In this document: positions 1 through 64,000 of the stretch, one piece after another | Numbering within the stretch: the stretch's first letter is position 1 | Layout of the letters: each line of letters opens with the position of its first letter | NCBI GenBank assembly: GCA_965221205.1 | Contig: OZ244870.1 | Coordinates: 2,170,001 to 2,234,000, forward strand | Length of the DNA: 64,000 bases | Direction of reading: 5' to 3' | Source: CBDFMG01 sp965221205 [NCBI: bacterium] | GTDB lineage: Bacteria > SM23-31 | The notes under the pieces: model-generated | Told to the model about the DNA's origin: nothing | Seen by the model: the letters and a program-made list of their open reading frames with translations, nothing else | The model's database searches: none | Made by a program: the position numbers and the translations under genes

Positions 1-200
1 GTGAACCGATACTCTCCGAATATACCCTTCCTGGTGCGGGATATCTTGAGATAGACGCCTATGTCGTTGTTTACCTTAAAAGCGCTGCGAGAGACCACCT
101 CACCCTTCACCTTTAGCGCATTGATCGCTGTAAATCGCGGGTGTTTTGCGATCTGATTGAGAACTGCCCCGTGGTACAGATGTTCATCGCTGATCTTCAT
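1..200 (-). CDS. Conserved hypothetical protein, 3' end outside window
   Basis: Starts at an ATG (complement of 198-200) and stays open for 66 codons to the window edge, so only the N-terminal part is present. It begins MKISDEHLYHGAVL and continues with a regular pattern containing AINALKVKG and NNDIGVYLK. I have the impression of a widespread small uncharacterised family with this kind of start, but I cannot assign a function. It lies 34 nt downstream of the truncated TIR-like gene on the same strand, so the two were probably an operon. The short distance and absence of stops support it as a genuine gene. Confidence 0.6.
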   Translation of the reverse strand, partial: MKISDEHLYHGAVLNQIAKHPRFTAINALKVKGEVVSRSAFKVNNDIGVYLKISRTRKGIFGEYRF

Positions 201-234
201 CGCATTCTCCCGTGAGCGAAATCAATATCGTGCA

Positions 235-366
235 TTAGCAGAGCACCAGGGGTTGCCGCCTTCCCGCACAAGCACCGCGCGATCGTTTGATCTGACCGAC
301 GAACAGGTACTTGTCCATCAGATTGTTGTCGAAATCGAAACTGATGAACGCTCTTGGGTCGGCCAT
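235..366 (-). pseudogene. TIR-like (MTH538/DUF1863-type) protein, truncated
   Basis: The start is convincing: AAGGAG lies 8 nt before the ATG. The first 27 residues (ADPRAFISFDFDNN, then DKYLFVGQIK) match the opening beta-strand and helix of the MTH538/ThsB class of TIR-like proteins, which are normally 120-200 residues and often act in NAD-dependent defence. After about residue 28 the similarity stops and the frame ends at residue 43, so most of the domain is missing. An internal deletion explains this best, because the downstream gene is still in place. The gene is the last one before repeat R1. Family call is from motif recognition only. Confidence 0.5.
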
Positions 367-539
367 TGCTTCTTCTCCTTGTCTGGTGCATGTCCTCTCA
401 TTCTCCCACGTCCTCAAGACGGGAACCACAGGGCCGCGCGCTGAGAAAGACAGAAAACCGAAGCACTCAGACGATTCCGGGTTCTCTCAAAGAGCACGCC
501 CCCAACAGCCCCTATCATCTCATCAGATTTGATATGTTC

Positions 540-575
540 AATATACAAAACTTATTCTTGAAAGCAAACCACAAC
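540..575 (+). repeat. CRISPR-like 36-nt repeat R1
   Basis: Plus-strand consensus of the family starts AATATACAAAACTCATT and ends CTTGAAAGCAAACCACAAC. R1 has one substitution (CTTATT for CTCATT). It separates the TIR-like block from the methyltransferase block. Read on the minus strand the repeat begins GTTGTGGTTTGCTTTC, reminiscent of type II-C CRISPR repeats. Confidence 0.85.
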
Positions 576-580
576 TTCTG

Positions 581-766
581 CTACTCAAAAGCGACACACA
601 ATACCTTCGAAACATAGTGACAATACAGTCCAGCTTCAGCAACTTTGTTATTATTCTCTTCTGCTATTTCATCCTTGAGAAGTTGTAATTCGGCAGGGAG
701 TTGATTGGCGATATCTTTGTGCCACCGGGACAGCAGCTTTCGCTTGTGGAATAATCCCCACAACAA
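581..766 (-). CDS. Possible small protein, unrecognised
   Basis: A 61-codon frame opening at a TTG directly after a stop and ending 5 nt from repeat R1. The product is helical looking and charged (for example ELQLLKDEIAEENN) with three cysteines. There is no clear ribosome binding site, and no family is recognised. It could be the decayed tail of a larger gene carried between R1 and the methyltransferase. Everything else in 576-813 looks non-coding. Confidence 0.2.
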   Translation of the reverse strand: MLWGLFHKRKLLSRWHKDIANQLPAELQLLKDEIAEENNNKVAEAGLYCHYVSKVLCVAFE

Positions 767-813
767 TCATCACGCCTACTAATCAGACATATCAGCTGAG
801 GCCGAGGTCGCTC

Positions 814-1794
814 TCACTCATATGGGAACCTTAGTTTCTTTGGGCGAGGTGAATAGTTCCTAGGAGCTTCACACGCCCGTCTCACATGAAAAAGTATGTT
901 TTCGTCGAACCAGGTGATTTGATCAAGATCGGCGAACCGATCCCGCAGTCGCCGTTCGAAAATAACCATTGCTTCATCGAATTCCCCGTCTTCGTAGAGC
1001 GAAAACGTTGAATAGTGCCGGTTGTGAGCCTGATCCATTAACTGGTCGAGCTGCGCGCTGCGCTGATAGCGGAAGCACGTGGCAGAGCTGAAGAACAGAG
1101 ACTCGGTTCTTTCGATCGACCGATACACCGTCTCGAGCTCGATCAACCGGGCCTCCTTTTCGACGAATCCCGGGAAATATCGTCCCCAAATAGTACGTGC
1201 GTTTTGCGCTGGCAACCGGGTGTAAACGAACAGATGACCATCCTCCTTGAGGCCATCACACGTCACGCGGAAAAAGTCGTCGAGATCGAAATGATGGACC
1301 GCATTGAACGAAACGACACAATCGAAGGACTGCTCGCCGAGTTCGAGGGTCTCGACCCGCGTTTGTTTCGTCTCGAAGTGATCGATCCCATTGTCGCTCA
1401 GCAACTGCGCAGCTTTTCCCAGCATTGCCTGGTTGGTGTCGATGCAGGTCAAATGCAACCCGGGCAACGCATCAAACAATAGCAAGTCATACCTGCCCGC
1501 CCCGCACCCGATATCCGCCGCGCGAACAGACGAATATCCAGCGAACTCCTGGGCAATGTGATGTATCGGCTCGGGGTCGGTCGTCCGCACCTTGCGATAG
1601 ACGGCGGACACCCTGGTGAAGTGGTCCTGCATTTCGATAATCGACGTCACGGCCGGCCTTGGTTTCATGTACGATGCCGTCTTTGCCCCCTGCAGCAGGA
1701 TCGGACTGTCTGGACCAACGGTCAGCGAGTACTCGTCGCTCGATACGGGGATTCCCACGTCGGTTGTCGTAGGTTTGCGATTCTCTTTCTTCAT
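814..1794 (-). CDS. Class I SAM methyltransferase with a catalase-derived N-terminus
   Basis: 326 residues. The body is a Rossmann-fold SAM-dependent methyltransferase: motif I is ADIGCGAGR (residues 93-101), followed by an acidic loop (CIDTNQAML) and the post-motif segment VVSFNAVHHFD. The first 35 residues ([15 protein letters not shown], then LTVGPDSPILLQ) are not methyltransferase sequence; they are the N-terminus of the clade 3 catalase encoded at 3087-4541, differing at only three positions. Residue 55 (MQDHF) may be the original start. An AAAGGAG sits before the ATG in the shared leader. The gene therefore uses a leader, ribosome site and first 35 codons borrowed from the catalase gene. 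Substrate unknown. Confidence 0.75.
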   Translation of the reverse strand: MKKENRKPTTTDVGIPVSSDEYSLTVGPDSPILLQGAKTASYMKPRPAVTSIIEMQDHFTRVSAVYRKVRTTDPEPIHHIAQEFAGYSSVRAADIGCGAGRYDLLLFDALPGLHLTCIDTNQAMLGKAAQLLSDNGIDHFETKQTRVETLELGEQSFDCVVSFNAVHHFDLDDFFRVTCDGLKEDGHLFVYTRLPAQNARTIWGRYFPGFVEKEARLIELETVYRSIERTESLFFSSATCFRYQRSAQLDQLMDQAHNRHYSTFSLYEDGEFDEAMVIFERRLRDRFADLDQITWFDENILFHVRRACEAPRNYSPRPKKLRFPYE

Positions 1795-1951
1795 GGTGTG
1801 TCTCCTTTGCGTGTGGGTTGTGGGAGTGGGATCGGCCGCGTCCCCGAGGGTTCTGCGTGCCGATCAGCGCGTTTGGCTTCATCTGGGATTTCCATTGTTG
1901 CCTTCTTTGGTTTTTAATATACAAAACTCATTCTTGAAAGCAAACCACAAC
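1690..1951 (-). repeat. Duplicated leader module, copy 1 (methyltransferase)
   Basis: Near-identical, by eye over 90%, to 4437-4699. On the minus strand it runs from the end of repeat R2 through about 120 nt of untranslated leader, the AAAGGAG ribosome site and the first 35 codons. Homology ends abruptly after the LLQ codons. Same orientation in both copies; one outer boundary coincides with the 36-nt repeat. Confidence 0.9.
1916..1951 (+). repeat. CRISPR-like 36-nt repeat R2
   Basis: Matches the family consensus exactly over the 36 nt. It forms the upstream edge of the methyltransferase block and the left edge of the AT-rich lipoprotein block. Confidence 0.9.
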
Positions 1952-2129
1952 TAAACTTCTAATATGCCTTTCGTATTCCGTCCGAAATAAGCATTAGATA
2001 AGTAGATAGCAGGCATTTATTTATGAATAGGTTTTGAAAATTATCACACGAAGCAGAGCATGCGTGACGTTTTGCAAACCTTTGAAGTAGATTGTTGTTA
2101 CAATATTTAAATAAAAAAGTAGTGAAATA

Positions 2130-2514
2130 TTAGAGTCTGTATTGTACCCTAACACCCTGCCAACCAAATACAGGCCGTGAAGGATCTTGACCTTGTATCC
2201 TGATTCTTATTCTTCTTACTGCAAATATTGCAGCAGAGTCTAAACGGTCATATCCGGAAGTTTGTACAATTTTTGCATCTTTGACGGTTCCGTCACGTCT
2301 TATTGTTACAGCCACTTCTGTTATTCCCTGCGACTCTCTTTTCAAGCGCCCATTCAGGATACTTCAAGTCCAATGCTCCAAGATTAAGTATTCCAGTAGT
2401 CTTATTAGTCATAGTTAACCTTACTCTCGGTTTACTTGTTGAAGCGCAGTTTATTACCAACAATACAATAATAAGAATACTACTTGCATGATTTTTGGAA
2501 AATTTATTATTCAT
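2130..2514 (-). pseudogene. TonB C-terminal-domain lipoprotein, frameshifted
   Basis: The ATG is at 2514. The product starts MNNKFSKNHASSILII and has a lipobox ending VINC, so it is an outer- or inner-membrane lipoprotein. The remainder resembles a TonB C-terminal domain: KYPEWALEK, then in another frame GITEVAVTIRRDGTVKDAK, IVQTSGYDRLDSAA and a terminal VRVQYRL. The two frames join around 2336-2344, where the length (385 nt) implies one extra base. Either the gene has just decayed or the base is a sequencing error. TonB domains of this type pass energy to outer-membrane transporters or serve as envelope anchors. Unlike the other blocks this R2-R3 interval is as AT-rich as the chromosome to the right. 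Confidence 0.6.
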
Positions 2515-2753
2515 ATTTTTTTCCAAATTAGCTTGATTAGATATATTGTGGAAGTGTGACACATTAAACACCTTTAATATTGTTTTGTTAAGGAGGACTC
2601 GACTGTTCAAAAAACAGAACTTTTAAATGTATATTTAAATTCGTTAATGAATGAAGCACCTTTTCTGGGTATATGATTTTCGAACCATCAGAATAGAATT
2701 TGTTTTCTTAAAAATGGCAACTATTTGAACTCATTGAGGATTCGGTTAACAAA

Positions 2754-2789
2754 AATATACAAAATTTATTCTTGAAAGTAAACCACAAC
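2754..2789 (+). repeat. CRISPR-like 36-nt repeat R3 (diverged)
   Basis: Carries several substitutions from consensus (AAAATTTATTC for AAAACTCATTC and AAAGTAAACC for AAAGCAAACC), but the ends are conserved. Separates the AT-rich lipoprotein block from the GC-rich catalase block. Confidence 0.85.
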
Positions 2790-3086
2790 GTGACAATGCC
2801 TGGTCGAATGGTTGGTGGCCCGGGGCGCATCGGTTGACCACCGGGATGCCGGCGGATGGTGCAAAGCGGATGGTGCAAACTGGACATCGCGCGAGATGGG
2901 TGCGCTGGGCGTGGCTTTGTGGCTGGAGCGGAAGGAATCGTGACGGGGTCGACCCGACGGCCGTGGGGGTCGCGTGTCCCCCGGCACGGGCGCTGAACGA
3001 CGGTTCGAGTCCGGGGCGTCGCTCTCACCCGTCCGGGTTACGAGCGCGGTGACGCCCCAGACCTCTACCCGACAGGTTAGTGAGGA
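2790..3086. other. GC-rich non-coding 3' flank of the catalase gene
   Basis: About 300 nt between repeat R3 and the catalase stop codon. No convincing reading frame in either direction. It contains a tandem 14-nt duplication (GCGGATGGTGCAAA twice, near 2853-2880). Its composition is strongly GC-rich, in sharp contrast to the repeat it adjoins. Confidence 0.5.
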
Positions 3087-4541
3087 TTAACTGCCGCCGA
3101 TCCCCTTGGCAATGCGGTCGCCGGTCTTCTTGTCGATGTTTCGCCAGTACTCGATCGCGCGCTTCTGCATGGGTTTGGATACGCCGCCCTTGAGGTGACC
3201 GACAACGTTGGACACCAGCCGGTCGCGCTGCGCGGCGTCCATGACCGTGCGGATCAGCGTGCCGGCCTGGATGAAGTCGTCGTCGTCCTTGTGCGGCGTG
3301 TACGCGGCGCGCGTGAACTCGCCACTTGCGTCCCATTTCTCCATGTAGGGATAGCGCACTGGATCGGCCTGTGGACCACCCTTCGTATTGGGGGCGTAGA
3401 CCGGGTCGGAGACATTCTGGACCCGCATTGCTCCGTCCTTGCTGTAGCTGTGAACGGGTGCCTTCGGCGCGTTGACCGGAATCTGCTTGTAGTTCACGCC
3501 GAGCCGTGCCCGGTGGGCGTCGGCATAGGAGAACAACCGACCCAGCAGCATCTTGTCCGGGCTGGGACCGATGCCGGGAACAAGATTGTTGGGCTCGAAC
3601 GCAGCCTGCTCAATCTCGGTGTGGAAGTCCGTCGGGTTCCGGTTGAGCGTCAACTGGCCAACTTCGATCAACGGGTAGTCACCGTGCGGCCAGACCTTGG
3701 TCAGGTCGAACGGATTGAAGCGATAGGTCTTGGCTTCATCGAAGGGCATGATCTGCATCTTGAGCGTCCAGCTCGGGTACGTGCGCCGCACGATCGACTC
3801 GAATAGATCCCGGCGGTGGAAGTCGGCGTCCGAGCCGGCGGTCGTGTCAGCCTCCGCCTGGCTGAGGTATTCGATGCCCTGGTTGGTCTTGAAGTGATAC
3901 TTCACCCAGAACCGCTGCTCCTTCGCATTGACCCACATGTAGGTGTGGCTGGAGTAGCCGTTCATGTTCCGCCAGGTTCGAGGGATCCCGCGGTCTCCCA
4001 TCAGCCAGGTCACCTGGTGAGACGACTCGGGCGACAGCGTCCAGAAGTCCCACTGCATGTCGTTGTCGCGGAGGCCGGAATCGGCCCGGCGCTTCTGGGA
4101 ACGGATGAAGTGCTGGAACTTCATCGGGTCGCGGATGAAGAACACCGGCGTGTTGTTCCCCACCATGTCGTAGTTGCCCTCGGTGGTGTAGAACTTGAGG
4201 GCAAAACCCCGCGGGTCGCGCCAGGTATCCGGGCTGCCCTGCTCACCGGCCACCGACGAGAAGCGCAGCGCCGTGTCCGTCTTGGTGCCCTGCTGGAAGA
4301 CCGCGGCCTTGGTGTACATGCTGACGTTCTTGGTCACTCTGAAGTGGCCGAATGCACCGCCCCCCTTGGCATGCGGCTGCCGCTCGGCAATCCGCTCCCG
4401 GTTGAAGTTCGCCATCTGCTCGATGAGATAGTGATCCTGCAGCAGGATCGGACCGTCGGGACCAACGGTCAGTGAGTGCTCGTCGCTCGATACGGGGATT
4501 CCCGCGTCGGTTGTCGTAGGCTTGCGATTCTCTTTCTTCAC
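3087..4541 (-). CDS. katA: Monofunctional heme catalase (clade 3)
   Basis: 484 residues, full length for a small-subunit catalase that dismutates hydrogen peroxide. Catalytic His57 lies in [12 protein letters not shown], the distal Asn130 in VGNNTPVFF and the proximal heme-ligand Tyr339 in [15 protein letters not shown]. The NADPH-binding region and C-terminal helices are also present. The start is a GTG with AAAGGAG placed 7 nt upstream; the equivalent codon in the duplicated leader at 1794 is ATG. It occupies the whole R3-R4 interval as a single gene with its own leader and is visibly more GC-rich than the repeats on either side. Likely acquired by transfer; function should be intact. Confidence 0.93.
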
Positions 4542-4699
4542 GGTGTGTCTCCTTTGTGTGTGGGTTGTGGAGGTGGGACCGGCCGCGTCCCCGAGGGTTC
4601 TACGTGCCGATCAGCGCGTTTGGCTTCATCTGGGATTTCCATTGTTGCCTCCCTTGTTTTTAATATATACAAAACTCATTCTTGAAAGCAAACCACAAC
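4437..4699 (-). repeat. Duplicated leader module, copy 2 (catalase, native)
   Basis: The parental copy: here the leader continues in frame into genuine catalase sequence. It covers repeat R4, about 120 nt of leader, the ribosome site and 35 codons. Compare 1690-1951. Confidence 0.9.
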
Positions 4700-4831
4700 T
4701 AGTTTGATATAGTTTGATAAAGTTTTTTTAATATACAAAACTCATTCTTGAAAGCAAACCACAACCTTGATTTTTGTTTGTTTTCCCCATATATTACTAT
4801 ATAAAACTCATTCTTGAAAGCAAACCACAAC
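4664..4831 (+). CRISPR. Mini-array of three 36-nt repeats and two 30-nt spacers (R4-R6)
   Basis: Repeats at 4664-4699, 4730-4765 and 4796-4831; spacers at 4700-4729 and 4766-4795, each exactly 30 nt. The 66-nt period, the repeat length of 36 and the unrelated spacer sequences are what a type II CRISPR array shows. R4 has an extra AT step at its left edge, and R6 reads CTATATAAAAC at its left end. The first spacer is low-complexity, with TAGTTTGATA written twice. There is no cas gene, leader or tracrRNA candidate in the window, so activity cannot be inferred. Confidence 0.7.
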
Positions 4832-4832
4832 C

Positions 4833-4849
4833 AAGGAGATCAGACAATG
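4833..4849 (+). promoter_or_regulatory. Ribosome binding site abutting repeat R6
   Basis: AAGGAG at 4833-4838 begins one base after repeat R6 and is 8 nt from the ATG at 4847. It fixes the start of the TRAP protein gene. No room is left for a promoter between repeat and gene, so transcription must begin within or before the repeats. Confidence 0.75.
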
Positions 4850-5896
4850 GCGGCGCAATCAAGACGTTCGTTCCTTAAGGACAGTGTAGCCGCCACGCTC
4901 GGCACCGGTGCAGCCGTGCTCGCCGCACCTGCCGTGCAGAGTCAATCGCCTATACGCTGGCGGCTTCAGACCTACGCGGGCCCTGCACTTGCGGAACATG
5001 TCATCAAGCCGGCGGTTGACGCCTTCAACAAGGCGGCAAATGGCGAGATGGAGATCGAACTCTACTCGGCCGACCAGCTCGCGCCGACGAACGAACTGTT
5101 TGCCGCCCTGCAAAACGGGACGATCGATGCGGTGCAGTCCGACGACGACTCGATCGCCGCTCCAACCGATGTCTCGGTGTTCGGGGGGTACTTCCCGCTC
5201 GCCTTGCGCTACAGCCTGGATGTGCCGGTTCTGTTCAACCAGTACGGGCTGGGCGAAATCTGGGATGCAGCTTATTCGGAAGTGGGTGTCAAGTGGCTCT
5301 CCGCCGGCGCCTGGGATCCCTGCCATTTCGCGACCAAGGATCCGATCTGGAGCTTGGACGACCTCGCCGGTAAGCGGGTCTTTACATTTCCGACCGCAGG
5401 CCGGTTCCTTCAGCAGTTTGGCGTCGTTCCGGTCACACTGCCTTGGGAGGATGTCACAGCTGCCGTGCAGACCGGTGAGCTTGACGGCATTGCCTGGTCC
5501 GGCATCACGGAGGACTACACGGTAGGTTGGGCCGACATCACCGACTATTTCCTTACCAATAACATCTCCGGGGCCTGGATCGGCCACTTCTTCGCCAATG
5601 AGCGGCGCTGGAACGATCTGCCGGATCATCTCAAGACGTTGTGGCGTCTTGCGATGGATTCCTCTCATTACTACCGCCAATACTGGTATTGGGGTGGTGA
5701 GGCGCAGCTGCGTACCCAGGGCGCGAAAATGAAGCTCACGACCATTCCGGATGACGAATGGACGCAGGTCGAAGCCGCGGCCGTGAAGTTCTGGGACGGG
5801 ATTGCCGCGACCAGCGAACGCGCGGCGCAAGTCGTCGAGATCTTCCGCAACTACAACCGGATCATGAACGAGGCCGGCAAACCTTATCGGCATTAG
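4847..5896 (+). CDS. dctP: TRAP transporter substrate-binding protein (DctP family), Tat-exported
   Basis: 349 residues from the ATG that follows AAGGAG; an upstream TTG in the same frame falls inside repeat R6 and is not a credible start. The N-terminus carries a twin-arginine signal (SRRSFLKD, then a hydrophobic alanine-rich stretch ending AAPAVQSQ). The rest is a DctP/TAXI-like periplasmic binding fold, with a central segment DLAGKRVFTFPTAGRF and GELDGIAWSGI typical of the family. TRAP binding proteins deliver carboxylates or related solutes to DctQM permeases, but no permease gene is near, so it is an orphan here. GC-rich, unlike the repeat just before it. It is one of only two plus-strand frames in the first 15 kb. 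Confidence 0.85.
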   Translation: MAAQSRRSFLKDSVAATLGTGAAVLAAPAVQSQSPIRWRLQTYAGPALAEHVIKPAVDAFNKAANGEMEIELYSADQLAPTNELFAALQNGTIDAVQSDDDSIAAPTDVSVFGGYFPLALRYSLDVPVLFNQYGLGEIWDAAYSEVGVKWLSAGAWDPCHFATKDPIWSLDDLAGKRVFTFPTAGRFLQQFGVVPVTLPWEDVTAAVQTGELDGIAWSGITEDYTVGWADITDYFLTNNISGAWIGHFFANERRWNDLPDHLKTLWRLAMDSSHYYRQYWYWGGEAQLRTQGAKMKLTTIPDDEWTQVEAAAVKFWDGIAATSERAAQVVEIFRNYNRIMNEAGKPYRH

Positions 5897-5972
5897 CTCA
5901 GACCTAATCTGCCGCGCCATTGCGCTGGTCGGAGTCTTTACTACCCGAAACGGGGAAGAGAAGACGACGGCA

Positions 5973-6195
5973 ATGACTCAAGCACAGAAAGTGATCAAGA
6001 CGAAGGTTGGCCTCATGGAGTTGGCCAGGCAGGTGGGGAACGTGTCGCAGGCCTGCCAGGTTATGGGATAGAGTCGTGACAGCTTTTACCGCTTCAAGGA
6101 GTTGTACGAGAAGAGAGGCAAGGCGGCGTTAGCCGAGATGAGCCGGCGGAAACCGGTTCTGAAGAACCGGGTGGCTCCGAAGATCGAGACCCAAG
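5973..6195 (+). pseudogene. IS481-type transposase, N-terminal remnant with amber codon
   Basis: Begins MTQAQKVIKTKVGLMELA and continues VGNVSQACQVMG, then TAG (6069-6071) where the family has Tyr, then [30 protein letters not shown]. This is the helix-turn-helix N-terminus of IS481-family transposases, normally about 340 residues. Similarity ends near 6195 and the DDE catalytic part is absent. Double damage (internal stop and truncation) makes it a dead fragment. No terminal inverted repeats were identified. Confidence 0.75.
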
Positions 6196-6239
6196 GTCAG
6201 AATGGTGCGCATCTCACACTTCCGGTATCGGACCAGGCG

Positions 6240-7034
6240 TTACAGGCGCCACATGACCCAAAGTTGCGCCACGTTTTCGTCGGTCGGTATACCGAGCTTG
6301 TTCCGCCAGTACTGGTACTCGACGCCGAGGAAGAGCTGATTCGAATGGCCGGTCACGGCCTTGCCGAGATCCAAGCCCAACTGCGGTTGCGCGAGAATCC
6401 ACCTAGGCAAAGACAGACCGAATTCATCCACGGTTGCCCCGATGTACTCCGCATGTCCGGTGAACCAGAACGACTGGTTTCCGACATCGAAGACGGCGCC
6501 CCAGCTCGCGTCGATCATGAAGCTGTCGGACGTCCGAGGCGCGCCGCCGCGGTCGAGCCCGTTGCTGTCGTCGATGAAGGCAGTAAAATCGGTATTGAAG
6601 AAGACGAAACCGGGAATGTCCAACGAGAAACGCGCTCCCGGCAAGTACTTGAGCACGTCGGCATCGCTGTCGAAGTTGATCCCGCCGATGAGTGCGATAT
6701 CCCGGAGGGGACCGGCGCCGACGGTTCAACCGCTCAACTTGGAGAAGCTCAGGATCGGGTACCACTCGCCGTAGAATTCCTTGTCGTTGAAGCTGTCGAC
6801 GGCTTGATCGTCCAGGAAGTCGATGAAGACGAAGCTGTCGCCCAGCGACCAGCTCGACGCCTGCTGAACGGTCAGAATCGAGGTGTAGTGCCGTTCTCCG
6901 GAGAACGGATTCGCGAGCCGGCCGTACTGGTAGTGGAACTCGGTCTGGACAACCGTGCTCGAGGGCGCCGCGAACAGAACCGCGGCAACGAGGGCGACGA
7001 GCCAGACGACACGAAGTGATGGCATATTCTTCAT
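6240..7034 (-). pseudogene. Tsx-like outer-membrane channel protein with one in-frame stop
   Basis: A 264-codon frame interrupted only by a TGA at 6726-6728 (codon 103), between SFSKLSG and [15 protein letters not shown]. The N-terminus has a signal peptide ([17 protein letters not shown]). The body alternates like a beta-barrel and ends [10 protein letters not shown]. Features such as [16 protein letters not shown] and [13 protein letters not shown] recall nucleoside-specific Tsx channels. Both halves are in the same frame and equally well preserved, so this is a point nonsense mutation or a base-call error. It lies tail to tail with the transposase remnant. Confidence 0.65.
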
Positions 7035-7144
7035 GCCGGAAGGATAAAAACGAAGGACCAAAAGCCCCGACCTGAATGACGCTCGGAGACGACAACAAGG
7101 TCGACGCAATCGAGAAACCCCCGGCCCAAACAACGCGCGAGACG

Positions 7145-7355
7145 TCAGCCGACATCCGGCGCCACGTTGAAAACGACGGCAAACACGCTCTCCCGGGGGT
7201 GATTGGTGCGGGGCAGGCTGCACAGCGCCATCATCCGCGCCATGAAACCGAGATCGGGGTCCGCCCTGGGGCGAGGCTTCGCGGAGCGCCTTCGCCGGCC
7301 CGTCCAGATCGGCCAAGGCTTCGGCAATGGGAACCAACCCTTGTTTACGCTCCAT
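7145..7355 (-). pseudogene. Plasmid replication initiator RepA remnant
   Basis: AAGGAG precedes the ATG at 7355. The first 30 codons (ERKQGLVPIAEALADLDG, KALREASPQ) and, after a frame change, ADPDLGFMARMMALCSLPRTN match my recollection of the N-terminus of RepA-type plasmid replication proteins. The stretch normally between these two blocks is deleted, and everything after SLPRTN (where winged-helix DNA-binding parts should follow) is missing. It sits directly downstream of the defence-like operon on the same strand, which points to a plasmid origin for that segment. Confidence 0.55.
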
Positions 7356-7378
7356 GATTTCTCCTTATTTCTGCATGG

Positions 7379-8287
7379 TCAAGAATCCAGAACGGTCTTG
7401 GGACCTTTTCCAACACTCGCTTCGATGCGATGTTGGAGTCGTGTGGCAAGGTCCTCGGGGTTTTCCCAGTCGATGGTGTTGTATTGCCGAATGTCGAAGT
7501 GAAGATCCTGCATATCGCCCTTCCTGCAAGTCCATATCACCGGCAGGTCCAGGCCAAGGGCAAACCCGGCCTCGAAATAGACGCCGTTTCGGTGCCCGGT
7601 GAAATCAGCGACAACGAAAAATGCCGTCCGTATGTGGGCGATGATTTCGTCATCGATGCGGTTCGTATGCTCTACTCTATCTATGCGGACCGGGTCGTAA
7701 CCCGCTTTCAGAACACCGACCTGAAACCCCTTATCGTAGGCGGGCTCAAGATCTTTGTGGAACGCCATGGCAACGAACCCCTTATCGGATTGTGCAACTG
7801 GACGGGTCAGTTCGTTGGCAGCAATGTATCCTTTCGGTAGAACGCAGTAAATTTCGGCGTCAGCAACCTCATTCACATAGTCCCTATCCAACAACAGCTT
7901 CTCAAGAAAGTAAACTTCGCCAGCATTCTGCGAATATGTTGCCGCAACGAATCTTGGCTCGGTGATGTCGACCATGGCATTCAATTCCAATTTATTTTGT
8001 CCCTGCAGCATCTCAAGCAACAGGCGTTCGGCCCGTTCGGCTATGGTCGGGAGGGGGCGAGCCGATATCTTCTTCAGCACATCGCCTGAAATCGTTGGAA
8101 CCGTGCCGGTCCTATTCTGATCGGACACCCAGCCGGAAATCTTTGCCAGGTCCGCTTTGTCGCTCTTTTCGATGATTGACCAAGCCTCAGTCGTCATCAG
8201 CAGCTTTAATTCTCTGCAACGCGGACAGTGCGGTTGGCCCGTTTCAGACGGCGTCCCGCATATTCTACAGGGGTATTGGTTTGGCAT
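7379..8287 (-). CDS. Zinc-ribbon plus nucleoside-deoxyribosyltransferase/TIR-like putative defence effector
   Basis: 302 residues. A four-cysteine ribbon lies at Cys7, Cys10, Cys21 and Cys24. A linker follows, then a C-terminal domain from about residue 165: KGFVAMAFHKDLEPAYDKGF, DDEIIAHIRTAFFVVADFTG, NGVYFEAGFALGLDLPVIW. That pattern is the nucleoside 2-deoxyribosyltransferase/TIR-like fold that binds nucleotides and in several immune systems degrades NAD or nucleotide pools. The start overlaps the end of the ATPase gene by 23 nt, with a ribosome site (GGGAG) inside that gene, so the two are translationally linked. Inference: ATPase senses, this protein executes. Function is not proven. Confidence 0.65.
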   Translation of the reverse strand: MPNQYPCRICGTPSETGQPHCPRCRELKLLMTTEAWSIIEKSDKADLAKISGWVSDQNRTGTVPTISGDVLKKISARPLPTIAERAERLLLEMLQGQNKLELNAMVDITEPRFVAATYSQNAGEVYFLEKLLLDRDYVNEVADAEIYCVLPKGYIAANELTRPVAQSDKGFVAMAFHKDLEPAYDKGFQVGVLKAGYDPVRIDRVEHTNRIDDEIIAHIRTAFFVVADFTGHRNGVYFEAGFALGLDLPVIWTCRKGDMQDLHFDIRQYNTIDWENPEDLATRLQHRIEASVGKGPKTVLDS

Positions 8288-9980
8288 GGCTTATTCTCCC
8301 GTGCGCTTCAAGTTTGCTGGAAAGGTCACCGATACGTTGTTTGAGTTTTTGAGCCAGATCATCATCTTTGCGAATTAGAGTGACGACCATTTGTTCGTAG
8401 TCCTTTCTTTTAGGACATGTTAGGGCTTTTGCAATCGCATCGAACACGCTGGTATCGACGAGCGGATAGCGAGCGACAAGATCGTCCAGTTTTCCGTCAG
8501 CAGCGAGTTTCCTGAAGCGCTCCAACTCATCATGACAGGGATTCTTGACGCACACAGAGATCTTTGAAGACGCATCGGTGTCCATCAGTTCATTCCAGTG
8601 TGGGAGCTGCGACAGCATCGAACTGCGCACTGTGCGTTCGCACCGCCGGGCGGCCATCCTTTCGGCGAGGCCGTTCTGCTTCAGAGCATCTAGAGCGTTT
8701 TTTTTCGCCAACTCGATCATTTTATCAGCTTTGTACCCCAGGGACTCCGCTTGCCTGTGAGCGACTGCCGCAATGGCGTCCGAGCAATAGTAGAGCGATT
8801 CAACCGAGCACACGCCCAAAGCGAACACGCCCTTGTCAGCAAGCTTCCGTATTTTCTCTTCGGGTCGGTCGTCTCTGTCAATAAGGCCAAACGCTTTGAC
8901 ATGATGGAGGTCGCAGGAGGGCTCTCGCAGCCCGATCACCGCTCTTTCGACGTCGATGCAATTTCCCTTGGGTACCACCGAAAGACGAGGGAATAGGGCA
9001 CTGTAGAACGGCAGATCCAGGCTGCTGGAGCCGCCTTCTACGAAAAGGATTCTTTCTCTGGCCCCTAGGATGGCGAGCTTGAGTTCCTCGGGCAATTCCG
9101 TATTCGGCTCAAGGACTTCGACATCCCACGCCTTGGCTATATCACCATTCCACGTGCACGATCGGACCTTAAGGATACGCGCGTCCGGGTTAGCAACCGG
9201 CAAAGCGATCTCATGCGTTGAGACGACGAACGAGCAATCCTTACGCTGGTTAAACAACGCTGACAGGAAGGGCACGATGATGGCTCGATGAAGATGCCGT
9301 TCCGGCTCATCGATCAGGAACACGGTGGCTGGCTTAGCGGTAACTACGTTGGCTGCCATGATGACAGCACTCCGCTCCCCATCCGACATTTTCTCAATGC
9401 TAAATTTCCCGCCGCCGTTCCCGTGTTGCGCAAGAATCTCTTCTCCTTTGGAGTTTTCAAGCGAAACCGTCAGCGTCCCGAGCGCAAGCAATTCGTTGAT
9501 CTGTGCGAAAGGAGACGCCGATTCTGAGGAAACTCTAAGGGCGTCTTTGAAATCCCAGTCGTCGAAGTGACGCGTGATGGATCTGGCCCGCTCGTTGTCG
9601 AAGTGACGCGTGATGGATCTGGCCCGCTCGTTCTCGTCGGCAACCAAGTCGAACAAGACAGCCGCCTGCATTTCGCCAGAGTTGTGATCCTTCCATCGAG
9701 TGTCCGGGCGGCCGTTATAAATCTTGGAGTGCTTGTCAACTTCTCTGCGGTTATGCAGAGTGAGGGTAATGTTTCCCGATTCGAGCCATGTCTGTCTGTG
9801 AGCGGTAATCCACCTAATATGCGGCCTGTTCGCTTGCGACGAAGCAAGGTTTTGAAGCAACGCTGATTTTCCGGAACCGTTGGCTCCGACCATAAAGAGT
9901 CGGTCACCGAGTCGGTCACCAGCTTCAAGAGTTATCTGAAGCGGCTGCTTGCCTGAAGTTCTAGGGATGTTCCAATCCAT
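8265..9980 (-). CDS. AAA/ABC-type ATPase with C-terminal DUF4435 (TOPRIM-like) domain
   Basis: 571 residues. Walker A is GANGSGKS (32-39), the signature region is KMSDGERSAVIMAAN and Walker B is TVFLIDEPERHLH, as in SMC/OLD-like ATPases. The C-terminal half (from ERILFVEGGSSSLDL through GLIDRDDRP and SVESLYY) is DUF4435, a TOPRIM-like module seen in OLD-type and other defence proteins. The start has GGGGAGG 9 nt upstream. It forms a two-gene operon with the NDT-like effector. It carries an in-frame 36-bp tandem duplication at 9562-9633. It occupies the right end of the R6-R7 block, 66 nt from repeat R7. Antiphage role is inferred from architecture and pairing. Confidence 0.75.
   Translation of the reverse strand: MDWNIPRTSGKQPLQITLEAGDRLGDRLFMVGANGSGKSALLQNLASSQANRPHIRWITAHRQTWLESGNITLTLHNRREVDKHSKIYNGRPDTRWKDHNSGEMQAAVLFDLVADENERARSITRHFDNERARSITRHFDDWDFKDALRVSSESASPFAQINELLALGTLTVSLENSKGEEILAQHGNGGGKFSIEKMSDGERSAVIMAANVVTAKPATVFLIDEPERHLHRAIIVPFLSALFNQRKDCSFVVSTHEIALPVANPDARILKVRSCTWNGDIAKAWDVEVLEPNTELPEELKLAILGARERILFVEGGSSSLDLPFYSALFPRLSVVPKGNCIDVERAVIGLREPSCDLHHVKAFGLIDRDDRPEEKIRKLADKGVFALGVCSVESLYYCSDAIAAVAHRQAESLGYKADKMIELAKKNALDALKQNGLAERMAARRCERTVRSSMLSQLPHWNELMDTDASSKISVCVKNPCHDELERFRKLAADGKLDDLVARYPLVDTSVFDAIAKALTCPKRKDYEQMVVTLIRKDDDLAQKLKQRIGDLSSKLEAHGRISHAKPIPL
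9562..9633 (-). repeat. Perfect in-frame 36-bp tandem duplication inside the ATPase gene
   Basis: Two copies at 9562-9597 and 9598-9633. Each encodes the 12 residues NERARSITRHFD, so the protein has an extra helical turn set between the Walker A region and the signature motif. A smaller 12-nt duplication (GDRL twice) lies near 9898-9923. Confidence 0.9.
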
Positions 9981-10045
9981 ACGAGAGATCCTCCCCGAAG
10001 GTATGTAAAAGTCACCTGGAGGTCGTCTTTGCTCTTTGAAAACTC

Positions 10046-10147
10046 AATATACAAAACTCATTCTTGAAAGCAAACCATAACAATACAGTTTGAAACGTTA
10101 TGAACTGTTTTAATATACAGCATTTATTCTTGAAAGCAAGCCGCAAC
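10046..10147 (+). CRISPR. Two 36-nt repeats with one 30-nt spacer (R7-R8)
   Basis: Repeats 10046-10081 (one change: CCATAAC for CCACAAC) and 10112-10147 (several changes, CAGCATTTATTC and AAGCCGCAAC); spacer 10082-10111, exactly 30 nt. The spacer contains ACAGTT and AACTGT as a spaced inverted repeat. Same orientation and geometry as R4-R6, 5.2 kb away. Confidence 0.7.
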
Positions 10148-10172
10148 CGGAGAGATGTTCCTCCGTGCGGTC

Positions 10173-11174
10173 TCAGAGGCGGCATTTGAGGTTGACAGTC
10201 ACCGTGTAGTATGCGAGGCCATCGAACTCAAAGGTTGAGGTGAACGGATCGACGCCGTCCGCCTGGACCGGAATGTGGCTGCGAACAAGGTTGAAGGCTG
10301 CTTCCTTACTGAGGCTGCCGAACGTGGCCCAGCGTGCCTTCGCGCCGACCGAGGCGCGGTCTGTCAAGGCGTAATCGATCCCGGTCATCAACTGGACGCC
10401 GAAGACGTTCTGGCGCACCGGCATATCAATGAAGGAGACCGTGCCGGCGGCTGCCTGTTTTGCTTCGTCTGGCCAGTCAGGGTCGAAGGCGATCTGCAGG
10501 TACTCCACCTCCGGCTTGCGGACGAACATGCTCCAGTAGTCCAGGTTGGTGCGGGCCCAGCCGATTCCGGCGCCTGCGTATGGCGTCCAGCGCGAGTCGT
10601 TCACGAAGTCGTAGTACGCGTTGGCGAAGAGCTGGTGGGCGTTGTAGCTGCGGATCTCCTCGTACGGCGGTTCCTCGCTGCTCCACTCGGTGTTTTTGTT
10701 CTGCTGCACCGCGTTCGATGTCGCGCTGACCGCCGCCCTGTCGCTGCCGTGGTACCGGTTGAGGTACTCCACTTCGAAGCGCAGCGTCCCGGCCATATAT
10801 CCGACGCTGAGGCCACCTGCGAAGCCGCCGCCGGTCTCGAACTCGTTGACGCGGACCGACGATCCCGGGGTGTTGTTGAGGCAGGCCGGGTCCGCGGCGA
10901 TGGCGGCCGGGACCAGGAATGACGGATACAGCAGCCGGTCGCAGCGGCTCGGGTGGGTGACGCCGCTTCTGCGCGACGTCACGGTTGAGGCGTTCGCAAC
11001 GCCCACTTCAAGGCCGACGTAGAAGCCGGACCGATCCTCCTGTGCGCCAGCGGTGCCCGCCGCGCCGAGCAGGCAGAGGCCCACCGCGGCAACGCGGCAG
11101 CACTTATGCCTGAAAGCAAACCATAACCGGAGAGATGTGTCGCCGCGCGGCTTAGACGCCAGCATCTTCCTCAC
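10173..11174 (-). CDS. Outer-membrane beta-barrel protein (porin-like)
   Basis: 333 residues from a GTG that overlaps the TGA of the upstream lipoprotein gene (GTGA), indicating coupled translation; an ATG follows three codons later. The apparent signal peptide is RVAAVGLCLLGAAGTAGAQ, then repeated amphipathic strands (SGFYVGLEVG, YDFVNDSRWTPYAGAGIG) and a C-terminal strand TVTVNLKCRL. It is a diverged relative of the barrels at 12471 and 14389. Oddly the ~26 residues before the signal peptide (including LWFAFRHKCC) are encoded by a decayed copy of the 36-nt repeat, so the reading frame has run through a former block boundary. The stop lies 26 nt from repeat R8. Confidence 0.75.
   Translation of the reverse strand: MRKMLASKPRGDTSLRLWFAFRHKCCRVAAVGLCLLGAAGTAGAQEDRSGFYVGLEVGVANASTVTSRRSGVTHPSRCDRLLYPSFLVPAAIAADPACLNNTPGSSVRVNEFETGGGFAGGLSVGYMAGTLRFEVEYLNRYHGSDRAAVSATSNAVQQNKNTEWSSEEPPYEEIRSYNAHQLFANAYYDFVNDSRWTPYAGAGIGWARTNLDYWSMFVRKPEVEYLQIAFDPDWPDEAKQAAAGTVSFIDMPVRQNVFGVQLMTGIDYALTDRASVGAKARWATFGSLSKEAAFNLVRSHIPVQADGVDPFTSTFEFDGLAYYTVTVNLKCRL
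11103..11127 (+). repeat. Decayed CRISPR-like repeat R9 inside a coding frame
   Basis: TGAAAGCAAACCATAAC (11111-11127) matches the right half of the repeat with one change; the left half is only weakly recognisable. It is followed by CGGAGAGATGT, the same 11 nt that follow repeat R8. Confidence 0.65.
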
Positions 11175-12064
11175 TCTACAGTAATGGTGTTTTCGCTGGA
11201 GTATTTTCCTTTGGCCCCGTCGATAGTAACCTCTGCGACCAGTCTGTATTCACCCGGGCTGTCCGGGGAGTAGGAGCACACCCCCCCTGTTCGCTCCGTG
11301 CCTGGGATGTCAGCCCATGGGTCGGTTGAACTGTCTCTCCTCTGCCATTTTGAATTGTGGGTCGTGTAGGTAACCCCACCTATGTTCTGGTTATCCAGAT
11401 TGAGGCATTCCGCGAAGGAGAAGAGACCATATTGGATCATGCCGGGCGATACTCGAAGCCCTGTCAGCGGCGTGTAGACGTCAGCTGGAGGAGGTGTCAT
11501 CGTAGAGTCAGCTGGAGGAGGTGTTGGTGCAGGTGGAGGCGTGGGCGGAGGCGGAGGCGTGGACGCACTTACAGTAATGGTGTTTTCGCTGGAGTATTTT
11601 CCTTTGGCCCCGTCGATAGTAATTTCTGCGACCAGTCTGTATTCACCCGGGCTGTCCGGGGAGTAGGAGCACACCCCTGTTTGCTCCGTGCCTGGGATGT
11701 CAGCCCATGGGTCGGTTGAACTGTCTCTCCTCTGCCATTTTGAATTGTGGGTCGTGTAGGTAACCCCACCTATGTTCTGGTTATCCAGATTGAGGCATTC
11801 CGCGAAGGAGAAGAGACCATATTGGATCATGCCGGGCGATACTCGAAGCCCTGTCAGCGGCGTGTAGACGTCAGCCTGGGGGGGCTCAGGTGCAGGTGTG
11901 GGCTCAGGTGCAGGTGTGGGCGCAGGTGCAGGTGTGGGCGCAGGTGCAGGTGTGGGCGCCATCGGAGATGAAGACTCGTCTCCACACCCGACCACCAGCA
12001 TCATCACGACAATCAAAATAAATGAAAACACAAAATGATTAGAATCTTTATTTTTTATATTCAT
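11171..12064 (-). CDS. Lipoprotein with proline linker and two near-identical domains
   Basis: 297 residues from the ATG at 12064 (MNIKNKDSNHF); lipobox MLVVGC puts the modified Cys at 27. An APTPAP-rich linker follows, then two copies of a ~100-residue beta domain (start DVYTPLTGLRVSPGMIQYG, end GKYSSENTITV) separated by a PPPPTPPPAPTPPP linker. The domain contains two Cys, probably a disulfide, and resembles Ig-like or bacterial adhesin modules, though I do not recognise a named family. The two copies are almost identical in DNA, so duplication is recent. Overlaps the downstream barrel gene by GTGA; the pair is probably a surface complex. Confidence 0.7.
   Translation of the reverse strand: MNIKNKDSNHFVFSFILIVVMMLVVGCGDESSSPMAPTPAPAPTPAPAPTPAPEPTPAPEPPQADVYTPLTGLRVSPGMIQYGLFSFAECLNLDNQNIGGVTYTTHNSKWQRRDSSTDPWADIPGTEQTGVCSYSPDSPGEYRLVAEITIDGAKGKYSSENTITVSASTPPPPPTPPPAPTPPPADSTMTPPPADVYTPLTGLRVSPGMIQYGLFSFAECLNLDNQNIGGVTYTTHNSKWQRRDSSTDPWADIPGTERTGGVCSYSPDSPGEYRLVAEVTIDGAKGKYSSENTITVE
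11178..11875 (-). repeat. Direct 305-bp repeats encoding the duplicated domain
   Basis: Copies at 11178-11485 and 11571-11875, offset 393 nt, differing by a 3-nt insertion and a handful of substitutions. A recent tandem domain duplication capable of length variation by recombination. Confidence 0.9.
11887..11958 (-). repeat. 18-bp minisatellite encoding APTPAP linker
   Basis: Four imperfect copies of GGTGCAGGTGTGGGCGCA (with GCTC variants) encode the proline linker of the lipoprotein. Such in-frame minisatellites commonly vary in copy number. Confidence 0.8.
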
Positions 12065-12143
12065 TTGTTTTATCTTTCTATTGTTTTTTAAACATACAAA
12101 ATACAAAAACAAGAGGGGAGGTAAAAGGTCGTGGCCCCCTCGG

Positions 12144-12470
12144 AACACGAGGCGTTACCGCTCGATGGCGGTGCTGCACCGGACTCTTGATGGCGGGGAC
12201 CGATACCGATATGGATAACAACCGTTTTCTATTCTATTTCTACTCGTCTGGTACATATTTTTCTCCGAATCATGCGACGCGAGAAAGAGGCAAGCACCGC
12301 ATAGTACTAAAAGATTGAAAAAAGCAACGTAACCGGAGCGGGGAGATAGATCGAAAACAGCTCTCGGTCACGATCCCGCTCCAATTTGTGAGAAGTAATT
12401 CTGCGAAACCGATTCCTCTGGTTAAGCCCAAGATGCAGGAATCAATTTAACTGGGGCAAACCACGACCCC
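12144..12470 (-). other. Duplicated spacer, copy A (downstream of OMP-A)
   Basis: No gene. Alignable by eye to 14141-14388 through its whole length, with a ~55-nt insertion near 12408-12465 just before the OMP-A stop. At its left end GAACACGAGGCGTTACCG (12144-12161) recurs at 13596-13613, at the 3' end of the PDC-domain gene. The PDC-type gene present after copy B is missing here. Confidence 0.75.
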
Positions 12471-13448
12471 TTAGAAGTGGCACTTCAGGTTTACGCCGAC
12501 CCCGAACATTCCGATACTCTCGAACGCGGCCGAGCCCGACACGGGTTCACTTTCGTCGCGTCGAAGATTGGGAACGTGACCCCGCAGCGGAGGATCCTCG
12601 AGAATAACGTCATCACTGAAGGAACCGAAGGAGACCCAGCGGCCCTTCACACCAAGAGACATCGATTCCGTCAGCGCGTAATCGACACCCCAAAGCACCT
12701 GAAAACCAACGGGCGTGTCGTTGAGTACGGTCTCTGCGACGCTGGCGGTTCCAGCCAGATTCTGGCGGATTTCTTGAGCGTTGGGCAGACCTTCGCCCGT
12801 GGTGATCCTGTTTGCATCGAAGTTTCTCGCCCACATTAACCCATACTCCATGTGGGTGAAACCGATCCCGCCACCGACCCCGAGATAGGGTGTGAAGCGG
12901 CTGTTGTTGACGAAGTCGAAATACAGATTTCCGAACAGGTTATGAGAGGTGATGCTGGATATCCGGTCCACCGCTCTCACAATTTCTTGAGCGAGCTTGT
13001 CGCCGCTCTCGCCCTCCGCAGAGTGAACATCGGAAGTCTGATCATACTCCGAGTTCCGGAAGAAGTACTCCAACTCCAGGCGGAGCTGCCCCAGAACATT
13101 GTCCGGGTATCTCTCCTGGAAGCTATATCCCACCGCCGCTCCAGCCAGAAGGCCCGTAACCCTGTCGAAATCGTTCTTCCAATCTCCAGTTGACCCCCGC
13201 GGGCCCGTGCAGTTATAACTCCCGTATCCCGAAACTGTCTCGACCATCGCGTACATTGGATTGATAAACTCATCGCACACGCTGGCCCGGTCGTTGTGGC
13301 TTACGGTGAAATCCAGTGGTGAGGCGACGTGGAAGCCCCATTCGCTGCTCAGATAAAACCCCGATCCCGTCTGCTGGGCCTGCGCCAGCCGCGATACACA
13401 CGCCCACGCTGCGATGATGCCCATGAACAATAAAACAGTACGGTTCAT
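12471..13448 (-). CDS. Outer-membrane beta-barrel protein, tandem copy A
   Basis: 325 residues from the ATG at 13448 (MNRTVLLFMGIIAAW), with a GAGGAC ribosome site. The signal peptide is cleaved after SRLAQAQ. Strand-rich body with TGLLAGAAVGYSFQERYPD, YFDFVNNSRFTPYLGVGGG and C-terminal GVGVNLKCHF ending in Phe, the usual barrel-assembly signal. It is about 90% identical to the gene at 14389-15378; differences cluster near the N-terminal loop (residues 35-75) and the C-terminal quarter. Likely an OmpA/OmpW-sized eight-strand barrel; role unknown. Confidence 0.8.
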   Translation of the reverse strand: MNRTVLLFMGIIAAWACVSRLAQAQQTGSGFYLSSEWGFHVASPLDFTVSHNDRASVCDEFINPMYAMVETVSGYGSYNCTGPRGSTGDWKNDFDRVTGLLAGAAVGYSFQERYPDNVLGQLRLELEYFFRNSEYDQTSDVHSAEGESGDKLAQEIVRAVDRISSITSHNLFGNLYFDFVNNSRFTPYLGVGGGIGFTHMEYGLMWARNFDANRITTGEGLPNAQEIRQNLAGTASVAETVLNDTPVGFQVLWGVDYALTESMSLGVKGRWVSFGSFSDDVILEDPPLRGHVPNLRRDESEPVSGSAAFESIGMFGVGVNLKCHF

Positions 13449-13608
13449 ACGTCCTCTGTATCTTCCCCAGTGAAGAGGAGGATCTAGTGTACACTTCCGG
13501 GACGGGCTTCGTAAATCGATTCTTTCTTGATAGTCATCGACTGGACTCTGGACGACTTTGTTGCATGGATATTCACTATTCACTCATGTCTCCTTAGAAC
13601 ACGAGGCG

Positions 13609-14121
13609 TTACCGGGCGATGGGGGCATCCACGGGCAGATCGGTGGTGATGATGGCGAAAATGCCCTCGGCATCGCGCGCCGGGACAGAACGGGTGATCA
13701 TCCAGATCTCACCACCGCCTGCATCAAAGTAAGGGGCCGTCCAGATGCCCGCGTTCGCGGTTAGTGGTGCCGTGAACCAGGCCTGCGCCTCGATGTTGTA
13801 GGATGGCATGGCGAGGTCAGTGGTGATGTAGCCGTTAGCGGTGCGATAGACGTAGGGGCTGGTAGTGACCGTGCCGGCGCGATCTAGCAGCGCGGCGGCA
13901 CTGCCGTAGAACGCAGGATGGGCATCCAAGTAGGCCCGCAAGCGCTCCGTATACGCGGCCGCATTGACCGGTCGCTCCGCCACCAACTCTGTCACCAAGG
14001 TATCGAGGGCGGCGACCACTGCGGTCTGCAGAGCCTCCTGGGTGGGCGGCGTGCTGACACTGCAGGCTTGGGTGGTCACGAGGGCAGGCAGCAGGAGAAA
14101 CAGGACGATCGCAGCGCGTAT
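13609..14121 (-). CDS. PDC/Cache-like sensor-domain lipoprotein, probable ATA start
   Basis: 170 residues if started at the ATA at 14121, which has GGGGAG at the right distance and opens RAAIVLFLLLPALVTTQAC, a clean lipoprotein signal. No ATG, GTG or TTG fits: the frame stays open upstream to a GTG at 14346, adding 75 residues translated from a duplicated spacer. The mature part (AYLDAHPAFYGSAAALLDR, SPYVYRTANGYITTDL, AQAWFTAPLTANAGIWTAPY, GGGEIWMITRSVPA) is a PDC/dCache extracellular sensing fold as found in chemoreceptors, here without a signalling domain. Either an ATG mutated to ATA or the protein is now made with an aberrant N-terminus. Confidence 0.5.
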   Translation of the reverse strand: MRAAIVLFLLLPALVTTQACSVSTPPTQEALQTAVVAALDTLVTELVAERPVNAAAYTERLRAYLDAHPAFYGSAAALLDRAGTVTTSPYVYRTANGYITTDLAMPSYNIEAQAWFTAPLTANAGIWTAPYFDAGGGEIWMITRSVPARDAEGIFAIITTDLPVDAPIAR

Positions 14122-14140
14122 CGTATCTCCCCATATAACA

Positions 14141-14388
14141 CCGCTCGATGGCGGTACTGCCCGGACTCTTGATGGCGGGGACCGATATGGATAACAACCG
14201 TTTTCTATTCTATTCTTACTCGTCTGGTACATATTTTTCTCCGAACCATGCGACGCGAGAGAAAGGCAAGCACCGCATAATACTAAAAAGATTGAAAAAC
14301 AACGTAACCGGAGTGGGGAGGTAGATCGAAAACAGCTCTCGGTCACGATCCCGCTCCAATTTGTAGGAAGTAATTCTGCGAAACCGAT
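14141..14388 (-). other. Duplicated spacer, copy B (downstream of OMP-B)
   Basis: Non-coding counterpart of 12144-12470, continuing from the OMP-B stop toward the PDC-domain gene. Together with OMP-B it defines the unit that was duplicated in tandem. Confidence 0.75.
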
Positions 14389-15378
14389 TTAGAAGTGGCA
14401 TTTCAGGTTCACGCTGACCCCGAACATTCCCATATTCTCGAACGTGACCCAGCCCGACACGGGTTCACTTCCGTCGCGTCGAAGATTGGGAACATGACCC
14501 CGCAGCGGATCCCAGACAATACCGCTATCACTGAAGGAACCAAAGGAGACCCAGCGGCCCTTCACACCAAGAGACATCGATTCCGTCATCGCGTAATCGA
14601 CACCCCAAAGCATCTGAAAACCAACGGGCGTGTCGTGGAGTACGGCCCACGTGGGGCTGGAGGTTCCAGCCAGATTCTGGCGGATTTCTTGAGCGTTGGA
14701 CAGACCTTCGCCCGTGGTGATCCTGTTTGCATCGAAGTTCCTCGCCCACAATCCCCCATAGTTCATGTGGGTGAAACCGATCCCGCCACCGACCCCGAGA
14801 TAGGGTGTGAAGCGGCTGTTGTTGACGAAGTCGAAATACAGATTTCCGAACAGGTTATGAGAGGTGATGCTGGATATCCGGTCCACCGTTCTCACAAGTT
14901 CTTGAACGAGCTTGTCGCCGCTCTCGCCCTCCGCAGAGTGAACATCGGAAGTCTGATCATACTCCGAGTTCCGGAAGAAGTACTCCAACTCCAGGCGGAG
15001 CTGCCCCAGAACGTTGTCCGGGTATCTCTCCTGGAAGCTATATCCCACCGCCGCTCCGGCCAGAAGGCCCGTAACCCCGTCGAAATCGTTAAACCAATCC
15101 CCAGTTGAACCCCGATTCTGGCCCGTGCAGTTATAATCCTCGTATCCCGAAACTGTCTCGACCATCGCGTACATTGGATTGATAAACTCATCGCACACGC
15201 TGGCCCGGTCGTTGCTTCTTCCGATGAAATCCAGTGGTGAGGCGACGTGGATGCCCCATTCGCTGCTCAGATAAAACCCCGATCCCGTCTGGGCGGCCTC
15301 CATCTGGGCCTGCGCCAGCCGCGGTACACACGTCCACATTGCGATAACACCCATGAACAATAAAACAGTACGGTTCAT
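14389..15378 (-). CDS. Outer-membrane beta-barrel protein, tandem copy B
   Basis: 329 residues from the ATG at 15378 (MNRTVLLFMGVIAMW). Same architecture as copy A: signal peptide ending LAQAQ, then an inserted MEAAQTGSGF, barrel strands and terminal GVSVNLKCHF. The two genes stay nearly identical through the central strands and differ in short stretches likely to be surface loops (for example residues about 40-45 and 255-262 of this copy). Its upstream region is unrelated to that of copy A and contains a G12 tract 217 nt before the start. Confidence 0.8.
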   Translation of the reverse strand: MNRTVLLFMGVIAMWTCVPRLAQAQMEAAQTGSGFYLSSEWGIHVASPLDFIGRSNDRASVCDEFINPMYAMVETVSGYEDYNCTGQNRGSTGDWFNDFDGVTGLLAGAAVGYSFQERYPDNVLGQLRLELEYFFRNSEYDQTSDVHSAEGESGDKLVQELVRTVDRISSITSHNLFGNLYFDFVNNSRFTPYLGVGGGIGFTHMNYGGLWARNFDANRITTGEGLSNAQEIRQNLAGTSSPTWAVLHDTPVGFQMLWGVDYAMTESMSLGVKGRWVSFGSFSDSGIVWDPLRGHVPNLRRDGSEPVSGWVTFENMGMFGVSVNLKCHF

Positions 15379-15870
15379 ATATCCTCTGTACCTTCTCCGA
15401 ACCTTAGGGAATTGAACTATCAAGCCTCTAAGTATCTTGAACATATTTGACATGATACACCCATCTTTTTTATATGTTTGGTCACTATAATCACTTATTT
15501 AATACTAATGCAACCACAGAACAATGTGATCACTTTCAAAAATCGATTATTTGATGTCTAAGCAGTGATTCTAAGGGCATTTCTGCTATGCTAAGGGGGG
15601 GGGGGGCTCCTTCTGCTTTCGTGCGCGTGAGTGGTTCCTCAAAATACTCGGCAATAGATATAGTAATAACATCCTGATTTCCATTTAATTCAAAAACAAT
15701 TTAAACTTACTTTGTTCTTTGTCAAGGTTTTTTTAAAACATTTTTTAAAACAATTGTAACAATTGTAAAAACAGTGATATATTGATATTTAGTATAAGTA
15801 AGTATATTAATATATTAATCCAAAATTATATTACCCGGGTACCTGAGTTTCTCTACCAACGTTCCTATTC
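15379..15870. other. Intergenic region with G12 homopolymer
   Basis: No gene. It marks the change from the GC-rich mosaic to AT-rich chromosome. Contains a run of twelve G at 15595-15606, then A/T runs and TATTAATATATTAA near 15800. The G run could act as a length-variable promoter element for OMP-B, or it may be an assembly scar. Confidence 0.5.
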
Positions 15871-16539
15871 CTATAGAATTTCTGTACTCTCGTTCTTAAC
15901 TCTCGTTCTTACACTATCCATATCTATTTCTCCTCTGAAATATTTCTCCCACGCATCCGCATCTCTAATTTCTGGTTGCATTTTATCAGGCATCATTATG
16001 CCTGTATATCCTGATAGATTCGTTTCCCAAATGTAACGAGCTGCTGCTTCAACATCTTCAATTCCTTTATTAAACCAATCAACATTCCATACTGTTTCAG
16101 ACGGTTCACCAGCCCAATGAAGATAGTTTGAAACCTTTCCAGAATATTTCATAAGTTTGTTAGTATCCCACATTACCGTTGGAGGCGAATTTGAGTCAGT
16201 AGAAAGAACGCCTTGCATAAACTCTACTAATTTTTCGTAGTGTGGATTCAGTTTGCGAATGATTTTGTAAAACTTAGTACTATTACCTTTGCAATTTTTG
16301 TAGTCCTCCGGTCTCAGTTTTGTTTCTGCACAAAAGAAAATCTCCTCAAATAACAGTTGTTCAATTGCCTGTCGAATGTCATGAGCTGCATAGTGCAAAG
16401 CACATACATTGTGTTCCCGTGTGTTCCCGTTTAGCATAATCAAGCCAGGAAAGAGAACGATATGTGTATTCATCTGAGCCGAAAAGCACATCCTGAGTGA
16501 TAATCTCTTCTGGAGATCTATTCCTGCAATCCGGTCCAT
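15871..16539 (-). CDS. Hypothetical protein, HEPN-like helical segment
   Basis: Up to 222 residues; the true start may be internal, since MNTHIV or the leucine-rich region before EHNVCALHYAAHDIR are also possible. The segment CALHYAAHDIRQAIEQLLFEE is reminiscent of HEPN-type nucleotide/RNA-binding helices, and the C-terminal half is acidic and aromatic (WDTNKLMKYSGKVSNYLHW). No confident family. It lies 18 nt downstream of the DUF5655 gene on the same strand, so a two-gene unit of defence type is plausible. Confidence 0.45.
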   Translation of the reverse strand: MDRIAGIDLQKRLSLRMCFSAQMNTHIVLFPGLIMLNGNTREHNVCALHYAAHDIRQAIEQLLFEEIFFCAETKLRPEDYKNCKGNSTKFYKIIRKLNPHYEKLVEFMQGVLSTDSNSPPTVMWDTNKLMKYSGKVSNYLHWAGEPSETVWNVDWFNKGIEDVEAAARYIWETNLSGYTGIMMPDKMQPEIRDADAWEKYFRGEIDMDSVRTRVKNESTEIL

Positions 16540-16557
16540 GGAACATGCAGCTTATCT

Positions 16558-17511
16558 TTAATGCTTATCAAATCTATCTATAACCTGTTTTATGACCACC
16601 ATAGCAAAATCTATTTCTGACAATTCATTTACATTAATGAAACTTAGATGATAGTTATAGTGTTTCATGCTAGTTTTTCTATATTTAACCTCAATTTTCT
16701 CTGTTTTTTTTAGATCTTTGGGGTGTGTTCTGATAAAAAAAACGTTGATTTTTTCTTTTAGTTGATACACTTTCATTACGTTCCGTTGGTTAATCTGAAA
16801 ACCAATATAGAATTTGGTGAAGTTCTCTTTTATACGAGAATCCGCTTCTAAAATTTTTTCTTTTAAACTATTATATAGTTCGTATGTTTTTTTCCATTTC
16901 TTTTTTAGCACATCATCAGCAGAATACCTTTTTTTTACTTCTTTGCTAACATCTTTGATTTCTTTGCTAACATCTTTGATTGTATCACTTTCAGGGACTG
17001 TAGTGATGGATTCTGCAGCATCGAGCGGTTTCAGTTGATTGTAAAGAATCGTGCCATTATCATATTTCTTCACTTCCCAAAGTTCCATAGATCGGTCTTT
17101 GAAATTTATTGCCTGCTTCTGGTGCGTGTTAAATGAGTTTGCCAAAAAAAGTATCTTTGATTGGGACCAATCAACACCACCTTTTTTGAGGTTACTCTCC
17201 ATATTTTCATTGAATTCAAGGATGAAATCAGCCCTATTATTATCCATTAATGCAAGGTAAGCAAACCCCTGGTCAATAATGCCTCTGCTTTTGTCTTTCT
17301 TGTATTCGATTATTACAAAAGATTTAGTTTCCCTGTCAAAAGCAAGTGTGTCGATTCTCAGATTTTTTAATGAAAACTCCGATTTTACAAATTCCAGATT
17401 ATATATTGTTTCAAGATTTGTTTCCGTAATAGTTTGAAGATCTTTTTCAAGCTTGAATCCGATTTCTTTGATTCGTGTTACGTTTGAGTTTTTGATATGG
17501 AAAATTTTCAT
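16558..17511 (-). CDS. PD-(D/E)XK nuclease-like plus DUF5655-type protein
   Basis: 317 residues. N-terminal part: LRIDTLAFDRETKSFVIIEYKK carries the Asp...Glu-x-Lys arrangement of PD-(D/E)XK nucleases. C-terminal part from about residue 200 (YNSLKEKI, then FYIGFQINQRNVMKV, EIDFAMVVIKQVIDRF) corresponds to DUF5655. Such proteins are common, frequently near restriction or defence genes, and experimentally little known. A 21-bp tandem duplication in the linker adds the repeated KDVSKE. AT-rich and well-formed, so probably functional. Confidence 0.65.
   Translation of the reverse strand: MKIFHIKNSNVTRIKEIGFKLEKDLQTITETNLETIYNLEFVKSEFSLKNLRIDTLAFDRETKSFVIIEYKKDKSRGIIDQGFAYLALMDNNRADFILEFNENMESNLKKGGVDWSQSKILFLANSFNTHQKQAINFKDRSMELWEVKKYDNGTILYNQLKPLDAAESITTVPESDTIKDVSKEIKDVSKEVKKRYSADDVLKKKWKKTYELYNSLKEKILEADSRIKENFTKFYIGFQINQRNVMKVYQLKEKINVFFIRTHPKDLKKTEKIEVKYRKTSMKHYNYHLSFINVNELSEIDFAMVVIKQVIDRFDKH
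16939..16979 (-). repeat. 21-bp tandem duplication in the DUF5655 linker
   Basis: TTCTTTGCTAACATCTTTGA at 16939 and again at 16960; in-frame, giving IKDVSKEIKDVSKE in the protein. Confidence 0.85.
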
Positions 17512-17827
17512 ATTTGAATCCTATTTATAAAATAACGTGAAGGTAATGTGATGTACAGTAATACTTTGATGGGCTTTTTTTGATTCTAAGGGACACAGTG
17601 GAGACTGGTTTATCTTCTTCTGATTCTTTTTTTGTTTCTTACCTATATAAAAATATAAAAATTATTCGGTTAATTGCCAACAGAGTTTTTGTTTTATTGG
17701 AAATTAAACAAAAACTTTCCACTTTTGATAAGTATATAATCGCGTACAATAAAATCTGTTTCAAGCACATTGTACAAAGTATTCTTTTAGATAGTTAAAG
17801 CTATATATACCTAAGAACATATAGAAT
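17512..17827. other. Intergenic, nothing recognised
   Basis: AT-rich spacer between the DUF5655 gene start and the UDG-like relic. A 72-codon plus-strand frame at 17580-17798 has no ribosome site or recognisable feature. Confidence 0.4.
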
Positions 17828-18130
17828 CATCGATTTAATGCTTGATCAAGCTCTTTCAGCGCTATTAAAGCCTCTTCTTTTCTACAAAGAGTGCCCGGCA
17901 TTGGGAATACAAATGTTTTAGCATTGAAAAGTTTACTTACGTTATGATTAAACCCATAAAGCGATTTCTCTTTTAAGTATGAAAGGCAAGCACCAAAATT
18001 TTATCGAATACTTTCTTATAAACAAATACAACAACCTTCGGTTTATGTAACGTAATTAATGCAAGAATTCTTTGTACTCCTTACATTATATTCAAAATCA
18101 GAAGGTTCATTTCCAAAACTTCTCGAAATT
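17828..18130 (-). pseudogene. Relic of a uracil-DNA-glycosylase-like gene
   Basis: Translating the minus strand with one frame change gives LITLHKPKVVVFVYKKVFDKI, then CLSYLKEKSLYGFNHN, SKLFNAKTFVFPMPGT and a clean end at LKELDQALNR. The KPKVVVFVYK strand followed by VFPMPGT resembles the C-terminal half of mismatch-type uracil-DNA glycosylases, but the catalytic N-terminus is absent. A decayed 3' fragment; the family name is tentative. Confidence 0.35.
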
Positions 18131-18145
18131 TTAACACTATCCGTT

Positions 18146-18862
18146 ATTCAATAGCCGTTGTCCAAGAGATAACCATCATGGTGCATATGAAGATGGTTAT
18201 CGCTTGCATTCCAGCCTGTACAATCTGCCCATGTAAAGAGGGCTTACTTCTCCAGTTCAGGGAAATTGAATAGATACCTTCCGTATCGAGCACATCAATC
18301 AACACCTTTTTCTTTAACGACTTTGTAGAAATCATGCTTTCCTAACAGGCATCTCAAGGGATTCTCAGAGATTTTTTGAGGACTAGACCTGTGTGAAGGG
18401 CTTTCAATTCTTCTGTAAAAGTATTCAGAACGGGAACATAAAATCTCTCTTCTTTCTGTGGTATATCCCGCCTCGACGAGACAATACCTCAAACACCGGC
18501 TTTATATCTTGAAAATACAAATCTGAACAGGGAACATTAAACCATTCTTTGCCGAGCTTTGCCGAAATCCATGTTATTTGAAAGGCGGATATGCCAATCT
18601 CCCGATTCCTGACATCTCCTCTTCTGCCCGTTACTGATAGTTGAAGAAAAACCTGTTTTGTTTTTTCAAATCGCTCATCGCGGGCAATGAGAAATGTTAT
18701 GGCGTTATCAGCAGCTTTCAGGTATTTTTGCTGTTCTTTTGTGTTTTGTTCGAGAAAGGCCATTATCTGAGAATGGTTAAAACCCTCAACTCTGATCTTC
18801 TGTATAACATCCAAATATATTGGTTCCTGAGCTTCTGACGTTGTAACAAATATGAGCGCCAC
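18146..18862 (-). pseudogene. Decayed HaeIII-type restriction endonuclease fused to a peptidase leader
   Basis: Frame 1 (18425-18862) reads ITFLIARDERFEKTKQVFLQ, GRRGDVRNREIGISA, KLGKEWFNVPCSDLYF and DIKPVFEVL; other frames downstream give FYVPVLNTFTEELKAL and RCLLGKHDFYKVVKEKG. That order matches HaeIII-family type II endonucleases as I remember them. The first ~30 residues (SEAQEPIYLDVIQKIRVEG, FNHSQIM) instead resemble the leader of the M28 peptidase at 32694 (AQEKIDFEMADKIRDEGF). So a peptidase 5' end has been joined to a restriction gene that then decayed through frameshifts. No partner methylase is adjacent. Confidence 0.5.
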
Positions 18863-19130
18863 TGGTCATTATGAACATGAGAAGTAATGTTTTTTCATTG
18901 TTGTTTCCTCCAGAAAATGATGAAATCATGAATGAGCATATAAATACATTTAGAAAGTTAATTAATAAATATTCTGCCACAATAATTGAAATAAGAGACT
19001 GATGTATCTTAATTTAAGGAGTTGATAGATTGCTGTATGATTAGTCGATGATTCAATAATATTTTATAAATCAGTATTTCCAAATGAAACGATTCTGCAT
19101 GTTTCTGTGAATCATCGATAGTTAAGTATA

Positions 19131-20774
19131 TTACCACAGCAATTCTATTTCATCAGTGAGACCCGTCAGTTCCCACCGTACCAGCGACATAGGAATCATG
19201 CCTCTCGATCTGAAATCGTCAATAAACTCCCCAAGTACAAAATCGTCACCGCGTACTTTTGCAGCATCTTCTATTAAGCTCATCATCTGGATTTTTCCGA
19301 GAACCATGCCCATGTGCCAACCGGGAGCGCGGAGTGTTGTTTGCATTTCATACCAGACTTCATGCCCCCCGTCGATCATCCAGTTATACGGTGTTTCTTC
19401 ATAGCAGAATTTGAGCGCATCGGAAAGGTCGAATTCGTTACTGTGTAAATACAAGTCGGCCAGGCCGCGCACTGCACGAAACGCCTTTGCTATCAGGTTG
19501 ATCTCTTCGCCTCTGGGCCGCTTTTCATAAATCCCGGAATGGAGGAAAATTTCCTCGAGCCCGAATGCCATACCCTCACTGCGTATCATATCGATATTGT
19601 ATAACCGGTTTTGACCCCGGATGGGTCGGTCGTCCCGCTGATGCATCAACCCATCTACATGGTGACCAAAGGCATTATGGGAAATTTCGGCAATCATATC
19701 ACGGTCCCTGCACTGTTCAAAGAAATCTTGAATGCCGTTTCTTTCGCGGGCATTCCACCATTCACCGGGATCGTAGGCAGTGATATAATCAGGAAATGTA
19801 AACAGTTTTTCGTCCTCTATGAAATCCAGCATATACCGTTCATCATTTCTCCATCGGCTTAGATATTCATCTGCCGATGAGATCAATTTGAGTGGCGGCA
19901 GGTCACGGTTTTTATGTTCTACTATTTTGAGGGCGCCGAATGAATGTTCGTACTCCCGTTTCAGGCTGGCGTATATTTCATCCCAGGTGTAGGGTACGAG
20001 ATGTACATTTTTGAGCCACCAGTTATAATTTTCTTTGCCGATGCCCGCTGGAGCGGTCATTGAACTCATGTTTTCTTCAAGCCATGTACCATAATCTTTA
20101 ACTGCGGCAACCGCGTCATCGACATCGGGGATCATGTCTGAATGGTGTCCGGTTAGCCGTTCGCCGAGATTTTGGTACAATGCTATCTCTTCATCAAGAT
20201 AATGTAGCGCGAAACGTGCAAGATCACCGGCTGCTTCGGTAAGATTTCCCCGCGCCTGCTCGAGAAGTTCGGGCACAGCTTGAAGCTTTACATTGAAAGC
20301 AGCCGCCTGTTCCGTCGACATCGGAAGCCCGGATATGCGCGGTCTTCCATAGGCTGCCGGGCCCGCACCTGCTTGTGAAAACAGGTAGAAAACAGGGTCT
20401 CGTGCCCACGGTCTTCGGATCCGATGATCGAACTCAAGACCGTTCATCTCTGCGCGTACAACATGGTAGTCCACTTGCTGTGCAACAGACCAATCCTCGA
20501 TATCTATAGCTGCCAGCCGTTGTTGATACTCCTGTACCATGCTGTACTGTTCACTCATGGCGGATGCGGTATAGTCGGGCACACCGTCTATCTCCTTCGG
20601 TCTCTGAAACTCGCGAAACTCCCGGAAGAGCGTAACAAGATCATCGTAGGTGTTCAATACCGCCACATCGGCCCCATTGTTTTCCGGGTTTTCCGGGGTG
20701 TCCGGGGCGCACGAAACAAAGAGAAATATGAAAATAATCAAGCTAAGACAAAAATTCAGATGGTTTTTGCACAT
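19131..20774 (-). CDS. DUF885 family lipoprotein, putative metallopeptidase-like
   Basis: 547 residues with lipobox FLFVSC (Cys22) and a PENPEN linker, so it is anchored in the envelope. The body is the all-helical DUF885 fold: PAGIGKENYNWWLKNV, YTWDEIYASLKREYEH, then ISHNAFGHHVDGLMHQR in the place of the family's His-rich metal motif, then SEGMAFGLEEIFLHSG. The usual HE..PGHH pattern is altered to HNAFGHH, so catalytic status is unclear. Good ribosome site (GGAGG) before the ATG. It is followed downstream by relics and lies 55 nt from the VPS10-type gene stop, probably cotranscribed with it. Confidence 0.8.
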   Translation of the reverse strand: MCKNHLNFCLSLIIFIFLFVSCAPDTPENPENNGADVAVLNTYDDLVTLFREFREFQRPKEIDGVPDYTASAMSEQYSMVQEYQQRLAAIDIEDWSVAQQVDYHVVRAEMNGLEFDHRIRRPWARDPVFYLFSQAGAGPAAYGRPRISGLPMSTEQAAAFNVKLQAVPELLEQARGNLTEAAGDLARFALHYLDEEIALYQNLGERLTGHHSDMIPDVDDAVAAVKDYGTWLEENMSSMTAPAGIGKENYNWWLKNVHLVPYTWDEIYASLKREYEHSFGALKIVEHKNRDLPPLKLISSADEYLSRWRNDERYMLDFIEDEKLFTFPDYITAYDPGEWWNARERNGIQDFFEQCRDRDMIAEISHNAFGHHVDGLMHQRDDRPIRGQNRLYNIDMIRSEGMAFGLEEIFLHSGIYEKRPRGEEINLIAKAFRAVRGLADLYLHSNEFDLSDALKFCYEETPYNWMIDGGHEVWYEMQTTLRAPGWHMGMVLGKIQMMSLIEDAAKVRGDDFVLGEFIDDFRSRGMIPMSLVRWELTGLTDEIELLW

Positions 20775-20828
20775 TATACTTTTCCTCCTGTAATTGATTG
20801 TTCATGAAAATACTTGTCATCCATACGG

Positions 20829-23576
20829 TTAATAATATTTAATAAACCAGTGATCTTTGAGGATTTCCGCTTTGCGGGCCAATTCCTTGCCGTTAACAGA
20901 GAGTTTAACGGTATATTCTCCTGGTGGAAGTTCTGTACCAATATGATCAGGGCTGTCAGGATCAAATGGAACATTTTGATAGTTTATAGGATCAAATTCA
21001 ACATCGTGGTAAGAGACTTCCTGAAATTTTGTATAGGGTTGGTCTAGGAAGTCAATATAAATTCGTTTCCACTGTTCTTTTTCTTCTTCGGTCCGCTCCC
21101 GCCGTGTATCCATCCGCCACTCGACACTGTTGAGTCCTGCAGAACCTGATCCACGTAGTTCGTTTATCATTCGCTCTCCCTTGTATACACGAACTATTAC
21201 ATCAGAATTCACACTGTTTTTCAGGTAATAATTGATCATGATTCCATAGGGCTCGTTTTCACCGGAGAAGTTTTGGGAACTCACAACATTTTCCCGGGGA
21301 ATGACCCACTGAACTTTTGGTTCAATATTAAAGAGATGAACATCTTGCCTTAAAACCTCCGGTGTTAATTCCTGCAGCGTGGAAATATCGGTTATGAATA
21401 TCCCTCTTCCATACGTCCCCACCACAAGATCGTTCTCGCGAGCATGAATAACGAGATCATGTACCGGTTGGGTCGGCATGTTGTTTTTCAATCGTGTCCA
21501 GTTCTCTCCTCCGTCTATCGTTACATACACCGCCTTATCATTCCCGACAAACAGCAAATTAGGATTCTTGTGGTCTCCCTGGATCACATTGACTGATTCA
21601 TTCGGCAGATTTGCAGCAATTGATTTCCAAGTCTCTCCAAAATCGGTTGTTTTGTACACAAATGGCCGGAAGTCATCCCGTTCCCTGCCCCGGAACGATA
21701 CGTATGCAGTACCTGCATAATGATGTGAGGCTTCAACCCTGCTGACCCAGTATCCCACATAGTCAGGTATACGGTCATTGAGTTTTTTCCATGTCTTACC
21801 ACCGTCCAGAGTTAGCTGTACGTTGCCGTCATCGGTGCCTGCCCAGATTACCCCCGCAGAAACCGGTGATTCGTCGATTGAGGTGATGGTGCCTTTTTCT
21901 CTTCGAATACTGCTAATTTTATTCTCATCATAGTTTGATAGATCGGGACTTATTGCTTCCCAGGATTCACCCCGGTTGGGAGATTTGAGGAGAATATTAG
22001 ATCCATGATAGATAACACTAGGATTGTGCGGAGAGATCATGATCGGGGTGTTGAAATTGAACCGCAGGTTGGAATTTTTCCTGTATTTGATATATTTCCG
22101 TCTTCCGGTTTTCTGATCGATACGCTCGATTTGGCCATTTTGTGCTTCGTTATATAACCAGCGGGTGTTTGATGGGTCCACCTGTACATGTGACCCGTCA
22201 CCAGTTCCCCAATACTGCCAGTCTTCCAGACGGATGGGGTACTTCCCTTTCTTGGTGCTCGGTCCCCTGAAATTACCGTTGTCCTGCGTACCTCCGTACA
22301 CATTATAAGGATAGTCCATATCGACGGCTATCGCATAAAACTGGGCAAGAGGCAACTCATCGGGGTGGTACCAGTTTCTTCCGGCATCATACGTTATACC
22401 TATACCGTGATCGGTACCAAGTAACATGTGGTTTGAATTCTCAGGATCGATCCACATCGCATGGTGGTCATCATAAAAATCAACCCGTGCCCTCTTTTTT
22501 TCATCTCGCTCACGGTACGGGATATCCCATGTTGTGCCTCTATCTTTCGTTTCATACATATTGACACTCAAAACATAGATATGGTTTTCATCATTGGGAT
22601 CAACTCTGATTTGGCCAAAATACGAACCACCCCGCAATCCCGCTCCACTCGGTTGCCCAAGTCTGTTCCACGTTCCCCCTGCATTGTCGGTACGGTATAC
22701 CCTGTTCTGTGCATTTCCACCGGAAGAGTCTGGCACATGGATAACTGCATAGAGGATATCAGGATTGCTCAAATAAATATCGAGACCGATCCTGCCCATT
22801 CCTCTCTCGGGAAGACCACCGGCGAGTTTTATCCACGATGTTCCACTATTGGTCGTCTTATAAATGCCGCTGCCGTTTCCACTGGGTATATCGTTATGTC
22901 TTCCACCGCCCGGACGGTCATAACTCGCGGCATAGAGGACCTCAGGATCACGGGGATCCATGACCAGATCGATTACCCCGATATATCTCCCGCTCTCGAT
23001 TATCTCAAGAGATTTCTCCCATGTTTTTCCTCCATTTGTCGTTTTAAACACGCCCCGTTCGGGATTCTGCGAGTTAAACCGGCCCGTTGCCGCCACATAT
23101 ACAATATCAGGATTATTGGGATGGATCCTGATACGGCCTATCCGGCTCGATTCCCGTAATCCCATATTCGTCCATGTTGTGCCGCCGTCTGTCGATTTAT
23201 ACATTCCATCACCCCAGTAGTCGCCGTTCGCTTCACCGGTACCGACCCACACAATATCGGGAACTGAAGGAGCAGTTGCAATGTCGCCGACCGCTATGGA
23301 ATTTTCATGATCGAAAATCGGTGTAAACGTTATACCGTTATTGACCGTTTTCCAAAGTCCTCCCGAACCTGCCGCTGCGTAAAATGTATACGGCTGCAGC
23401 ACAGGTACTTCAATATCAACAAACCTCCCGCTCTGCCTGGTTGGCCCGATCGAACGGTAGTGAAATGTTTCAATTATATTTTCAGGGACCGGCTGACCGT
23501 ACGTCGTATGAACAATGAAAAGAGAAGTAAGCATGATTGTAAGAAACAAACAGGCAAATGCAGTATTTTTTTTCAT
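20829..23576 (-). CDS. Secreted VPS10/sortilin-type BNR propeller protein
   Basis: 915 residues from the ATG at 23576, preceded by GAGGAAG; the longer frame upstream lacks support. Signal peptide ACLFLTIMLTSLFIVHTTYG. At least seven Asp-box motifs occur (KSTDGGTTW, KTTNGGKTW, KTTNSGTSW, RTDNAGGTW, TLDGGKTW, KTTDFGETW, TIDGGENW), the mark of beta-propellers of the sialidase/sortilin class. The C-terminus carries an immunoglobulin-like region with a strand GEYTVKLSVNGKEL and ends near DHWFIKYY. Such proteins abound in FCB bacteria and are thought to bind or process glycans or peptides. A truncated paralogue lies at 24700-25371 on the opposite strand. Confidence 0.85.
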   Translation of the reverse strand: MKKNTAFACLFLTIMLTSLFIVHTTYGQPVPENIIETFHYRSIGPTRQSGRFVDIEVPVLQPYTFYAAAGSGGLWKTVNNGITFTPIFDHENSIAVGDIATAPSVPDIVWVGTGEANGDYWGDGMYKSTDGGTTWTNMGLRESSRIGRIRIHPNNPDIVYVAATGRFNSQNPERGVFKTTNGGKTWEKSLEIIESGRYIGVIDLVMDPRDPEVLYAASYDRPGGGRHNDIPSGNGSGIYKTTNSGTSWIKLAGGLPERGMGRIGLDIYLSNPDILYAVIHVPDSSGGNAQNRVYRTDNAGGTWNRLGQPSGAGLRGGSYFGQIRVDPNDENHIYVLSVNMYETKDRGTTWDIPYRERDEKKRARVDFYDDHHAMWIDPENSNHMLLGTDHGIGITYDAGRNWYHPDELPLAQFYAIAVDMDYPYNVYGGTQDNGNFRGPSTKKGKYPIRLEDWQYWGTGDGSHVQVDPSNTRWLYNEAQNGQIERIDQKTGRRKYIKYRKNSNLRFNFNTPIMISPHNPSVIYHGSNILLKSPNRGESWEAISPDLSNYDENKISSIRREKGTITSIDESPVSAGVIWAGTDDGNVQLTLDGGKTWKKLNDRIPDYVGYWVSRVEASHHYAGTAYVSFRGRERDDFRPFVYKTTDFGETWKSIAANLPNESVNVIQGDHKNPNLLFVGNDKAVYVTIDGGENWTRLKNNMPTQPVHDLVIHARENDLVVGTYGRGIFITDISTLQELTPEVLRQDVHLFNIEPKVQWVIPRENVVSSQNFSGENEPYGIMINYYLKNSVNSDVIVRVYKGERMINELRGSGSAGLNSVEWRMDTRRERTEEEKEQWKRIYIDFLDQPYTKFQEVSYHDVEFDPINYQNVPFDPDSPDHIGTELPPGEYTVKLSVNGKELARKAEILKDHWFIKYY

Positions 23577-24271
23577 CACTCTTCCTCGTTTATTTGATTG
23601 TTGCTTCGCAGTAATGTAAAACCATATTTGAAATAGTACAAAGTTATTTTGATGAAGATGCGAATGCACAACGTACTATTTCATTTTAGAAAGAACGAAC
23701 ATTGATAACCTCCTATGATAATAATGGTAAAGATGTACCTAATCCCCTTGAGATTTTTAGAAAATCATCATCAATCGTGTGTATTAAGTCACTCTTCAAA
23801 ATTCCATAAGAAACAGTTCCTTCAAAACTGTATCTGACATATCTCGTGGCAAATAGTATTCTTTTAGAAGTCATGAACGAGTCTCCAAATAATGTTTTTT
23901 AGTCTTTGTGTTTCAACTCTTTAGTAGGTATGCGTTATCAGAATGTTAAGTACAATCTAATTTGAAAATTTGACTTAGTAGGACGATATTGGATGAATAT
24001 TATAGAATACTTTTAAAAAAACAAACAATTATTTTTGTGCTGCCAAATTGCTTGAATATAATATTTTATGAGTGATACATTTGTATTCTTACTATAATCC
24101 ACGCAGCTGCAATGGTATTTGAGAAGTGGAAAACACCCGTAATGGCGGCATGTATATCGTGCCATTTACATCATAATTTTCGGGGAATATCAGGTAATCA
24201 TGAGAGAACATCCACCAAGGTACACGTCCTGGTCAGGAGGTCTCTTTCATGCAAGGTAAGGAGGATACCAC
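23577..24271. other. Divergent intergenic region
   Basis: About 700 nt of AT-rich sequence between the divergent VPS10-type gene and the M14/VPS10 relic. No gene or strong hairpin seen; promoters for both directions must lie here. AAGGAGG at 24256-24262 is the ribosome site for the relic's GTG start. Confidence 0.4.
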
Positions 24272-25371
24272 GTGCATTACTTCATGGTTATTGTTGTATT
24301 GCTGCAGCTTGTTTCTGCGGACGTATTCGGCCAGTTACGTTCGGAGCCGATTCGCGGTTTTTCATTTGATTTCGGGCGCTGGCCTTACCCGCTGCATGCG
24401 GAGGTAAACGCTCGTCTCCAGGAACTGGCTCGGAAGTACCCGAAGCTTGCCCGCACACACGTCATCGGCAAGACTGGTGCAGGGCGTGAGTTGATGGTGA
24501 TAGAGCTAACAAACGAAGCCACAGGACCCGGTGAATCGAAACCGGCACTGTGGATGGACGGTAACATGCACATGGGTGAGGAAACCGGACGCATTTACCT
24601 GTCGTACTTTATTGAACGGCTCCTTTTTGAGTATGGTAAAAGCCCGGATGCAACCCGCCTTATTGACACCCGCACTTTTTATGTATTGCCGGTAATCTAC
24701 CCGATGAGGGGATTAACGTCATCAGGGAAGACCATAAAAACCAGAACCTGCTTTTTGTGGGAACGGATAGAATTGTCTATGTAAACCTTGACAGCGGCGG
24801 AAACTGGACACCGATGCAAAATAACCTGCCGACAATACCGGTACATGATCTGGTTATTCATCCCCGTGAAAACGACCTTGTGGTTGGAACATTTGGTCGT
24901 AGCTTTTATATTGCCGACATTTCTCCCTTGGTGTTGTGGTGAACTATTATTTGAGTAAACCGGTAAACCGTGAAGTAACAATAACGGTATACGACGACAC
25001 CAGAGTTATCAACGAGTTACGGGGTCCGGGCAAAGCCGGTTTAAACAGCGTCATGTGGGGTATGACCAAGCGCGGAAGGAAACGAACGGCAGAAGAAATT
25101 GCTCAATGGGACAGTGATGTAGCCAACGGAAGACGGGATATATTTTATGATTATTATGATAATGTCGATTATTACGGCAGCCCTGATGAAGAGGTGGGCA
25201 GTACCGGTTCTTTCACTGCGGACGGGAGCCGCCCGGCAACCCGGCATACGGGGTCGTGACTACGTTCTCAAACGGGTACAGACGGGAGAATATACCATCA
25301 AAATCACTGTCGGCGATAAAGAACTGACCCGTACGTCGATTATTCTCAAAGACCATTGGTATGATAAATAA
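24272..25371 (+). pseudogene. M14 carboxypeptidase fused by deletion to the tail of a VPS10-type gene
   Basis: Starts at a GTG after AAGGAGG. The first ~140 codons are an M14 zinc carboxypeptidase: signal peptide, HVIGKTGAGRELMVIELTN, DGNMHMGEETG (zinc His and Glu) and TRTFYVLPVI. At about 24700 the sequence switches, out of frame, to VPS10-type sequence: INVIREDHKNQNLLFVGTD, PVHDLVIHPRENDLVVGTFG, then after a second deletion VNYYLSKPVNREVTI and INELRGPGKAGLNS, ending GEYTIKITVGDKEL and DHWYDK. The junction lies in CTACCC, readable as part of either gene, so a microhomology deletion removed the end of one gene and the front of the next. Confidence 0.75.
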
Positions 25372-25666
25372 GTACGGTTCATCGGGTATTTTTTATTGAT
25401 ATCAATAGTATCACCTTCCTCATATACTTTAGTATTTGCCTGTATATGGATTAAGAAGTTATAATGAAAAAATTATACGTTGCCTTACCGTGCGTAAGTA
25501 AAAATCACTTGGAAAATCCCAATCTATCTCTTACTATTTACCTCAAAACGTCCGACCTGCTTAGACAGTATAAACTATCGACGGGACACATGTAAAAATG
25601 AACATGTCGAATTATGTTGAATGATCAAGGAAATGCTTATTACTTAATGTTCTTATTGGACTCCCC
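25372..25666. other. Intergenic, nothing recognised
   Basis: 295 nt of AT-rich spacer upstream of the DUF5916 gene; presumably contains its promoter, but no convincing -35/-10 pair or hairpin could be chosen by eye. Confidence 0.35.
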
Positions 25667-28354
25667 ATGATTTTTAGCAACCTCTACAACTATATCAAAC
25701 TGATACTTTGTTTGATCCTTTTACAAGGAGCAGCAAATTCCAGCACGTCGTACGCCCAGTCTGGTAATTTCGCCAGCGATTCGAAATTTAATCCCTATAT
25801 CCCTCTGACCTCGTTTGAGTATAACAATGCCCCGTTTACAATCGGCGGTCCCGTAAATTTTATAGTTGTCGATAACGGTTTCAGGGCGAATTTCGATATT
25901 TCAAATTCTTCCGATACAGAGATCTCACGTGTGCATATGTGGCTACTGGTGTACTTTCAAAACAGAGAAAAACCTGTACTGTATGAGCGTACCTTCAGCG
26001 AACCAATCCCTCCAAAAAATTCCCGTAACTTTATCTGGAACGAGCCACCGAGTCAGTATGGAAATCCAACAGCGGGAACTGTCGTACCATATTACATGGA
26101 ACTTTCCGGGAAAGAATACTGGTACCTTTCAAACAATTATGGGTCTGAAGTGGAGGATTTTGCTTCACCGGAGGGATCAAATGGTCCATCCGGCACGGCA
26201 GAAGGACTAAGCCCGCATCATCGAAGTATGCCTGCAGTAAGAGTCTCCAAAGGTCCCCGGATAGATGGTGTTCTGGATGATACGGTATGGCAGGAAGTGG
26301 AATTTGAAGGGGATTTTATCCAACGGTTCCCCGTTACCGGCGCCGTTCCGACTGAAAAGACCGAAATTGCGATTATTTATGATGATAAAAATTTATATGT
26401 TGGTGCCCGCATGTATGACTCTGACCCCGATAGAATTCGCATTACAGAAATGAGGCGGGATGAGAGATTGTTCAACGACGATAGATTTGAAATGGTGCTG
26501 GACACCTTTCGTGATCGTCAAAGCGGATATAACTTTATAATTAATCCTGCCGGATCCCGTATCGATGCATTCATCCGTGAGGACGGGAGAATCCGCAATC
26601 GTGACTGGGATGGTGTGTGGGTCGCTAAAACATCGATCGATGAATCAGGCTGGTATCTCGAGGTCGCTTTACCATGGCATTCTCTTCGGTTTCGTGAGGG
26701 CGATAATATTGTTTGGGGCGCTAATTTTGTTCGCACAATTATGAGAAAAAATGAAGTCGACTATTGGCGGTTCGTACCGCTTTATGCAGGCCGAGAGGGG
26801 CAGGAACGAATCTCCGAAGGGGGAGATATTACCGGATTCGATGGTTTAGAAATGGGAGGCAATTTTGATTTTAAACCATTTGTGACAGGTGGATTGCAGC
26901 GAGATGATTTCGTTGAAAATGACCTTGGTGAGTTCGGAATTGACTTAAAAAAGAGCATCACGTCAACATTAACAGCCGATTTTACGTACAATACCGATTT
27001 TGCACAGGTTGAAGCAGATCAGGAGCAGGTAAATCTGACACGTTTCAATCTGTTTTTTCCAGAAAAACGGGAATTCTTTTTAGAAGGTGCGGGAACGTTT
27101 GCGTTTGGTCAGGGGGTAGGAGGAAGAAATCCTCTCATAGGGCGGGCAGCCAATATACAATTGTTTCATAGTCGTACGATCGGTCTGTCCGATGGAAATC
27201 CTGTGCCCATACTTGGTGGAGCACGTCTCATCGGCAGGGCCGGAGATTATTCGCTCGGGATTATGTCACTCCAAACCGATGATATTTTTGTTACCAGTGA
27301 TTCGACAGATGTACGTGAAGCCAATTTAAGCGCTTTCAGGTTAAAACGTGATATTTTCTCCCGTTCATCTGTGGGTGTGATGCTCCTGAATAAAGAGGAA
27401 AGGAATGGTGGGTATAACCGTTCGATCGGTTTTGATTCCAACTTCAATGTCAACGAGAAGTTTTCATTCTTTTTAGTAGGAGCAGGAACGTTTTCTCCCG
27501 GAAAAGAAGGCAGGAGAAATAATCTTGCCGGCAACACCGGATTTCGTTTTCAATCAGATCTGTTGCAGTATAATCTGTCCTTTTTGAATATTGATAAGGA
27601 TTTTAATCCCGAAATGGGATTTGTAAGAAGAAAAGATATCAGATTCACCGAGGGCGGCGTCACTATTTCCCCACGCTTAAATCAAATTCCCGCAATTCGA
27701 CAGGTGTTTTTTACCGCCAACGGCAATTACCAGACGAATCGCCATAATCGGGTGCTCAACAGGGAGGCAACCGGAACATTGAGAATTGATTTTGAAAATA
27801 CTACGAATATCAGTTTTACCGTAGAAAGAGAGTTTGAATATCTCGATGAAGATTTTGATATTCGTCCGGAGTTGGTGATACCACGCGGACAGTACACAAG
27901 CACTCAGTATCGGGGCATTTTCCAGTCTGACAGGACGAAAGCTGTCAGTGGGACGGTGAATTTCAACGGGGGAGATTTTTTCACTGGTACTTCATACGGT
28001 GGAGGAGTGAGCACAACGATCCGGGCTCATCAACGTGTTTTTGCAAGTGCAGGTTATGATTACAATGAGATCGATCTTCCCAACGGACAATTTCATACAA
28101 ATTTTCTTTCAGCGCGCCTAAGCTATGCATTCAGCACATATTTTTTTATTAAAGGATTTTTTCAGTGGGTCGATGACGCCCTGCTATTCGATGAAAGAAA
28201 TCAGATTTCACAAAACATTATTCTCCGTTATACGTACAGGCTCGGGAGCGATTTGTATTTAGTATATAATCAGGAAAATTTACTTGGGTCCGGCAATGAC
28301 GTGACTACAAACAGAACACTCCTCGCAAAGTTCACTTTCCTTTTACGGAAATGA
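25667..28354 (+). CDS. DUF5916 outer-membrane protein with CBM9-like domain
   Basis: 895 residues. Signal peptide (ILCLILLQGAANSSTSYAQ). An extra N-terminal beta domain (about 30-170) precedes a CBM9-like module (about 190-390: PRIDGVLDDTVWQEVEF, AIIYDDKNLYVGARMYD, WYLEVALPWHSLRF). Then comes the DUF5916 barrel, recognised by FFPEKREFFLEGAGTFAFG and long alternating strands to the C-terminus (LLAKFTFLLRK). The family is widespread in Bacteroidota and relatives and probably binds or imports carbohydrate or peptide; substrate unknown. The ATG lacks a strong ribosome site. Confidence 0.85.
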   Translation: MIFSNLYNYIKLILCLILLQGAANSSTSYAQSGNFASDSKFNPYIPLTSFEYNNAPFTIGGPVNFIVVDNGFRANFDISNSSDTEISRVHMWLLVYFQNREKPVLYERTFSEPIPPKNSRNFIWNEPPSQYGNPTAGTVVPYYMELSGKEYWYLSNNYGSEVEDFASPEGSNGPSGTAEGLSPHHRSMPAVRVSKGPRIDGVLDDTVWQEVEFEGDFIQRFPVTGAVPTEKTEIAIIYDDKNLYVGARMYDSDPDRIRITEMRRDERLFNDDRFEMVLDTFRDRQSGYNFIINPAGSRIDAFIREDGRIRNRDWDGVWVAKTSIDESGWYLEVALPWHSLRFREGDNIVWGANFVRTIMRKNEVDYWRFVPLYAGREGQERISEGGDITGFDGLEMGGNFDFKPFVTGGLQRDDFVENDLGEFGIDLKKSITSTLTADFTYNTDFAQVEADQEQVNLTRFNLFFPEKREFFLEGAGTFAFGQGVGGRNPLIGRAANIQLFHSRTIGLSDGNPVPILGGARLIGRAGDYSLGIMSLQTDDIFVTSDSTDVREANLSAFRLKRDIFSRSSVGVMLLNKEERNGGYNRSIGFDSNFNVNEKFSFFLVGAGTFSPGKEGRRNNLAGNTGFRFQSDLLQYNLSFLNIDKDFNPEMGFVRRKDIRFTEGGVTISPRLNQIPAIRQVFFTANGNYQTNRHNRVLNREATGTLRIDFENTTNISFTVEREFEYLDEDFDIRPELVIPRGQYTSTQYRGIFQSDRTKAVSGTVNFNGGDFFTGTSYGGGVSTTIRAHQRVFASAGYDYNEIDLPNGQFHTNFLSARLSYAFSTYFFIKGFFQWVDDALLFDERNQISQNIILRYTYRLGSDLYLVYNQENLLGSGNDVTTNRTLLAKFTFLLRK

Positions 28355-28497
28355 ATAGTAATAAATCTTTTCGTCCTGTTCTCGAAAATTCATCAAAATT
28401 AATCTCTTTCAGAAGGTTGATATGGGGAAAGCTGAGTACGCGACGTTGCAATGAGGTTCTCGGCGGGGCCGGCAACAAAAACTAAGGAATCTAAGCA

Positions 28498-29110
28498 ATG
28501 TGCGGAGTTTGCGGATGTGGTGAGAGTGAGGTGCGGACCGATGGTAAAGCCGGCCACCCTTCACGAACAGGACATGACCACAATCATCATCACCATGATA
28601 ATACAAGCCGGTTGGGGGCCATCTGAGGGCGATAGCCGGAGTCGAATGATTCGTATCGAACAGGATATCTTTACCAAGAACGATGGGTATGCAGCCGCCA
28701 ACCGCGCCCGATTGAGCAAGCTTGGTATCCTTGCCCTGGACCTGGTCTCGAGCCCAGGCGCTGGCAAGATGATTCTTTTGACCGCAACCGTGACCCGGAC
28801 CGGCGAGCTAATGCCCATGGTAGTGATAGAAGGCGATCAGGAGATCGCAAATGACGCTGAGCGCATCCGGCACAGACGGGAACGCCAGCTGCCCAGATCA
28901 ACACCGGGCGGTCGGCTGCCACCTGGACGCCCATATTGTAGGCCATGCACTGGACCAAACTGGATATACCAGCCAACGGTGTCCTCTTCGTTGAGAATGT
29001 GGGTAACCTGGTCTGCCCAGCCGCCTTCAACCTGGGTGAGCACCACAAGGTCGCCATCCTTTCAAGTACCCGAACATATTCGCATAACCGTTGAGCGTCA
29101 TAGAAAGCCA
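28498..29110 (+). pseudogene. hypB: Relic of hypB (hydrogenase nickel-incorporation GTPase)
   Basis: Begins MCGVCGCGESEV, the HypB N-terminal CxxCGC motif, followed by a histidine-rich metal-binding run (HDHNHHHHDN) and a stop in the first frame. In other frames come RIEQDIFTKNDGYAAANRAR, LALDLVSSPGAGK (G1 P-loop), VVIEGDQEIANDAERI, then [20 protein letters not shown] and [10 protein letters not shown]. At least three frameshifts and a deletion near the 3' end. HypB inserts Ni into NiFe hydrogenases; no hyp or hydrogenase genes are nearby. GC content is visibly higher than its surroundings, so it is an imported and decayed fragment. Confidence 0.8.
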
Positions 29111-29150
29111 GAACCAAAAGTATCCAGGATATTTAAACGACGCTAACGTC

Positions 29151-29333
29151 TCAGAACCTATCCGGGGAAATCGGCCCTTTCAATTTGCCTTTCTCAACAA
29201 TACAGTTCAAAAAATCTTTCAGTCCCTCTTGAGGGCTAACATCAACAACATTCCCCCTCTTTAAAACCATCACGGTTTTCCCGACATTCAAAATGTTTTC
29301 CAATCGATAACCGTGCCATTCGTCAAAATTGTC
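29151..29333 (-). CDS. Small frame downstream of the M29-like gene, perhaps a gene tail
   Basis: A 60-codon open stretch reading WHGYRLENILNVGKTVMVLK, GNVVDVSPQEGLKDFL and ending GPISPDRF before TGA. An ATG at 29270 would give 39 residues; no good ribosome site. Codon pattern looks coding. It may be the C-terminal remainder of an amidohydrolase-like gene or a genuine small partner of the gene upstream. Not recognised. Confidence 0.3.
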   Translation of the reverse strand, partial: DNFDEWHGYRLENILNVGKTVMVLKRGNVVDVSPQEGLKDFLNCIVEKGKLKGPISPDRF

Positions 29334-29340
29334 CTAATAT

Positions 29341-30343
29341 TCAAAGCCCTCCCAAGCCCATTTCTGGATTCAACCAGTTGTTTTCGCACATGATGATATC
29401 ATCCAGATATATCGTCGAAGACGGAAGCACGACATCAAAGTGCACCTTGGACGGTGGGACATTACCTTTGAAGTCCGGGTCCTGACTGCCAGAGCCAAAC
29501 GTGACTGCTCCGAGCACGTGTTCATCCTGATGCAGATGACCGGATGTAATAGCCTGAGGATTTAGCCCAAGTGTGAAATGACATATGTGTTTCGCTATCG
29601 GATCCTTGCTTTTTTCAAATTCTCTCTTAAGGGTACTTGCATCGGCTCCTCCTGTTATCTTCACAATGACTCCTTTCTCAACACGGCAGGTGACCGGTTC
29701 ATTAACCAGCTTTCCGGGTGGAATATTTCCGTCAATGACAATGGTGCCGTTTATCGTCTCTTCAATCGGAGCATTCGCTATGGAAACCCCTGGAAAAAAA
29801 TCCGCTTCACCCGGTACTGTGGCCATCCCATCACCAAGCAAGGCGGGTCTGCCTTTCATGCCGAAGCTAATATCTGTTCCGGCATCCGAGGTCACCCGGC
29901 AGATATCCGCGTTCTCCCAAAGCTCTATTGCTTTATTAGCGATTGATATTATCTTGTCATAATCGACATTGACAATGCCATCAATGGCGAAATCATCCTC
30001 TCTCGAAACAACAGTCGAAGCAATGCGCGTTCCATTCTTACGTGCAGCTGTGGTTGTCTCCTTCGAAACGAACATGGTTTCACAAAGCCCAACGATGACA
30101 TCCGCTTCCCGGATAGCTCCAACTGTTACCCGGTTTAATTCACGGGTATCCGACAGAGCAACCCAGGGGATCACCAGCATCTGGGCATTGGCTTTTGCAT
30201 TGATCCCCGCGATCAGGCAGGCTTCTGCGATCTCCATGTCGGTTCGGGTATCGGCAAGAATAAAGGAGACTTTCTCCCGGCTTTACCTGTCCCATTTTCC
30301 GAACCGCCATCTCACCGAACTCGCCCCAACGAAGTACAGACAT
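29341..30343 (-). pseudogene. M29-like aminopeptidase/NicX-family protein, single frameshift
   Basis: The start MSVLRWGEFGEMAVRKMG continues VKPGESLL and then must change frame to ILADTRTDMEIAEACL; one extra A in the AAA at 30262-30264 accounts for it exactly. After that the frame is open for about 300 residues: NAQMLVIPWVALSDTREL, ADVIVGLCETMFVSKE, TDISFGMKGRPALLGDG, NPQAITSGHLHQDEHVLG. This is the family of thermophilic-aminopeptidase/2,5-dihydroxypyridine-dioxygenase-like metalloproteins. With a single homopolymer indel it could be functional in the real genome. Confidence 0.6.
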
Positions 30344-31254
30344 ATCTCACTCCTTGTGAATTAGTGCTTATATTGGTCCGTTAACTTATTGTTCATGTTG
30401 AAACTTAAACAATACGTGTCAAAGTGTAATATAAAGAGCGCAATGTATTGCTCATTTTATATAATAGCAAACTTATTATTTTAATAATTTGCGGTACATG
30501 CCAGGCTATAAAACTGAGAGGTGAAGATGTGTCTCGTGAAGTGATTTTTATGATTTTTCAAAGCTCAAAGATGAGCCGCCGAATACGGTAATACGGTCAT
30601 GCAAATATCAATGAAGTTTAAATATGAATATAACCTCAGAGATAGACTAAAATAATAATTGCATAAGTTTAAAGTAAATATTAACTTGTTGGCCTAATAT
30701 ATCTCAGGGTTTCTGATCGAGGAATGCGCAATTAATTCATAATCTTCATGTAATTATTTGTTGAACATTTCCTGGTGACTACTAACTATGATTAAAGATT
30801 ATTTGCTCTCTTTATGGTCACTGCTGTTGCGCTATCATCGTTTGCAGTGATGATTGTTGGTTTCTCGTTGTTGGTCACATTGAGGACTGAATTAGTTGAC
30901 GATTTTGAAAGAGACGAAGATTTTTATGAGCAGACTCTTATTTAGTTCTACTTTTAAACCTAAGCGATCCACTTTACTATCTTACAATACTGCTATTTAT
31001 TTCTTTTTCAAACGTTAGCATGTCGTAGAGTATGAGGAGAATAAAACCTTTCTAATTACTCTCGTTATAGCAAACCGATGAACTGATTATACCTGAATAG
31101 TCCCGACGATGTACATCCTCGGGGACTAAAAAGATACATAACTTATTTGTTTCTCTTCATTCGAAAAAATACATTTATGCAGTTTATTATGTTTTATGTG
31201 TAATGATTGTTATTTTACAATACATAAAAATGCTGAATTATAAACCATTCTCAT
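30344..31254. other. Long intergenic region
   Basis: About 900 nt, AT-rich. Besides one short membrane-peptide frame (listed separately) no gene is recognised. CCTCGGGG following CCCGACGATGTACAT near 31102-31123 is a small hairpin that could be a terminator remnant. Low-complexity A/T runs elsewhere. Confidence 0.4.
30814..30945 (+). CDS. Possible 43-residue single-span membrane peptide
   Basis: Frame MVTAVALSSFAVMIVGFS, LLVTLRTELVDDFE, ending FYEQTLI. One clear transmembrane helix then an acidic tail. No strong ribosome site. It may be the broken N-terminal part of a permease, since the sequence just upstream (MIKDYLLSLWSLLLRYH in another frame) also looks membrane-associated. Confidence 0.25.
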   Translation: MVTAVALSSFAVMIVGFSLLVTLRTELVDDFERDEDFYEQTLI

Positions 31255-31272
31255 ATGATGGAGGGCAATCAC

Positions 31273-32541
31273 ATGAATCTTCGTACAAAATTAAGAGAAG
31301 CATTGACAAAGGTAAGGAATGTAAAATTTAATCCCGAACGAAGGAGGTTTGGCAAAATAGCCGCAGCCGGTATAATCGGTGCAAATGTTTTGTCATCGAG
31401 TATACGATGCAGCGCAGATTCTCGAAACAGCGCAGACACAGGTAGCAGCATAGCAGGTGATCGAGAAAACACTTCAAATGTAAAGCTTTCGGCGATGAGC
31501 CAGCGGAGGTGGTCCATTGCTGAGGGAGGACCACGGTACGAACAGAGTGAAGATTATTTTACATGGATGAAGCAAATTGGGTTGCATTACCTGGTCATAG
31601 ATTCCTACTCAGGCGTATCAAATGCAACTGATTATGAAAGTCTATTGAAAATACGACAGCAAGTTGAAGCAGCCGGACTTAAAGCAGCAAATGTTGGCAT
31701 AAATAGCGGCGATACATCGATATTGCTGAATCTTCCGGATCGTGATGAAAAAGTCGAGGAGAGCAAAACGTTCATTCGTAATGTGGGCAAAGCCGGTTAT
31801 GATACCCTTTGGACCCATTATGTTGGAACCGGTATCTGGAGAACGGAGAGAGAGGATTTTCGCTTTGCAAGTGGCAGTGCATTTGATTATGAGAAAGCCA
31901 AGAGGGATGGATATAAAAGGAGAAACGGAGAAACGTGGTATCCGGATCGTCCCGCTCACGGCCGTGTGTATACAGAACAGGAGGTGTGGGATAATTGGAC
32001 TTATTTTATAAAGGCAATTGTGCCGGTGCTTGAAGAAACAGGAGTAAGGTTTTCCATTCATCCCGATGATCCGACCGGATATCGCGAACTTGGTGGTGCT
32101 CCACGCATATTCAGCACGTTTGATGACTATGTACGGGCATTTGAAATTGCCGACAGCCCAAACGTGGGAATGTATTTGGGTGTGGGGTCCTACATTGAAG
32201 GTGGAAAAGAGACAGGCAAGGATGTCCTGGATGTCATACGTTACTTTGGTGAACGGAACAAGATCTTTAAAGTCGACTTTCGTAATGTATCGGGGCCTAT
32301 ACCTCATTTTATTGAAACTTTTCCGGACAACGGCTATGTAGATATGTATAAAGTCATGAGAGCGCTGGTTGAGGTGAATAATCATTGTTCAGTGTGCGAC
32401 GATCATGCACCTCAAGTGATAGGCGGCCGCATAGCCGCCGATTCCTATTCATACGGCTATATGAGAGCGCTGCTGGAACGTGCATGCGATGAGGTCAAAG
32501 AAGGTGACCGGCTCCAGTGGCCTGACACATATGCACTTTAA
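31273..32541 (+). CDS. Mannonate-dehydratase-like (UxuA family) TIM-barrel protein with Tat-like leader
   Basis: 422 residues from the ATG at 31273, with GGAGG 8 nt upstream. The N-terminus has an RRRFGKIAAAGIIGANVL segment resembling a twin-arginine signal, unusual for cytoplasmic UxuA. The TIM-barrel shows SIHPDDPTGY, PRIFSTFDDYVRAFEI, SPNVGMYLGVGSYIEGG, FKVDFRNVSGP, DNGYVDMYKVMRALVEV and DDHAPQVIGG, corresponding to the metal and substrate motifs of D-mannonate dehydratase or related sugar isomerases. Some expected ligand residues (the Cys of CTG) are replaced. Export suggests action on periplasmic sugar acids. A broken paralogue lies at 44675-47997. Confidence 0.75.
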   Translation: MNLRTKLREALTKVRNVKFNPERRRFGKIAAAGIIGANVLSSSIRCSADSRNSADTGSSIAGDRENTSNVKLSAMSQRRWSIAEGGPRYEQSEDYFTWMKQIGLHYLVIDSYSGVSNATDYESLLKIRQQVEAAGLKAANVGINSGDTSILLNLPDRDEKVEESKTFIRNVGKAGYDTLWTHYVGTGIWRTEREDFRFASGSAFDYEKAKRDGYKRRNGETWYPDRPAHGRVYTEQEVWDNWTYFIKAIVPVLEETGVRFSIHPDDPTGYRELGGAPRIFSTFDDYVRAFEIADSPNVGMYLGVGSYIEGGKETGKDVLDVIRYFGERNKIFKVDFRNVSGPIPHFIETFPDNGYVDMYKVMRALVEVNNHCSVCDDHAPQVIGGRIAADSYSYGYMRALLERACDEVKEGDRLQWPDTYAL

Positions 32542-32693
32542 CGGCCTGCGATTGAATATATATCACATTATAGATGATATTTAAGACAGGGAATCCGGTC
32601 TTTTAATATTCTATTGTATTTCTAGAATAAAAAGAACGGAACCACCAATTAATCTTTAAGATAATTAAACCAGTTATAGAGGAGTACGATGTT

Positions 32694-34325
32694 ATGAAAG
32701 CATTGAGAATATCGGTTTTATTTTCCGTGACTCTGCTTCTGATAGTGTCATTATCTTCCGCACAGGAAAAAATAGATTTTGAAATGGCCGATAAAATCAG
32801 AGATGAAGGATTCAGCAGGTCTCATGTCATGGAATTGGCAAGCTATATGGGCGATGTTTATGGCCCTCGTCTGACTAATTCACCTGGCTACGATCGTTCT
32901 GCGCGATGGGTTACAGAGAAGTTTAAGGACTTTGGTATTTCAGTAGAAATGCAACCATTCGATAGCCCGGGTGTTGCCTGGGAAAATAAATACACGTCGG
33001 TTCACATGCATAAACCGGAATATCAGCCGGTAATAGCGTATCCAATTTCGTGGTCTCGAAGCACCAATGGGAAAATTATCAGCAATGTGGTTTATGTGAA
33101 TTCACAAAAAATATATAGTGAATCTGATCTCAGCCAATACAGGGAAAAACTACGAAATAAGATAGTTTTTATTATGCCAATACGGAAATTGGAATTACAA
33201 TTCAATCCTCTCGCAGTACGTTTGTCCGAAGAAGAGCTTGAAGGTATGGCGGAGTTACATGTTATGAGAGAAGAAAAAACTGTTACGGTTTCCACTGGTG
33301 AATATGAAAAACTTCGTCAGGGTCTGGTAAAAGAACCCCTTTCACAACAGGAACTGTATAATTATTTAGAACGGGAAGGCGCTGCTGTTATTGTAACGCC
33401 GGGTCAGGATTATACCAGTCATTTTGATAAAGGTGTTGTGTATGTTCCATTAGGTGACCCTATCGGGGAAAATGACCAGAAACCGCTGCCGCAATTGATT
33501 ATGGCAACGGAGCATTACAACAGGGTCCTTCGTGTGCTTGAAAAGGGTATCGATGTCGAGATGGAAGTCGAAATCAGGAATAATTACATAGGAGATGATG
33601 CGAATGATTATAATGTTATAGCAGAGATACCGGGGAGCGACCTCAGGGATGAAATTGTGATCATTGGCGGCCATTTAGATGGAGAATCTGCCGGAACCGG
33701 TTCATCCGATAATGCTGCTGGAGCAGCGACGGTAATGGAAGCCATGCGGATTTTAAAAGAGACAGGTGCAAAACCCCGCCGTACGATTCGTGGGGCTCTC
33801 TGGGGTTCGGGAGAAATCGGAAACAAAGGAGCGAGCAGGTATGTCGGTCAAAGTTATGGTGGAGGGGCAAGTGCGTATATCGCTCAGAATTTCGGTGGGC
33901 CCGAACCTTCTACAAGGCTTCCTGATCATGAAAAATTATCCATATACCTCAATATGGACTGGTACGGAAAATTCAGAGGAATTTACATGCAGGGTAACGA
34001 TTTAGTCCGTCCGATTTTCGAAGCATGGATGGAACCGTTCCACGATGTTGGTATGACTTATTTGATCCCCGGAAATACCGCTGGGACAGACCATCTTGAT
34101 TTTATCAGTGCAGGACTTCCGGGATTCCAGTTCGTACAGGATGATCTGGAATTTTTCACAACCACGTATCACACGAATATGGATGTTTATGACCGACTCG
34201 TTGATGAGGACCTGATGCAGGCGTCGGTGATCATGGCGAGCTGGGCTTATTTTGCAGCAATGCGTGATGAATTGATCCCACGAACAGAAAATCAAATGAA
34301 AAATAACAGGCGGTGGCACAAATAA
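32694..34325 (+). CDS. Secreted M28 family peptidase, one metal ligand substituted
   Basis: 543 residues, signal peptide ending SLSSAQ. A PA (protease-associated) insertion spans about 120-290. The catalytic domain has IIGGHLDGESAGTGSSDNAAG (first zinc His and bridging Asp), LWGSGEIGNKGASRYV, YLNMDWYG and TTYHTNMDVYD (His ligand). In typical M28 enzymes the third motif contains adjacent Glu-Glu, the general base and a zinc ligand; here the second is Ile, so zinc binding or activity may be altered. GGAG ribosome site nearby. Its N-terminal leader resembles the one fused to the HaeIII-type relic at 18862. Confidence 0.85.
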   Translation: MKALRISVLFSVTLLLIVSLSSAQEKIDFEMADKIRDEGFSRSHVMELASYMGDVYGPRLTNSPGYDRSARWVTEKFKDFGISVEMQPFDSPGVAWENKYTSVHMHKPEYQPVIAYPISWSRSTNGKIISNVVYVNSQKIYSESDLSQYREKLRNKIVFIMPIRKLELQFNPLAVRLSEEELEGMAELHVMREEKTVTVSTGEYEKLRQGLVKEPLSQQELYNYLEREGAAVIVTPGQDYTSHFDKGVVYVPLGDPIGENDQKPLPQLIMATEHYNRVLRVLEKGIDVEMEVEIRNNYIGDDANDYNVIAEIPGSDLRDEIVIIGGHLDGESAGTGSSDNAAGAATVMEAMRILKETGAKPRRTIRGALWGSGEIGNKGASRYVGQSYGGGASAYIAQNFGGPEPSTRLPDHEKLSIYLNMDWYGKFRGIYMQGNDLVRPIFEAWMEPFHDVGMTYLIPGNTAGTDHLDFISAGLPGFQFVQDDLEFFTTTYHTNMDVYDRLVDEDLMQASVIMASWAYFAAMRDELIPRTENQMKNNRRWHK

Positions 34326-34501
34326 AAAATATGGTGATTATGTACTTCGTTGAACTTAATTTTTCTTAAGTATCCTTTTAGCTTCTTTCACGACTCTGTC
34401 AATCGCAGGCAGGTATTGAAAGACTACGCTAACTGCTTACGCAATACACAGTACCAGCGAGCAATGCGTGAGCTGAGAGCCCGGAAGGAAAGGAGCTAAA
34501 A

Positions 34502-34636
34502 ATGACACGCAAGGAAATACTCGAAGACCGCATAAAAGTATATGCACGGCTGGCAGAAATTAATGCCAAGTACCACGCCGACAAAATAGCAGAATGGATG
34601 CAATGGTCAGCAGAAGGACTCGCCACAATGTTATAA
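34502..34636 (+). CDS. Small protein (44 aa), unrecognised
   Basis: MTRKEILEDRIKVYARLAEI, then KYHADKIAEWMQWSAEGLATML. AAAGGAG lies 7 nt before the ATG, the best ribosome site in this part of the window. The preceding frame ends REL-RARKERS just at that site, so it may be the second cistron of a small pair whose first member (VLKDYANCLRNTQYQRAMRE) is a fragment. Higher GC than the surrounding repeat region; possibly from a mobile element. It ends exactly where the 416-bp repeats begin. Confidence 0.45.
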   Translation: MTRKEILEDRIKVYARLAEINAKYHADKIAEWMQWSAEGLATML

Positions 34637-35497
34637 GTGTTGACGCAGAATTTTCATTCTTTGAAAATGACAGGAATTAAGATTTAATAATTTCCTTTTC
34701 TATTCAACTCTATGAATTGTATTTAATTCTTCTCTTATCATTTATGCTGCTTTTTGTCAACTCGTTCTGAACTGGTACAATGTTTAATAATGAACCATTA
34801 TTTTTGTATAGCTGAATTGAATGATTGTGGGGGAGAATACATTTGTAAATGCTCATTACATACCTAAACAATTCACGGCACTATGCCCGATTTGTTCCGA
34901 TGGTGTACTAATAATAGCATAAAAATTTTTGTAAATTTTAAAAAATATATTGACAATTTTGAAATTATATCTTATAATAGCGCTTAGCGCTAGTCGTGGG
35001 TTAAATGCTCTTATTTTTATATTGAAACGCACTCATGTATGAATGTCAGACAGTGTTGACGCAGAATTTTCATTCTTTGAAAATGACAGGAATTAAGATT
35101 TAATAATTTCCTTTTCTATTCAACGATATGAATTGTATTTAATTCTTCTCTTACATTTTCGTACCGTCTCTCCGTCTCTTACATTTATGCTGCTTTTTGT
35201 CAACTCGTTCTGAACTGGTACAATGTTTAATAATGAACCACTGTTTTTGTATAATAATTTGTATAGCTGAATTGAATGATGGTGGAGTAGAGTACACTTG
35301 TAAATGCTCATTACATACCTAAACAATTCACAGCACTATGTCCGATTTGTTCCGATGGTGTACTAATAATATAAAAGTTTTTGTAAATTTTAAAAAATAT
35401 ATTGACAATTTGGAAATTATATCTTATAATGGCGAGGATTGTTAGTTAAATGCTCTTATTTTTATATTGGAGCGCACTCATATATGAATGTCAGATA
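34637..35497. repeat. Large tandem direct repeat, two units of ~416 and ~445 bp
   Basis: Unit 1 34637-35052, unit 2 35053-35497, both beginning GTGTTGACGCAGAATTTTC and ending near GAATGTCAGACAG; a third unit survives for only about 14 nt. Unit 2 has an extra ~20-30 nt near 35150. Non-coding; high A/T; short palindrome AGCGCTTAGCGCTA in unit 1 (34979-34992). Confidence 0.9.
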
Positions 35498-36105
35498 GCG
35501 TTGATGCAGATTGAAGCTCTTGCTCTTATTTCCAAAATAAATCTAAAACATTTTCTTGCTCGCTTCTATGTTTCTGACCTGCCCCTAATGTTTGGGCCAT
35601 TATTTAAGTTAGTCAATTCATCGATATATTCATTGTTGTATTATCCATTGGCCTTGAGACCGAATCCGGTGGTATAACGGCCTCGGGGGCGGGTGGCCGG
35701 TATCCCCGGTATCCCCGGTATCCCCGGTATCCAAGGGCACTATGCGGTCTCTTATGATTATTGTTGTGTGCAAGTACAGTTAAACAGGCTTATACAAACA
35801 GTTTGATGGAATATTTTCAAAAAAAAAGTTCAATACAGAGGCGTGATTTTACGTTAGCGTATGTATGTGAAGCGCATAATGTCATTATAGATGCGTTGTG
35901 CTCCAACACTAGAAAGGAAAGGTGATGCCTGGCTAAGAGTGTATTGTCACTTTTTTTCATATCTGTAACTTCGGATTTCTCCATTGTAGATTCAAAACTG
36001 CGAATAATAGGTGTAAAGCTGCGGATATCGAACAGCAGCAAAGGTTGATTCGGTTCCGCTAGGTTTCTACGTAGCATAATCAATTATAAGGTAAGGAGAA
36101 CTATT
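35498..36105. other. Intergenic region upstream of susC
   Basis: About 600 nt without a recognisable gene. It includes the CCGGTATCC tandem repeat and ends in a leader before the susC ATG, where AAGGAG at 36093-36098 is the ribosome site. The promoter of the SusCD unit is probably here. Confidence 0.4.
35697..35732. repeat. CCGGTATCC tandem repeat, four copies
   Basis: Four exact 9-bp units in an otherwise AT-rich region. Possibly a regulator binding cluster or slippage product upstream of the susC gene. Confidence 0.85.
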
Positions 36106-39105
36106 ATGAGTAAAGCCTTTACTGCAGGGTTAGTTTTTTTAATCCTTGTTCTCGCGTTACCCTCGTTTGCTCAGGAGCATTCAGGGACAATTACTGATGC
36201 GGAAACAGGCGATGCCCTGATCGGTGCAAATGTGCTGATTGCTGGCAAATCAATCGGTGCTTCGACAGATGCTGACGGAAATTTCTCGTTTCAGTATACT
36301 GACGATCAGGACTATACAATTGTCGTCAGTTTTGTTGGTTACAGGACCGCTGAACGGGAAGTTTCCATGGGATCCAATACCACAGATCTGAATTTCGAAC
36401 TGGCTACTGACCCGTTCGGAACAGATGAGATTGTCGTCACCGGAATCGCTTCCCGCACATCAAAAGCGGTAGCAGAAGTGGCCGTTGCACGTGTTAATAT
36501 GACTGAAATTGCTGACCGGCAGAGTTACACCTCATTATCACAGATGATGCTGGGGAAGGTTTCCGGTGTGTCGTTGATTTCCGCAGACGGGCTTCTTGGT
36601 GCGCCGTTCCGGTTTCAGACAAGAAGCGGAGGCGGTCTGCACGGTTCTGCCCAGCCGATCATTGTCATCGACGGTGTCCGTACACAACAGGATCGTTTTG
36701 AGCCGTTTACGGGAGAGTATAATCAATTGGCAAACATTACCACGATCAACAACCTCAATTCAGAGGAAATAGAGTCTATCGAAATGCTCAAGGGTCCTGC
36801 CGGAGCGGCATCGTACGGGACCGATGGCGCCAATGGTGTTATTCTCATAACCACCAAGAAGGGCACGTTAGGTACGGGAACCGGCACCAGGAATTATTCG
36901 ATCAATTACAAAGCTACGCTCGGCTACAACGGTCAGGAAAGGCAGTATACTGAGAATGACGTTCGGTCTTATAATGAGCTTAATGATTTTTTCAGGAAGG
37001 GCGCAATACAGAAAAACAATTTGAACATTTCCGGCGGAACCGACCGCATGCGTTACTTCGCTTCGTTTGACAAATCCTTGAACAAAGCCCATATCCCGAG
37101 GAACTCAGAATCCAGGACAAATTACCGGGTTAACATTGATGCGTATCCAAACGATAAGATTGACGTCAATGTCGCTGCGGGTTACTTCACTGGTCTTAAC
37201 GAGCTTAATGGAGGCAGAGAGTTTGCACAAGCCAGGAGGAGACGTAATCCCTTTGATGGTACTCGGCCTCGGGCTACCCCTGAATTTTATGATATAACCC
37301 AGGAGCATTTATTTACGAATCAATTAACGGCCTCAGCAAACGTTAATTATCGGCCGTTCCTGGATGGTAACGAGAACCTGAGAGGACTGTCGCTGCAGTT
37401 CACCGTTGGTATTAACGACCGGGATGACAGGAGTACATATTTTCGACAGCCCAGTGAAAGATTTGAAGAAGTTGGCGAACGGTCAAAAAATGTACAGAGC
37501 ATAGTGAATACCACGTACACCGGGAATATGAGGTATGATTATAATTTCTGGGGAATAACCTCATCGGCTAGTGCCGGAATGCAGCTCTATGATAACAAAA
37601 AGAATGCATTTAATGGTGTAAGCGAAGAATTTGTGACAGAACTCATCTCTACACTTGGAGCAGGAGATGTCAGAACAAGATTAGATGAAAGAGATTTCCA
37701 CGAACGGAAAGCCGGTATTTTCACCGAACACAGCTTTTCCTATGAGAATACCTACTTCTGGTCTGCAATGCTCCGCAGGGATTACACCAGCTCGCTGAAA
37801 GTGGGACATGAATCGATTTACTATCCGCGGTTCAGCGCGTCAGTTCGTCTTGACCGGTTCGACGCAGTCCCGGATGCCTTCGGGCTGCTGAAATTTCGTG
37901 CCGCATATGGCGAAACGGGCATCCTTCCGGGACGTTCAGATGCGATACCCCAGCTGTATGGATCGCGACTTTCCCCGTATGGTGTTGGCGCAAGGCTTTC
38001 CGGTATCGGGAATTTAGATATTGAGCCAGAACGAGTCAAAGAAATTGAAGTAGGTATTGATGCCGAATATAAGAACTTTTTGTCGGTTGATTTTACTTAC
38101 TATTATTCGAAGTCAGACAATGCAATATTCGGCGTAACGCAAACCCCGTCTTATGGAACCGGTGGCAGGAGGTTCAATGCTAACATAGGCGAGATCAAAG
38201 GGTTCGGAATTGAATCGCAAACCAGTTTATTTTTCAGTGGTCAGCGGTTAGGCGGCTGGTCTTTCAACCTTACCAATATTGTGAACTGGTCTGGAAACGA
38301 AGTGATTTCCATAGGCGGCAGTAATCCTCTGATCGATCACGGTACCTGGACAATATGGCCTGGCTACGAGAGAGGTTTTGCCCGTCCGGTCAAAGGTCAA
38401 GTGGCGATATTTACTCAAGCTGGTGATCCGGCAACAAATACCCATGCGGCGGGCGCAGGGTATTACGCAGATTTCACAAAAGAAGGTGGTCTTGCAGGTC
38501 CGGATGGTCGTGAGGATGTCGGACATCAATTCCCGCCATGGACCGGTAGCTTCAGCTCCAGTATTTCTCTCGGTAATTTCTCCGCATATGGAATGTTTGA
38601 GTGGAAGTACAATTTCTGGCTGCTCAACGACACCCTTATCGATGATACCGGGCCCCGCGAAGATGGACTTGGCTCAAACATTCTAAAATTTGACATAGTA
38701 CGTGAAAAACTGCAGATCGAAGAATTTGGTCTGGTCCCGGAAAGTGAAGAGCTGGCACCAGGTACCCCGGAATATATTTCTCACGCGAACTGGTGGGCAC
38801 GATGGGGAGATCAAACTGATCAGAACAGCTTACGACGTTCAGACTTTTTGAAATTCAAGGAGCTTGCCATTTCTTACAAAGCGGACACATTGATACCGAA
38901 ACTTGGATTGCAGAATTATATCAATGGCTTAACGTTCGGTTTTAACGCTACCAATCTCTGGATGCTGCACCACGACAGCTTTAATGGTCTGACCAGCGTT
39001 GAGACCGTTAGAGGCATACTCGAAAATATTCCTGATAATGTGAGCAGTCGCCAGGCAGTCCCGCCGATGAAATCAATCTCATTCTTTACCAGGATAACAT
39101 TATAA
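36106..39105 (+). CDS. susC: SusC/RagA-type TonB-dependent outer-membrane transporter
   Basis: 999 residues. Signal peptide LVFLILVLALPSFAQ, CarboxypepD-regulatory-like domain (about 25-110, GTITDAETGDALIGANVLI), then the plug with QPIIVIDGVRTQQ and SYGTDGANGVILITTKKG, then a 22-strand-type barrel ending KSISFFTRITL. No SusR-like or N-terminal STN domain. With the SusD-type gene 32 nt downstream it forms the classic pair that imports glycans or peptides through the outer membrane. Substrate cannot be told; no glycosidase is in the same unit. Confidence 0.92.
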   Translation: MSKAFTAGLVFLILVLALPSFAQEHSGTITDAETGDALIGANVLIAGKSIGASTDADGNFSFQYTDDQDYTIVVSFVGYRTAEREVSMGSNTTDLNFELATDPFGTDEIVVTGIASRTSKAVAEVAVARVNMTEIADRQSYTSLSQMMLGKVSGVSLISADGLLGAPFRFQTRSGGGLHGSAQPIIVIDGVRTQQDRFEPFTGEYNQLANITTINNLNSEEIESIEMLKGPAGAASYGTDGANGVILITTKKGTLGTGTGTRNYSINYKATLGYNGQERQYTENDVRSYNELNDFFRKGAIQKNNLNISGGTDRMRYFASFDKSLNKAHIPRNSESRTNYRVNIDAYPNDKIDVNVAAGYFTGLNELNGGREFAQARRRRNPFDGTRPRATPEFYDITQEHLFTNQLTASANVNYRPFLDGNENLRGLSLQFTVGINDRDDRSTYFRQPSERFEEVGERSKNVQSIVNTTYTGNMRYDYNFWGITSSASAGMQLYDNKKNAFNGVSEEFVTELISTLGAGDVRTRLDERDFHERKAGIFTEHSFSYENTYFWSAMLRRDYTSSLKVGHESIYYPRFSASVRLDRFDAVPDAFGLLKFRAAYGETGILPGRSDAIPQLYGSRLSPYGVGARLSGIGNLDIEPERVKEIEVGIDAEYKNFLSVDFTYYYSKSDNAIFGVTQTPSYGTGGRRFNANIGEIKGFGIESQTSLFFSGQRLGGWSFNLTNIVNWSGNEVISIGGSNPLIDHGTWTIWPGYERGFARPVKGQVAIFTQAGDPATNTHAAGAGYYADFTKEGGLAGPDGREDVGHQFPPWTGSFSSSISLGNFSAYGMFEWKYNFWLLNDTLIDDTGPREDGLGSNILKFDIVREKLQIEEFGLVPESEELAPGTPEYISHANWWARWGDQTDQNSLRRSDFLKFKELAISYKADTLIPKLGLQNYINGLTFGFNATNLWMLHHDSFNGLTSVETVRGILENIPDNVSSRQAVPPMKSISFFTRITL

Positions 39106-39137
39106 TCGATAAGGACAAATAAGAGGAATAAAATATT

Positions 39138-40877
39138 ATGAAAAAGATAATTATATTACCACTGATCTTTATGATGCTTGCGGTGAGTTTCTCCTCGTGC
39201 AGTAAATTTGTCGAGGATGTGAATCCGCTTATCGATCAGGTAGAGGATACGGCTCTCAACGATCCGTCCCAGGCCTTGTTCCTGTTGCGGGGTTTAAAGG
39301 GAACGCTCTATAACTTCTGGCAGCCGGAGAGGCCCGGAACCGAAATACACGGTGACACAGGCATTTGGGACAGTCGTACCAGCGATAGTGTTTTTACAGA
39401 GAGCTGGAACCAGACCACCGGATCATTTAACCCGCGCGCGTATAATGGCAAATTTGAAAGGCCCCATGTAATGCGCTTCCAGGCGCAAGAGGTGCTCCGG
39501 CGGTTACCGCTCATGTTAGCCAATGGGTCAGTTGACGCACAGCTTCAGGAGGATATGCAATGGTGGGCTAATTTCCTTTTAGGATATTCCCACCATGTTA
39601 TGGCCACATGGCACGGCCTCGATGCGGCAGGGACAAAGGCTGGTAATGTTATTTCCCCGGACCCAACTACCGGTGATGAATTCGGCTCATTTTTATCGTA
39701 CAAAGATGTTCTTGATATGGCTATTAAATTTTACAAGGCAGCATTACAGTATTCACCATCCGCTACTGATGGAATTGCCGATGCAGCTCATGCTGGTAAG
39801 GTCGTGAATTCATTTATGGCACGGGCGCATCTTGATAATCATGCCGGCGGATATGGCGGTGCAAATGGAGGACATAATTCCGCTGATGCCAAGGCTGCTG
39901 CCGCGATGGGTTTGCAGATGGGTGATCCTCCCTTTGTGTTAACACTAGGTGAGGGATTTACAAATCGAATGTGGGACGACATGGGGAGAGGTACCAGTGG
40001 TGGCACATCTATCTCTGCCCGGTTCGCGCGATATATACTGGCTGATCGGAAAGAGGGAGAGATCGTCAATCAACTTAGATCTTCTGATACTCCTGCAGCA
40101 ACGGCTTTTTATACGGCAGCCAATGTTTTTGATCATCCAGGAGCTGTTGGGATGAATCATCCAGACTTCCCCGTCTTTGATCTTACCCAAGGCTTCTCAT
40201 TGTCATATTTTCCCGGATCGGGAACGGGCAATGTATTTGGCGATCCGGTCGTGGGTAAATTTGAAGGAGAATCTGCTGTTACGCGCGGGCACTTTAATGC
40301 TGCAGACCCGCGGGAAGGAGAGGCGGAACGATTAGGACTGACCGGAGATCAGACTGCACGTATTCAGCTTATAGAGCGAACGATCGGAGAAGCGCAACTC
40401 AAACAATACAAGGATACGGGTGGATGGATATATGCACCTACCATTCAGAAGCATCCTAACGATCTGCCAACTGTCTTTTCACAAGACAGATATAACCAAA
40501 GGGAACAAGATCTCGTATTGATAGATTGGCAGGAAATGAATCTGATACAAGCTGAGGTTGCCATTACCTTGGACCATCTGCAAGCAGCAGCGGATTTCAT
40601 TAACGAAAACCGTGTCGATGGCCATGGCCTGGATCCTATTGATGTTGCTCACATGGAGGCATATAACCGCCCATGGGGAGGTGCATATCATATTGAGGGG
40701 CCCATCGGTTTCCTCATTGAAGAGCGGGACAAAGAGTTGATGTTGAGATCGACCCGGCTGTATGATCAATTCAGATTTGGTATCTTCCACTTGCCGCTTG
40801 GAAGTGACTGGGTCTATTTTCCCATAGGACAAAGGGAGATAGATGCTAATCCGAACATTAGCGAGACCGATCTCTAA
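39138..40877 (+). CDS. susD: SusD/RagB-type surface substrate-binding lipoprotein
   Basis: 579 residues. Lipobox SFSSC (Cys21). TPR-rich fold with FLLRGLKGTLYNFW near the N-terminus, NSFMARAHLDNH in the centre and NLIQAEVAITLDHLQAAADFI near the end. The family RagB/SusD C-terminal region includes EERDKELMLRSTRLYDQFRFG. It caps the SusC pore and binds the substrate. The region AGGYGGANGGHNSADA is unusually glycine-rich. Transcription stops at the terminator 64 nt downstream. Confidence 0.9.
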   Translation: MKKIIILPLIFMMLAVSFSSCSKFVEDVNPLIDQVEDTALNDPSQALFLLRGLKGTLYNFWQPERPGTEIHGDTGIWDSRTSDSVFTESWNQTTGSFNPRAYNGKFERPHVMRFQAQEVLRRLPLMLANGSVDAQLQEDMQWWANFLLGYSHHVMATWHGLDAAGTKAGNVISPDPTTGDEFGSFLSYKDVLDMAIKFYKAALQYSPSATDGIADAAHAGKVVNSFMARAHLDNHAGGYGGANGGHNSADAKAAAAMGLQMGDPPFVLTLGEGFTNRMWDDMGRGTSGGTSISARFARYILADRKEGEIVNQLRSSDTPAATAFYTAANVFDHPGAVGMNHPDFPVFDLTQGFSLSYFPGSGTGNVFGDPVVGKFEGESAVTRGHFNAADPREGEAERLGLTGDQTARIQLIERTIGEAQLKQYKDTGGWIYAPTIQKHPNDLPTVFSQDRYNQREQDLVLIDWQEMNLIQAEVAITLDHLQAAADFINENRVDGHGLDPIDVAHMEAYNRPWGGAYHIEGPIGFLIEERDKELMLRSTRLYDQFRFGIFHLPLGSDWVYFPIGQREIDANPNISETDL

Positions 40878-40940
40878 TCGAACGTGGAAAGATCGTAACC
40901 CAATCAAGCGGATTAAAGCTTGGATTTAAAATGATGTAAA

Positions 40941-40979
40941 AAGGATGCTCCGCCATTTGCGACGGAGCATCCTTTTTTT
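40941..40979 (+). terminator. Rho-independent terminator of the susCD unit
   Basis: Perfect 12-bp stem AAGGATGCTCCG / CGGAGCATCCTT, 10-nt loop, followed by a T-run. Confidence 0.95.
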
Positions 40980-41039
40980 AAGCGCTTAAATGCAGATTGA
41001 AACACTATAGATATTTAACCAAATTAATATGGATTTCAG

Positions 41040-41336
41040 AATGCAAAGCAGGCTTTGTTTACGTATGGTGGTTTTTTTTGTGCATACCCCTTGTCATGTG
41101 CAGGGGAAAAGAACTCAATAAAGAGGCTTCGAATCTTTTCCGGCACGCGGGGTAATTTCTCGGAAGCGGTACTAGTGGCTGATAGTGCTTTGGAAATGGC
41201 AGAAAAGTCATGTGAACCGAATCATCTCAATGGAGCGACAACTGGAAGAACGGGCAAAATGATCTATAGAATAAGAAATGTAACTGTTCTGTTCAAAAAA
41301 TGGAATATATTAAGCGGTAAAGGATATATACAATAA
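41040..41336 (+). pseudogene. Relic of a TPR-repeat gene
   Basis: Split frames give RGNFSEAVLVADSALEMAEK and CEPNHLNGATT, the pattern of kinesin-light-chain-type tetratricopeptide repeats (A..Y..AL...EK..GP.HP..A). Flanks have stops in every frame. Only about one and a half repeats survive. Confidence 0.4.
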
Positions 41337-41613
41337 ACGACCTTTATGAGATTATGAGATTTGTCGAAACAACAAGGAGAGGTTGTCTCAAGTTTGAAAA
41401 TTTGCCACACGAACAGTCCAGAACTCGAAAATACCAAGCAATCTTTTAAACCGCAATTTTATCCTGAAAACAGATGTAAATAAAACTATTGTAAAAGCGA
41501 AATAAATATCTTAATGTCTGTTATACTATGTACAGTATGTTCTGACGACATTTACCCTGTCAGACCGTATCATACTGTCAGTATTAACTGAAACATAATA
41601 AAAAATCACTGCC

Positions 41614-42078
41614 ATGAAAAAATCAATTAATATTTTATTACTTGTTGCTGTTACGGTATCACTGTCTTGCGGTGAGGATGAAAAAAGCTCACTAACGTCG
41701 CCTTCGTACAACAATCCTGACAGGCCGTCGGTTAATAAAGATTTACTTGTTGGCACCTGGCAATTAGGTTCATTGAAGACTATATTAAATGATGGTTCCA
41801 TAATTGAAGAAGTACTCACTTTTGGGCAGACTCTTGATTTTAACGCCGATCTAACATTCGATATCGAAAATCAAGGTGAGGGCATCCAAGTTGAACAAAA
41901 AGAAGGACAATGGTCATCAACATCCACTAAGATGCAGCTCATTTTCGTAGAAAACAATATAATTTTCAAGATAGAGGATCACGAATATACTGTCACGGAG
42001 TCGTTTCTTAAGTTGACATTAGTCAGTGATCCCCGTGCAGACGGATCTTTGCCGATTCTTACATATACTAGAAAATAG
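41614..42078 (+). CDS. Lipocalin-like domain lipoprotein
   Basis: 154 residues. Lipobox SLSC (Cys19), short acidic linker, then LLVGTWQLGSLKTIL, FNADLTFDIENQGEG, EGQWSSTSTKMQLIF, a beta-sheet pattern of lipocalin-like FCB lipoproteins. Role unknown, perhaps hydrophobic-ligand binding or stress. Stand-alone gene; the G-rich start has no strong ribosome site. Confidence 0.65.
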   Translation: MKKSINILLLVAVTVSLSCGEDEKSSLTSPSYNNPDRPSVNKDLLVGTWQLGSLKTILNDGSIIEEVLTFGQTLDFNADLTFDIENQGEGIQVEQKEGQWSSTSTKMQLIFVENNIIFKIEDHEYTVTESFLKLTLVSDPRADGSLPILTYTRK

Positions 42079-42848
42079 CATTACATCATCAGGTGTTTCT
42101 TCGCAATTTTTCTCCAACCACAATACTGTTTTTGGATATCGGTTGTAATAACAGTATTCAATCGTGGTTCGTAATGTTTGTAAACAATTAATTGAACACA
42201 TTGAAACCGGGCAAACGTTCCGATATTGCCGCTAAGGTGTTAGAGAAAAATCAGTAGAAATACAATTTAAAAAGCTCGATTAATGGATAATAATTCTCGT
42301 ATAGTTACTAGCTTATTACAAGCATCTTTTCTTACATTACTCCAATATGCAGCATATCAAATACATATATACATTATAGGGATTCAGAATAATTTGGATA
42401 GATTTAAATCAATTAAATTACCATCCATGTCAATCTCCTTATTCACGTGCCGCTAAACGTTAATCAGTCTACCACGTAACACACATCATTGTTTTTCATT
42501 TCAATCTACATCTCACTGAAGAGTTGAATTTCCCGAGAAGAGATGTGGGTTGAAGCTGGGGTGTGATAACCTTTTTTGAGGCAAACGCGTTTGTTCACAG
42601 CATACTGTTTTAATTACAAAAACCAACAATCCAAGATACTATCAGTATTCAAGACGGAATTTAAGAAAATTAGACAAAATTAAACTCTCAACGGCCTAAA
42701 ATATTAGCCTTGATAAAATCTAAACGGATGCGTATGAATGTTTAATAGTTGATGGAGTTTATTATACAAAAAAGAGGAGCGGAAATCACTTGTAAAAGTA
42801 AAATGCTTAGCGTAATATTTATTAACAAGAATCAATAGGAGGCAATAA
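42079..42848. other. Intergenic, mostly nothing recognised
   Basis: A discontinuous inverted repeat, AACCACAATACTGTT (from 42119) with AACAGTATTCAATCGTGGTT, may be a bulged terminator for the lipocalin gene. The remaining ~650 nt show no gene. AGGAGG at 42837-42842 is the ribosome site for the next gene. Confidence 0.4.
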
Positions 42849-44306
42849 ATGATATCTCGAGTAATGATAGTTTTAATATCTGTGCTGTTCACGGTACCCA
42901 TTGCCACAGCACAACCAGGTGTACATACTGCAAAAACCGGCTCTGAAGTTCTCCGTCTAATACGAAACGAAAAACTTGACCTTATTCTGCCGGGAGCAAT
43001 GCGCGATAATAATGTGGACATGTGGATTCATGTAACCCGTGCCGGAGATCAAGATCCAATGTTTCGGGAATTTGGGTTGACCTCCGGTTATATGATATTT
43101 ACCGACCTGGGAGACAGAATCGAGCGCGCTTCGTTTAGCGGTGGTTTTGGCGGTGCCGGAGCTTTAGATTTTGACATATATGGCTCTCGTGAACTTTCGC
43201 GAGCAATTACCGGTTATGATTATAACACTCAGGAATTTTCAGTCTACGACGAAATAACTCAATTTGTTGCAGAGCGTGACCCAAAAACGATTGCGGTAAA
43301 TTTCTCTGACTGGCTTGCTATTGCGGACGGAATATCGTATACGCAATATTTGAAACTGGAAAAGATACTAGGGCCGAAATATTCGGAGAGGATTATCTCT
43401 GCAGAAAAGGTTATCACCGATTTTCGGTCAAGACGGATTCTCAGAGAGGTTACTCTCATGACGAATGCGCTTGAGATACATCGTCAGATTCTTGAACGTT
43501 CTTTATCGAATGAAGTTATAACGCCGGGTGTAACGACATTGGAAGATGTAGGCTGGTGGGTTAAAGAAGAATTTTTCAAGCGGGGTTTAACAGAAGGATT
43601 CAGTACCGGGGCAGATACTCCGGTTGTTCTTTATTCTGCCGTTTCAGATCAACCCGAGACACGTGGCCTTCCATCAAGTCGGGGCAGTTTTTCATCATCA
43701 AACTCACCTCAGTATGTATTGCAGCGTGGAGATTTTTTGCAGTTTGATAATGGAGTACGATATCTTGACTACTTTTCAACAGATTATAAGCGTAATGCCT
43801 ATATTATGAGGGAAGGGGAAACAAGTGTCCCAAAGAGTTTGCAGCATGCTTTTGATCGTGCAATAGAAGCCCGAAAGATTATTAGGAAACAAATTAAAGC
43901 AGGCATAACCGCCGGAGAAACATTGAGTACTATCAATGCAGCCTTGAAAGACGCTGACTATTTATATACACCTTTTAGTGATAGATCTCCGGATGACTAT
44001 TTTAATTTACAGAAGATACTTGCTGATACTGATAAATCAGGATTTTTTGTCGATCTTCATAGTCAAGGTAATCATGGGGGAACTTTGGTGACTGTTGGAC
44101 CTTCGATTTCAGCATTTCGGTCAGACCGGGATCACTTGCCGATTCAAGAAAATCATCTTTTTTCACTTGAATATGTGGTCAGTACGAACCTTCCTGAAAG
44201 ACCCGGTTATCCGATTGTCATCAACATAGAAGGTAATCACGTTGTATCCAGTCGGGGAGTTGAATTTCTTCATCCACCGAATGAGAAGATTTTACTGATC
44301 CATTGA
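42849..44306 (+). CDS. Secreted M24 family (Xaa-Pro aminopeptidase-like) metallopeptidase
   Basis: 485 residues, signal peptide ending TVPIATAQ. The creatinase-like N-domain contains AIADGISYTQYLKLEKIL. The pita-bread catalytic domain contains GDFLQFDNG and STDYKRNAYI (two Asp ligands), LHSQGNHGG (His), LFSLEYVV (Glu) and VVSSRGVEFLHPP (Glu). All five metal ligands appear present. Ribosome site AGGAGG. A paralogue lies at 48297. These enzymes remove N-terminal residues before proline, but many FCB members are uncharacterised. Confidence 0.8.
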   Translation: MISRVMIVLISVLFTVPIATAQPGVHTAKTGSEVLRLIRNEKLDLILPGAMRDNNVDMWIHVTRAGDQDPMFREFGLTSGYMIFTDLGDRIERASFSGGFGGAGALDFDIYGSRELSRAITGYDYNTQEFSVYDEITQFVAERDPKTIAVNFSDWLAIADGISYTQYLKLEKILGPKYSERIISAEKVITDFRSRRILREVTLMTNALEIHRQILERSLSNEVITPGVTTLEDVGWWVKEEFFKRGLTEGFSTGADTPVVLYSAVSDQPETRGLPSSRGSFSSSNSPQYVLQRGDFLQFDNGVRYLDYFSTDYKRNAYIMREGETSVPKSLQHAFDRAIEARKIIRKQIKAGITAGETLSTINAALKDADYLYTPFSDRSPDDYFNLQKILADTDKSGFFVDLHSQGNHGGTLVTVGPSISAFRSDRDHLPIQENHLFSLEYVVSTNLPERPGYPIVINIEGNHVVSSRGVEFLHPPNEKILLIH

Positions 44307-44674
44307 GCCTTGATCTAATACCGGGAGGACTTAGTTTCAACATTGCTTGAGTAGTGTATGTCTGAGTTTGCGCTTATAAATTTTCTTAAAACAATCAAGA
44401 TTCTGAATATAAGATCCTCCTTTAAGCTCTCTAAGGTTGATTTTTAAGAGTCGATCTTCTAATTTGAAAATGTGTCAATAATCTATCAATTAAATTCAAA
44501 AAGAGTTCGCATATCATTCAGCCTGTGGAGTAGAAAACGCTTGTGTTAGTATACTACATTCTTTACTGTTCAGCACAACGTGTCCAACGTGTTCTTACGA
44601 CCTACTTCCCAAGGGAATAAAATGTACACTGTCGAATTATAATACACCACTTTCATACAATGGAGGAGAATCGT
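44307..44674. other. Intergenic, nothing recognised
   Basis: About 370 nt, AT-rich. It ends with a ribosome site (GGAGGAG, 44662-44668) for the broken mannonate-dehydratase gene. The last ~60 nt resemble the region before the intact copy at 31255. Confidence 0.4.
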
Positions 44675-45130
44675 ATGAATCTCCTCACAAAATTTAGAGA
44701 AGCATTGACAAAGGTAAGGAATGTAAAATATAATCCCGAACGAAGGAGGAAGGAGGTTTGGCAAAATAGCCGCAGCCGGTATAATCGGTGCAAATGTTTT
44801 GTCATCGAGTATACGATGCAGCGCAGACTCTCGAAATAGTGCAGATACGGGAAGCATCGCAGGCAGTAGAGAAAACACTTCAAATGTAAAGCTTGCAGCG
44901 ATGAACCAGCGGGTGTTGCCCAATTCCAAGGGAGGACAGCCGTATGAACAGAATGAAGATTATCTTATGCTGGCCAAACAAATTGGGCTGCATTACGTGA
45001 TTTTAGAATCCGGTACTGAAGTAACTAATACAACTGATTATGAAAGTTTATTGAAAATATGACAGCAAGTTGAAGCCGCCGGACTGAAAGCAGCAAATGT
45101 TGGCATAAATAGCGGTGATACATCGATATT

Positions 45131-45185
45131 AGGGTTAAAAGGATTGGGATAATTTTGCTCAAGAGCAAGCATTGTGGATAAATAT
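45131..45185 (-). pseudogene. N-terminal half of a T9SS type A sorting domain
   Basis: Reads LALEQNYPNPFNPN toward the left junction of the insertion, the standard opening of the Por-type C-terminal sorting domain, and then stops at the junction with the mannonate gene. The upstream reading frame is not a recognisable protein. Confidence 0.7.
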
Positions 45186-45403
45186 ATTTTATAATGATGA
45201 AAAGAAGAATAATAAAGCAAAATAATAATATTTTTTCCAGAAATCTCAGTTGGTAACGGATTCTACTACTGAAGGCTCCGCTAAACAAAACATTTTAGAA
45301 CAAAGAATTCTCAAAACATAAAATTATTTGATTTTAAACCATAGGTATCGTATCTTTTCACTTTGTAAAATTATTTTAAGAAATTTAACATTGAGTTTTT
45401 ATA

Positions 45404-46231
45404 ATGCAATTCCTGAGAAATTATTTGTTAAATGCAAAAAAAGTCATTCACTCTCACAACAATCCTCTCAAAAAATTTGAGAACATTAATAAAAAGAATC
45501 GGCTTGAAAGAGAATTTTACGATAAAGAAGCTGAAAAGTTTTTAAATAATTTTGATGAACAGCTTTTTAAATATGATGAAAATGAAATTTTTCCGAATAC
45601 CCATTCATTTTTTTATTCACTCCTCAATAATATTTCGGGAAAACGAATACTTGACTGCTGTTGTGGACATGGATTCACATCTGTAAAGTTGGCAAAACGC
45701 GGATCAATAATCAATGGAATCGATATTTCCCCTAAGATGATTGAATTAGCAAAAAAAAATGCTGAATTTAATGATATTTCAGATAAAATATGTTTAAAAG
45801 TTATGTCAGTAGAACAGATGGAATTTGAAGATTCTATCTTTGATTATGTTGTAGGTATTGGTGCTTTACATCATTTAAATATAGAACAGTCCAGCAAAGA
45901 AATTTCTCGAGTATTAAAAAAGGATGGGAAAGCTATTTTTATTGAACCAAGAATTCCGTTTGCATGGTTCATATATTTACGAAGCTTAATACCGATTGAA
46001 TGCTGTGAATCTCCAGGAGGCAATCAATTGAAAGATGAAGAAATAAAAATATTTGCTAAATATTTTTCTGATTATAAAATAAACTATTTTATTTTACTAA
46101 AAAAATTTTCTCGATTCAAAGTTTTAAAAAAATATACACTATCATTAGAAAATATTGACAATTATATTATTAGAAAAATACCATTTTTAAAAAAACTTTA
46201 TTGGGCAAATGTTTTTGAATTTATTAAATAA
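45404..46231 (+). CDS. Class I SAM-dependent methyltransferase
   Basis: 275 residues. Motif I ILDCCCGHGFTSVKLAK, acidic loop GIDISPKMIELAKKN, then DYVVGIGALHHLN. The C-terminal half is hydrophobic and basic (SLIPIECCESPGGNQL, KKFSRFKVLKKYTL), as in enzymes methylating sugar or lipid substrates. Extremely AT-rich and lysine-rich even compared with neighbours, which suggests origin from another AT-rich genome. The only intact gene in the insertion. Substrate unknown. Confidence 0.75.
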   Translation: MQFLRNYLLNAKKVIHSHNNPLKKFENINKKNRLEREFYDKEAEKFLNNFDEQLFKYDENEIFPNTHSFFYSLLNNISGKRILDCCCGHGFTSVKLAKRGSIINGIDISPKMIELAKKNAEFNDISDKICLKVMSVEQMEFEDSIFDYVVGIGALHHLNIEQSSKEISRVLKKDGKAIFIEPRIPFAWFIYLRSLIPIECCESPGGNQLKDEEIKIFAKYFSDYKINYFILLKKFSRFKVLKKYTLSLENIDNYIIRKIPFLKKLYWANVFEFIK

Positions 46232-46596
46232 ATTCGCTGTTTATGAACCTACCAACAACAAAAAAAATCATGCAAAAATTCGCAACAATATCTTAGCAAT
46301 CCTTGAAGACGTCTGAAAATAAATTGTGATGATATTATAAAGCAATTAGGGGCTTGAAACGATAACTTTAATCGATTATCTTGTAAGTCAATGTCCCGTA
46401 ATAAGTTTTTGAAATAAGCGAGGGATTTTATTTTGCTAGTTTTTGTAAAAAATGCATGTCTTTTTGCATACCCCAATAATTTCCATATTTTAAATTAATC
46501 TCATTTAAATAATAACATTTTGCGCTAAAGCAAAAGAAATTAAGGTGTGTGAAAATCCTGAAAAGGAGGTGAGAAAATAAAACTGGATTAAAAATG
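46232..46596. other. Non-coding or unrecognised part of the insertion
   Basis: A minus-strand 75-codon frame (46249-46476, SLAYFKNLLRDIDLQDN) has cysteine-rich ends and no recognisable family; it may be transposon debris. An AAAGGAGGTGAG at 46561-46572 has no gene at the proper distance. Confidence 0.35.
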
Positions 46597-46882
46597 TGAA
46601 AGGTCTTTGATCAGTACAATCTGAAATTTATAGACGAAGCGATACTAAATGATGGCAGGAGTTATCCCTGTTGCATATATCTTATACACCGTTCCAGCGG
46701 AAGTTATGGAACGCTTAGGTACAAATTACTTATATCTGACATTTCTTTTTGTAATACAAGGAATATTGCGATTCATACAAATAACCTTCATCGAAGAAAA
46801 AAGTGTCGATCCAATGAATATTCTGCTAAAAGATATAATTATTATATTCTCCGCTTTAGGGTGGATTCTCTCCTCCGTATGA
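46597..46882 (+). pseudogene. C-terminal fragment of a UbiA-family prenyltransferase
   Basis: Reads KVFDQYNLKFIDEAIL, then (after one extra A near 46647-46649) MAGVIPVAYILYTV, then RLGTNYLYLTFLFVIQGI and DPMNILLKDIIIIFSAL. This matches the last two transmembrane helices of decaprenylphosphate phosphoribosyltransferase-like UbiA proteins. The catalytic N-terminal half is missing. Confidence 0.6.
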
Positions 46883-47010
46883 ATATTGTACAGTAATTAA
46901 CAGAATCAAGTTTTTGGTAATTCGATTTTATTTTAAAAATCTGATAGGAAGATCAGGATATTAAACAAAATATCCCGTCTTCCTTAATTATTTATAATTA
47001 GTCTACAAGA

Positions 47011-47199
47011 CTATTTTAGAAGTGTCAAACGCTTGATTTCCGTAAATTCTCCAGCTTCAATTCTATATATATAAATTCCAGAAGCAAATTCTGTAGCATT
47101 CCATCGAATTGAATGATAACCTGCTCCTATTGGACTATCAACAAGACGTGCAACTTCTTGTCCAAGTATATTATATATTGACAATTTTACTTGTTGCGC
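47011..47199 (-). pseudogene. C-terminal half of a T9SS type A sorting domain
   Basis: Reads QQVKLSIYNILGQEVARL, YHSIRWNATEFASGIYIY and ends KRLTLLK before TAG, the typical end of a protein exported by the Por secretion system. Its own N-terminus (QNYPNPFNP) is absent here but present at the left end of the same insertion. Confidence 0.85.
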
Positions 47200-47997
47200 T
47201 TACTGAATCTTCCGGATCGTGATGAAAAAGTCGAGGAGACCAAAACGTTTATCCGCAATGTGGGCAAAGCCGGATATGATACTATATGGATCCATTACCT
47301 TGGAATCGGCATCTGGAGAACGAAGAGAGAGGATTTTCGCTTTGCAAGTGGCAGTGCATTTGATTATGAGAAAGCCAAGAGGGATGGATATAAAAGGAGA
47401 AACGGAGAAACGTGGTATCCGGATCGCCCCGTTCACGGCCGTGTGTATACCGAACAGGAGGTGTGGGATAATTGGACTTATTTTATAAAGGCAATTGTGC
47501 CGGTGCTTGAAGAAACAGGAGTACGATTTGCCATTCATCCCGATGATCCGACCGGATATCGCGAACTTGGTGGTGTTCAACGCATATTCAGCACGTTTGA
47601 TGACTATGTACGGACATTTGAAATTGCTGATAGCCCAAACGTGGGAATGTATTTGGGTGTGGGGACCTACATTGAGGGCGGAAAAGAGACAGGCAAGGAT
47701 ATTCTGGATGTCATACGTTACTTTGGTGAACGGAACAAGATCTTTAAAGTCGACTTTCGTAATGTATCAGGCCCTATACCTCATTTTATTGAAACTTTTC
47801 CGGACAACGGCTATGTAGATATGTATAAAGTCACGAGAGCGCTGGTTGAGGTGAATAATCATTGTTCAGTGTGCGACGATCATGCACCTCAAGTGGCAGG
47901 CGGCCGCATAGTCGCCGATTCCTATTCTTACGGTTATATGCGAGCGCTGTTAGAGCGTGCACTCGATGAAGTAAAAGAGGGTGACCGGCTCCAGTAG

Positions 47998-48296
47998 CCT
48001 GACACATACGCACTTTAAAAATCCGTTTTTGTCTTAAATTTCGGAGAGCTTTTACTCCCATAGTAATATAAAAATAAGTGCTCATATAAACTTCGCGTTT
48101 GAGTGCGTGTGATGGTTTGATTTTTGCCTATTGTGCACAAGACACTTGTAGAAGCATATTATATACCTTACTATCTTCTATAAGAGTACCCTCAATGTTT
48201 TGATGACGTACATCATTTTTCATACAAAATCCCTATTACTGTCTTTTAAATTATTGACATGAGGAATATCAGATCATTAGTAAAGGATATATAACT
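47998..48296. other. Intergenic, nothing recognised
   Basis: About 300 nt after the split gene. No gene or strong hairpin. Confidence 0.35.
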
Positions 48297-49637
48297 ATGA
48301 ATAAAACAAGGATTCTCCTTAAGGTATTTTCTATTTTCTTGTTTGCTCAGGGACTTTTTGCACAGACTTTGGAAAAAGATAAGATGCTCAATTTGCTGGA
48401 TTTGATCCGTAAAGAGAAGTTTGACCATGTTCTACCGCAAGCCATGCGGGACAATACAATAAATATGTGGATTCATGTTATGGGGACAAAAAACGCCGAA
48501 GAAGGAAACCTCGATCCTCTCAGGTTAGACTTTGGCAGCAATACAGGTATTTTTATCTTTACTGATAGAGGCGGTGACAGAATAGAACGAGCTGCATTAG
48601 GCCGTGCTTCTAACACAGCTCTCAACAGTGAGGCATACGACATTTATGGTCCTGAGAGTAATTTGAATCAATTTGTATCTGAACGTGATCCAGAGCGCAT
48701 CGGTGTAAACTTCTCGGAAACAATTGCCATAGCAGACGGGATTTCATATACGGACTACCTCAAGCTGGTCAATATGTTAGGTGAAAAGTATGCTGAGAGA
48801 ATTGTTTCAGCTGAGGACCTTATAACCGATTTTCGTTCAAGAAGGGTAATAAGTGAAATTGTCTTTTTTGGGGAGCTGTGCAAAGAAACCGTTAGGGCGG
48901 TTGATAAAGCTTATGATCTTGTTGAACCTGGTGCAACCACTTTGAAGGATGTTTCCCGGTGGCTGGCAAACTATCGTCTGGCCAGAGGATTTGATTCTAT
49001 GTTCCAATTTTTGCTGCCGGGTGTTTTTCTCCAAAAACCGGATGGTAATTTAATAGTCGAAAAAGCTGAAGATGATTACGTCATCCAGAGAGGTGACCTT
49101 GTTTTTATTGATTTTGGTACAACACATATGAACTACCGTATAGATTTAAAACGAACTGCGTATTTTCTTCGGGAAGGAGAGGATACCCTGCCTTCCGAAA
49201 TTCAAAAAACTTTCGATAAAGCATTAATAGCCCGTGAAATATTTCGCAGGAACATTAACGTAGGTCTTACGGGAAAAGAAACATTTGAAATTCTCAAGTA
49301 CAAAATAGAAGAAGCCGGGTATTTTTACACAGAGAAGAATGAATATAACAAGAATGCTGATCCTGAAATAACCCAGATTAATTTTGGCTTTCATCCTTTA
49401 GGTAACAGTTGGCCAGCTGACGGTGGCGGTCCTAATATTTCTCAGCGTTCACAGAGAGCTCATCTGAAGATACCACTCAATCACCTTTTTGTCCTTGAAT
49501 TCAGGATCTATGATCCGGTGCCGGAATGGGGTAAGGGACAACACATTCTTATGGCAATGGAGGACGGTGTGACTGTTAATGAACGCGGGGTAGAGTTTCT
49601 CTATCCGCCCATGAAACAAATTCGATTAATTCGATAA
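48297..49637 (+). CDS. Secreted M24 family metallopeptidase, second paralogue
   Basis: 446 residues, signal peptide ending FAQGLFAQ. Same layout as the gene at 42849: AIADGISYTDYLKLVNML in the N-domain, then GDLVFIDFG and YRIDLKRTAYF (Asp ligands), GFHPLGNSWPADGGG (His), LFVLEFRIYD (Glu) and VNERGVEFLYPP (Glu). Identity to the first copy is moderate, so the duplication is old, while the neighbouring mannonate-dehydratase duplicate is recent. Separate transcription is likely. Confidence 0.8.
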   Translation: MNKTRILLKVFSIFLFAQGLFAQTLEKDKMLNLLDLIRKEKFDHVLPQAMRDNTINMWIHVMGTKNAEEGNLDPLRLDFGSNTGIFIFTDRGGDRIERAALGRASNTALNSEAYDIYGPESNLNQFVSERDPERIGVNFSETIAIADGISYTDYLKLVNMLGEKYAERIVSAEDLITDFRSRRVISEIVFFGELCKETVRAVDKAYDLVEPGATTLKDVSRWLANYRLARGFDSMFQFLLPGVFLQKPDGNLIVEKAEDDYVIQRGDLVFIDFGTTHMNYRIDLKRTAYFLREGEDTLPSEIQKTFDKALIAREIFRRNINVGLTGKETFEILKYKIEEAGYFYTEKNEYNKNADPEITQINFGFHPLGNSWPADGGGPNISQRSQRAHLKIPLNHLFVLEFRIYDPVPEWGKGQHILMAMEDGVTVNERGVEFLYPPMKQIRLIR

Positions 49638-49896
49638 TTGGTTCACAAATCGTACAGCCCGGGGAATATAAAATCATATGATCTTTATTAGAATGGGTTA
49701 AGGAAAATAAGATTTAACGGCGCGCTATTCAATTCAGGCAGGAATTCAATACCGCTATAATCCCCCAACAAAATATCTGAGAATTGTAAGTACTGACTGC
49801 ATTAAATTTTAATCGTTACCCTTTCCCTCATTCGCTGCTCAATACTTAATTAGGTACTTAGGTTATTTTCGGATCACGTGTTACAGTATACTTGGA

Positions 49897-50590
49897 ATGG
49901 GAGAAAAAGTCACTAGATTTATTTTTGGTATATCATGTCCCCTTTGTTCTGGGGATCGTCTGTACCGTTTGCGTGATAATCGTTTTACAGGTACTCGATG
50001 TTCTTGTAACTACAGCCCGAAGCGGTTCAAGAACGATCTTGCTCTACTGCATTATGTTTCTTTGGAGATACCTGCCAATAAAGCTGCCAGGGGTCTTGGT
50101 TTTGACTCCACGAAGGTGCGAGAGGCAACTAGATGCTTTATCGACAGGAGATTTATGATTTTTTGTGTCAGGAAGTGAGAAGATTTTCTAGCGAGATGTG
50201 ATGCACGCTGCTTTGATGGGAAACGTACGGGAACCAAGCGGTCGCGGGAGTGCCGGTACAATAAAGGTTTTCGGCATGGTGGAACGTCACGGGAAGCTGT
50301 TTACTACGATGTGACTTGCTGCTTGATGAACGAGATCATGGACACCGCTGAGCAAGGGAGTGTCTTCTACACGGCTAGATTCCGTTCGTATACATCGCTG
50401 AAGTTTTTTGGTAGACAGCGTACGGTCCGGTCATAACACATAGTGCAAACGGCCTTGAGGGGTTCTGGTTATGTGCACAAGAAAGATGCTTACAGTACCA
50501 TCGTGTTAACAAAAATCATTACCGCAAGGAAATGGAATGGAGATACAATTACAGAAACCAAAATCTATACCATCCTTTAATCAAAATTCA
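49897..50590 (+). pseudogene. IS1595-type transposase, decayed
   Basis: Zinc-ribbon N-terminus ISCPLCSGDRLYRLRDNRF (CPxC, then RCSCNYSPKRF) and DLALLHYVSLEIPANKAARG, followed by multiple stops and frameshifts. Later fragments NHSANGLEGFWLCAQE (as THSANGLEGFW), QYHRVNKNHYR and KEMEWRYNYRNQNLY match the C-terminus of IS1595/ISXO2-type transposases. No intact frame and no inverted repeats found. Confidence 0.7.
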
Positions 50591-50821
50591 CGTTAGTCTG
50601 CTTTTGATCTAATTACCTTTAATTATTATCAAATTTTATAATTAAATGTTAGCAGGCAGAGCTACAGATTTCGGTTGTTCTGTCTTTTTAATGAAACTTA
50701 TCTATTTTTCCGGTCGTTCTTTCTTTTACCAAATGCAATCAGACAAATACCATATATTGAATTAAGTGTGTTGAGTAAGATTATCATTCTTAACTCAAGA
50801 TATTAAATTAAAAGCATAATT

Positions 50822-52195
50822 GTGAATCATAAATTTCTTATCACAACTATCACTCTTATCTGTTTCATTACACTGCCGACAACATATAGTACGTTATATG
50901 GACAATCACATAACAGTGATATACACAATAAGTTTATTGAATTACTGTCCGGTGACCAAAATGTTATAGAGGAAAATATAAATATTATTAAGGAAAATTG
51001 GGATGATAGCTTTGTTACAATGATTCTTGAGGTTATTCAGTTTACAAATGATTGGGGTATCTATACTGAGTTATTTACCCTGATGGGGCAAAAAACCGGA
51101 CAAAAATTTGGATTTGATAGAAATGCATGGTTCGAATGGGTATGGAATAAAGATTATAATATGCCTCCTGAATATGTAGATTTTAAATCAAATCTTTATA
51201 GTTTGGTCTTTCCCGCATTTAAAAATTATTTTAACAGTTCTTATAAATCAGTTATCCGACTTGACGAAGTAAGATGGGGAGGCGTTGTACAAGACGGTAT
51301 ACCCCCATTACGAAATCCGAAAATGGTATATGCAAAAAATGCGAATTACCTGGATGATGATAATCTGGTGTTTGGTATTTCCATTAACGGGGATACAAGA
51401 GCATATCCGAAGAGAATACTTGCCTGGCATGAAATGTTTGTTGATATAGTTGGAGATACTCCTGTTGCCGGTGTGTACTGCACCTTATGTGGTGCCATGA
51501 TACTCTACAAAACAGAAATAAACGGTACTAATTACGAGCTGGGAACAAGCGGATTTTTGTACAGATCCAATAAATTAATGTTTGATAAAAACACCCAATC
51601 TCTATGGAATACTTTTCGGGGAGTTCCGGTAGTAGGACAGTTAGTTGATGACGACATTACTTTAGAAAAGGGAAGTGTTGTAACTACAACCTGGAAAGAA
51701 TGGAAGAGAAGACATCCGGATTCACAGGTATTGTCATTAGATACGGGTTACGAAAGAAATTATGATGAAGGTGAAGCATACAAATCATATTTTGCAAGCG
51801 ATGATTTAATGTTCAATGTACCGAAGTTAGATAATAGAATGAAAAATAAAGATGAAATACTCGGATTGCTATTCCCTGACCAGCCTGGTGAAGCTTTAGC
51901 TATTTCCGTAAAATACTTATCAAAAAATCCAATATATTCTGGAAGTTTAGGCGATAAGGATTTTGTTATATTTACGGATAAATCGGGAGCATCGAGGGTA
52001 TTTAATTCAGGGAATGTACAGTTTCAAAAATGGGATAAAAATAACCAGATAATCGATAAAAATGGCATCAAATGGGAATTATCAGAGAGTAAAATTGAAT
52101 CCTCTGAAGGAGATATATTAAAGAGATTACCTGCCCATAGAGCATTTTGGTTTGGATGGTATTCACAATTTTCACATAGTGAATTGATAAGGTAA
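50822..52195 (+). CDS. DUF3179 family secreted protein
   Basis: 457 residues from a GTG (VNHKFLITTITLICFITLP), with a plausible signal peptide and no better start in frame. The C-terminal 300 residues are DUF3179: DLVFGISINGDTRAYPKRIL-like stretch (LVFGISINGDTRAYPKRI), WHEMFVDIVGDTPVAGVYC, TLCGAMILYKTEING, GTSGFLYRSNKLMFD, LWNTFRGVPVVGQL. The paired cysteines (CTLC) suggest heme or metal contact, but function is unknown in the family. A tail after residue 400 adds aromatic residues. It stands alone between an IS relic and a convergent operon. Confidence 0.75.
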   Translation: MNHKFLITTITLICFITLPTTYSTLYGQSHNSDIHNKFIELLSGDQNVIEENINIIKENWDDSFVTMILEVIQFTNDWGIYTELFTLMGQKTGQKFGFDRNAWFEWVWNKDYNMPPEYVDFKSNLYSLVFPAFKNYFNSSYKSVIRLDEVRWGGVVQDGIPPLRNPKMVYAKNANYLDDDNLVFGISINGDTRAYPKRILAWHEMFVDIVGDTPVAGVYCTLCGAMILYKTEINGTNYELGTSGFLYRSNKLMFDKNTQSLWNTFRGVPVVGQLVDDDITLEKGSVVTTTWKEWKRRHPDSQVLSLDTGYERNYDEGEAYKSYFASDDLMFNVPKLDNRMKNKDEILGLLFPDQPGEALAISVKYLSKNPIYSGSLGDKDFVIFTDKSGASRVFNSGNVQFQKWDKNNQIIDKNGIKWELSESKIESSEGDILKRLPAHRAFWFGWYSQFSHSELIR

Positions 52196-52400
52196 GATTT
52201 GTGGACCGACATTTTTTGTTTAAAAAAATGCAAGCATTTTAATAACTGGATTACTCGGAGTCCATTCAAGGAAAACTCCCAATTATCATTTAATGCTGTC
52301 CAATATTTTCTGAACAGAAACAGTGAAATGAATAAAAATCCCTGTATGAAAGATGGCCAAGCCTATATTGCTTTTGATCAATGAGCGGAGATTATTCAGA

Positions 52401-55400
52401 TTAATCTCCACGATCCAACTCAACAACAATATAGGGTGTCTCGATTTCCAGATCAGGATATATGGCACCGTTTCCATTCTTATCCATCACTTCAATAAGA
52501 TACATCAGATCCCATTCCGGTTTGATATGGCCTAATGGTATTTCTGCTTGATAAACATCTTTTTCACCTGTGGGAAGCATGGGCAGCGTACGAAAATCCT
52601 GATGCTGGTTAACAGCCCGGTATCGCAATCGAACCCATTTAACTCCCAATATATCGTTTACTTTGGCAGTCAACATAAGCGGAACTCCAACAGCGGTATT
52701 TGTTACAGGTGTGTGCGTTACCAGAGGAGGCTGAGTGTCGTTGGTCACCAATACTCGAACGGGATTTAATCCTCCTGTTTGTGGATAGGTTACTATATTT
52801 CCTGTAATATCTTCCGCTTCGATAAAGTAGGCTAAACCCACTACTACGTCACTTCTTTTGATCATGCCATAATACATATCTTTTTCTGAGTGCTCCATTG
52901 GTACAGATTTGTAACCTTGTTCATCATTGCCATATCGAATACGTACCCGCGTTATTGATTTCGGACCTTTTACTGTTGCACGTATAGTAATATTTTCAGC
53001 AGTTTTGGATTTGCGAACAGGAATGTGTGTTATTACAGGTTCTAAACGATTTATAGACAAACTGTTTATTAACCATTTAGAATCAGAATTTGAATTAAAT
53101 ACTATAACCGCTTTGTTATCAGTTACTGTTGTTTCAAGTGTTTTTTCTACTTTCTTTCCAGCGGGAATAGTAAATTTTTCTGTATTATCAATTCCATTGG
53201 CAACTATCCACATGGGACCATAATCCTGAGGTTCGATAGAGTTGTCAAACAAAGTAAACTTCAATTGATAATGCCCATTCGGCACCTCAGCAGCAAAACT
53301 GCTGTATGTATACGTCATCGGCTCTGGTCCGTGTATAAAATCCCAAACAGTTGTCTTTTCTCCCTGGAAAGATCGATATTCGGAGCTGGGAGAAGAATAA
53401 ATGTGCTCCCATCCATAGCCTCCCTTTATGCGGTCATATCTTGTTTCAGAACTCACGGGGAGAAAACCTGTCTGGGCGTTTCCGGAACCAAAGTCAAACT
53501 TCGCAATGACATTTTGATACTCAAATTGATATTCATCTCTCATTTTTTGTAGATCAATCAGCTCATTTTCCAGTTTAACAAGTTCATCTTTCCAACTTCC
53601 TATCATATTATATGGTCTACTGCTTACATCGTCAACATCACCTCCCCATCCCATTATAAGATTATCATGATATACACCATCAGTCAGGTTAACAATATTT
53701 TTCCAGATGTCAACGGCTTGCTTATTATTGTTAATCGCATTATCAAGTGCGTTAAGGTCCTGTGTGAACTTATACGAAGCATAATTTAAACCCGCATGAA
53801 TTCGTTGAGCATGATACGCAGCAAGATATGCGAGAATCTTGAGGTCGATCATTGTTGAGACGAACTCTTTGTTATTTTGATTTCCCATCTGTTTTTCGGC
53901 CTGCTTCACGTTTTCTAACACATTTTTTGAAATGTTAGCAAACCATGCACTAGTTTGTTGTGGCCAGATTTTGGGCGATTCATTTCCTTCCAGATGGTAT
54001 TGAGCTGCTTCCTTAATTCCCAAAAATTGTTGTATGTCGCTAGGCTGTGCATCGGTATAAACTGAAAGATCCTGCCACCTCTGTTTCTCGGCCCATGAAA
54101 CGTCTGCGCTTATATCCTGAAGATTGTAAGCTACAATCCTCGGTAAGATTTGACTCGCAAAATGTATTCCTTTTTCAACAAATGGGGCAGCTTCAATTCC
54201 AAATCGATTCTTAAACTCTTGCTGCCAGACTTCGGCAGGTGTGTTCGAGTTATATCCAACCCTTCCAAATAATTGATACATATGCCAATAGCGTTCATAT
54301 TCCCATTCATAATACTTGTATTCCGGTTTCAGTATATCATAACCCTCTCCACGATGGCGTGCCATTTTCCATGCCAAAGGCTCACTCAATTCAAAACCTT
54401 TGCCACCATAAAGATGAGTGCTTTGAGCAAACCGTGCAACATAGAGAGGATCACCCCAAAGGAGCAATCTGGTTGTTCCAAAATTCCACAACCGGTAGTG
54501 CATTTCGTACCGTTTTGGGTATCGCAAGAGGTCTGCATAGCCATGACGCCTTTTTGACTGGTTAAAGCCGGTTATGTGAGTAGGGTGATAGGGAAGCCCC
54601 ATTTGCTCGCCCCAATATTTTGTTGTTAATCTAATATCTAACCCTGAATCGAGCGCAGCATCTATCATGTCATCTGTGAAGCCTTTTGCACGCATATCAA
54701 TTCTAATGTCAATTCCAGAATCTTTTATAACCTTGTGAATAATATTCCAGAAAGAGATCTGATCTGGCAGCCGAACAGCTGATTCAACATGAACCCGAAA
54801 TTGAATAGCGTCCATCTCATTAACTAATGTCAGAAACTTCGTAAAGGCTTTCTTGGTGTATTCTATCAAATTGTCGTCGGTTAATCCCCATACCAATCCT
54901 GGTGTCTTGTTTTGAACTGTTCGATACGCCGTAGAGCCGGCACTAATATGTGTCCAGAGTGCGAGAGTAAACTGCATACCTCGTTCGTGTGTTTTTCGAA
55001 TTATCATTCTCAGCATTTCAAGATTGCGCAGTTTCTTTTCTTCAGTAATACCTACAACCCGGATTTCAGGAAACCCTTCAACGTCGAATAAATATGGATA
55101 AATCGGTGCAAAATAGCCGGAAGATGCATACCCAAACATTAACACAAAAGTATTAAACCTGTTCTTAGCAAGCATATCAAGGTATTGGTCCCAAAATTCT
55201 TCTGAGAAACAAAACCGTTCAAATTCTGATTGATTTACAACCATTTTGCTGACAGCTCTTTCAACCACTTCCGGTTTTTCTTCAAAGTCTTGGACCTCAC
55301 TCAGTGGAGTATCCCTATCTTTTGCCCATCCTATGCGTTCTGCAACATCAAGTAATGCATACATCAATCCTCGTTCATCAAATCCACTGATCAAGAGAAC

Positions 55401-55766
55401 GTTTTTATCGTCCCATTGAACACGGTGTATCAACAGAGATTCGGGATGTTCGGGTGGAGGTATTCTTAAAGATTTGATTAGTTTTTCAGCCTCACCTGCG
55501 CCTCCAGTCAAACCAGCAACAATTAGAAAATCTCCTTCGGCTTCTTCAAAATTTAAAATTTCTTCAAAGGAGATTTCTTTTTCCTGAAAAGCGGCAATTA
55601 CTTTGCTCAAACCATGCCGTACAACAGGAGAGGTTCTTTTGTCGGTAATAATTGACACTGTCCCGGAAGCAGCAAAAGCAGAATGCTCATTATGAATAAA
55701 ATTGTGTGTTAACATAAACAATACTGATAATAAAACCACAATCTTGAATCGTTCAATTGATTTCAT
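52401..55766 (-). CDS. Large secreted glycoside-hydrolase-like protein
   Basis: 1121 residues. Signal peptide LLSVLFMLTHNFIH, then a GH20b/GH67-like N-domain (EGDFLIVAGLTGGAGEA, NVLLISGFDERGLMYALLDV), then a TIM-barrel-like region (RFNTFVLMFGYASSGYF, TLALWTHISAGSTAY, DAIQFRVHVESAVR) with several acidic residues at strand ends. A helical region is followed by a galactose-binding-like domain (about 740-880: FDFGSGNAQTGFLP) and two C-terminal Ig-like domains (RVRIRYGNDEQGYKS, WVRLRYRAVNQHQD). I cannot name the GH family. It is the last gene of the minus-strand cluster and the only obvious glycan-degrading enzyme in it. Confidence 0.65.
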   Translation of the reverse strand: MKSIERFKIVVLLSVLFMLTHNFIHNEHSAFAASGTVSIITDKRTSPVVRHGLSKVIAAFQEKEISFEEILNFEEAEGDFLIVAGLTGGAGEAEKLIKSLRIPPPEHPESLLIHRVQWDDKNVLLISGFDERGLMYALLDVAERIGWAKDRDTPLSEVQDFEEKPEVVERAVSKMVVNQSEFERFCFSEEFWDQYLDMLAKNRFNTFVLMFGYASSGYFAPIYPYLFDVEGFPEIRVVGITEEKKLRNLEMLRMIIRKTHERGMQFTLALWTHISAGSTAYRTVQNKTPGLVWGLTDDNLIEYTKKAFTKFLTLVNEMDAIQFRVHVESAVRLPDQISFWNIIHKVIKDSGIDIRIDMRAKGFTDDMIDAALDSGLDIRLTTKYWGEQMGLPYHPTHITGFNQSKRRHGYADLLRYPKRYEMHYRLWNFGTTRLLLWGDPLYVARFAQSTHLYGGKGFELSEPLAWKMARHRGEGYDILKPEYKYYEWEYERYWHMYQLFGRVGYNSNTPAEVWQQEFKNRFGIEAAPFVEKGIHFASQILPRIVAYNLQDISADVSWAEKQRWQDLSVYTDAQPSDIQQFLGIKEAAQYHLEGNESPKIWPQQTSAWFANISKNVLENVKQAEKQMGNQNNKEFVSTMIDLKILAYLAAYHAQRIHAGLNYASYKFTQDLNALDNAINNNKQAVDIWKNIVNLTDGVYHDNLIMGWGGDVDDVSSRPYNMIGSWKDELVKLENELIDLQKMRDEYQFEYQNVIAKFDFGSGNAQTGFLPVSSETRYDRIKGGYGWEHIYSSPSSEYRSFQGEKTTVWDFIHGPEPMTYTYSSFAAEVPNGHYQLKFTLFDNSIEPQDYGPMWIVANGIDNTEKFTIPAGKKVEKTLETTVTDNKAVIVFNSNSDSKWLINSLSINRLEPVITHIPVRKSKTAENITIRATVKGPKSITRVRIRYGNDEQGYKSVPMEHSEKDMYYGMIKRSDVVVGLAYFIEAEDITGNIVTYPQTGGLNPVRVLVTNDTQPPLVTHTPVTNTAVGVPLMLTAKVNDILGVKWVRLRYRAVNQHQDFRTLPMLPTGEKDVYQAEIPLGHIKPEWDLMYLIEVMDKNGNGAIYPDLEIETPYIVVELDRGD

Positions 55767-55805
55767 TTAAATTCTCCCGAATAACGTTAAATCTATAAAT
55801 TTTTA

Positions 55806-56615
55806 CTAAGGTTTAAGCTCCCTGATCCAAATATTCCGGAACCGGACAGGATTTTCATGGTCCTGAAGCATTATCGGTTGCTTATCCGGATGTACCTGAT
55901 ACACTGGCACCTTTTTGAATACAGTTGGTCCCATAATCTCGAAATTATCCTGCACAAGTATACCGTTTTGAAATACAGTGACATTTGCCGGTTTGACAAC
56001 TCGGTTGTCTTTAAATATTGGACGATGGAAAATAATATCATAACTCTGCCAATCTCCCGGGGCATGTGAAACATTGACCAGTGGAGGATTTTGGCCGTAT
56101 ATCGCTGCTGCCATACCTGTCGGATAGGTTTGGTTGTTGTATGAATCAAGCACCTGAATCTCATATCTGCTCATAAGATAAACACCGCTATTACCTCGGT
56201 CCTGTCCATTACCAGTGATTTCCAAAGGTGTAGACCACTCAATATGCAGTTGGCAGGAACCAAATTCCTGCTTAGTCCGAATATTGCCCGCATCCTTGAC
56301 TACTTCCATGTAGCCTTTTTCGATTTTCCATTGTGCCTTGTTGTTTTTTTCACCTACCCATTCCGAAAGGTTACTACCATCGAAGAGGATAATGGCATCC
56401 GACGGAGGAAGTAATTCTCCTACTTGTGGTACAGGCTTTATAATTGGTGGTTGTGGCCCTTTTTCATCATACATTACTTCGATGTCATATGGAGGGGGTA
56501 TATATACACTCTCGTGCTCAACACCAGTACAGGTGGTCAGTGCTGCTAAAGTTATAAAGGAAAATCCAACAAGAAATGATTTTTCTTTCACATATATATC
56601 TCTTGTTGCGTTCAC
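55806..56615 (-). CDS. DUF1080 (3-keto-disaccharide hydrolase-type) lipoprotein
   Basis: 269 residues from a GTG overlapping the stop of the glycosyltransferase (GTGA); lipobox ALTTC (Cys29). The fold is a LamG-like jelly roll: DAIILFDGSNLSEWVG, WKIEKGYMEVVKDAGN, RGNSGVYLMSRYEIQVLDSY, APGDWQSYDIIFH and ENPVRFRNIWIREL, the full DUF1080 pattern. Members hydrolyse 3-keto-glycosides made by Gfo/Idh-type or FAD-dependent sugar 3-dehydrogenases. The Gfo/Idh gene in the same cluster fits this pathway. Confidence 0.8.
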   Translation of the reverse strand: MNATRDIYVKEKSFLVGFSFITLAALTTCTGVEHESVYIPPPYDIEVMYDEKGPQPPIIKPVPQVGELLPPSDAIILFDGSNLSEWVGEKNNKAQWKIEKGYMEVVKDAGNIRTKQEFGSCQLHIEWSTPLEITGNGQDRGNSGVYLMSRYEIQVLDSYNNQTYPTGMAAAIYGQNPPLVNVSHAPGDWQSYDIIFHRPIFKDNRVVKPANVTVFQNGILVQDNFEIMGPTVFKKVPVYQVHPDKQPIMLQDHENPVRFRNIWIRELKP

Positions 56616-57349
56616 ATTTTTTCTTTCAAGTCCAGATTTGCAAGAGCTAGTAATTCCCTCAAAACACCGAAAGAATTTTGCAATACAGACAATCTGCTGT
56701 CAGGATCCACGGTCCACTCTATAGGAAACTCTCTAATTTGGATTCCCAGGTTTTGAGCACGCAGAATAATTTCTATTTCATATAAAAAACCTTCAGTAGT
56801 GCATTGCTTAAATAAATTTCGTGCTGTATCGCCTTTATACACTTTAAAACCACATTGTGTATCTGTTAAATGGGACGGTACATTAAACCAATGAACAAAT
56901 ATCCATCTGAAAATTCTTGAAATAAATTGTCTGGACCACGATTGAGGTTGTACAACATTACTATACTCCAATTTTCTTGATCCATGCGCACAATCACAAA
57001 TTCCATTATTAAGCAATTCAAGACCACTTATAACCGTAGTATACGGTACACACAGACCGCTGTCAACGCAGAGCACATAGTCTCCGGTTGATGCAACCAC
57101 TCCAGTCTTGACTGCATATCCTTTACCATTGTGAGGTTTATACTGAATTATCTTCAATGAAACAGAGGATGATACCGTTACAGATTCCGCAGCTTCGATT
57201 GTAGTATCTGTACTACCATCATCGACAATAATAATCTCACCATGAGAATCATTTTTAATGAGAAATTCTTCAGCAGCCTGAATATCCCGCACAATTTTTT
57301 TGCATTCGTTATAGACAGGTATTACAATAGAAAAAACCATTTGCATCAT
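56612..57349 (-). CDS. GT2 family glycosyltransferase (dolichyl-phosphate-glucosyltransferase-like)
   Basis: 245 residues. FSIVIPVYNECKKIV (nucleotide-binding start), EIIIVDDGSTDTT, HNGKGYAVKTGVVASTGDYV, then a DxD-like VDSGLCVPY and DTQCGFKVYKGDTARNLF. No membrane helices. The pattern resembles polyprenyl-phosphate sugar synthases, which could supply donors to the membrane GT39-type protein encoded two genes upstream. Coupled by GTGA overlap to the DUF1080 gene. Confidence 0.8.
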   Translation of the reverse strand: MMQMVFSIVIPVYNECKKIVRDIQAAEEFLIKNDSHGEIIIVDDGSTDTTIEAAESVTVSSSVSLKIIQYKPHNGKGYAVKTGVVASTGDYVLCVDSGLCVPYTTVISGLELLNNGICDCAHGSRKLEYSNVVQPQSWSRQFISRIFRWIFVHWFNVPSHLTDTQCGFKVYKGDTARNLFKQCTTEGFLYEIEIILRAQNLGIQIREFPIEWTVDPDSRLSVLQNSFGVLRELLALANLDLKEKM

Positions 57350-57449
57350 GAAGTAAGATGTTGTAACAATAAATTGAACAAAATATTTTGAAGAAGAAAT
57401 AACAGCAAAAAAGATTCAATATTTTTAGCAATAGCAGGGGGTAATAATC

Positions 57450-58412
57450 TCATTCAAGATATGTGATATCACCGTAACGCACAATATTCTCATTGTTTTC
57501 AGCACCATCCATGATAATTATAGACTGAATATCGTTATGACGTAAACAGTAGTCATCAATTTCTTCCAGAGACATTATCATAAATGCTGTTGAGAGGGCG
57601 TCTCCTGCTGCCGCAGTCTCACTAAGTACCCATGCAGTTGATTTATCTGTAACCGGAGTGGCAGTTCTCGGGTCGATGATATGTTGACCTTTTCGAATTC
57701 CTGAACCGTTTATAGCTCGGTTACAAAGATAGAGATGTGAAATGATTTGATCTAAATCATTAGGATTTCTTATAGTAATCTGCCATCCTTTTTCACCGGG
57801 GGGTGCATCTAAGGTAAAAACTGAACTGGTTCCCGCATGAATGAGTGCAGAATTTATATCCCAGTCATCCAATATTTTTGCCATACAATCAACAGCATAT
57901 CCTTTACCAAAACCTCCTAAATCAATACACATACTGTCCGAATTGAGCGATACTGTATGTTGATTTTTGTCCAACTGAATAAGATGCATTCCTGTTCTTG
58001 CTCTAGCGACGGTTAGTTCCTTTTGAGATGGGGTGCGATTGGTTTTATCACTATTCAACCAGGATTTCAGCAGCGGTCCGACGGTAATATTGAATGCATT
58101 ATGTGTGCTTGCGCTTAATTGGACACATTGTTCAAAGCATTCGAAAGCATCCAATCCAACACATACAGGATTACTTGTACCGGAATTATTAACACGTGAG
58201 ATATCGCTGTTTGGAATAAATCTGCTTAATTCCTGTTCAAGTCGGTCAAGTTCGTTAAACGCCTGAAAAGCACATTGCTCCGCATAATTGGCATCGTCGT
58301 TTATAATAATTATCTCGAAAACAGTTGCCATAGCATTATGTGAAAAACGGTGGGCATTATTCGGCGTTTGTTTGGAATAATCTATAAAGTTGTTTTTTGG
58401 TACTTTATCCAT
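57450..58412 (-). CDS. apbE: FAD:protein FMN transferase (ApbE)
   Basis: 320 residues. AMATVFEIIIIND at the start, CIDLGGFGKGYAVDCMAK in the centre, INSALIHAGTSSVFTL (Mg/FAD loop), GKQHIIDPRTATPV-like (KGQHIIDPRTATPV) and AGDALSTAFMIMSLEE. ApbE attaches FMN covalently to threonine in electron-transfer proteins outside the cytoplasm. The lack of a signal peptide is unusual, since most ApbE proteins are lipoproteins; it may have lost one or start upstream. The gene sits 35 nt downstream of the GT39-type gene, in the same unit as cytochromes. Confidence 0.85.
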   Translation of the reverse strand: MDKVPKNNFIDYSKQTPNNAHRFSHNAMATVFEIIIINDDANYAEQCAFQAFNELDRLEQELSRFIPNSDISRVNNSGTSNPVCVGLDAFECFEQCVQLSASTHNAFNITVGPLLKSWLNSDKTNRTPSQKELTVARARTGMHLIQLDKNQHTVSLNSDSMCIDLGGFGKGYAVDCMAKILDDWDINSALIHAGTSSVFTLDAPPGEKGWQITIRNPNDLDQIISHLYLCNRAINGSGIRKGQHIIDPRTATPVTDKSTAWVLSETAAAGDALSTAFMIMSLEEIDDYCLRHNDIQSIIIMDGAENNENIVRYGDITYLE

Positions 58413-58447
58413 CTTTTTCTGTAAAAGCCTTTTGCTTCGGTATTAAA

Positions 58448-60055
58448 CTACTGTTGTAGTTTGTCCCAAAGATCTTTCCTTACATAACCGCGCAATTCAA
58501 TCGTCGGGCGTAATTCTGTATAATCATCAAGTAGAGGTACATATAAATTCCTTTTGCCGGGGGGCGGAAGTTCATATATTTTTTTTAGAATATCCGATTC
58601 CACACTAGGTGAGGCAATAATCACCGGTGCTGTTTCTACATTCATATCGACCTTGTTCCACCAGCCTATATTGGGAAATGACCGCAAATACCATGGTAGA
58701 GGCCAATAGTCATTTTCAGGACTTATAACATTAATATACATATTCTTTCCATCAGGATGAACATTTGCTATATCATGAATACGTTCGGCGATACTGAAAA
58801 TATCATTTGTAGTATGAGCATACACATATGGATTTGAAGGATCAGAATAATATTTGTGATTAGATAAATAAGATTGTGTCATTAGATGGATAACACCTGC
58901 AGTAAGTACAAGAACCAGGAATATTCGCAATGAACTTCTTGAAAAAAAGTTTATCGCAGCAACGGTACCGACGGCTGCAAGTACTATCATTCCTTGCAGA
59001 AAACCAAGCATATTCCATGGAGTTTTATAAGGAATTGCCGAATAAATAATTGCTGATATAAGAGTAAAGTAAAAGAAAAATCGGATTAAACGGAAATCTA
59101 CACCTGAGACTCCTTTTTTTGATATGGCAACTAAGGATCCGGTAACAGCCAATAAAACAATTAAAGCTTCGCTCCAGATTTGTCCTGTTAAGCCTTTTGA
59201 AAAAATCAGCAATTTAAGATAGTAATACCATGGTTGTATGTGCCAGTCATCATTTGCGGCTTTGTTGAAATAATTTGTGTATGCTAAATAAGAATCTGAA
59301 ATACCTGCAGTATTGGTGAAAAAGGAGGAATAAAACAGTGCGGAAACTGCAAGTGCTGCGGCTATCAATGCCGCACAATGACTAAAATTGATTAATTTGA
59401 ATGTCTTTTGAGTAGCTCCTGTAAAATATCCCCCTGTAATGAGCACAAGAAACAATGCTATCAGCATTGCGCAAAATGCTATTATAAAGGTTTCCTTTGT
59501 TGCATGCATCAATCCGAGAAAAATTCCGGTCGTTACTGCCCAGCCATAGTATGCGCTTATACAATATCGGTAGCCGGAAACTATTACGGCTAATATTAAA
59601 AAAACCAGCAGCATTTCCTGAATGTAATAGCGGCTATAAAATACCATCGCAGGTGAAACTGCCGTAAATATTCCTGCTGAAGTTACAATCGGCCAGTTCA
59701 ATCCTGACACAAGCATATACAGTAGCACTACTAATAATATCCCGAAAAAAACAGGCACAATCCGTAATGTAGATTCGTCAATCTCCGGAAGAATTTGTGC
59801 TGATCCAATCCACGCCGGAACTAAGGTAAGATAATAAAGAGTCGGGCCGTGGTATTCACTGTTATCATAATGGTAATAATTATTTGTCAACAATAATCCA
59901 AACTTTGCAGCCTGTACTGCTTCGTCGGAATGCATTGGACGCTGTGTCAAATTCGGCAATCGAAATGCGATTGCGGTGAGTATGACAATCAGAACGAGAG
60001 AGTAGTAGTGGATATTTTTATTGATTAAGGGGTACACCGTAAACACCAACCTCAA
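58448..60055 (-). CDS. Polytopic GT39/ArnT-like glycosyltransferase (TIGR03663-type)
   Basis: 535 residues with about 11 hydrophobic helices. The first loop LTQRPMHSDEAVQAAKFG holds the acidic catalytic motif of lipid-linked sugar transferases, and EYHGPTLYYLTLVPAWIG follows as in TIGR03663-family proteins. A soluble C-terminal part (NVHPDGKNMYINVISPEND, WYLRSFPNIGWW) is periplasmic. Start uncertain: the frame opens with TTG at 60055 and has nearby GTG codons; it overlaps the previous gene by 38 nt, indicating coupling. Uses polyprenyl-phosphate-sugar donors; acceptor unknown. Confidence 0.75.
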   Translation of the reverse strand: MRLVFTVYPLINKNIHYYSLVLIVILTAIAFRLPNLTQRPMHSDEAVQAAKFGLLLTNNYYHYDNSEYHGPTLYYLTLVPAWIGSAQILPEIDESTLRIVPVFFGILLVVLLYMLVSGLNWPIVTSAGIFTAVSPAMVFYSRYYIQEMLLVFLILAVIVSGYRYCISAYYGWAVTTGIFLGLMHATKETFIIAFCAMLIALFLVLITGGYFTGATQKTFKLINFSHCAALIAAALAVSALFYSSFFTNTAGISDSYLAYTNYFNKAANDDWHIQPWYYYLKLLIFSKGLTGQIWSEALIVLLAVTGSLVAISKKGVSGVDFRLIRFFFYFTLISAIIYSAIPYKTPWNMLGFLQGMIVLAAVGTVAAINFFSRSSLRIFLVLVLTAGVIHLMTQSYLSNHKYYSDPSNPYVYAHTTNDIFSIAERIHDIANVHPDGKNMYINVISPENDYWPLPWYLRSFPNIGWWNKVDMNVETAPVIIASPSVESDILKKIYELPPPGKRNLYVPLLDDYTELRPTIELRGYVRKDLWDKLQQ

Positions 60056-60722
60056 TGTAATGATTTAAATCATTACTTAAGTTGCCGTTACTATACAGAC
60101 GGACATATCGTCCCTGGACTCCATTCGCATCTATTAATTTTCCTTCAGATGTTTCAACATAGTGCTGGTCCTCTCCGACACCCAAACCTGCAGAATTGTC
60201 ATCATCATTATTGAAGATGGTTGTAACACCTTTAATAAAATTTGGTTCGTCAGCAACCTGTACAATTACATCAGTGTAAACACGGGCTTGTTTATGGTAA
60301 TGCCACACAAGTACAGCGTAGAGAGTATGAGGACGTTCAAGATCAATTGTTATGTGTTGCTGGAATGGTCCTAATTCAACATAACTTCCATCCGCAGCAT
60401 CTTTGTCATCATCGGTAATCATTTCTATTTCACCTATGATCGGTTGTTCATCGGTACTGGCTACCGCTTTTCCCAGTGCAACATTTTCGGTGCCTGCCGG
60501 AGCAAGAAATGGAGAACGAGGTTTTCCAAGTGGTTTTTCAAGATTTTGAATCTTGAAATTTTGTGGTGTTCCAACAAACATTGGTTTTGGAAGTTCAATT
60601 GTAATCGGTTTCAATTCCTGAGCGTTTGCAGTTGCGATTCCGTATTGTATTTCAACTGAAGAGAATACAAATACTACTAATAGAATAAGTAATAGACATT
60701 GAAAAATATTTTTGATAACCAT
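60018..60722 (-). CDS. Discoidin (F5/8 type C)-like exported protein
   Basis: 234 residues from the ATG at 60722; an upstream TTG would add six residues. Signal peptide FQCLLLILLVVFVFSSVEI, ending near ATANAQ, then GTENVALGKAVASTDEQP, the opening of F5/8C-like domains, EMITDDDKDAADGSYVELG, QHITIDLERPHTLYAVLVWH and GRYVRLYSNGN. Probably a carbohydrate- or surface-binding domain without a catalytic part. Overlaps the next gene by 38 nt. Confidence 0.65.
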   Translation of the reverse strand: MVIKNIFQCLLLILLVVFVFSSVEIQYGIATANAQELKPITIELPKPMFVGTPQNFKIQNLEKPLGKPRSPFLAPAGTENVALGKAVASTDEQPIIGEIEMITDDDKDAADGSYVELGPFQQHITIDLERPHTLYAVLVWHYHKQARVYTDVIVQVADEPNFIKGVTTIFNNDDDNSAGLGVGEDQHYVETSEGKLIDANGVQGRYVRLYSNGNLSNDLNHYIEVGVYGVPLNQ

Positions 60723-60767
60723 AATAGCACAATCCCTCAATTTTAGAATGACACCTATTAATTAATA

Positions 60768-61424
60768 CTACGGATTCTTATCTCCTGTTTCCCTTGAGCT
60801 CAATAAGAGATAGGTATGAACCAAACTCACTATGAGAAATAAGAGAGCACTTGAAAAGTGCAGAGTCAATAGAGACTCCTGTCCGCCAGTTCCAAATACA
60901 GGATACATACTAAAAATAATTGATCCCATAATAAATGGTGTTAAGAAAACCAACAGCCAAAAGCAAAGCTTCAGAACCGGCTGATAGTGTGATAGAACAT
61001 CTTTATCTTTTTTGCCGAAAATATTATTATACAACCACTGTTGATCAGATGTGTTAAAAATCTGTTCATGTGCCCAAAGCAGACTTATTAGTGTCATGCT
61101 TATTGCAAAAACAGGCGATAATGAAACATGAAGCATCAGTAAAAATCCGGATACAGGTCCACCTGTAATGAAATATGGCATAAAACCAGTCAAGGTTAGT
61201 AAGACAACACAAATAACAGCGATACAATATAACAAAACTTTTATACATTTTAATATATCAAATACGTTTAAAGAGCGGGGATTCGTACATTTCATGAATG
61301 AGTCTACTGCTGCAGATACTAATTTTTTAACGGCCTCTTTTACATTAATCATACTTGGCCGGGTAGCATAGAAAAACCAGCCGAAAGTAGCTAGAAAAAT
61401 GAATAGTGTTACAATTCTAATCAT
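60768..61424 (-). CDS. Membrane b-type cytochrome-like protein
   Basis: 218 residues, five predicted membrane helices. His residues on separate helices (LLMLHVSLSP, ISLLWAHEQ, LLTLHFSSALL, SLVHTYLLLS) can coordinate two hemes, as in di-heme cytochrome b subunits. The loop GTGGQESLL lies near the quinone side. It is 13 nt downstream of the heptaheme cytochrome gene and likely forms a quinol-linked membrane complex with it. Confidence 0.65.
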   Translation of the reverse strand: MIRIVTLFIFLATFGWFFYATRPSMINVKEAVKKLVSAAVDSFMKCTNPRSLNVFDILKCIKVLLYCIAVICVVLLTLTGFMPYFITGGPVSGFLLMLHVSLSPVFAISMTLISLLWAHEQIFNTSDQQWLYNNIFGKKDKDVLSHYQPVLKLCFWLLVFLTPFIMGSIIFSMYPVFGTGGQESLLTLHFSSALLFLIVSLVHTYLLLSSRETGDKNP

Positions 61425-61437
61425 AATATAATCAATC

Positions 61438-63357
61438 TCATGAGTCAGATTCGGACATTTTTTTCAGAATAGCATCCAAACCCTTCATAGTATACAACAA
61501 CAGGACTAACAGTATTATGCCGCAGCAGATCAGTATCATATTTTTCATGAGCGGACGGAACAAAAAGCTCATTGCAAAGACACGAGGGTAGAAAGCATCC
61601 GTTTCCTGTAGAGATGTCATACTAATTGTTGAGCCTTTTGAAAAATCAAGCGGCATTGGCGCACTGACGTTTCCAAAACTAAATGCCGATCCTATAGCGT
61701 GACAATCATTGCAACCTCTAATACCCAATGATTGCTCTGCTGGTCTGACATCATGAGCAAATGCCCAGCTATACGGTTTCGCTGCAGGATGATCCTGTTG
61801 TATCAGAATAGTAGAATCAGCAGCACTGAATATTTTCCCCCCACTAATGTAAACAGGTGTACCTTCCTCCGGATTAAGAGTATTCAAACTATCCAGGATG
61901 CCAATAATTTGTTTTTCTGAGAACTGCGGCCAGTTTCCTGTGCGTAAATGGGCGATGTTTGTGCTATCAGTTAGCGTGTCCCGTATAATGAATGCCAAAG
62001 CGATATTTTGAACCTCTTCAGGAAGTATAGGATCACTGATAGTATCTCCATCCTTAAATGCCCAGAATGAAGGCCACATTAACCTGTGCGGCGCTATTTT
62101 TCCATCATCATCTTTGACATAAACCGGAGATAGAATATACGGAACAACATCATCTCCCTTTTTTACACCATATGTTCCTAACGCATGTGTTCTGCTCAAT
62201 TTGACTCTCTGGGCGTTTTCGGTTGGCCAGGGGCCAGAATGACACGCAGTGCATGAGAGTTTTTCAAAATGTATTGCCGGAAGACCTTTATGTGCAGGAT
62301 AAGGTGCCCCAAGCCTGCCGGCTTGTGGAAAGTCAGATTCGTTATCCCGAATATGACAACCAGCACATGAATAAGAAGTAGTCTCAGTTTTATCTGTGCT
62401 TTCAGCTTCCCATTCATATCCTCGTACCATTGAATGATCAAGACCATTGCGGTGGCAGTCTACACAATTCATTCCGGAAGCCATATGCACATCTTCATCC
62501 ATTTCCCATCTTTCTGCCTGAATTTCATTAACAGCTTTAGTCGAATGGCAGAAATAGCATCGTTGGTTCGGAGCTTTTCTGGTAATATCGAAAAGGATTT
62601 TACCCTGACTATTAAACCGACTTTTATCATATTCTATTGTTGGCGGTATCGCATTTCCTAGATCTGGTGCAGTACCGGAATAAATGTCATAGTTATCAGG
62701 CATTGCTTTTGCTGATCCTCGAACAGATGAAAAACCACTTGTTGCAGCAGCGGCCCACCGATAGTTTTGCTGCCTTATTTGTCGTTCATATTCAGATTGA
62801 TCATGTCCCGGATCAGCATCATGACAACTCAAGCAATTAATTTCTGCTTTTCCGGAAACCAGCCATCGGAAATATGTATCAACTGATTCTGTAGAATCAT
62901 TTTCACTTATTCCGCCGCCATTGAGATGTCTCCCGAATTTCTGGGTAAACAGGAAGGGTGAAAGCCCAAGAGTTTCAGGTTTTAATGTTCCGGTCCAACC
63001 TCGATGAGAAAGTTGTATCTGCGTAGCACTGATTGGATCAACAAATATCCAGGGTTCTCCACGTCGACCAGAAAAAATGGTAGAGTCTGGTGCATTAAAA
63101 TGCCAACCGCTGCTGATTTGAGCATAATCATGGCACCCCAGACAGCTCTGTTTAGTTGAAAAGGGCATAGGGACACTGTCGTCAGGTCTGATCAATGAAC
63201 CATTTTCATCTAATAGATCAAGAATATGAACAGGGTGTGACCGGTTACCGTCACTGACGTCACCGAGTTTCGGCTCTTGCGCAATGCCGGATTTTACCAA
63301 AATGAGGAGTATTATTCCTATGAATAAAAACGATCGGAGATTAATAGAGTTAGTCAT
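61438..63357 (-). CDS. Heptaheme c-type cytochrome, C-terminally anchored
   Basis: 639 residues with an N-terminal signal peptide (FIGIILLILVKSGIAQ) and a C-terminal anchor (LICCGIILLVLLLYT). Seven CXXCH heme sites: CLGCH 72-76, CLSCH 175-179, CYFCH 267-271, CVDCH 298-302, CAGCH 331-335, CTACH 369-373 and CNDCH near 555. The spacing is irregular, unlike decaheme MtrA; it is closer to multiheme cytochromes that take electrons from periplasmic oxidations. Next gene downstream is the membrane b-type cytochrome. Confidence 0.85.
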   Translation of the reverse strand: MTNSINLRSFLFIGIILLILVKSGIAQEPKLGDVSDGNRSHPVHILDLLDENGSLIRPDDSVPMPFSTKQSCLGCHDYAQISSGWHFNAPDSTIFSGRRGEPWIFVDPISATQIQLSHRGWTGTLKPETLGLSPFLFTQKFGRHLNGGGISENDSTESVDTYFRWLVSGKAEINCLSCHDADPGHDQSEYERQIRQQNYRWAAAATSGFSSVRGSAKAMPDNYDIYSGTAPDLGNAIPPTIEYDKSRFNSQGKILFDITRKAPNQRCYFCHSTKAVNEIQAERWEMDEDVHMASGMNCVDCHRNGLDHSMVRGYEWEAESTDKTETTSYSCAGCHIRDNESDFPQAGRLGAPYPAHKGLPAIHFEKLSCTACHSGPWPTENAQRVKLSRTHALGTYGVKKGDDVVPYILSPVYVKDDDGKIAPHRLMWPSFWAFKDGDTISDPILPEEVQNIALAFIIRDTLTDSTNIAHLRTGNWPQFSEKQIIGILDSLNTLNPEEGTPVYISGGKIFSAADSTILIQQDHPAAKPYSWAFAHDVRPAEQSLGIRGCNDCHAIGSAFSFGNVSAPMPLDFSKGSTISMTSLQETDAFYPRVFAMSFLFRPLMKNMILICCGIILLVLLLYTMKGLDAILKKMSESDS

Positions 63358-63390
63358 AGAGGAGGTTTGCAGATGTTCAAATTTCCAGTT

Positions 63391-64000
63391 TTACACAGTA
63401 AATTCATTCTTTTTGAACAAGAGTTTTCTATTTGATTCAACCGCTTGATTCACCTTTAAAACAGTAACTGCAGTTTCATATCCAATTTCAGCGGGACAGT
63501 TTAGTTTCTCTCTGCCCTGAACAGCATTAAAAAAATTTTCAAGATGAGGTTTATGGTATGGATCGTTAAACTCTATGGGCAAACCGTATTGCGGTGGTGC
63601 GATTGTTTCTCGAACATCCAGTACCAGATTCTCATCGAGTAATTTTTCTTCTACTGGAGTATTTAAATACCCCAATTCAACCCATTTTGTCCAATCAGGC
63701 GCTGTCGGTTCACGATATATTCCACCTCTTCCCGCAGATTCAGAAATATTTAAAGTTCCTTGATCTCCCATGAAGGTTTCGTAATACCCTTGACTGCTAT
63801 TTGTAGTAAGTGTTTGATAAAACGCCCTGACAACCTCGTCTTTTGTTTGAAATTCATATATAGCCATGACCGTATCGTACCATTCGTGGGTTTTTTTGTC
63901 ATAATAATCGGTGCCGCCGCTTGCAACAACTGAGATTGGTACAGCGTCTAAAAACCAGGTAAATATATCGATCTGATGAGAGCCTAAATCAACAATTGGA
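63391..64000 (-). CDS. Gfo/Idh/MocA-type oxidoreductase, 5' end outside the window
   Basis: 203 codons of the C-terminal part, open to the window edge. Contains DLGSHQIDIFTWFL, the conserved substrate-lid motif of the family, SVVASGGTDYYDKKTHEWYD and DPYHKPHLENFFNAVQGREK, and ends with a canonical helix and NRKLLFKKNEF. The NAD(P)-binding Rossmann part lies to the right of the window. Gfo/Idh enzymes oxidise sugars or sugar alcohols; some make 3-keto sugars for DUF1080 hydrolases, as encoded in this same cluster. First visible gene of the nine-gene unit. Confidence 0.85.
   Translation of the reverse strand, partial: PIVDLGSHQIDIFTWFLDAVPISVVASGGTDYYDKKTHEWYDTVMAIYEFQTKDEVVRAFYQTLTTNSSQGYYETFMGDQGTLNISESAGRGGIYREPTAPDWTKWVELGYLNTPVEEKLLDENLVLDVRETIAPPQYGLPIEFNDPYHKPHLENFFNAVQGREKLNCPAEIGYETAVTVLKVNQAVESNRKLLFKKNEFTV

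What the first reader, a model, noticed from the sequence alone, without database searches (positions are those of the whole stretch)
540..11127. Genes carried as kilobase-long intervals between CRISPR-like 36-nt repeats
Nine same-orientation copies of one 36-nt repeat occur in 10.6 kb. Three adjacent intervals are exactly 30 nt, the others 0.8-5.2 kb with whole genes (methyltransferase, lipoprotein, catalase, TRAP protein plus defence-like operon, barrel protein). Most intervals are GC-rich while the repeats are AT-rich, and gene leaders begin directly at the repeat. This looks like a gene-capture array built on CRISPR-type repeats, or a CRISPR array into which genes recombined. Neither an integron nor an ordinary CRISPR array explains it.
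Basis: partly seen in the sequence, partly recalled or inferred. Interest (0 to 1): 0.92.

Follow-up and report, generated by a model that had tools for sequence, protein, structure and literature searches.

The report
CRISPR array interrupted by whole genes
A bacterial CRISPR array, normally a string of short virus fragments between identical repeats, here holds blocks of whole genes between its repeats, probably by recombination over a long time, with the repeats possibly acting as promoters for some of the genes.

Summary
The nine same-strand 36-nt copies are real (540-11127). They are type II-C CRISPR repeats: 36-nt relatives (28/36 and 24/36 identical) with the same 65-66-nt period lie beside cas2-cas1-cas9 in two Marinimicrobia-phylum genomes, and an 18-nt core shared at 16-17 of 18 bases forms regular arrays in 12 of 296 Bacteroidota genomes. 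Three of eight intervals are 30-nt spacers; five are 0.8-5.2 kb gene blocks. None of 406 intervals in those 14 ordinary arrays exceeds 150 nt. A dedicated gene-capture system is not shown: no cas gene or recombinase was recognised in 44 window ORFs and fragments scanned, and two duplications reach beyond the repeat, which Cas1-Cas2 insertion alone would not make. One published parallel met: an 899-bp plasmid fragment between two repeats of a Sulfolobus array (PMC4390879). Most likely repeat-mediated recombination in a defence island; expression from repeat-borne promoters is possible but weakly supported. New variant of a known kind; one contig, reads unseen, host unplaced.

The parts
540..575 (-). 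CRISPR repeat copy (1 mismatch), lowest-coordinate copy seen
576..1915 (-). long interval 1: methyltransferase gene fused to a copied catalase leader
814..1794 (-). 326-aa protein: about 36 residues as in the catalase N-terminus, then a class I methyltransferase (PF08242, PF13649)
   Evidence: 226-bp duplication 1689-1914 / 4436-4661, 93%
1916..1951 (-). CRISPR repeat copy (0 mismatches)
1952..2753 (-). long interval 2: AT-rich (34% GC), TonB C-terminal-like gene split over two frames
2754..2789 (-). CRISPR repeat copy (3 mismatches); composition steps from 34% to 65% GC here
2790..4663 (-). long interval 3: catalase block (62% GC)
3087..4541 (-). intact catalase, 484 aa (PF00199 E 9e-183)
   Evidence: 76% identical to an Erwinia plasmid catalase over residues 1-481
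4664..4699 (-). CRISPR repeat copy (1 mismatch)
4700..4729 (-). 30-nt spacer 1
   Evidence: exact 22-mer absent from IMG/VR
4730..4765 (-). CRISPR repeat copy (0 mismatches)
4766..4795 (-). 30-nt spacer 2
   Evidence: exact 24-mer absent from IMG/VR
4796..4831 (-). CRISPR repeat copy (2 mismatches)
4832..10045 (.). long interval 4 (5.2 kb): TRAP solute-binding gene (+), transposase-like remnant and broken barrel-like gene (both read by eye; no Pfam match for the barrel pieces), TIR effector and AriAB-like ATPase (-)
4847..5896 (+). TRAP-type solute-binding protein (PF03480); AAGGAG begins 1 nt and ATG 15 nt from the repeat edge
7379..8287 (-). TIR effector-like protein (PADLOC Effector TIR E 3e-13)
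8265..9980 (-). AAA ATPase, weak DUF4435 match, PADLOC AriAB E 3.5e-52
10046..10081 (-). CRISPR repeat copy (1 mismatch)
10082..10111 (-). 30-nt spacer 3 (imperfect palindrome by eye)
   Evidence: exact 23-mer absent from IMG/VR
10112..10147 (-). CRISPR repeat copy (6 mismatches)
10148..11091 (-). long interval 5: outer-membrane beta-barrel gene (PF13505)
11092..11127 (-). degenerate repeat copy (11 mismatches, 5' half kept) inside the barrel reading frame

Best explanation
This is a genuine but heavily rearranged type II-C CRISPR array in a defence island. Shown: the repeat identity, the 36+30 architecture of what is left, and kilobase gene blocks between repeats. Inferred: the blocks entered one after another by recombination at the repeats, for example a single crossover between an array repeat and a matching repeat unit on incoming circular DNA, followed by block duplication and partial deletion, rather than by a dedicated capture enzyme. 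Inferred and weakly supported: because II-C repeats carry an outward promoter, a block that lands in the right orientation can be transcribed from the repeat, which may help it to be kept. The 30-nt spacers are leftovers of normal immunity.
For: Repeat identity: 36-nt relatives in G338 (24/36) and G244 (28/36; 0 of 100,000 shuffles reach 28), period 65-66 nt, each beside Cas2, type II Cas1 and Cas9; an 18-nt core shared at 16-17 of 18 bases with arrays in 12 of 296 Bacteroidota genomes, one array checked beside Cas9, Cas1 and Cas2. The Riemerella II-C anti-repeat TGAAAGCAATTCACAA (PMC5006608, passages) differs from the complement of the window core at 2 of 16 bases. Control: 389 intervals in 12 arrays, 388 of 74-77 nt and one of 150; 12 in G244 and 5 in G338, all 65-66. 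Blocks: with the repeat letters left out, composition steps from 34% to 65% GC at the 2754 repeat (support -1 to +27 nt, dlogL 58.6). Recombination: a stretch of repeat plus 226 bp is duplicated at 93% and a 53-nt stretch of repeat and 3' UTR at 81%. Orientation: in all 5 long intervals the gene next to the repeat's 3' end reads away from it (1 in 32 by chance; 1 in 16 without the barrel, whose frame runs through its repeat). II-C repeats carry promoters (PMC10309648, PMC12080349, passages). Precedent: 899-bp plasmid fragment between two repeats of S. solfataricus locus F, and changes in CRISPR loci inferred to arise by recombination between repeats (PMC4390879, passages).
Against: No donor molecule carrying a block and a matching repeat was found. 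Composition supports separate origins only at 2754 and, 4-46 nt to one side, at 1916; it is weak at 540 and at 10046-10147 and absent at 4664-4831, where both sides are 61% GC. The sharper breaks at 4825, 10136 and 10035 mostly reflect the AT-rich repeats and spacers themselves. Promoter geometry TTTG-N19-TAnnTT is kept in 4 of 9 copies, and of the five gene-proximal copies only in those at 1916 and 10046; the copy at the barrel has lost it. The 10-mer TTTGTATATT occurs nowhere in window 19-64 kb. Rising degeneracy toward high coordinates is only a trend (rho 0.60, p 0.085). Cas genes and an anti-repeat are not in view. Some genes are broken. No reads or close relatives were available.
Confidence: 0.47

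Rival explanations
1. Aberrant CRISPR adaptation: Cas1-Cas2 integrated kilobase-long DNA instead of 30-nt prespacers, duplicating the repeat each time, so the array works as a gene-capture device.
For: Blocks lie directly between repeat edges, as such insertion predicts. Related arrays carry Cas1-Cas2 beside the repeat.
Against: Two duplications reach 226 bp and about 23 nt beyond the repeat. None of 406 intervals in 14 related arrays is longer than 150 nt. The 5.2-kb block holds several genes and remnants. No cas1/cas2 was recognised in the window.
Confidence: 0.14
2. Tandem accretion: mobilisable elements or islands integrated site-specifically into a repeat that resembles their attachment site, leaving direct repeats between blocks.
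For: Direct repeats in one orientation between blocks are what tandem accretion gives (recalled; PMC5704250 seen in a search listing only). A transposase-like remnant lies in the 5.2-kb block (by eye).
Against: No integrase or recombinase was recognised in 44 window ORFs and fragments scanned (not all ORFs). The repeat is explained as a CRISPR repeat and three intervals are exactly 30 nt.
Confidence: 0.1
3. Assembly artefact: unrelated sequences from a metagenome joined at the shared CRISPR repeat.
For: The source is unknown and no reads are available. GC-rich blocks sit beside a region of 28-49% GC per kb, and proteins point to different phyla.
Against: The longest exact match between any two repeat-bearing stretches is 48 nt, short for a final short-read k-mer (recalled). 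Copies differ by 0-11 bases from the consensus and the duplicated leaders by 7%. Several independent wrong joins would be needed.
Confidence: 0.14
4. The repeat is a dispersed promoter element of the host, not a CRISPR repeat; the 30-nt spacing is incidental.
For: TTTG-N19-TAnnTT geometry in 4 of 9 copies; a phage motif with the same TTTGTATATT end.
Against: Three intervals are exactly 30 nt, and the 36-nt sequence and 66-nt period are those of cas9-linked arrays. TTTGTATATT is absent from window 19-64 kb.
Confidence: 0.05

Closest known systems
Type II-C CRISPR-Cas arrays of the Marinimicrobia phylum (G338, G244) and of Bacteroidota
   Same: Repeat of the same family: 36 nt with 65-66-nt period in G338 (24/36) and G244 (28/36), 16-17 of 18 core bases in Bacteroidota; II-C repeats carry promoters (PMC10309648, PMC12080349 passages)
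   Different: Those arrays are regular (406 intervals, none above 150 nt), those checked lie beside cas genes, and the Bacteroidota ones have a 75-77-nt period; here 5 of 8 intervals are 0.8-5.2 kb and no cas gene is in view
899-bp pNOB8-like plasmid fragment between two repeats of CRISPR locus F, Sulfolobus solfataricus (PMC4390879, passages)
   Same: Foreign DNA of near-gene size between two CRISPR repeats; recombination between repeats proposed for changes in CRISPR loci
   Different: One fragment in an archaeal array; here five blocks in one II-C array, several with intact genes
Flavobacterium psychrophilum II-C array split by IS256 (PMC10309648, passages)
   Same: II-C array interrupted by foreign DNA
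   Different: IS insertion with target-site duplication; here the blocks run from repeat to repeat (IS ends were not searched for)
Integron cassette arrays
   Same: Genes of mixed composition between repeated sites
   Different: Repeat has no attC-type core or fold, no integron integrase recognised, multi-gene and decayed blocks
Tandem accretion of integrative elements
   Same: Blocks separated by direct repeats
   Different: No recombinase recognised; the repeat is a CRISPR repeat

Membership tests
Type II-C CRISPR array | Repeat sequence of a cas9-linked II-C array | tested here: met
   28/36 and 24/36 to repeats beside Cas2-Cas1-Cas9 in G244 and G338; 18-nt core at 16-17 of 18 in arrays of 12 of 296 Bacteroidota genomes, one checked beside Cas9-Cas1-Cas2
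Type II-C CRISPR array | Short spacers of constant length (about 30 nt) | tested here: inconclusive
   3 of 8 intervals are exactly 30 nt, 5 of 8 are 802-5214 nt
Type II-C CRISPR array | cas9, cas1, cas2 nearby, no csn2/cas4 | tested here: inconclusive
   No Cas family in 44 window ORFs and fragments scanned; in G338 and G244 cas2 lies on the side that here is cut off after 539 nt
Type II-C CRISPR array | tracrRNA anti-repeat | tested here: inconclusive
   17-nt core with up to 3 mismatches occurs only in the nine repeats; it may lie outside the window or differ more
Type II-C CRISPR array | Promoter in each repeat | tested here: inconclusive
   TTTG-N19-TAnnTT in 4 of 9 copies; motif end absent from window 19-64 kb; no expression data
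Type II-C CRISPR array | Spacers match mobile elements | tested here: inconclusive
   Exact 22-24-mers of the 3 spacers absent from IMG/VR; at least 8 mismatches in phage contig G001
Integron cassette array | attC core GTTRRRY (recalled) and imperfect palindrome | tested here: not met
   Repeat starts GTTGTGG; repeat fold z -0.27; four stretches covering 5 of 9 copies gave z -0.51, -0.03, 0.87 and -2.74, the last (10022-10171) holding two copies, a spacer and the barrel 3' UTR
Integron cassette array | Integron integrase nearby | tested here: inconclusive
   None in the 44 ORFs and fragments scanned; may lie outside the window
Tandem accretion of integrative elements | Recombinase gene in or beside an element | tested here: inconclusive
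   None recognised in the ORFs scanned; a transposase-like remnant by eye
Casposon or Cas1-mediated long-DNA insertion | Duplication limited to the target (the repeat) | tested here: not met
   Two duplications extend 226 bp and about 23 nt beyond the repeat; the other blocks were not informative
Casposon or Cas1-mediated long-DNA insertion | cas1 in or beside the array | tested here: inconclusive
   None recognised in the window; the window ends near the side where it is expected

The most novel reading that the evidence does not exclude
The array has become a gene-capture and expression platform: long DNA is inserted at CRISPR repeats, by the adaptation machinery or by recombination with repeat-bearing mobile elements, and is expressed from repeat-borne promoters, so that an immune-memory locus doubles as a cassette array for defence and stress genes.
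Probability: 0.15. Interest if true: 0.9.

Novelty: new variant of a known kind. Interest (0 to 1): 0.6.

Why it matters
CRISPR arrays are treated as regular because Cas1-Cas2 measures its inserts. An array in which most intervals are gene-sized would mean that arrays can also gather, and perhaps express, genes, either by simple recombination at a conserved, promoter-bearing repeat or by relaxed adaptation. Array finders that demand regular spacing (recalled) would miss such loci, so they could be commoner than known; a directed search would tell.

Tried and rejected
The exact repeat was not found elsewhere: 24-mer with four R positions, 0 exact matches in GTDB genome contigs and two in one phage contig of IMG/VR; 3' 23-mer, 0 in IMG/VR; blastn in phages and plasmids gave only weak partial matches, best E 0.03; 24-mer with up to 3 mismatches, 0 of 296 Bacteroidota genomes. 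In 245 genomes of the Marinimicrobia phylum the 18-nt core with up to 1 mismatch matched 6, of which one (G338) as an array and five as single sites. Four further Cas9 genes were found there: of their loci, G244 has a 36-nt array, while in the fetched pieces of G359, G293 and G284 repeat finder showed no CRISPR array.

Host placement is unsettled. The VPS10-like protein has best relatives at 47%, spread over many phyla. The M28 peptidase is 60% identical to one in an Aminicenantes genome. The DUF5916 protein matched 38 of 199 genomes of that genome's phylum but 0 of 149 of the Marinimicrobia phylum at E 1e-120. The SusC-like receptor matched 1 of 27 genomes at E 1e-60, the Marinimicrobia one, and 5 of 245 of its phylum at 1e-130, best 37%, and 0 of 6 KSB1-phylum genomes at 1e-160.

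Solitary repeats of the G338 and G244 kinds: exact 22-mers, 0 in IMG/VR. A CTGCAG at the catalase/methyltransferase junction was noted and not pursued. A TIR-like reading of the fragment at 235-366 was dropped (0 Pfam families), as was calling 39138-40877 SusD (0 families at 1e-5). Literature searches, in a PMC-only library. The only description of foreign DNA of this size between two CRISPR repeats that I met there is PMC4390879. I read passages of five papers (PMC5006608, PMC12080349, PMC10309648, PMC10651486, PMC4390879); all others were listings.

For these I lowered the best explanation from 0.50 to 0.47 and raised the artefact rival from 0.13 to 0.14.
Full report
Observation. The finding is right in its main point. 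Nine copies of one 36-nt sequence lie on one strand between 540 and 11127; every other place in the 64-kb window has 13 or more mismatches. No place in 40 shuffles of bases 1-15500 came within 11 mismatches, against nine observed. The intervals are 1340, 802, 1874, 30, 30, 5214, 30 and 944 nt. Only two of the 30-nt intervals are adjacent, and the ninth copy is half degenerate and lies inside a reading frame.

What the repeat is. Read on the minus strand it is GTTGTGGTTTGCTTTCAAGAATGAGTTTTGTATATT. The pattern GTTGTGRWTTGCTTTCAA matches 15 of 296 Bacteroidota genomes, 12 as arrays and 3 as single sites; the arrays read GTTGTGATTT or GTTGTGAATT, so they share 17 or 16 of the window's first 18 bases. 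I fetched those 12: 389 intervals, 388 of 74-77 nt and one of 150. One of the arrays was checked and lies beside Cas9, Cas1 and Cas2. A published II-C anti-repeat from Riemerella fits the same core but for 2 of 16 bases (PMC5006608, passages).

Closest arrays. In the phylum of Candidatus Marinimicrobia UBA2125, 245 genomes were searched. G338 has six identical 36-nt repeats plus a half-degenerate terminal one, at 65-66-nt period, beside a 1039-aa Cas9, a type II Cas1 and Cas2. G244 has 13 repeats at 65-66 nt beside Cas2, type II Cas1 and Cas9. The window repeat is identical to theirs at 24 and 28 of 36 positions; none of 100,000 shuffles reached 28. I therefore treat the element as a type II-C CRISPR repeat and the three 30-nt intervals as spacers. 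Exact 22-24-mers of the spacers have no match in IMG/VR.

The long intervals. They hold a methyltransferase, a TonB-like gene split over two frames, a catalase, a 5.2-kb block (TRAP solute-binding gene, a transposase-like remnant and a broken barrel-like gene read by eye, a TIR effector and an AriAB-like ATPase), and an outer-membrane barrel gene. GC is 53, 34, 62, 56 and 65%. A first change-point test put breaks at or near the repeats, but the AT-rich repeats and spacers help it. With the repeats left out, the step at 2754 stays sharp (34% to 65% GC, support -1 to +27 nt), that at 1916 is strong but 4-46 nt to one side, those at 540 and 10046-10147 are weak, and there is none at 4664-4831. 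So composition shows that the TonB-like block is of other origin than its neighbours; it does not separate the GC-rich blocks from one another. Their tetranucleotide usage correlates mostly better among themselves (0.34-0.66) than with 19-64 kb (0.24-0.46), with one pair (0.34) below some host values.

History. The stretch from repeat 1916 through 226 bp downstream is repeated at 93% next to repeat 4664; it carries the catalase leader and about 36 codons, which in the first copy are fused to the methyltransferase. That this N-terminus belongs to the catalase is shown by a 76% match over residues 1-481. Around the barrel gene a 53-nt stretch of repeat and 3' UTR is repeated at 81%. These are duplications of blocks that contain a repeat, not of the repeat alone, and point to recombination, at least for these two places.

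Promoters. In II-C systems the repeats carry promoters (PMC12080349, PMC10309648, passages). In all five long intervals the gene next to the repeat's 3' end reads away from it: 1 in 32 by chance, 1 in 16 if the barrel is left out because its frame runs through its repeat. The geometry TTTG-N19-TAnnTT is kept in 4 of 9 copies (540, 1916, 4730, 10046), so in only two of the five gene-proximal ones. The motif end TTTGTATATT occurs 4 times on the plus strand of two phage pieces against 0.16 expected, but not once in window 19-64 kb. Transcription from the repeats is thus possible and unproven.

Setting. The flanks hold further defence genes (PDC-S18 candidate at 16558-17511, restriction-enzyme fragment at 18425-18862). 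No Cas protein, integrase or recombinase was recognised in 44 window ORFs and fragments; antisense ORFs and most ORFs under 150 aa were not scanned. No separate anti-repeat was seen with up to 3 mismatches. By analogy with G338 and G244, cas2 would lie to the left of repeat 540, where the window offers only 539 nt. The host is not placed: different proteins point to different phyla.

Artefact check. The longest exact match between any two repeat-bearing stretches is 48 nt and the copies differ among themselves, so joins at one identical repeat would not give this picture. Reads were not available, so the risk remains.

Verdict. A real, rearranged II-C array with gene blocks between its repeats is well supported; how the blocks entered, and whether the repeats express them, is inferred. 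The nearest published case I met is a single 899-bp plasmid fragment between two repeats of a Sulfolobus array (PMC4390879, passages). I rate it a new variant of a known kind.

Noticed in passing
phage contig IMGVR_UViG_3300033141_003544 (G001), 7875-7898 and 81701-81724: Two solitary 24-nt copies of the 5' part of this repeat, both shortly upstream of a ribosome-binding site and ATG, the second directly behind a stop codon. The two variants (G or A at position 11) equal the first 24 nt of window copies 540 and 2754. They look like solitary repeat units, candidates for RNA anti-CRISPRs (PMC10651486, passages). They were the only IMG/VR matches of the pattern.
   Followed up: partly
window 814-1794: Methyltransferase fused in frame behind about 36 residues of the neighbouring catalase's N-terminus; the junction lies at a CTGCAG.
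   Followed up: partly
window 12138-15453: Tandem duplication of a barrel-plus-sensor unit of about 1.95 kb, matching stretches 88-95% alike; barrel 10173-11174 is a 28% relative.
   Followed up: partly
window 11171-12148: Protein with two nearly identical parts (98% at DNA level) joined by proline/alanine-rich linkers.
   Followed up: no
window 15595-15606: Run of 12 G close to the step from GC-rich to AT-rich sequence: possible phase-variation tract or assembly weak point.
   Followed up: no
window 16558-17511 and 18425-18862: PDC-S18 candidate defence gene and a HaeIII-like restriction enzyme fragment beside the array.
   Followed up: no
window 31255-32541 and 47191-47997: Two UxuA/TIM-barrel genes 94% identical over 265 residues, the second shorter at its start.
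   Followed up: no
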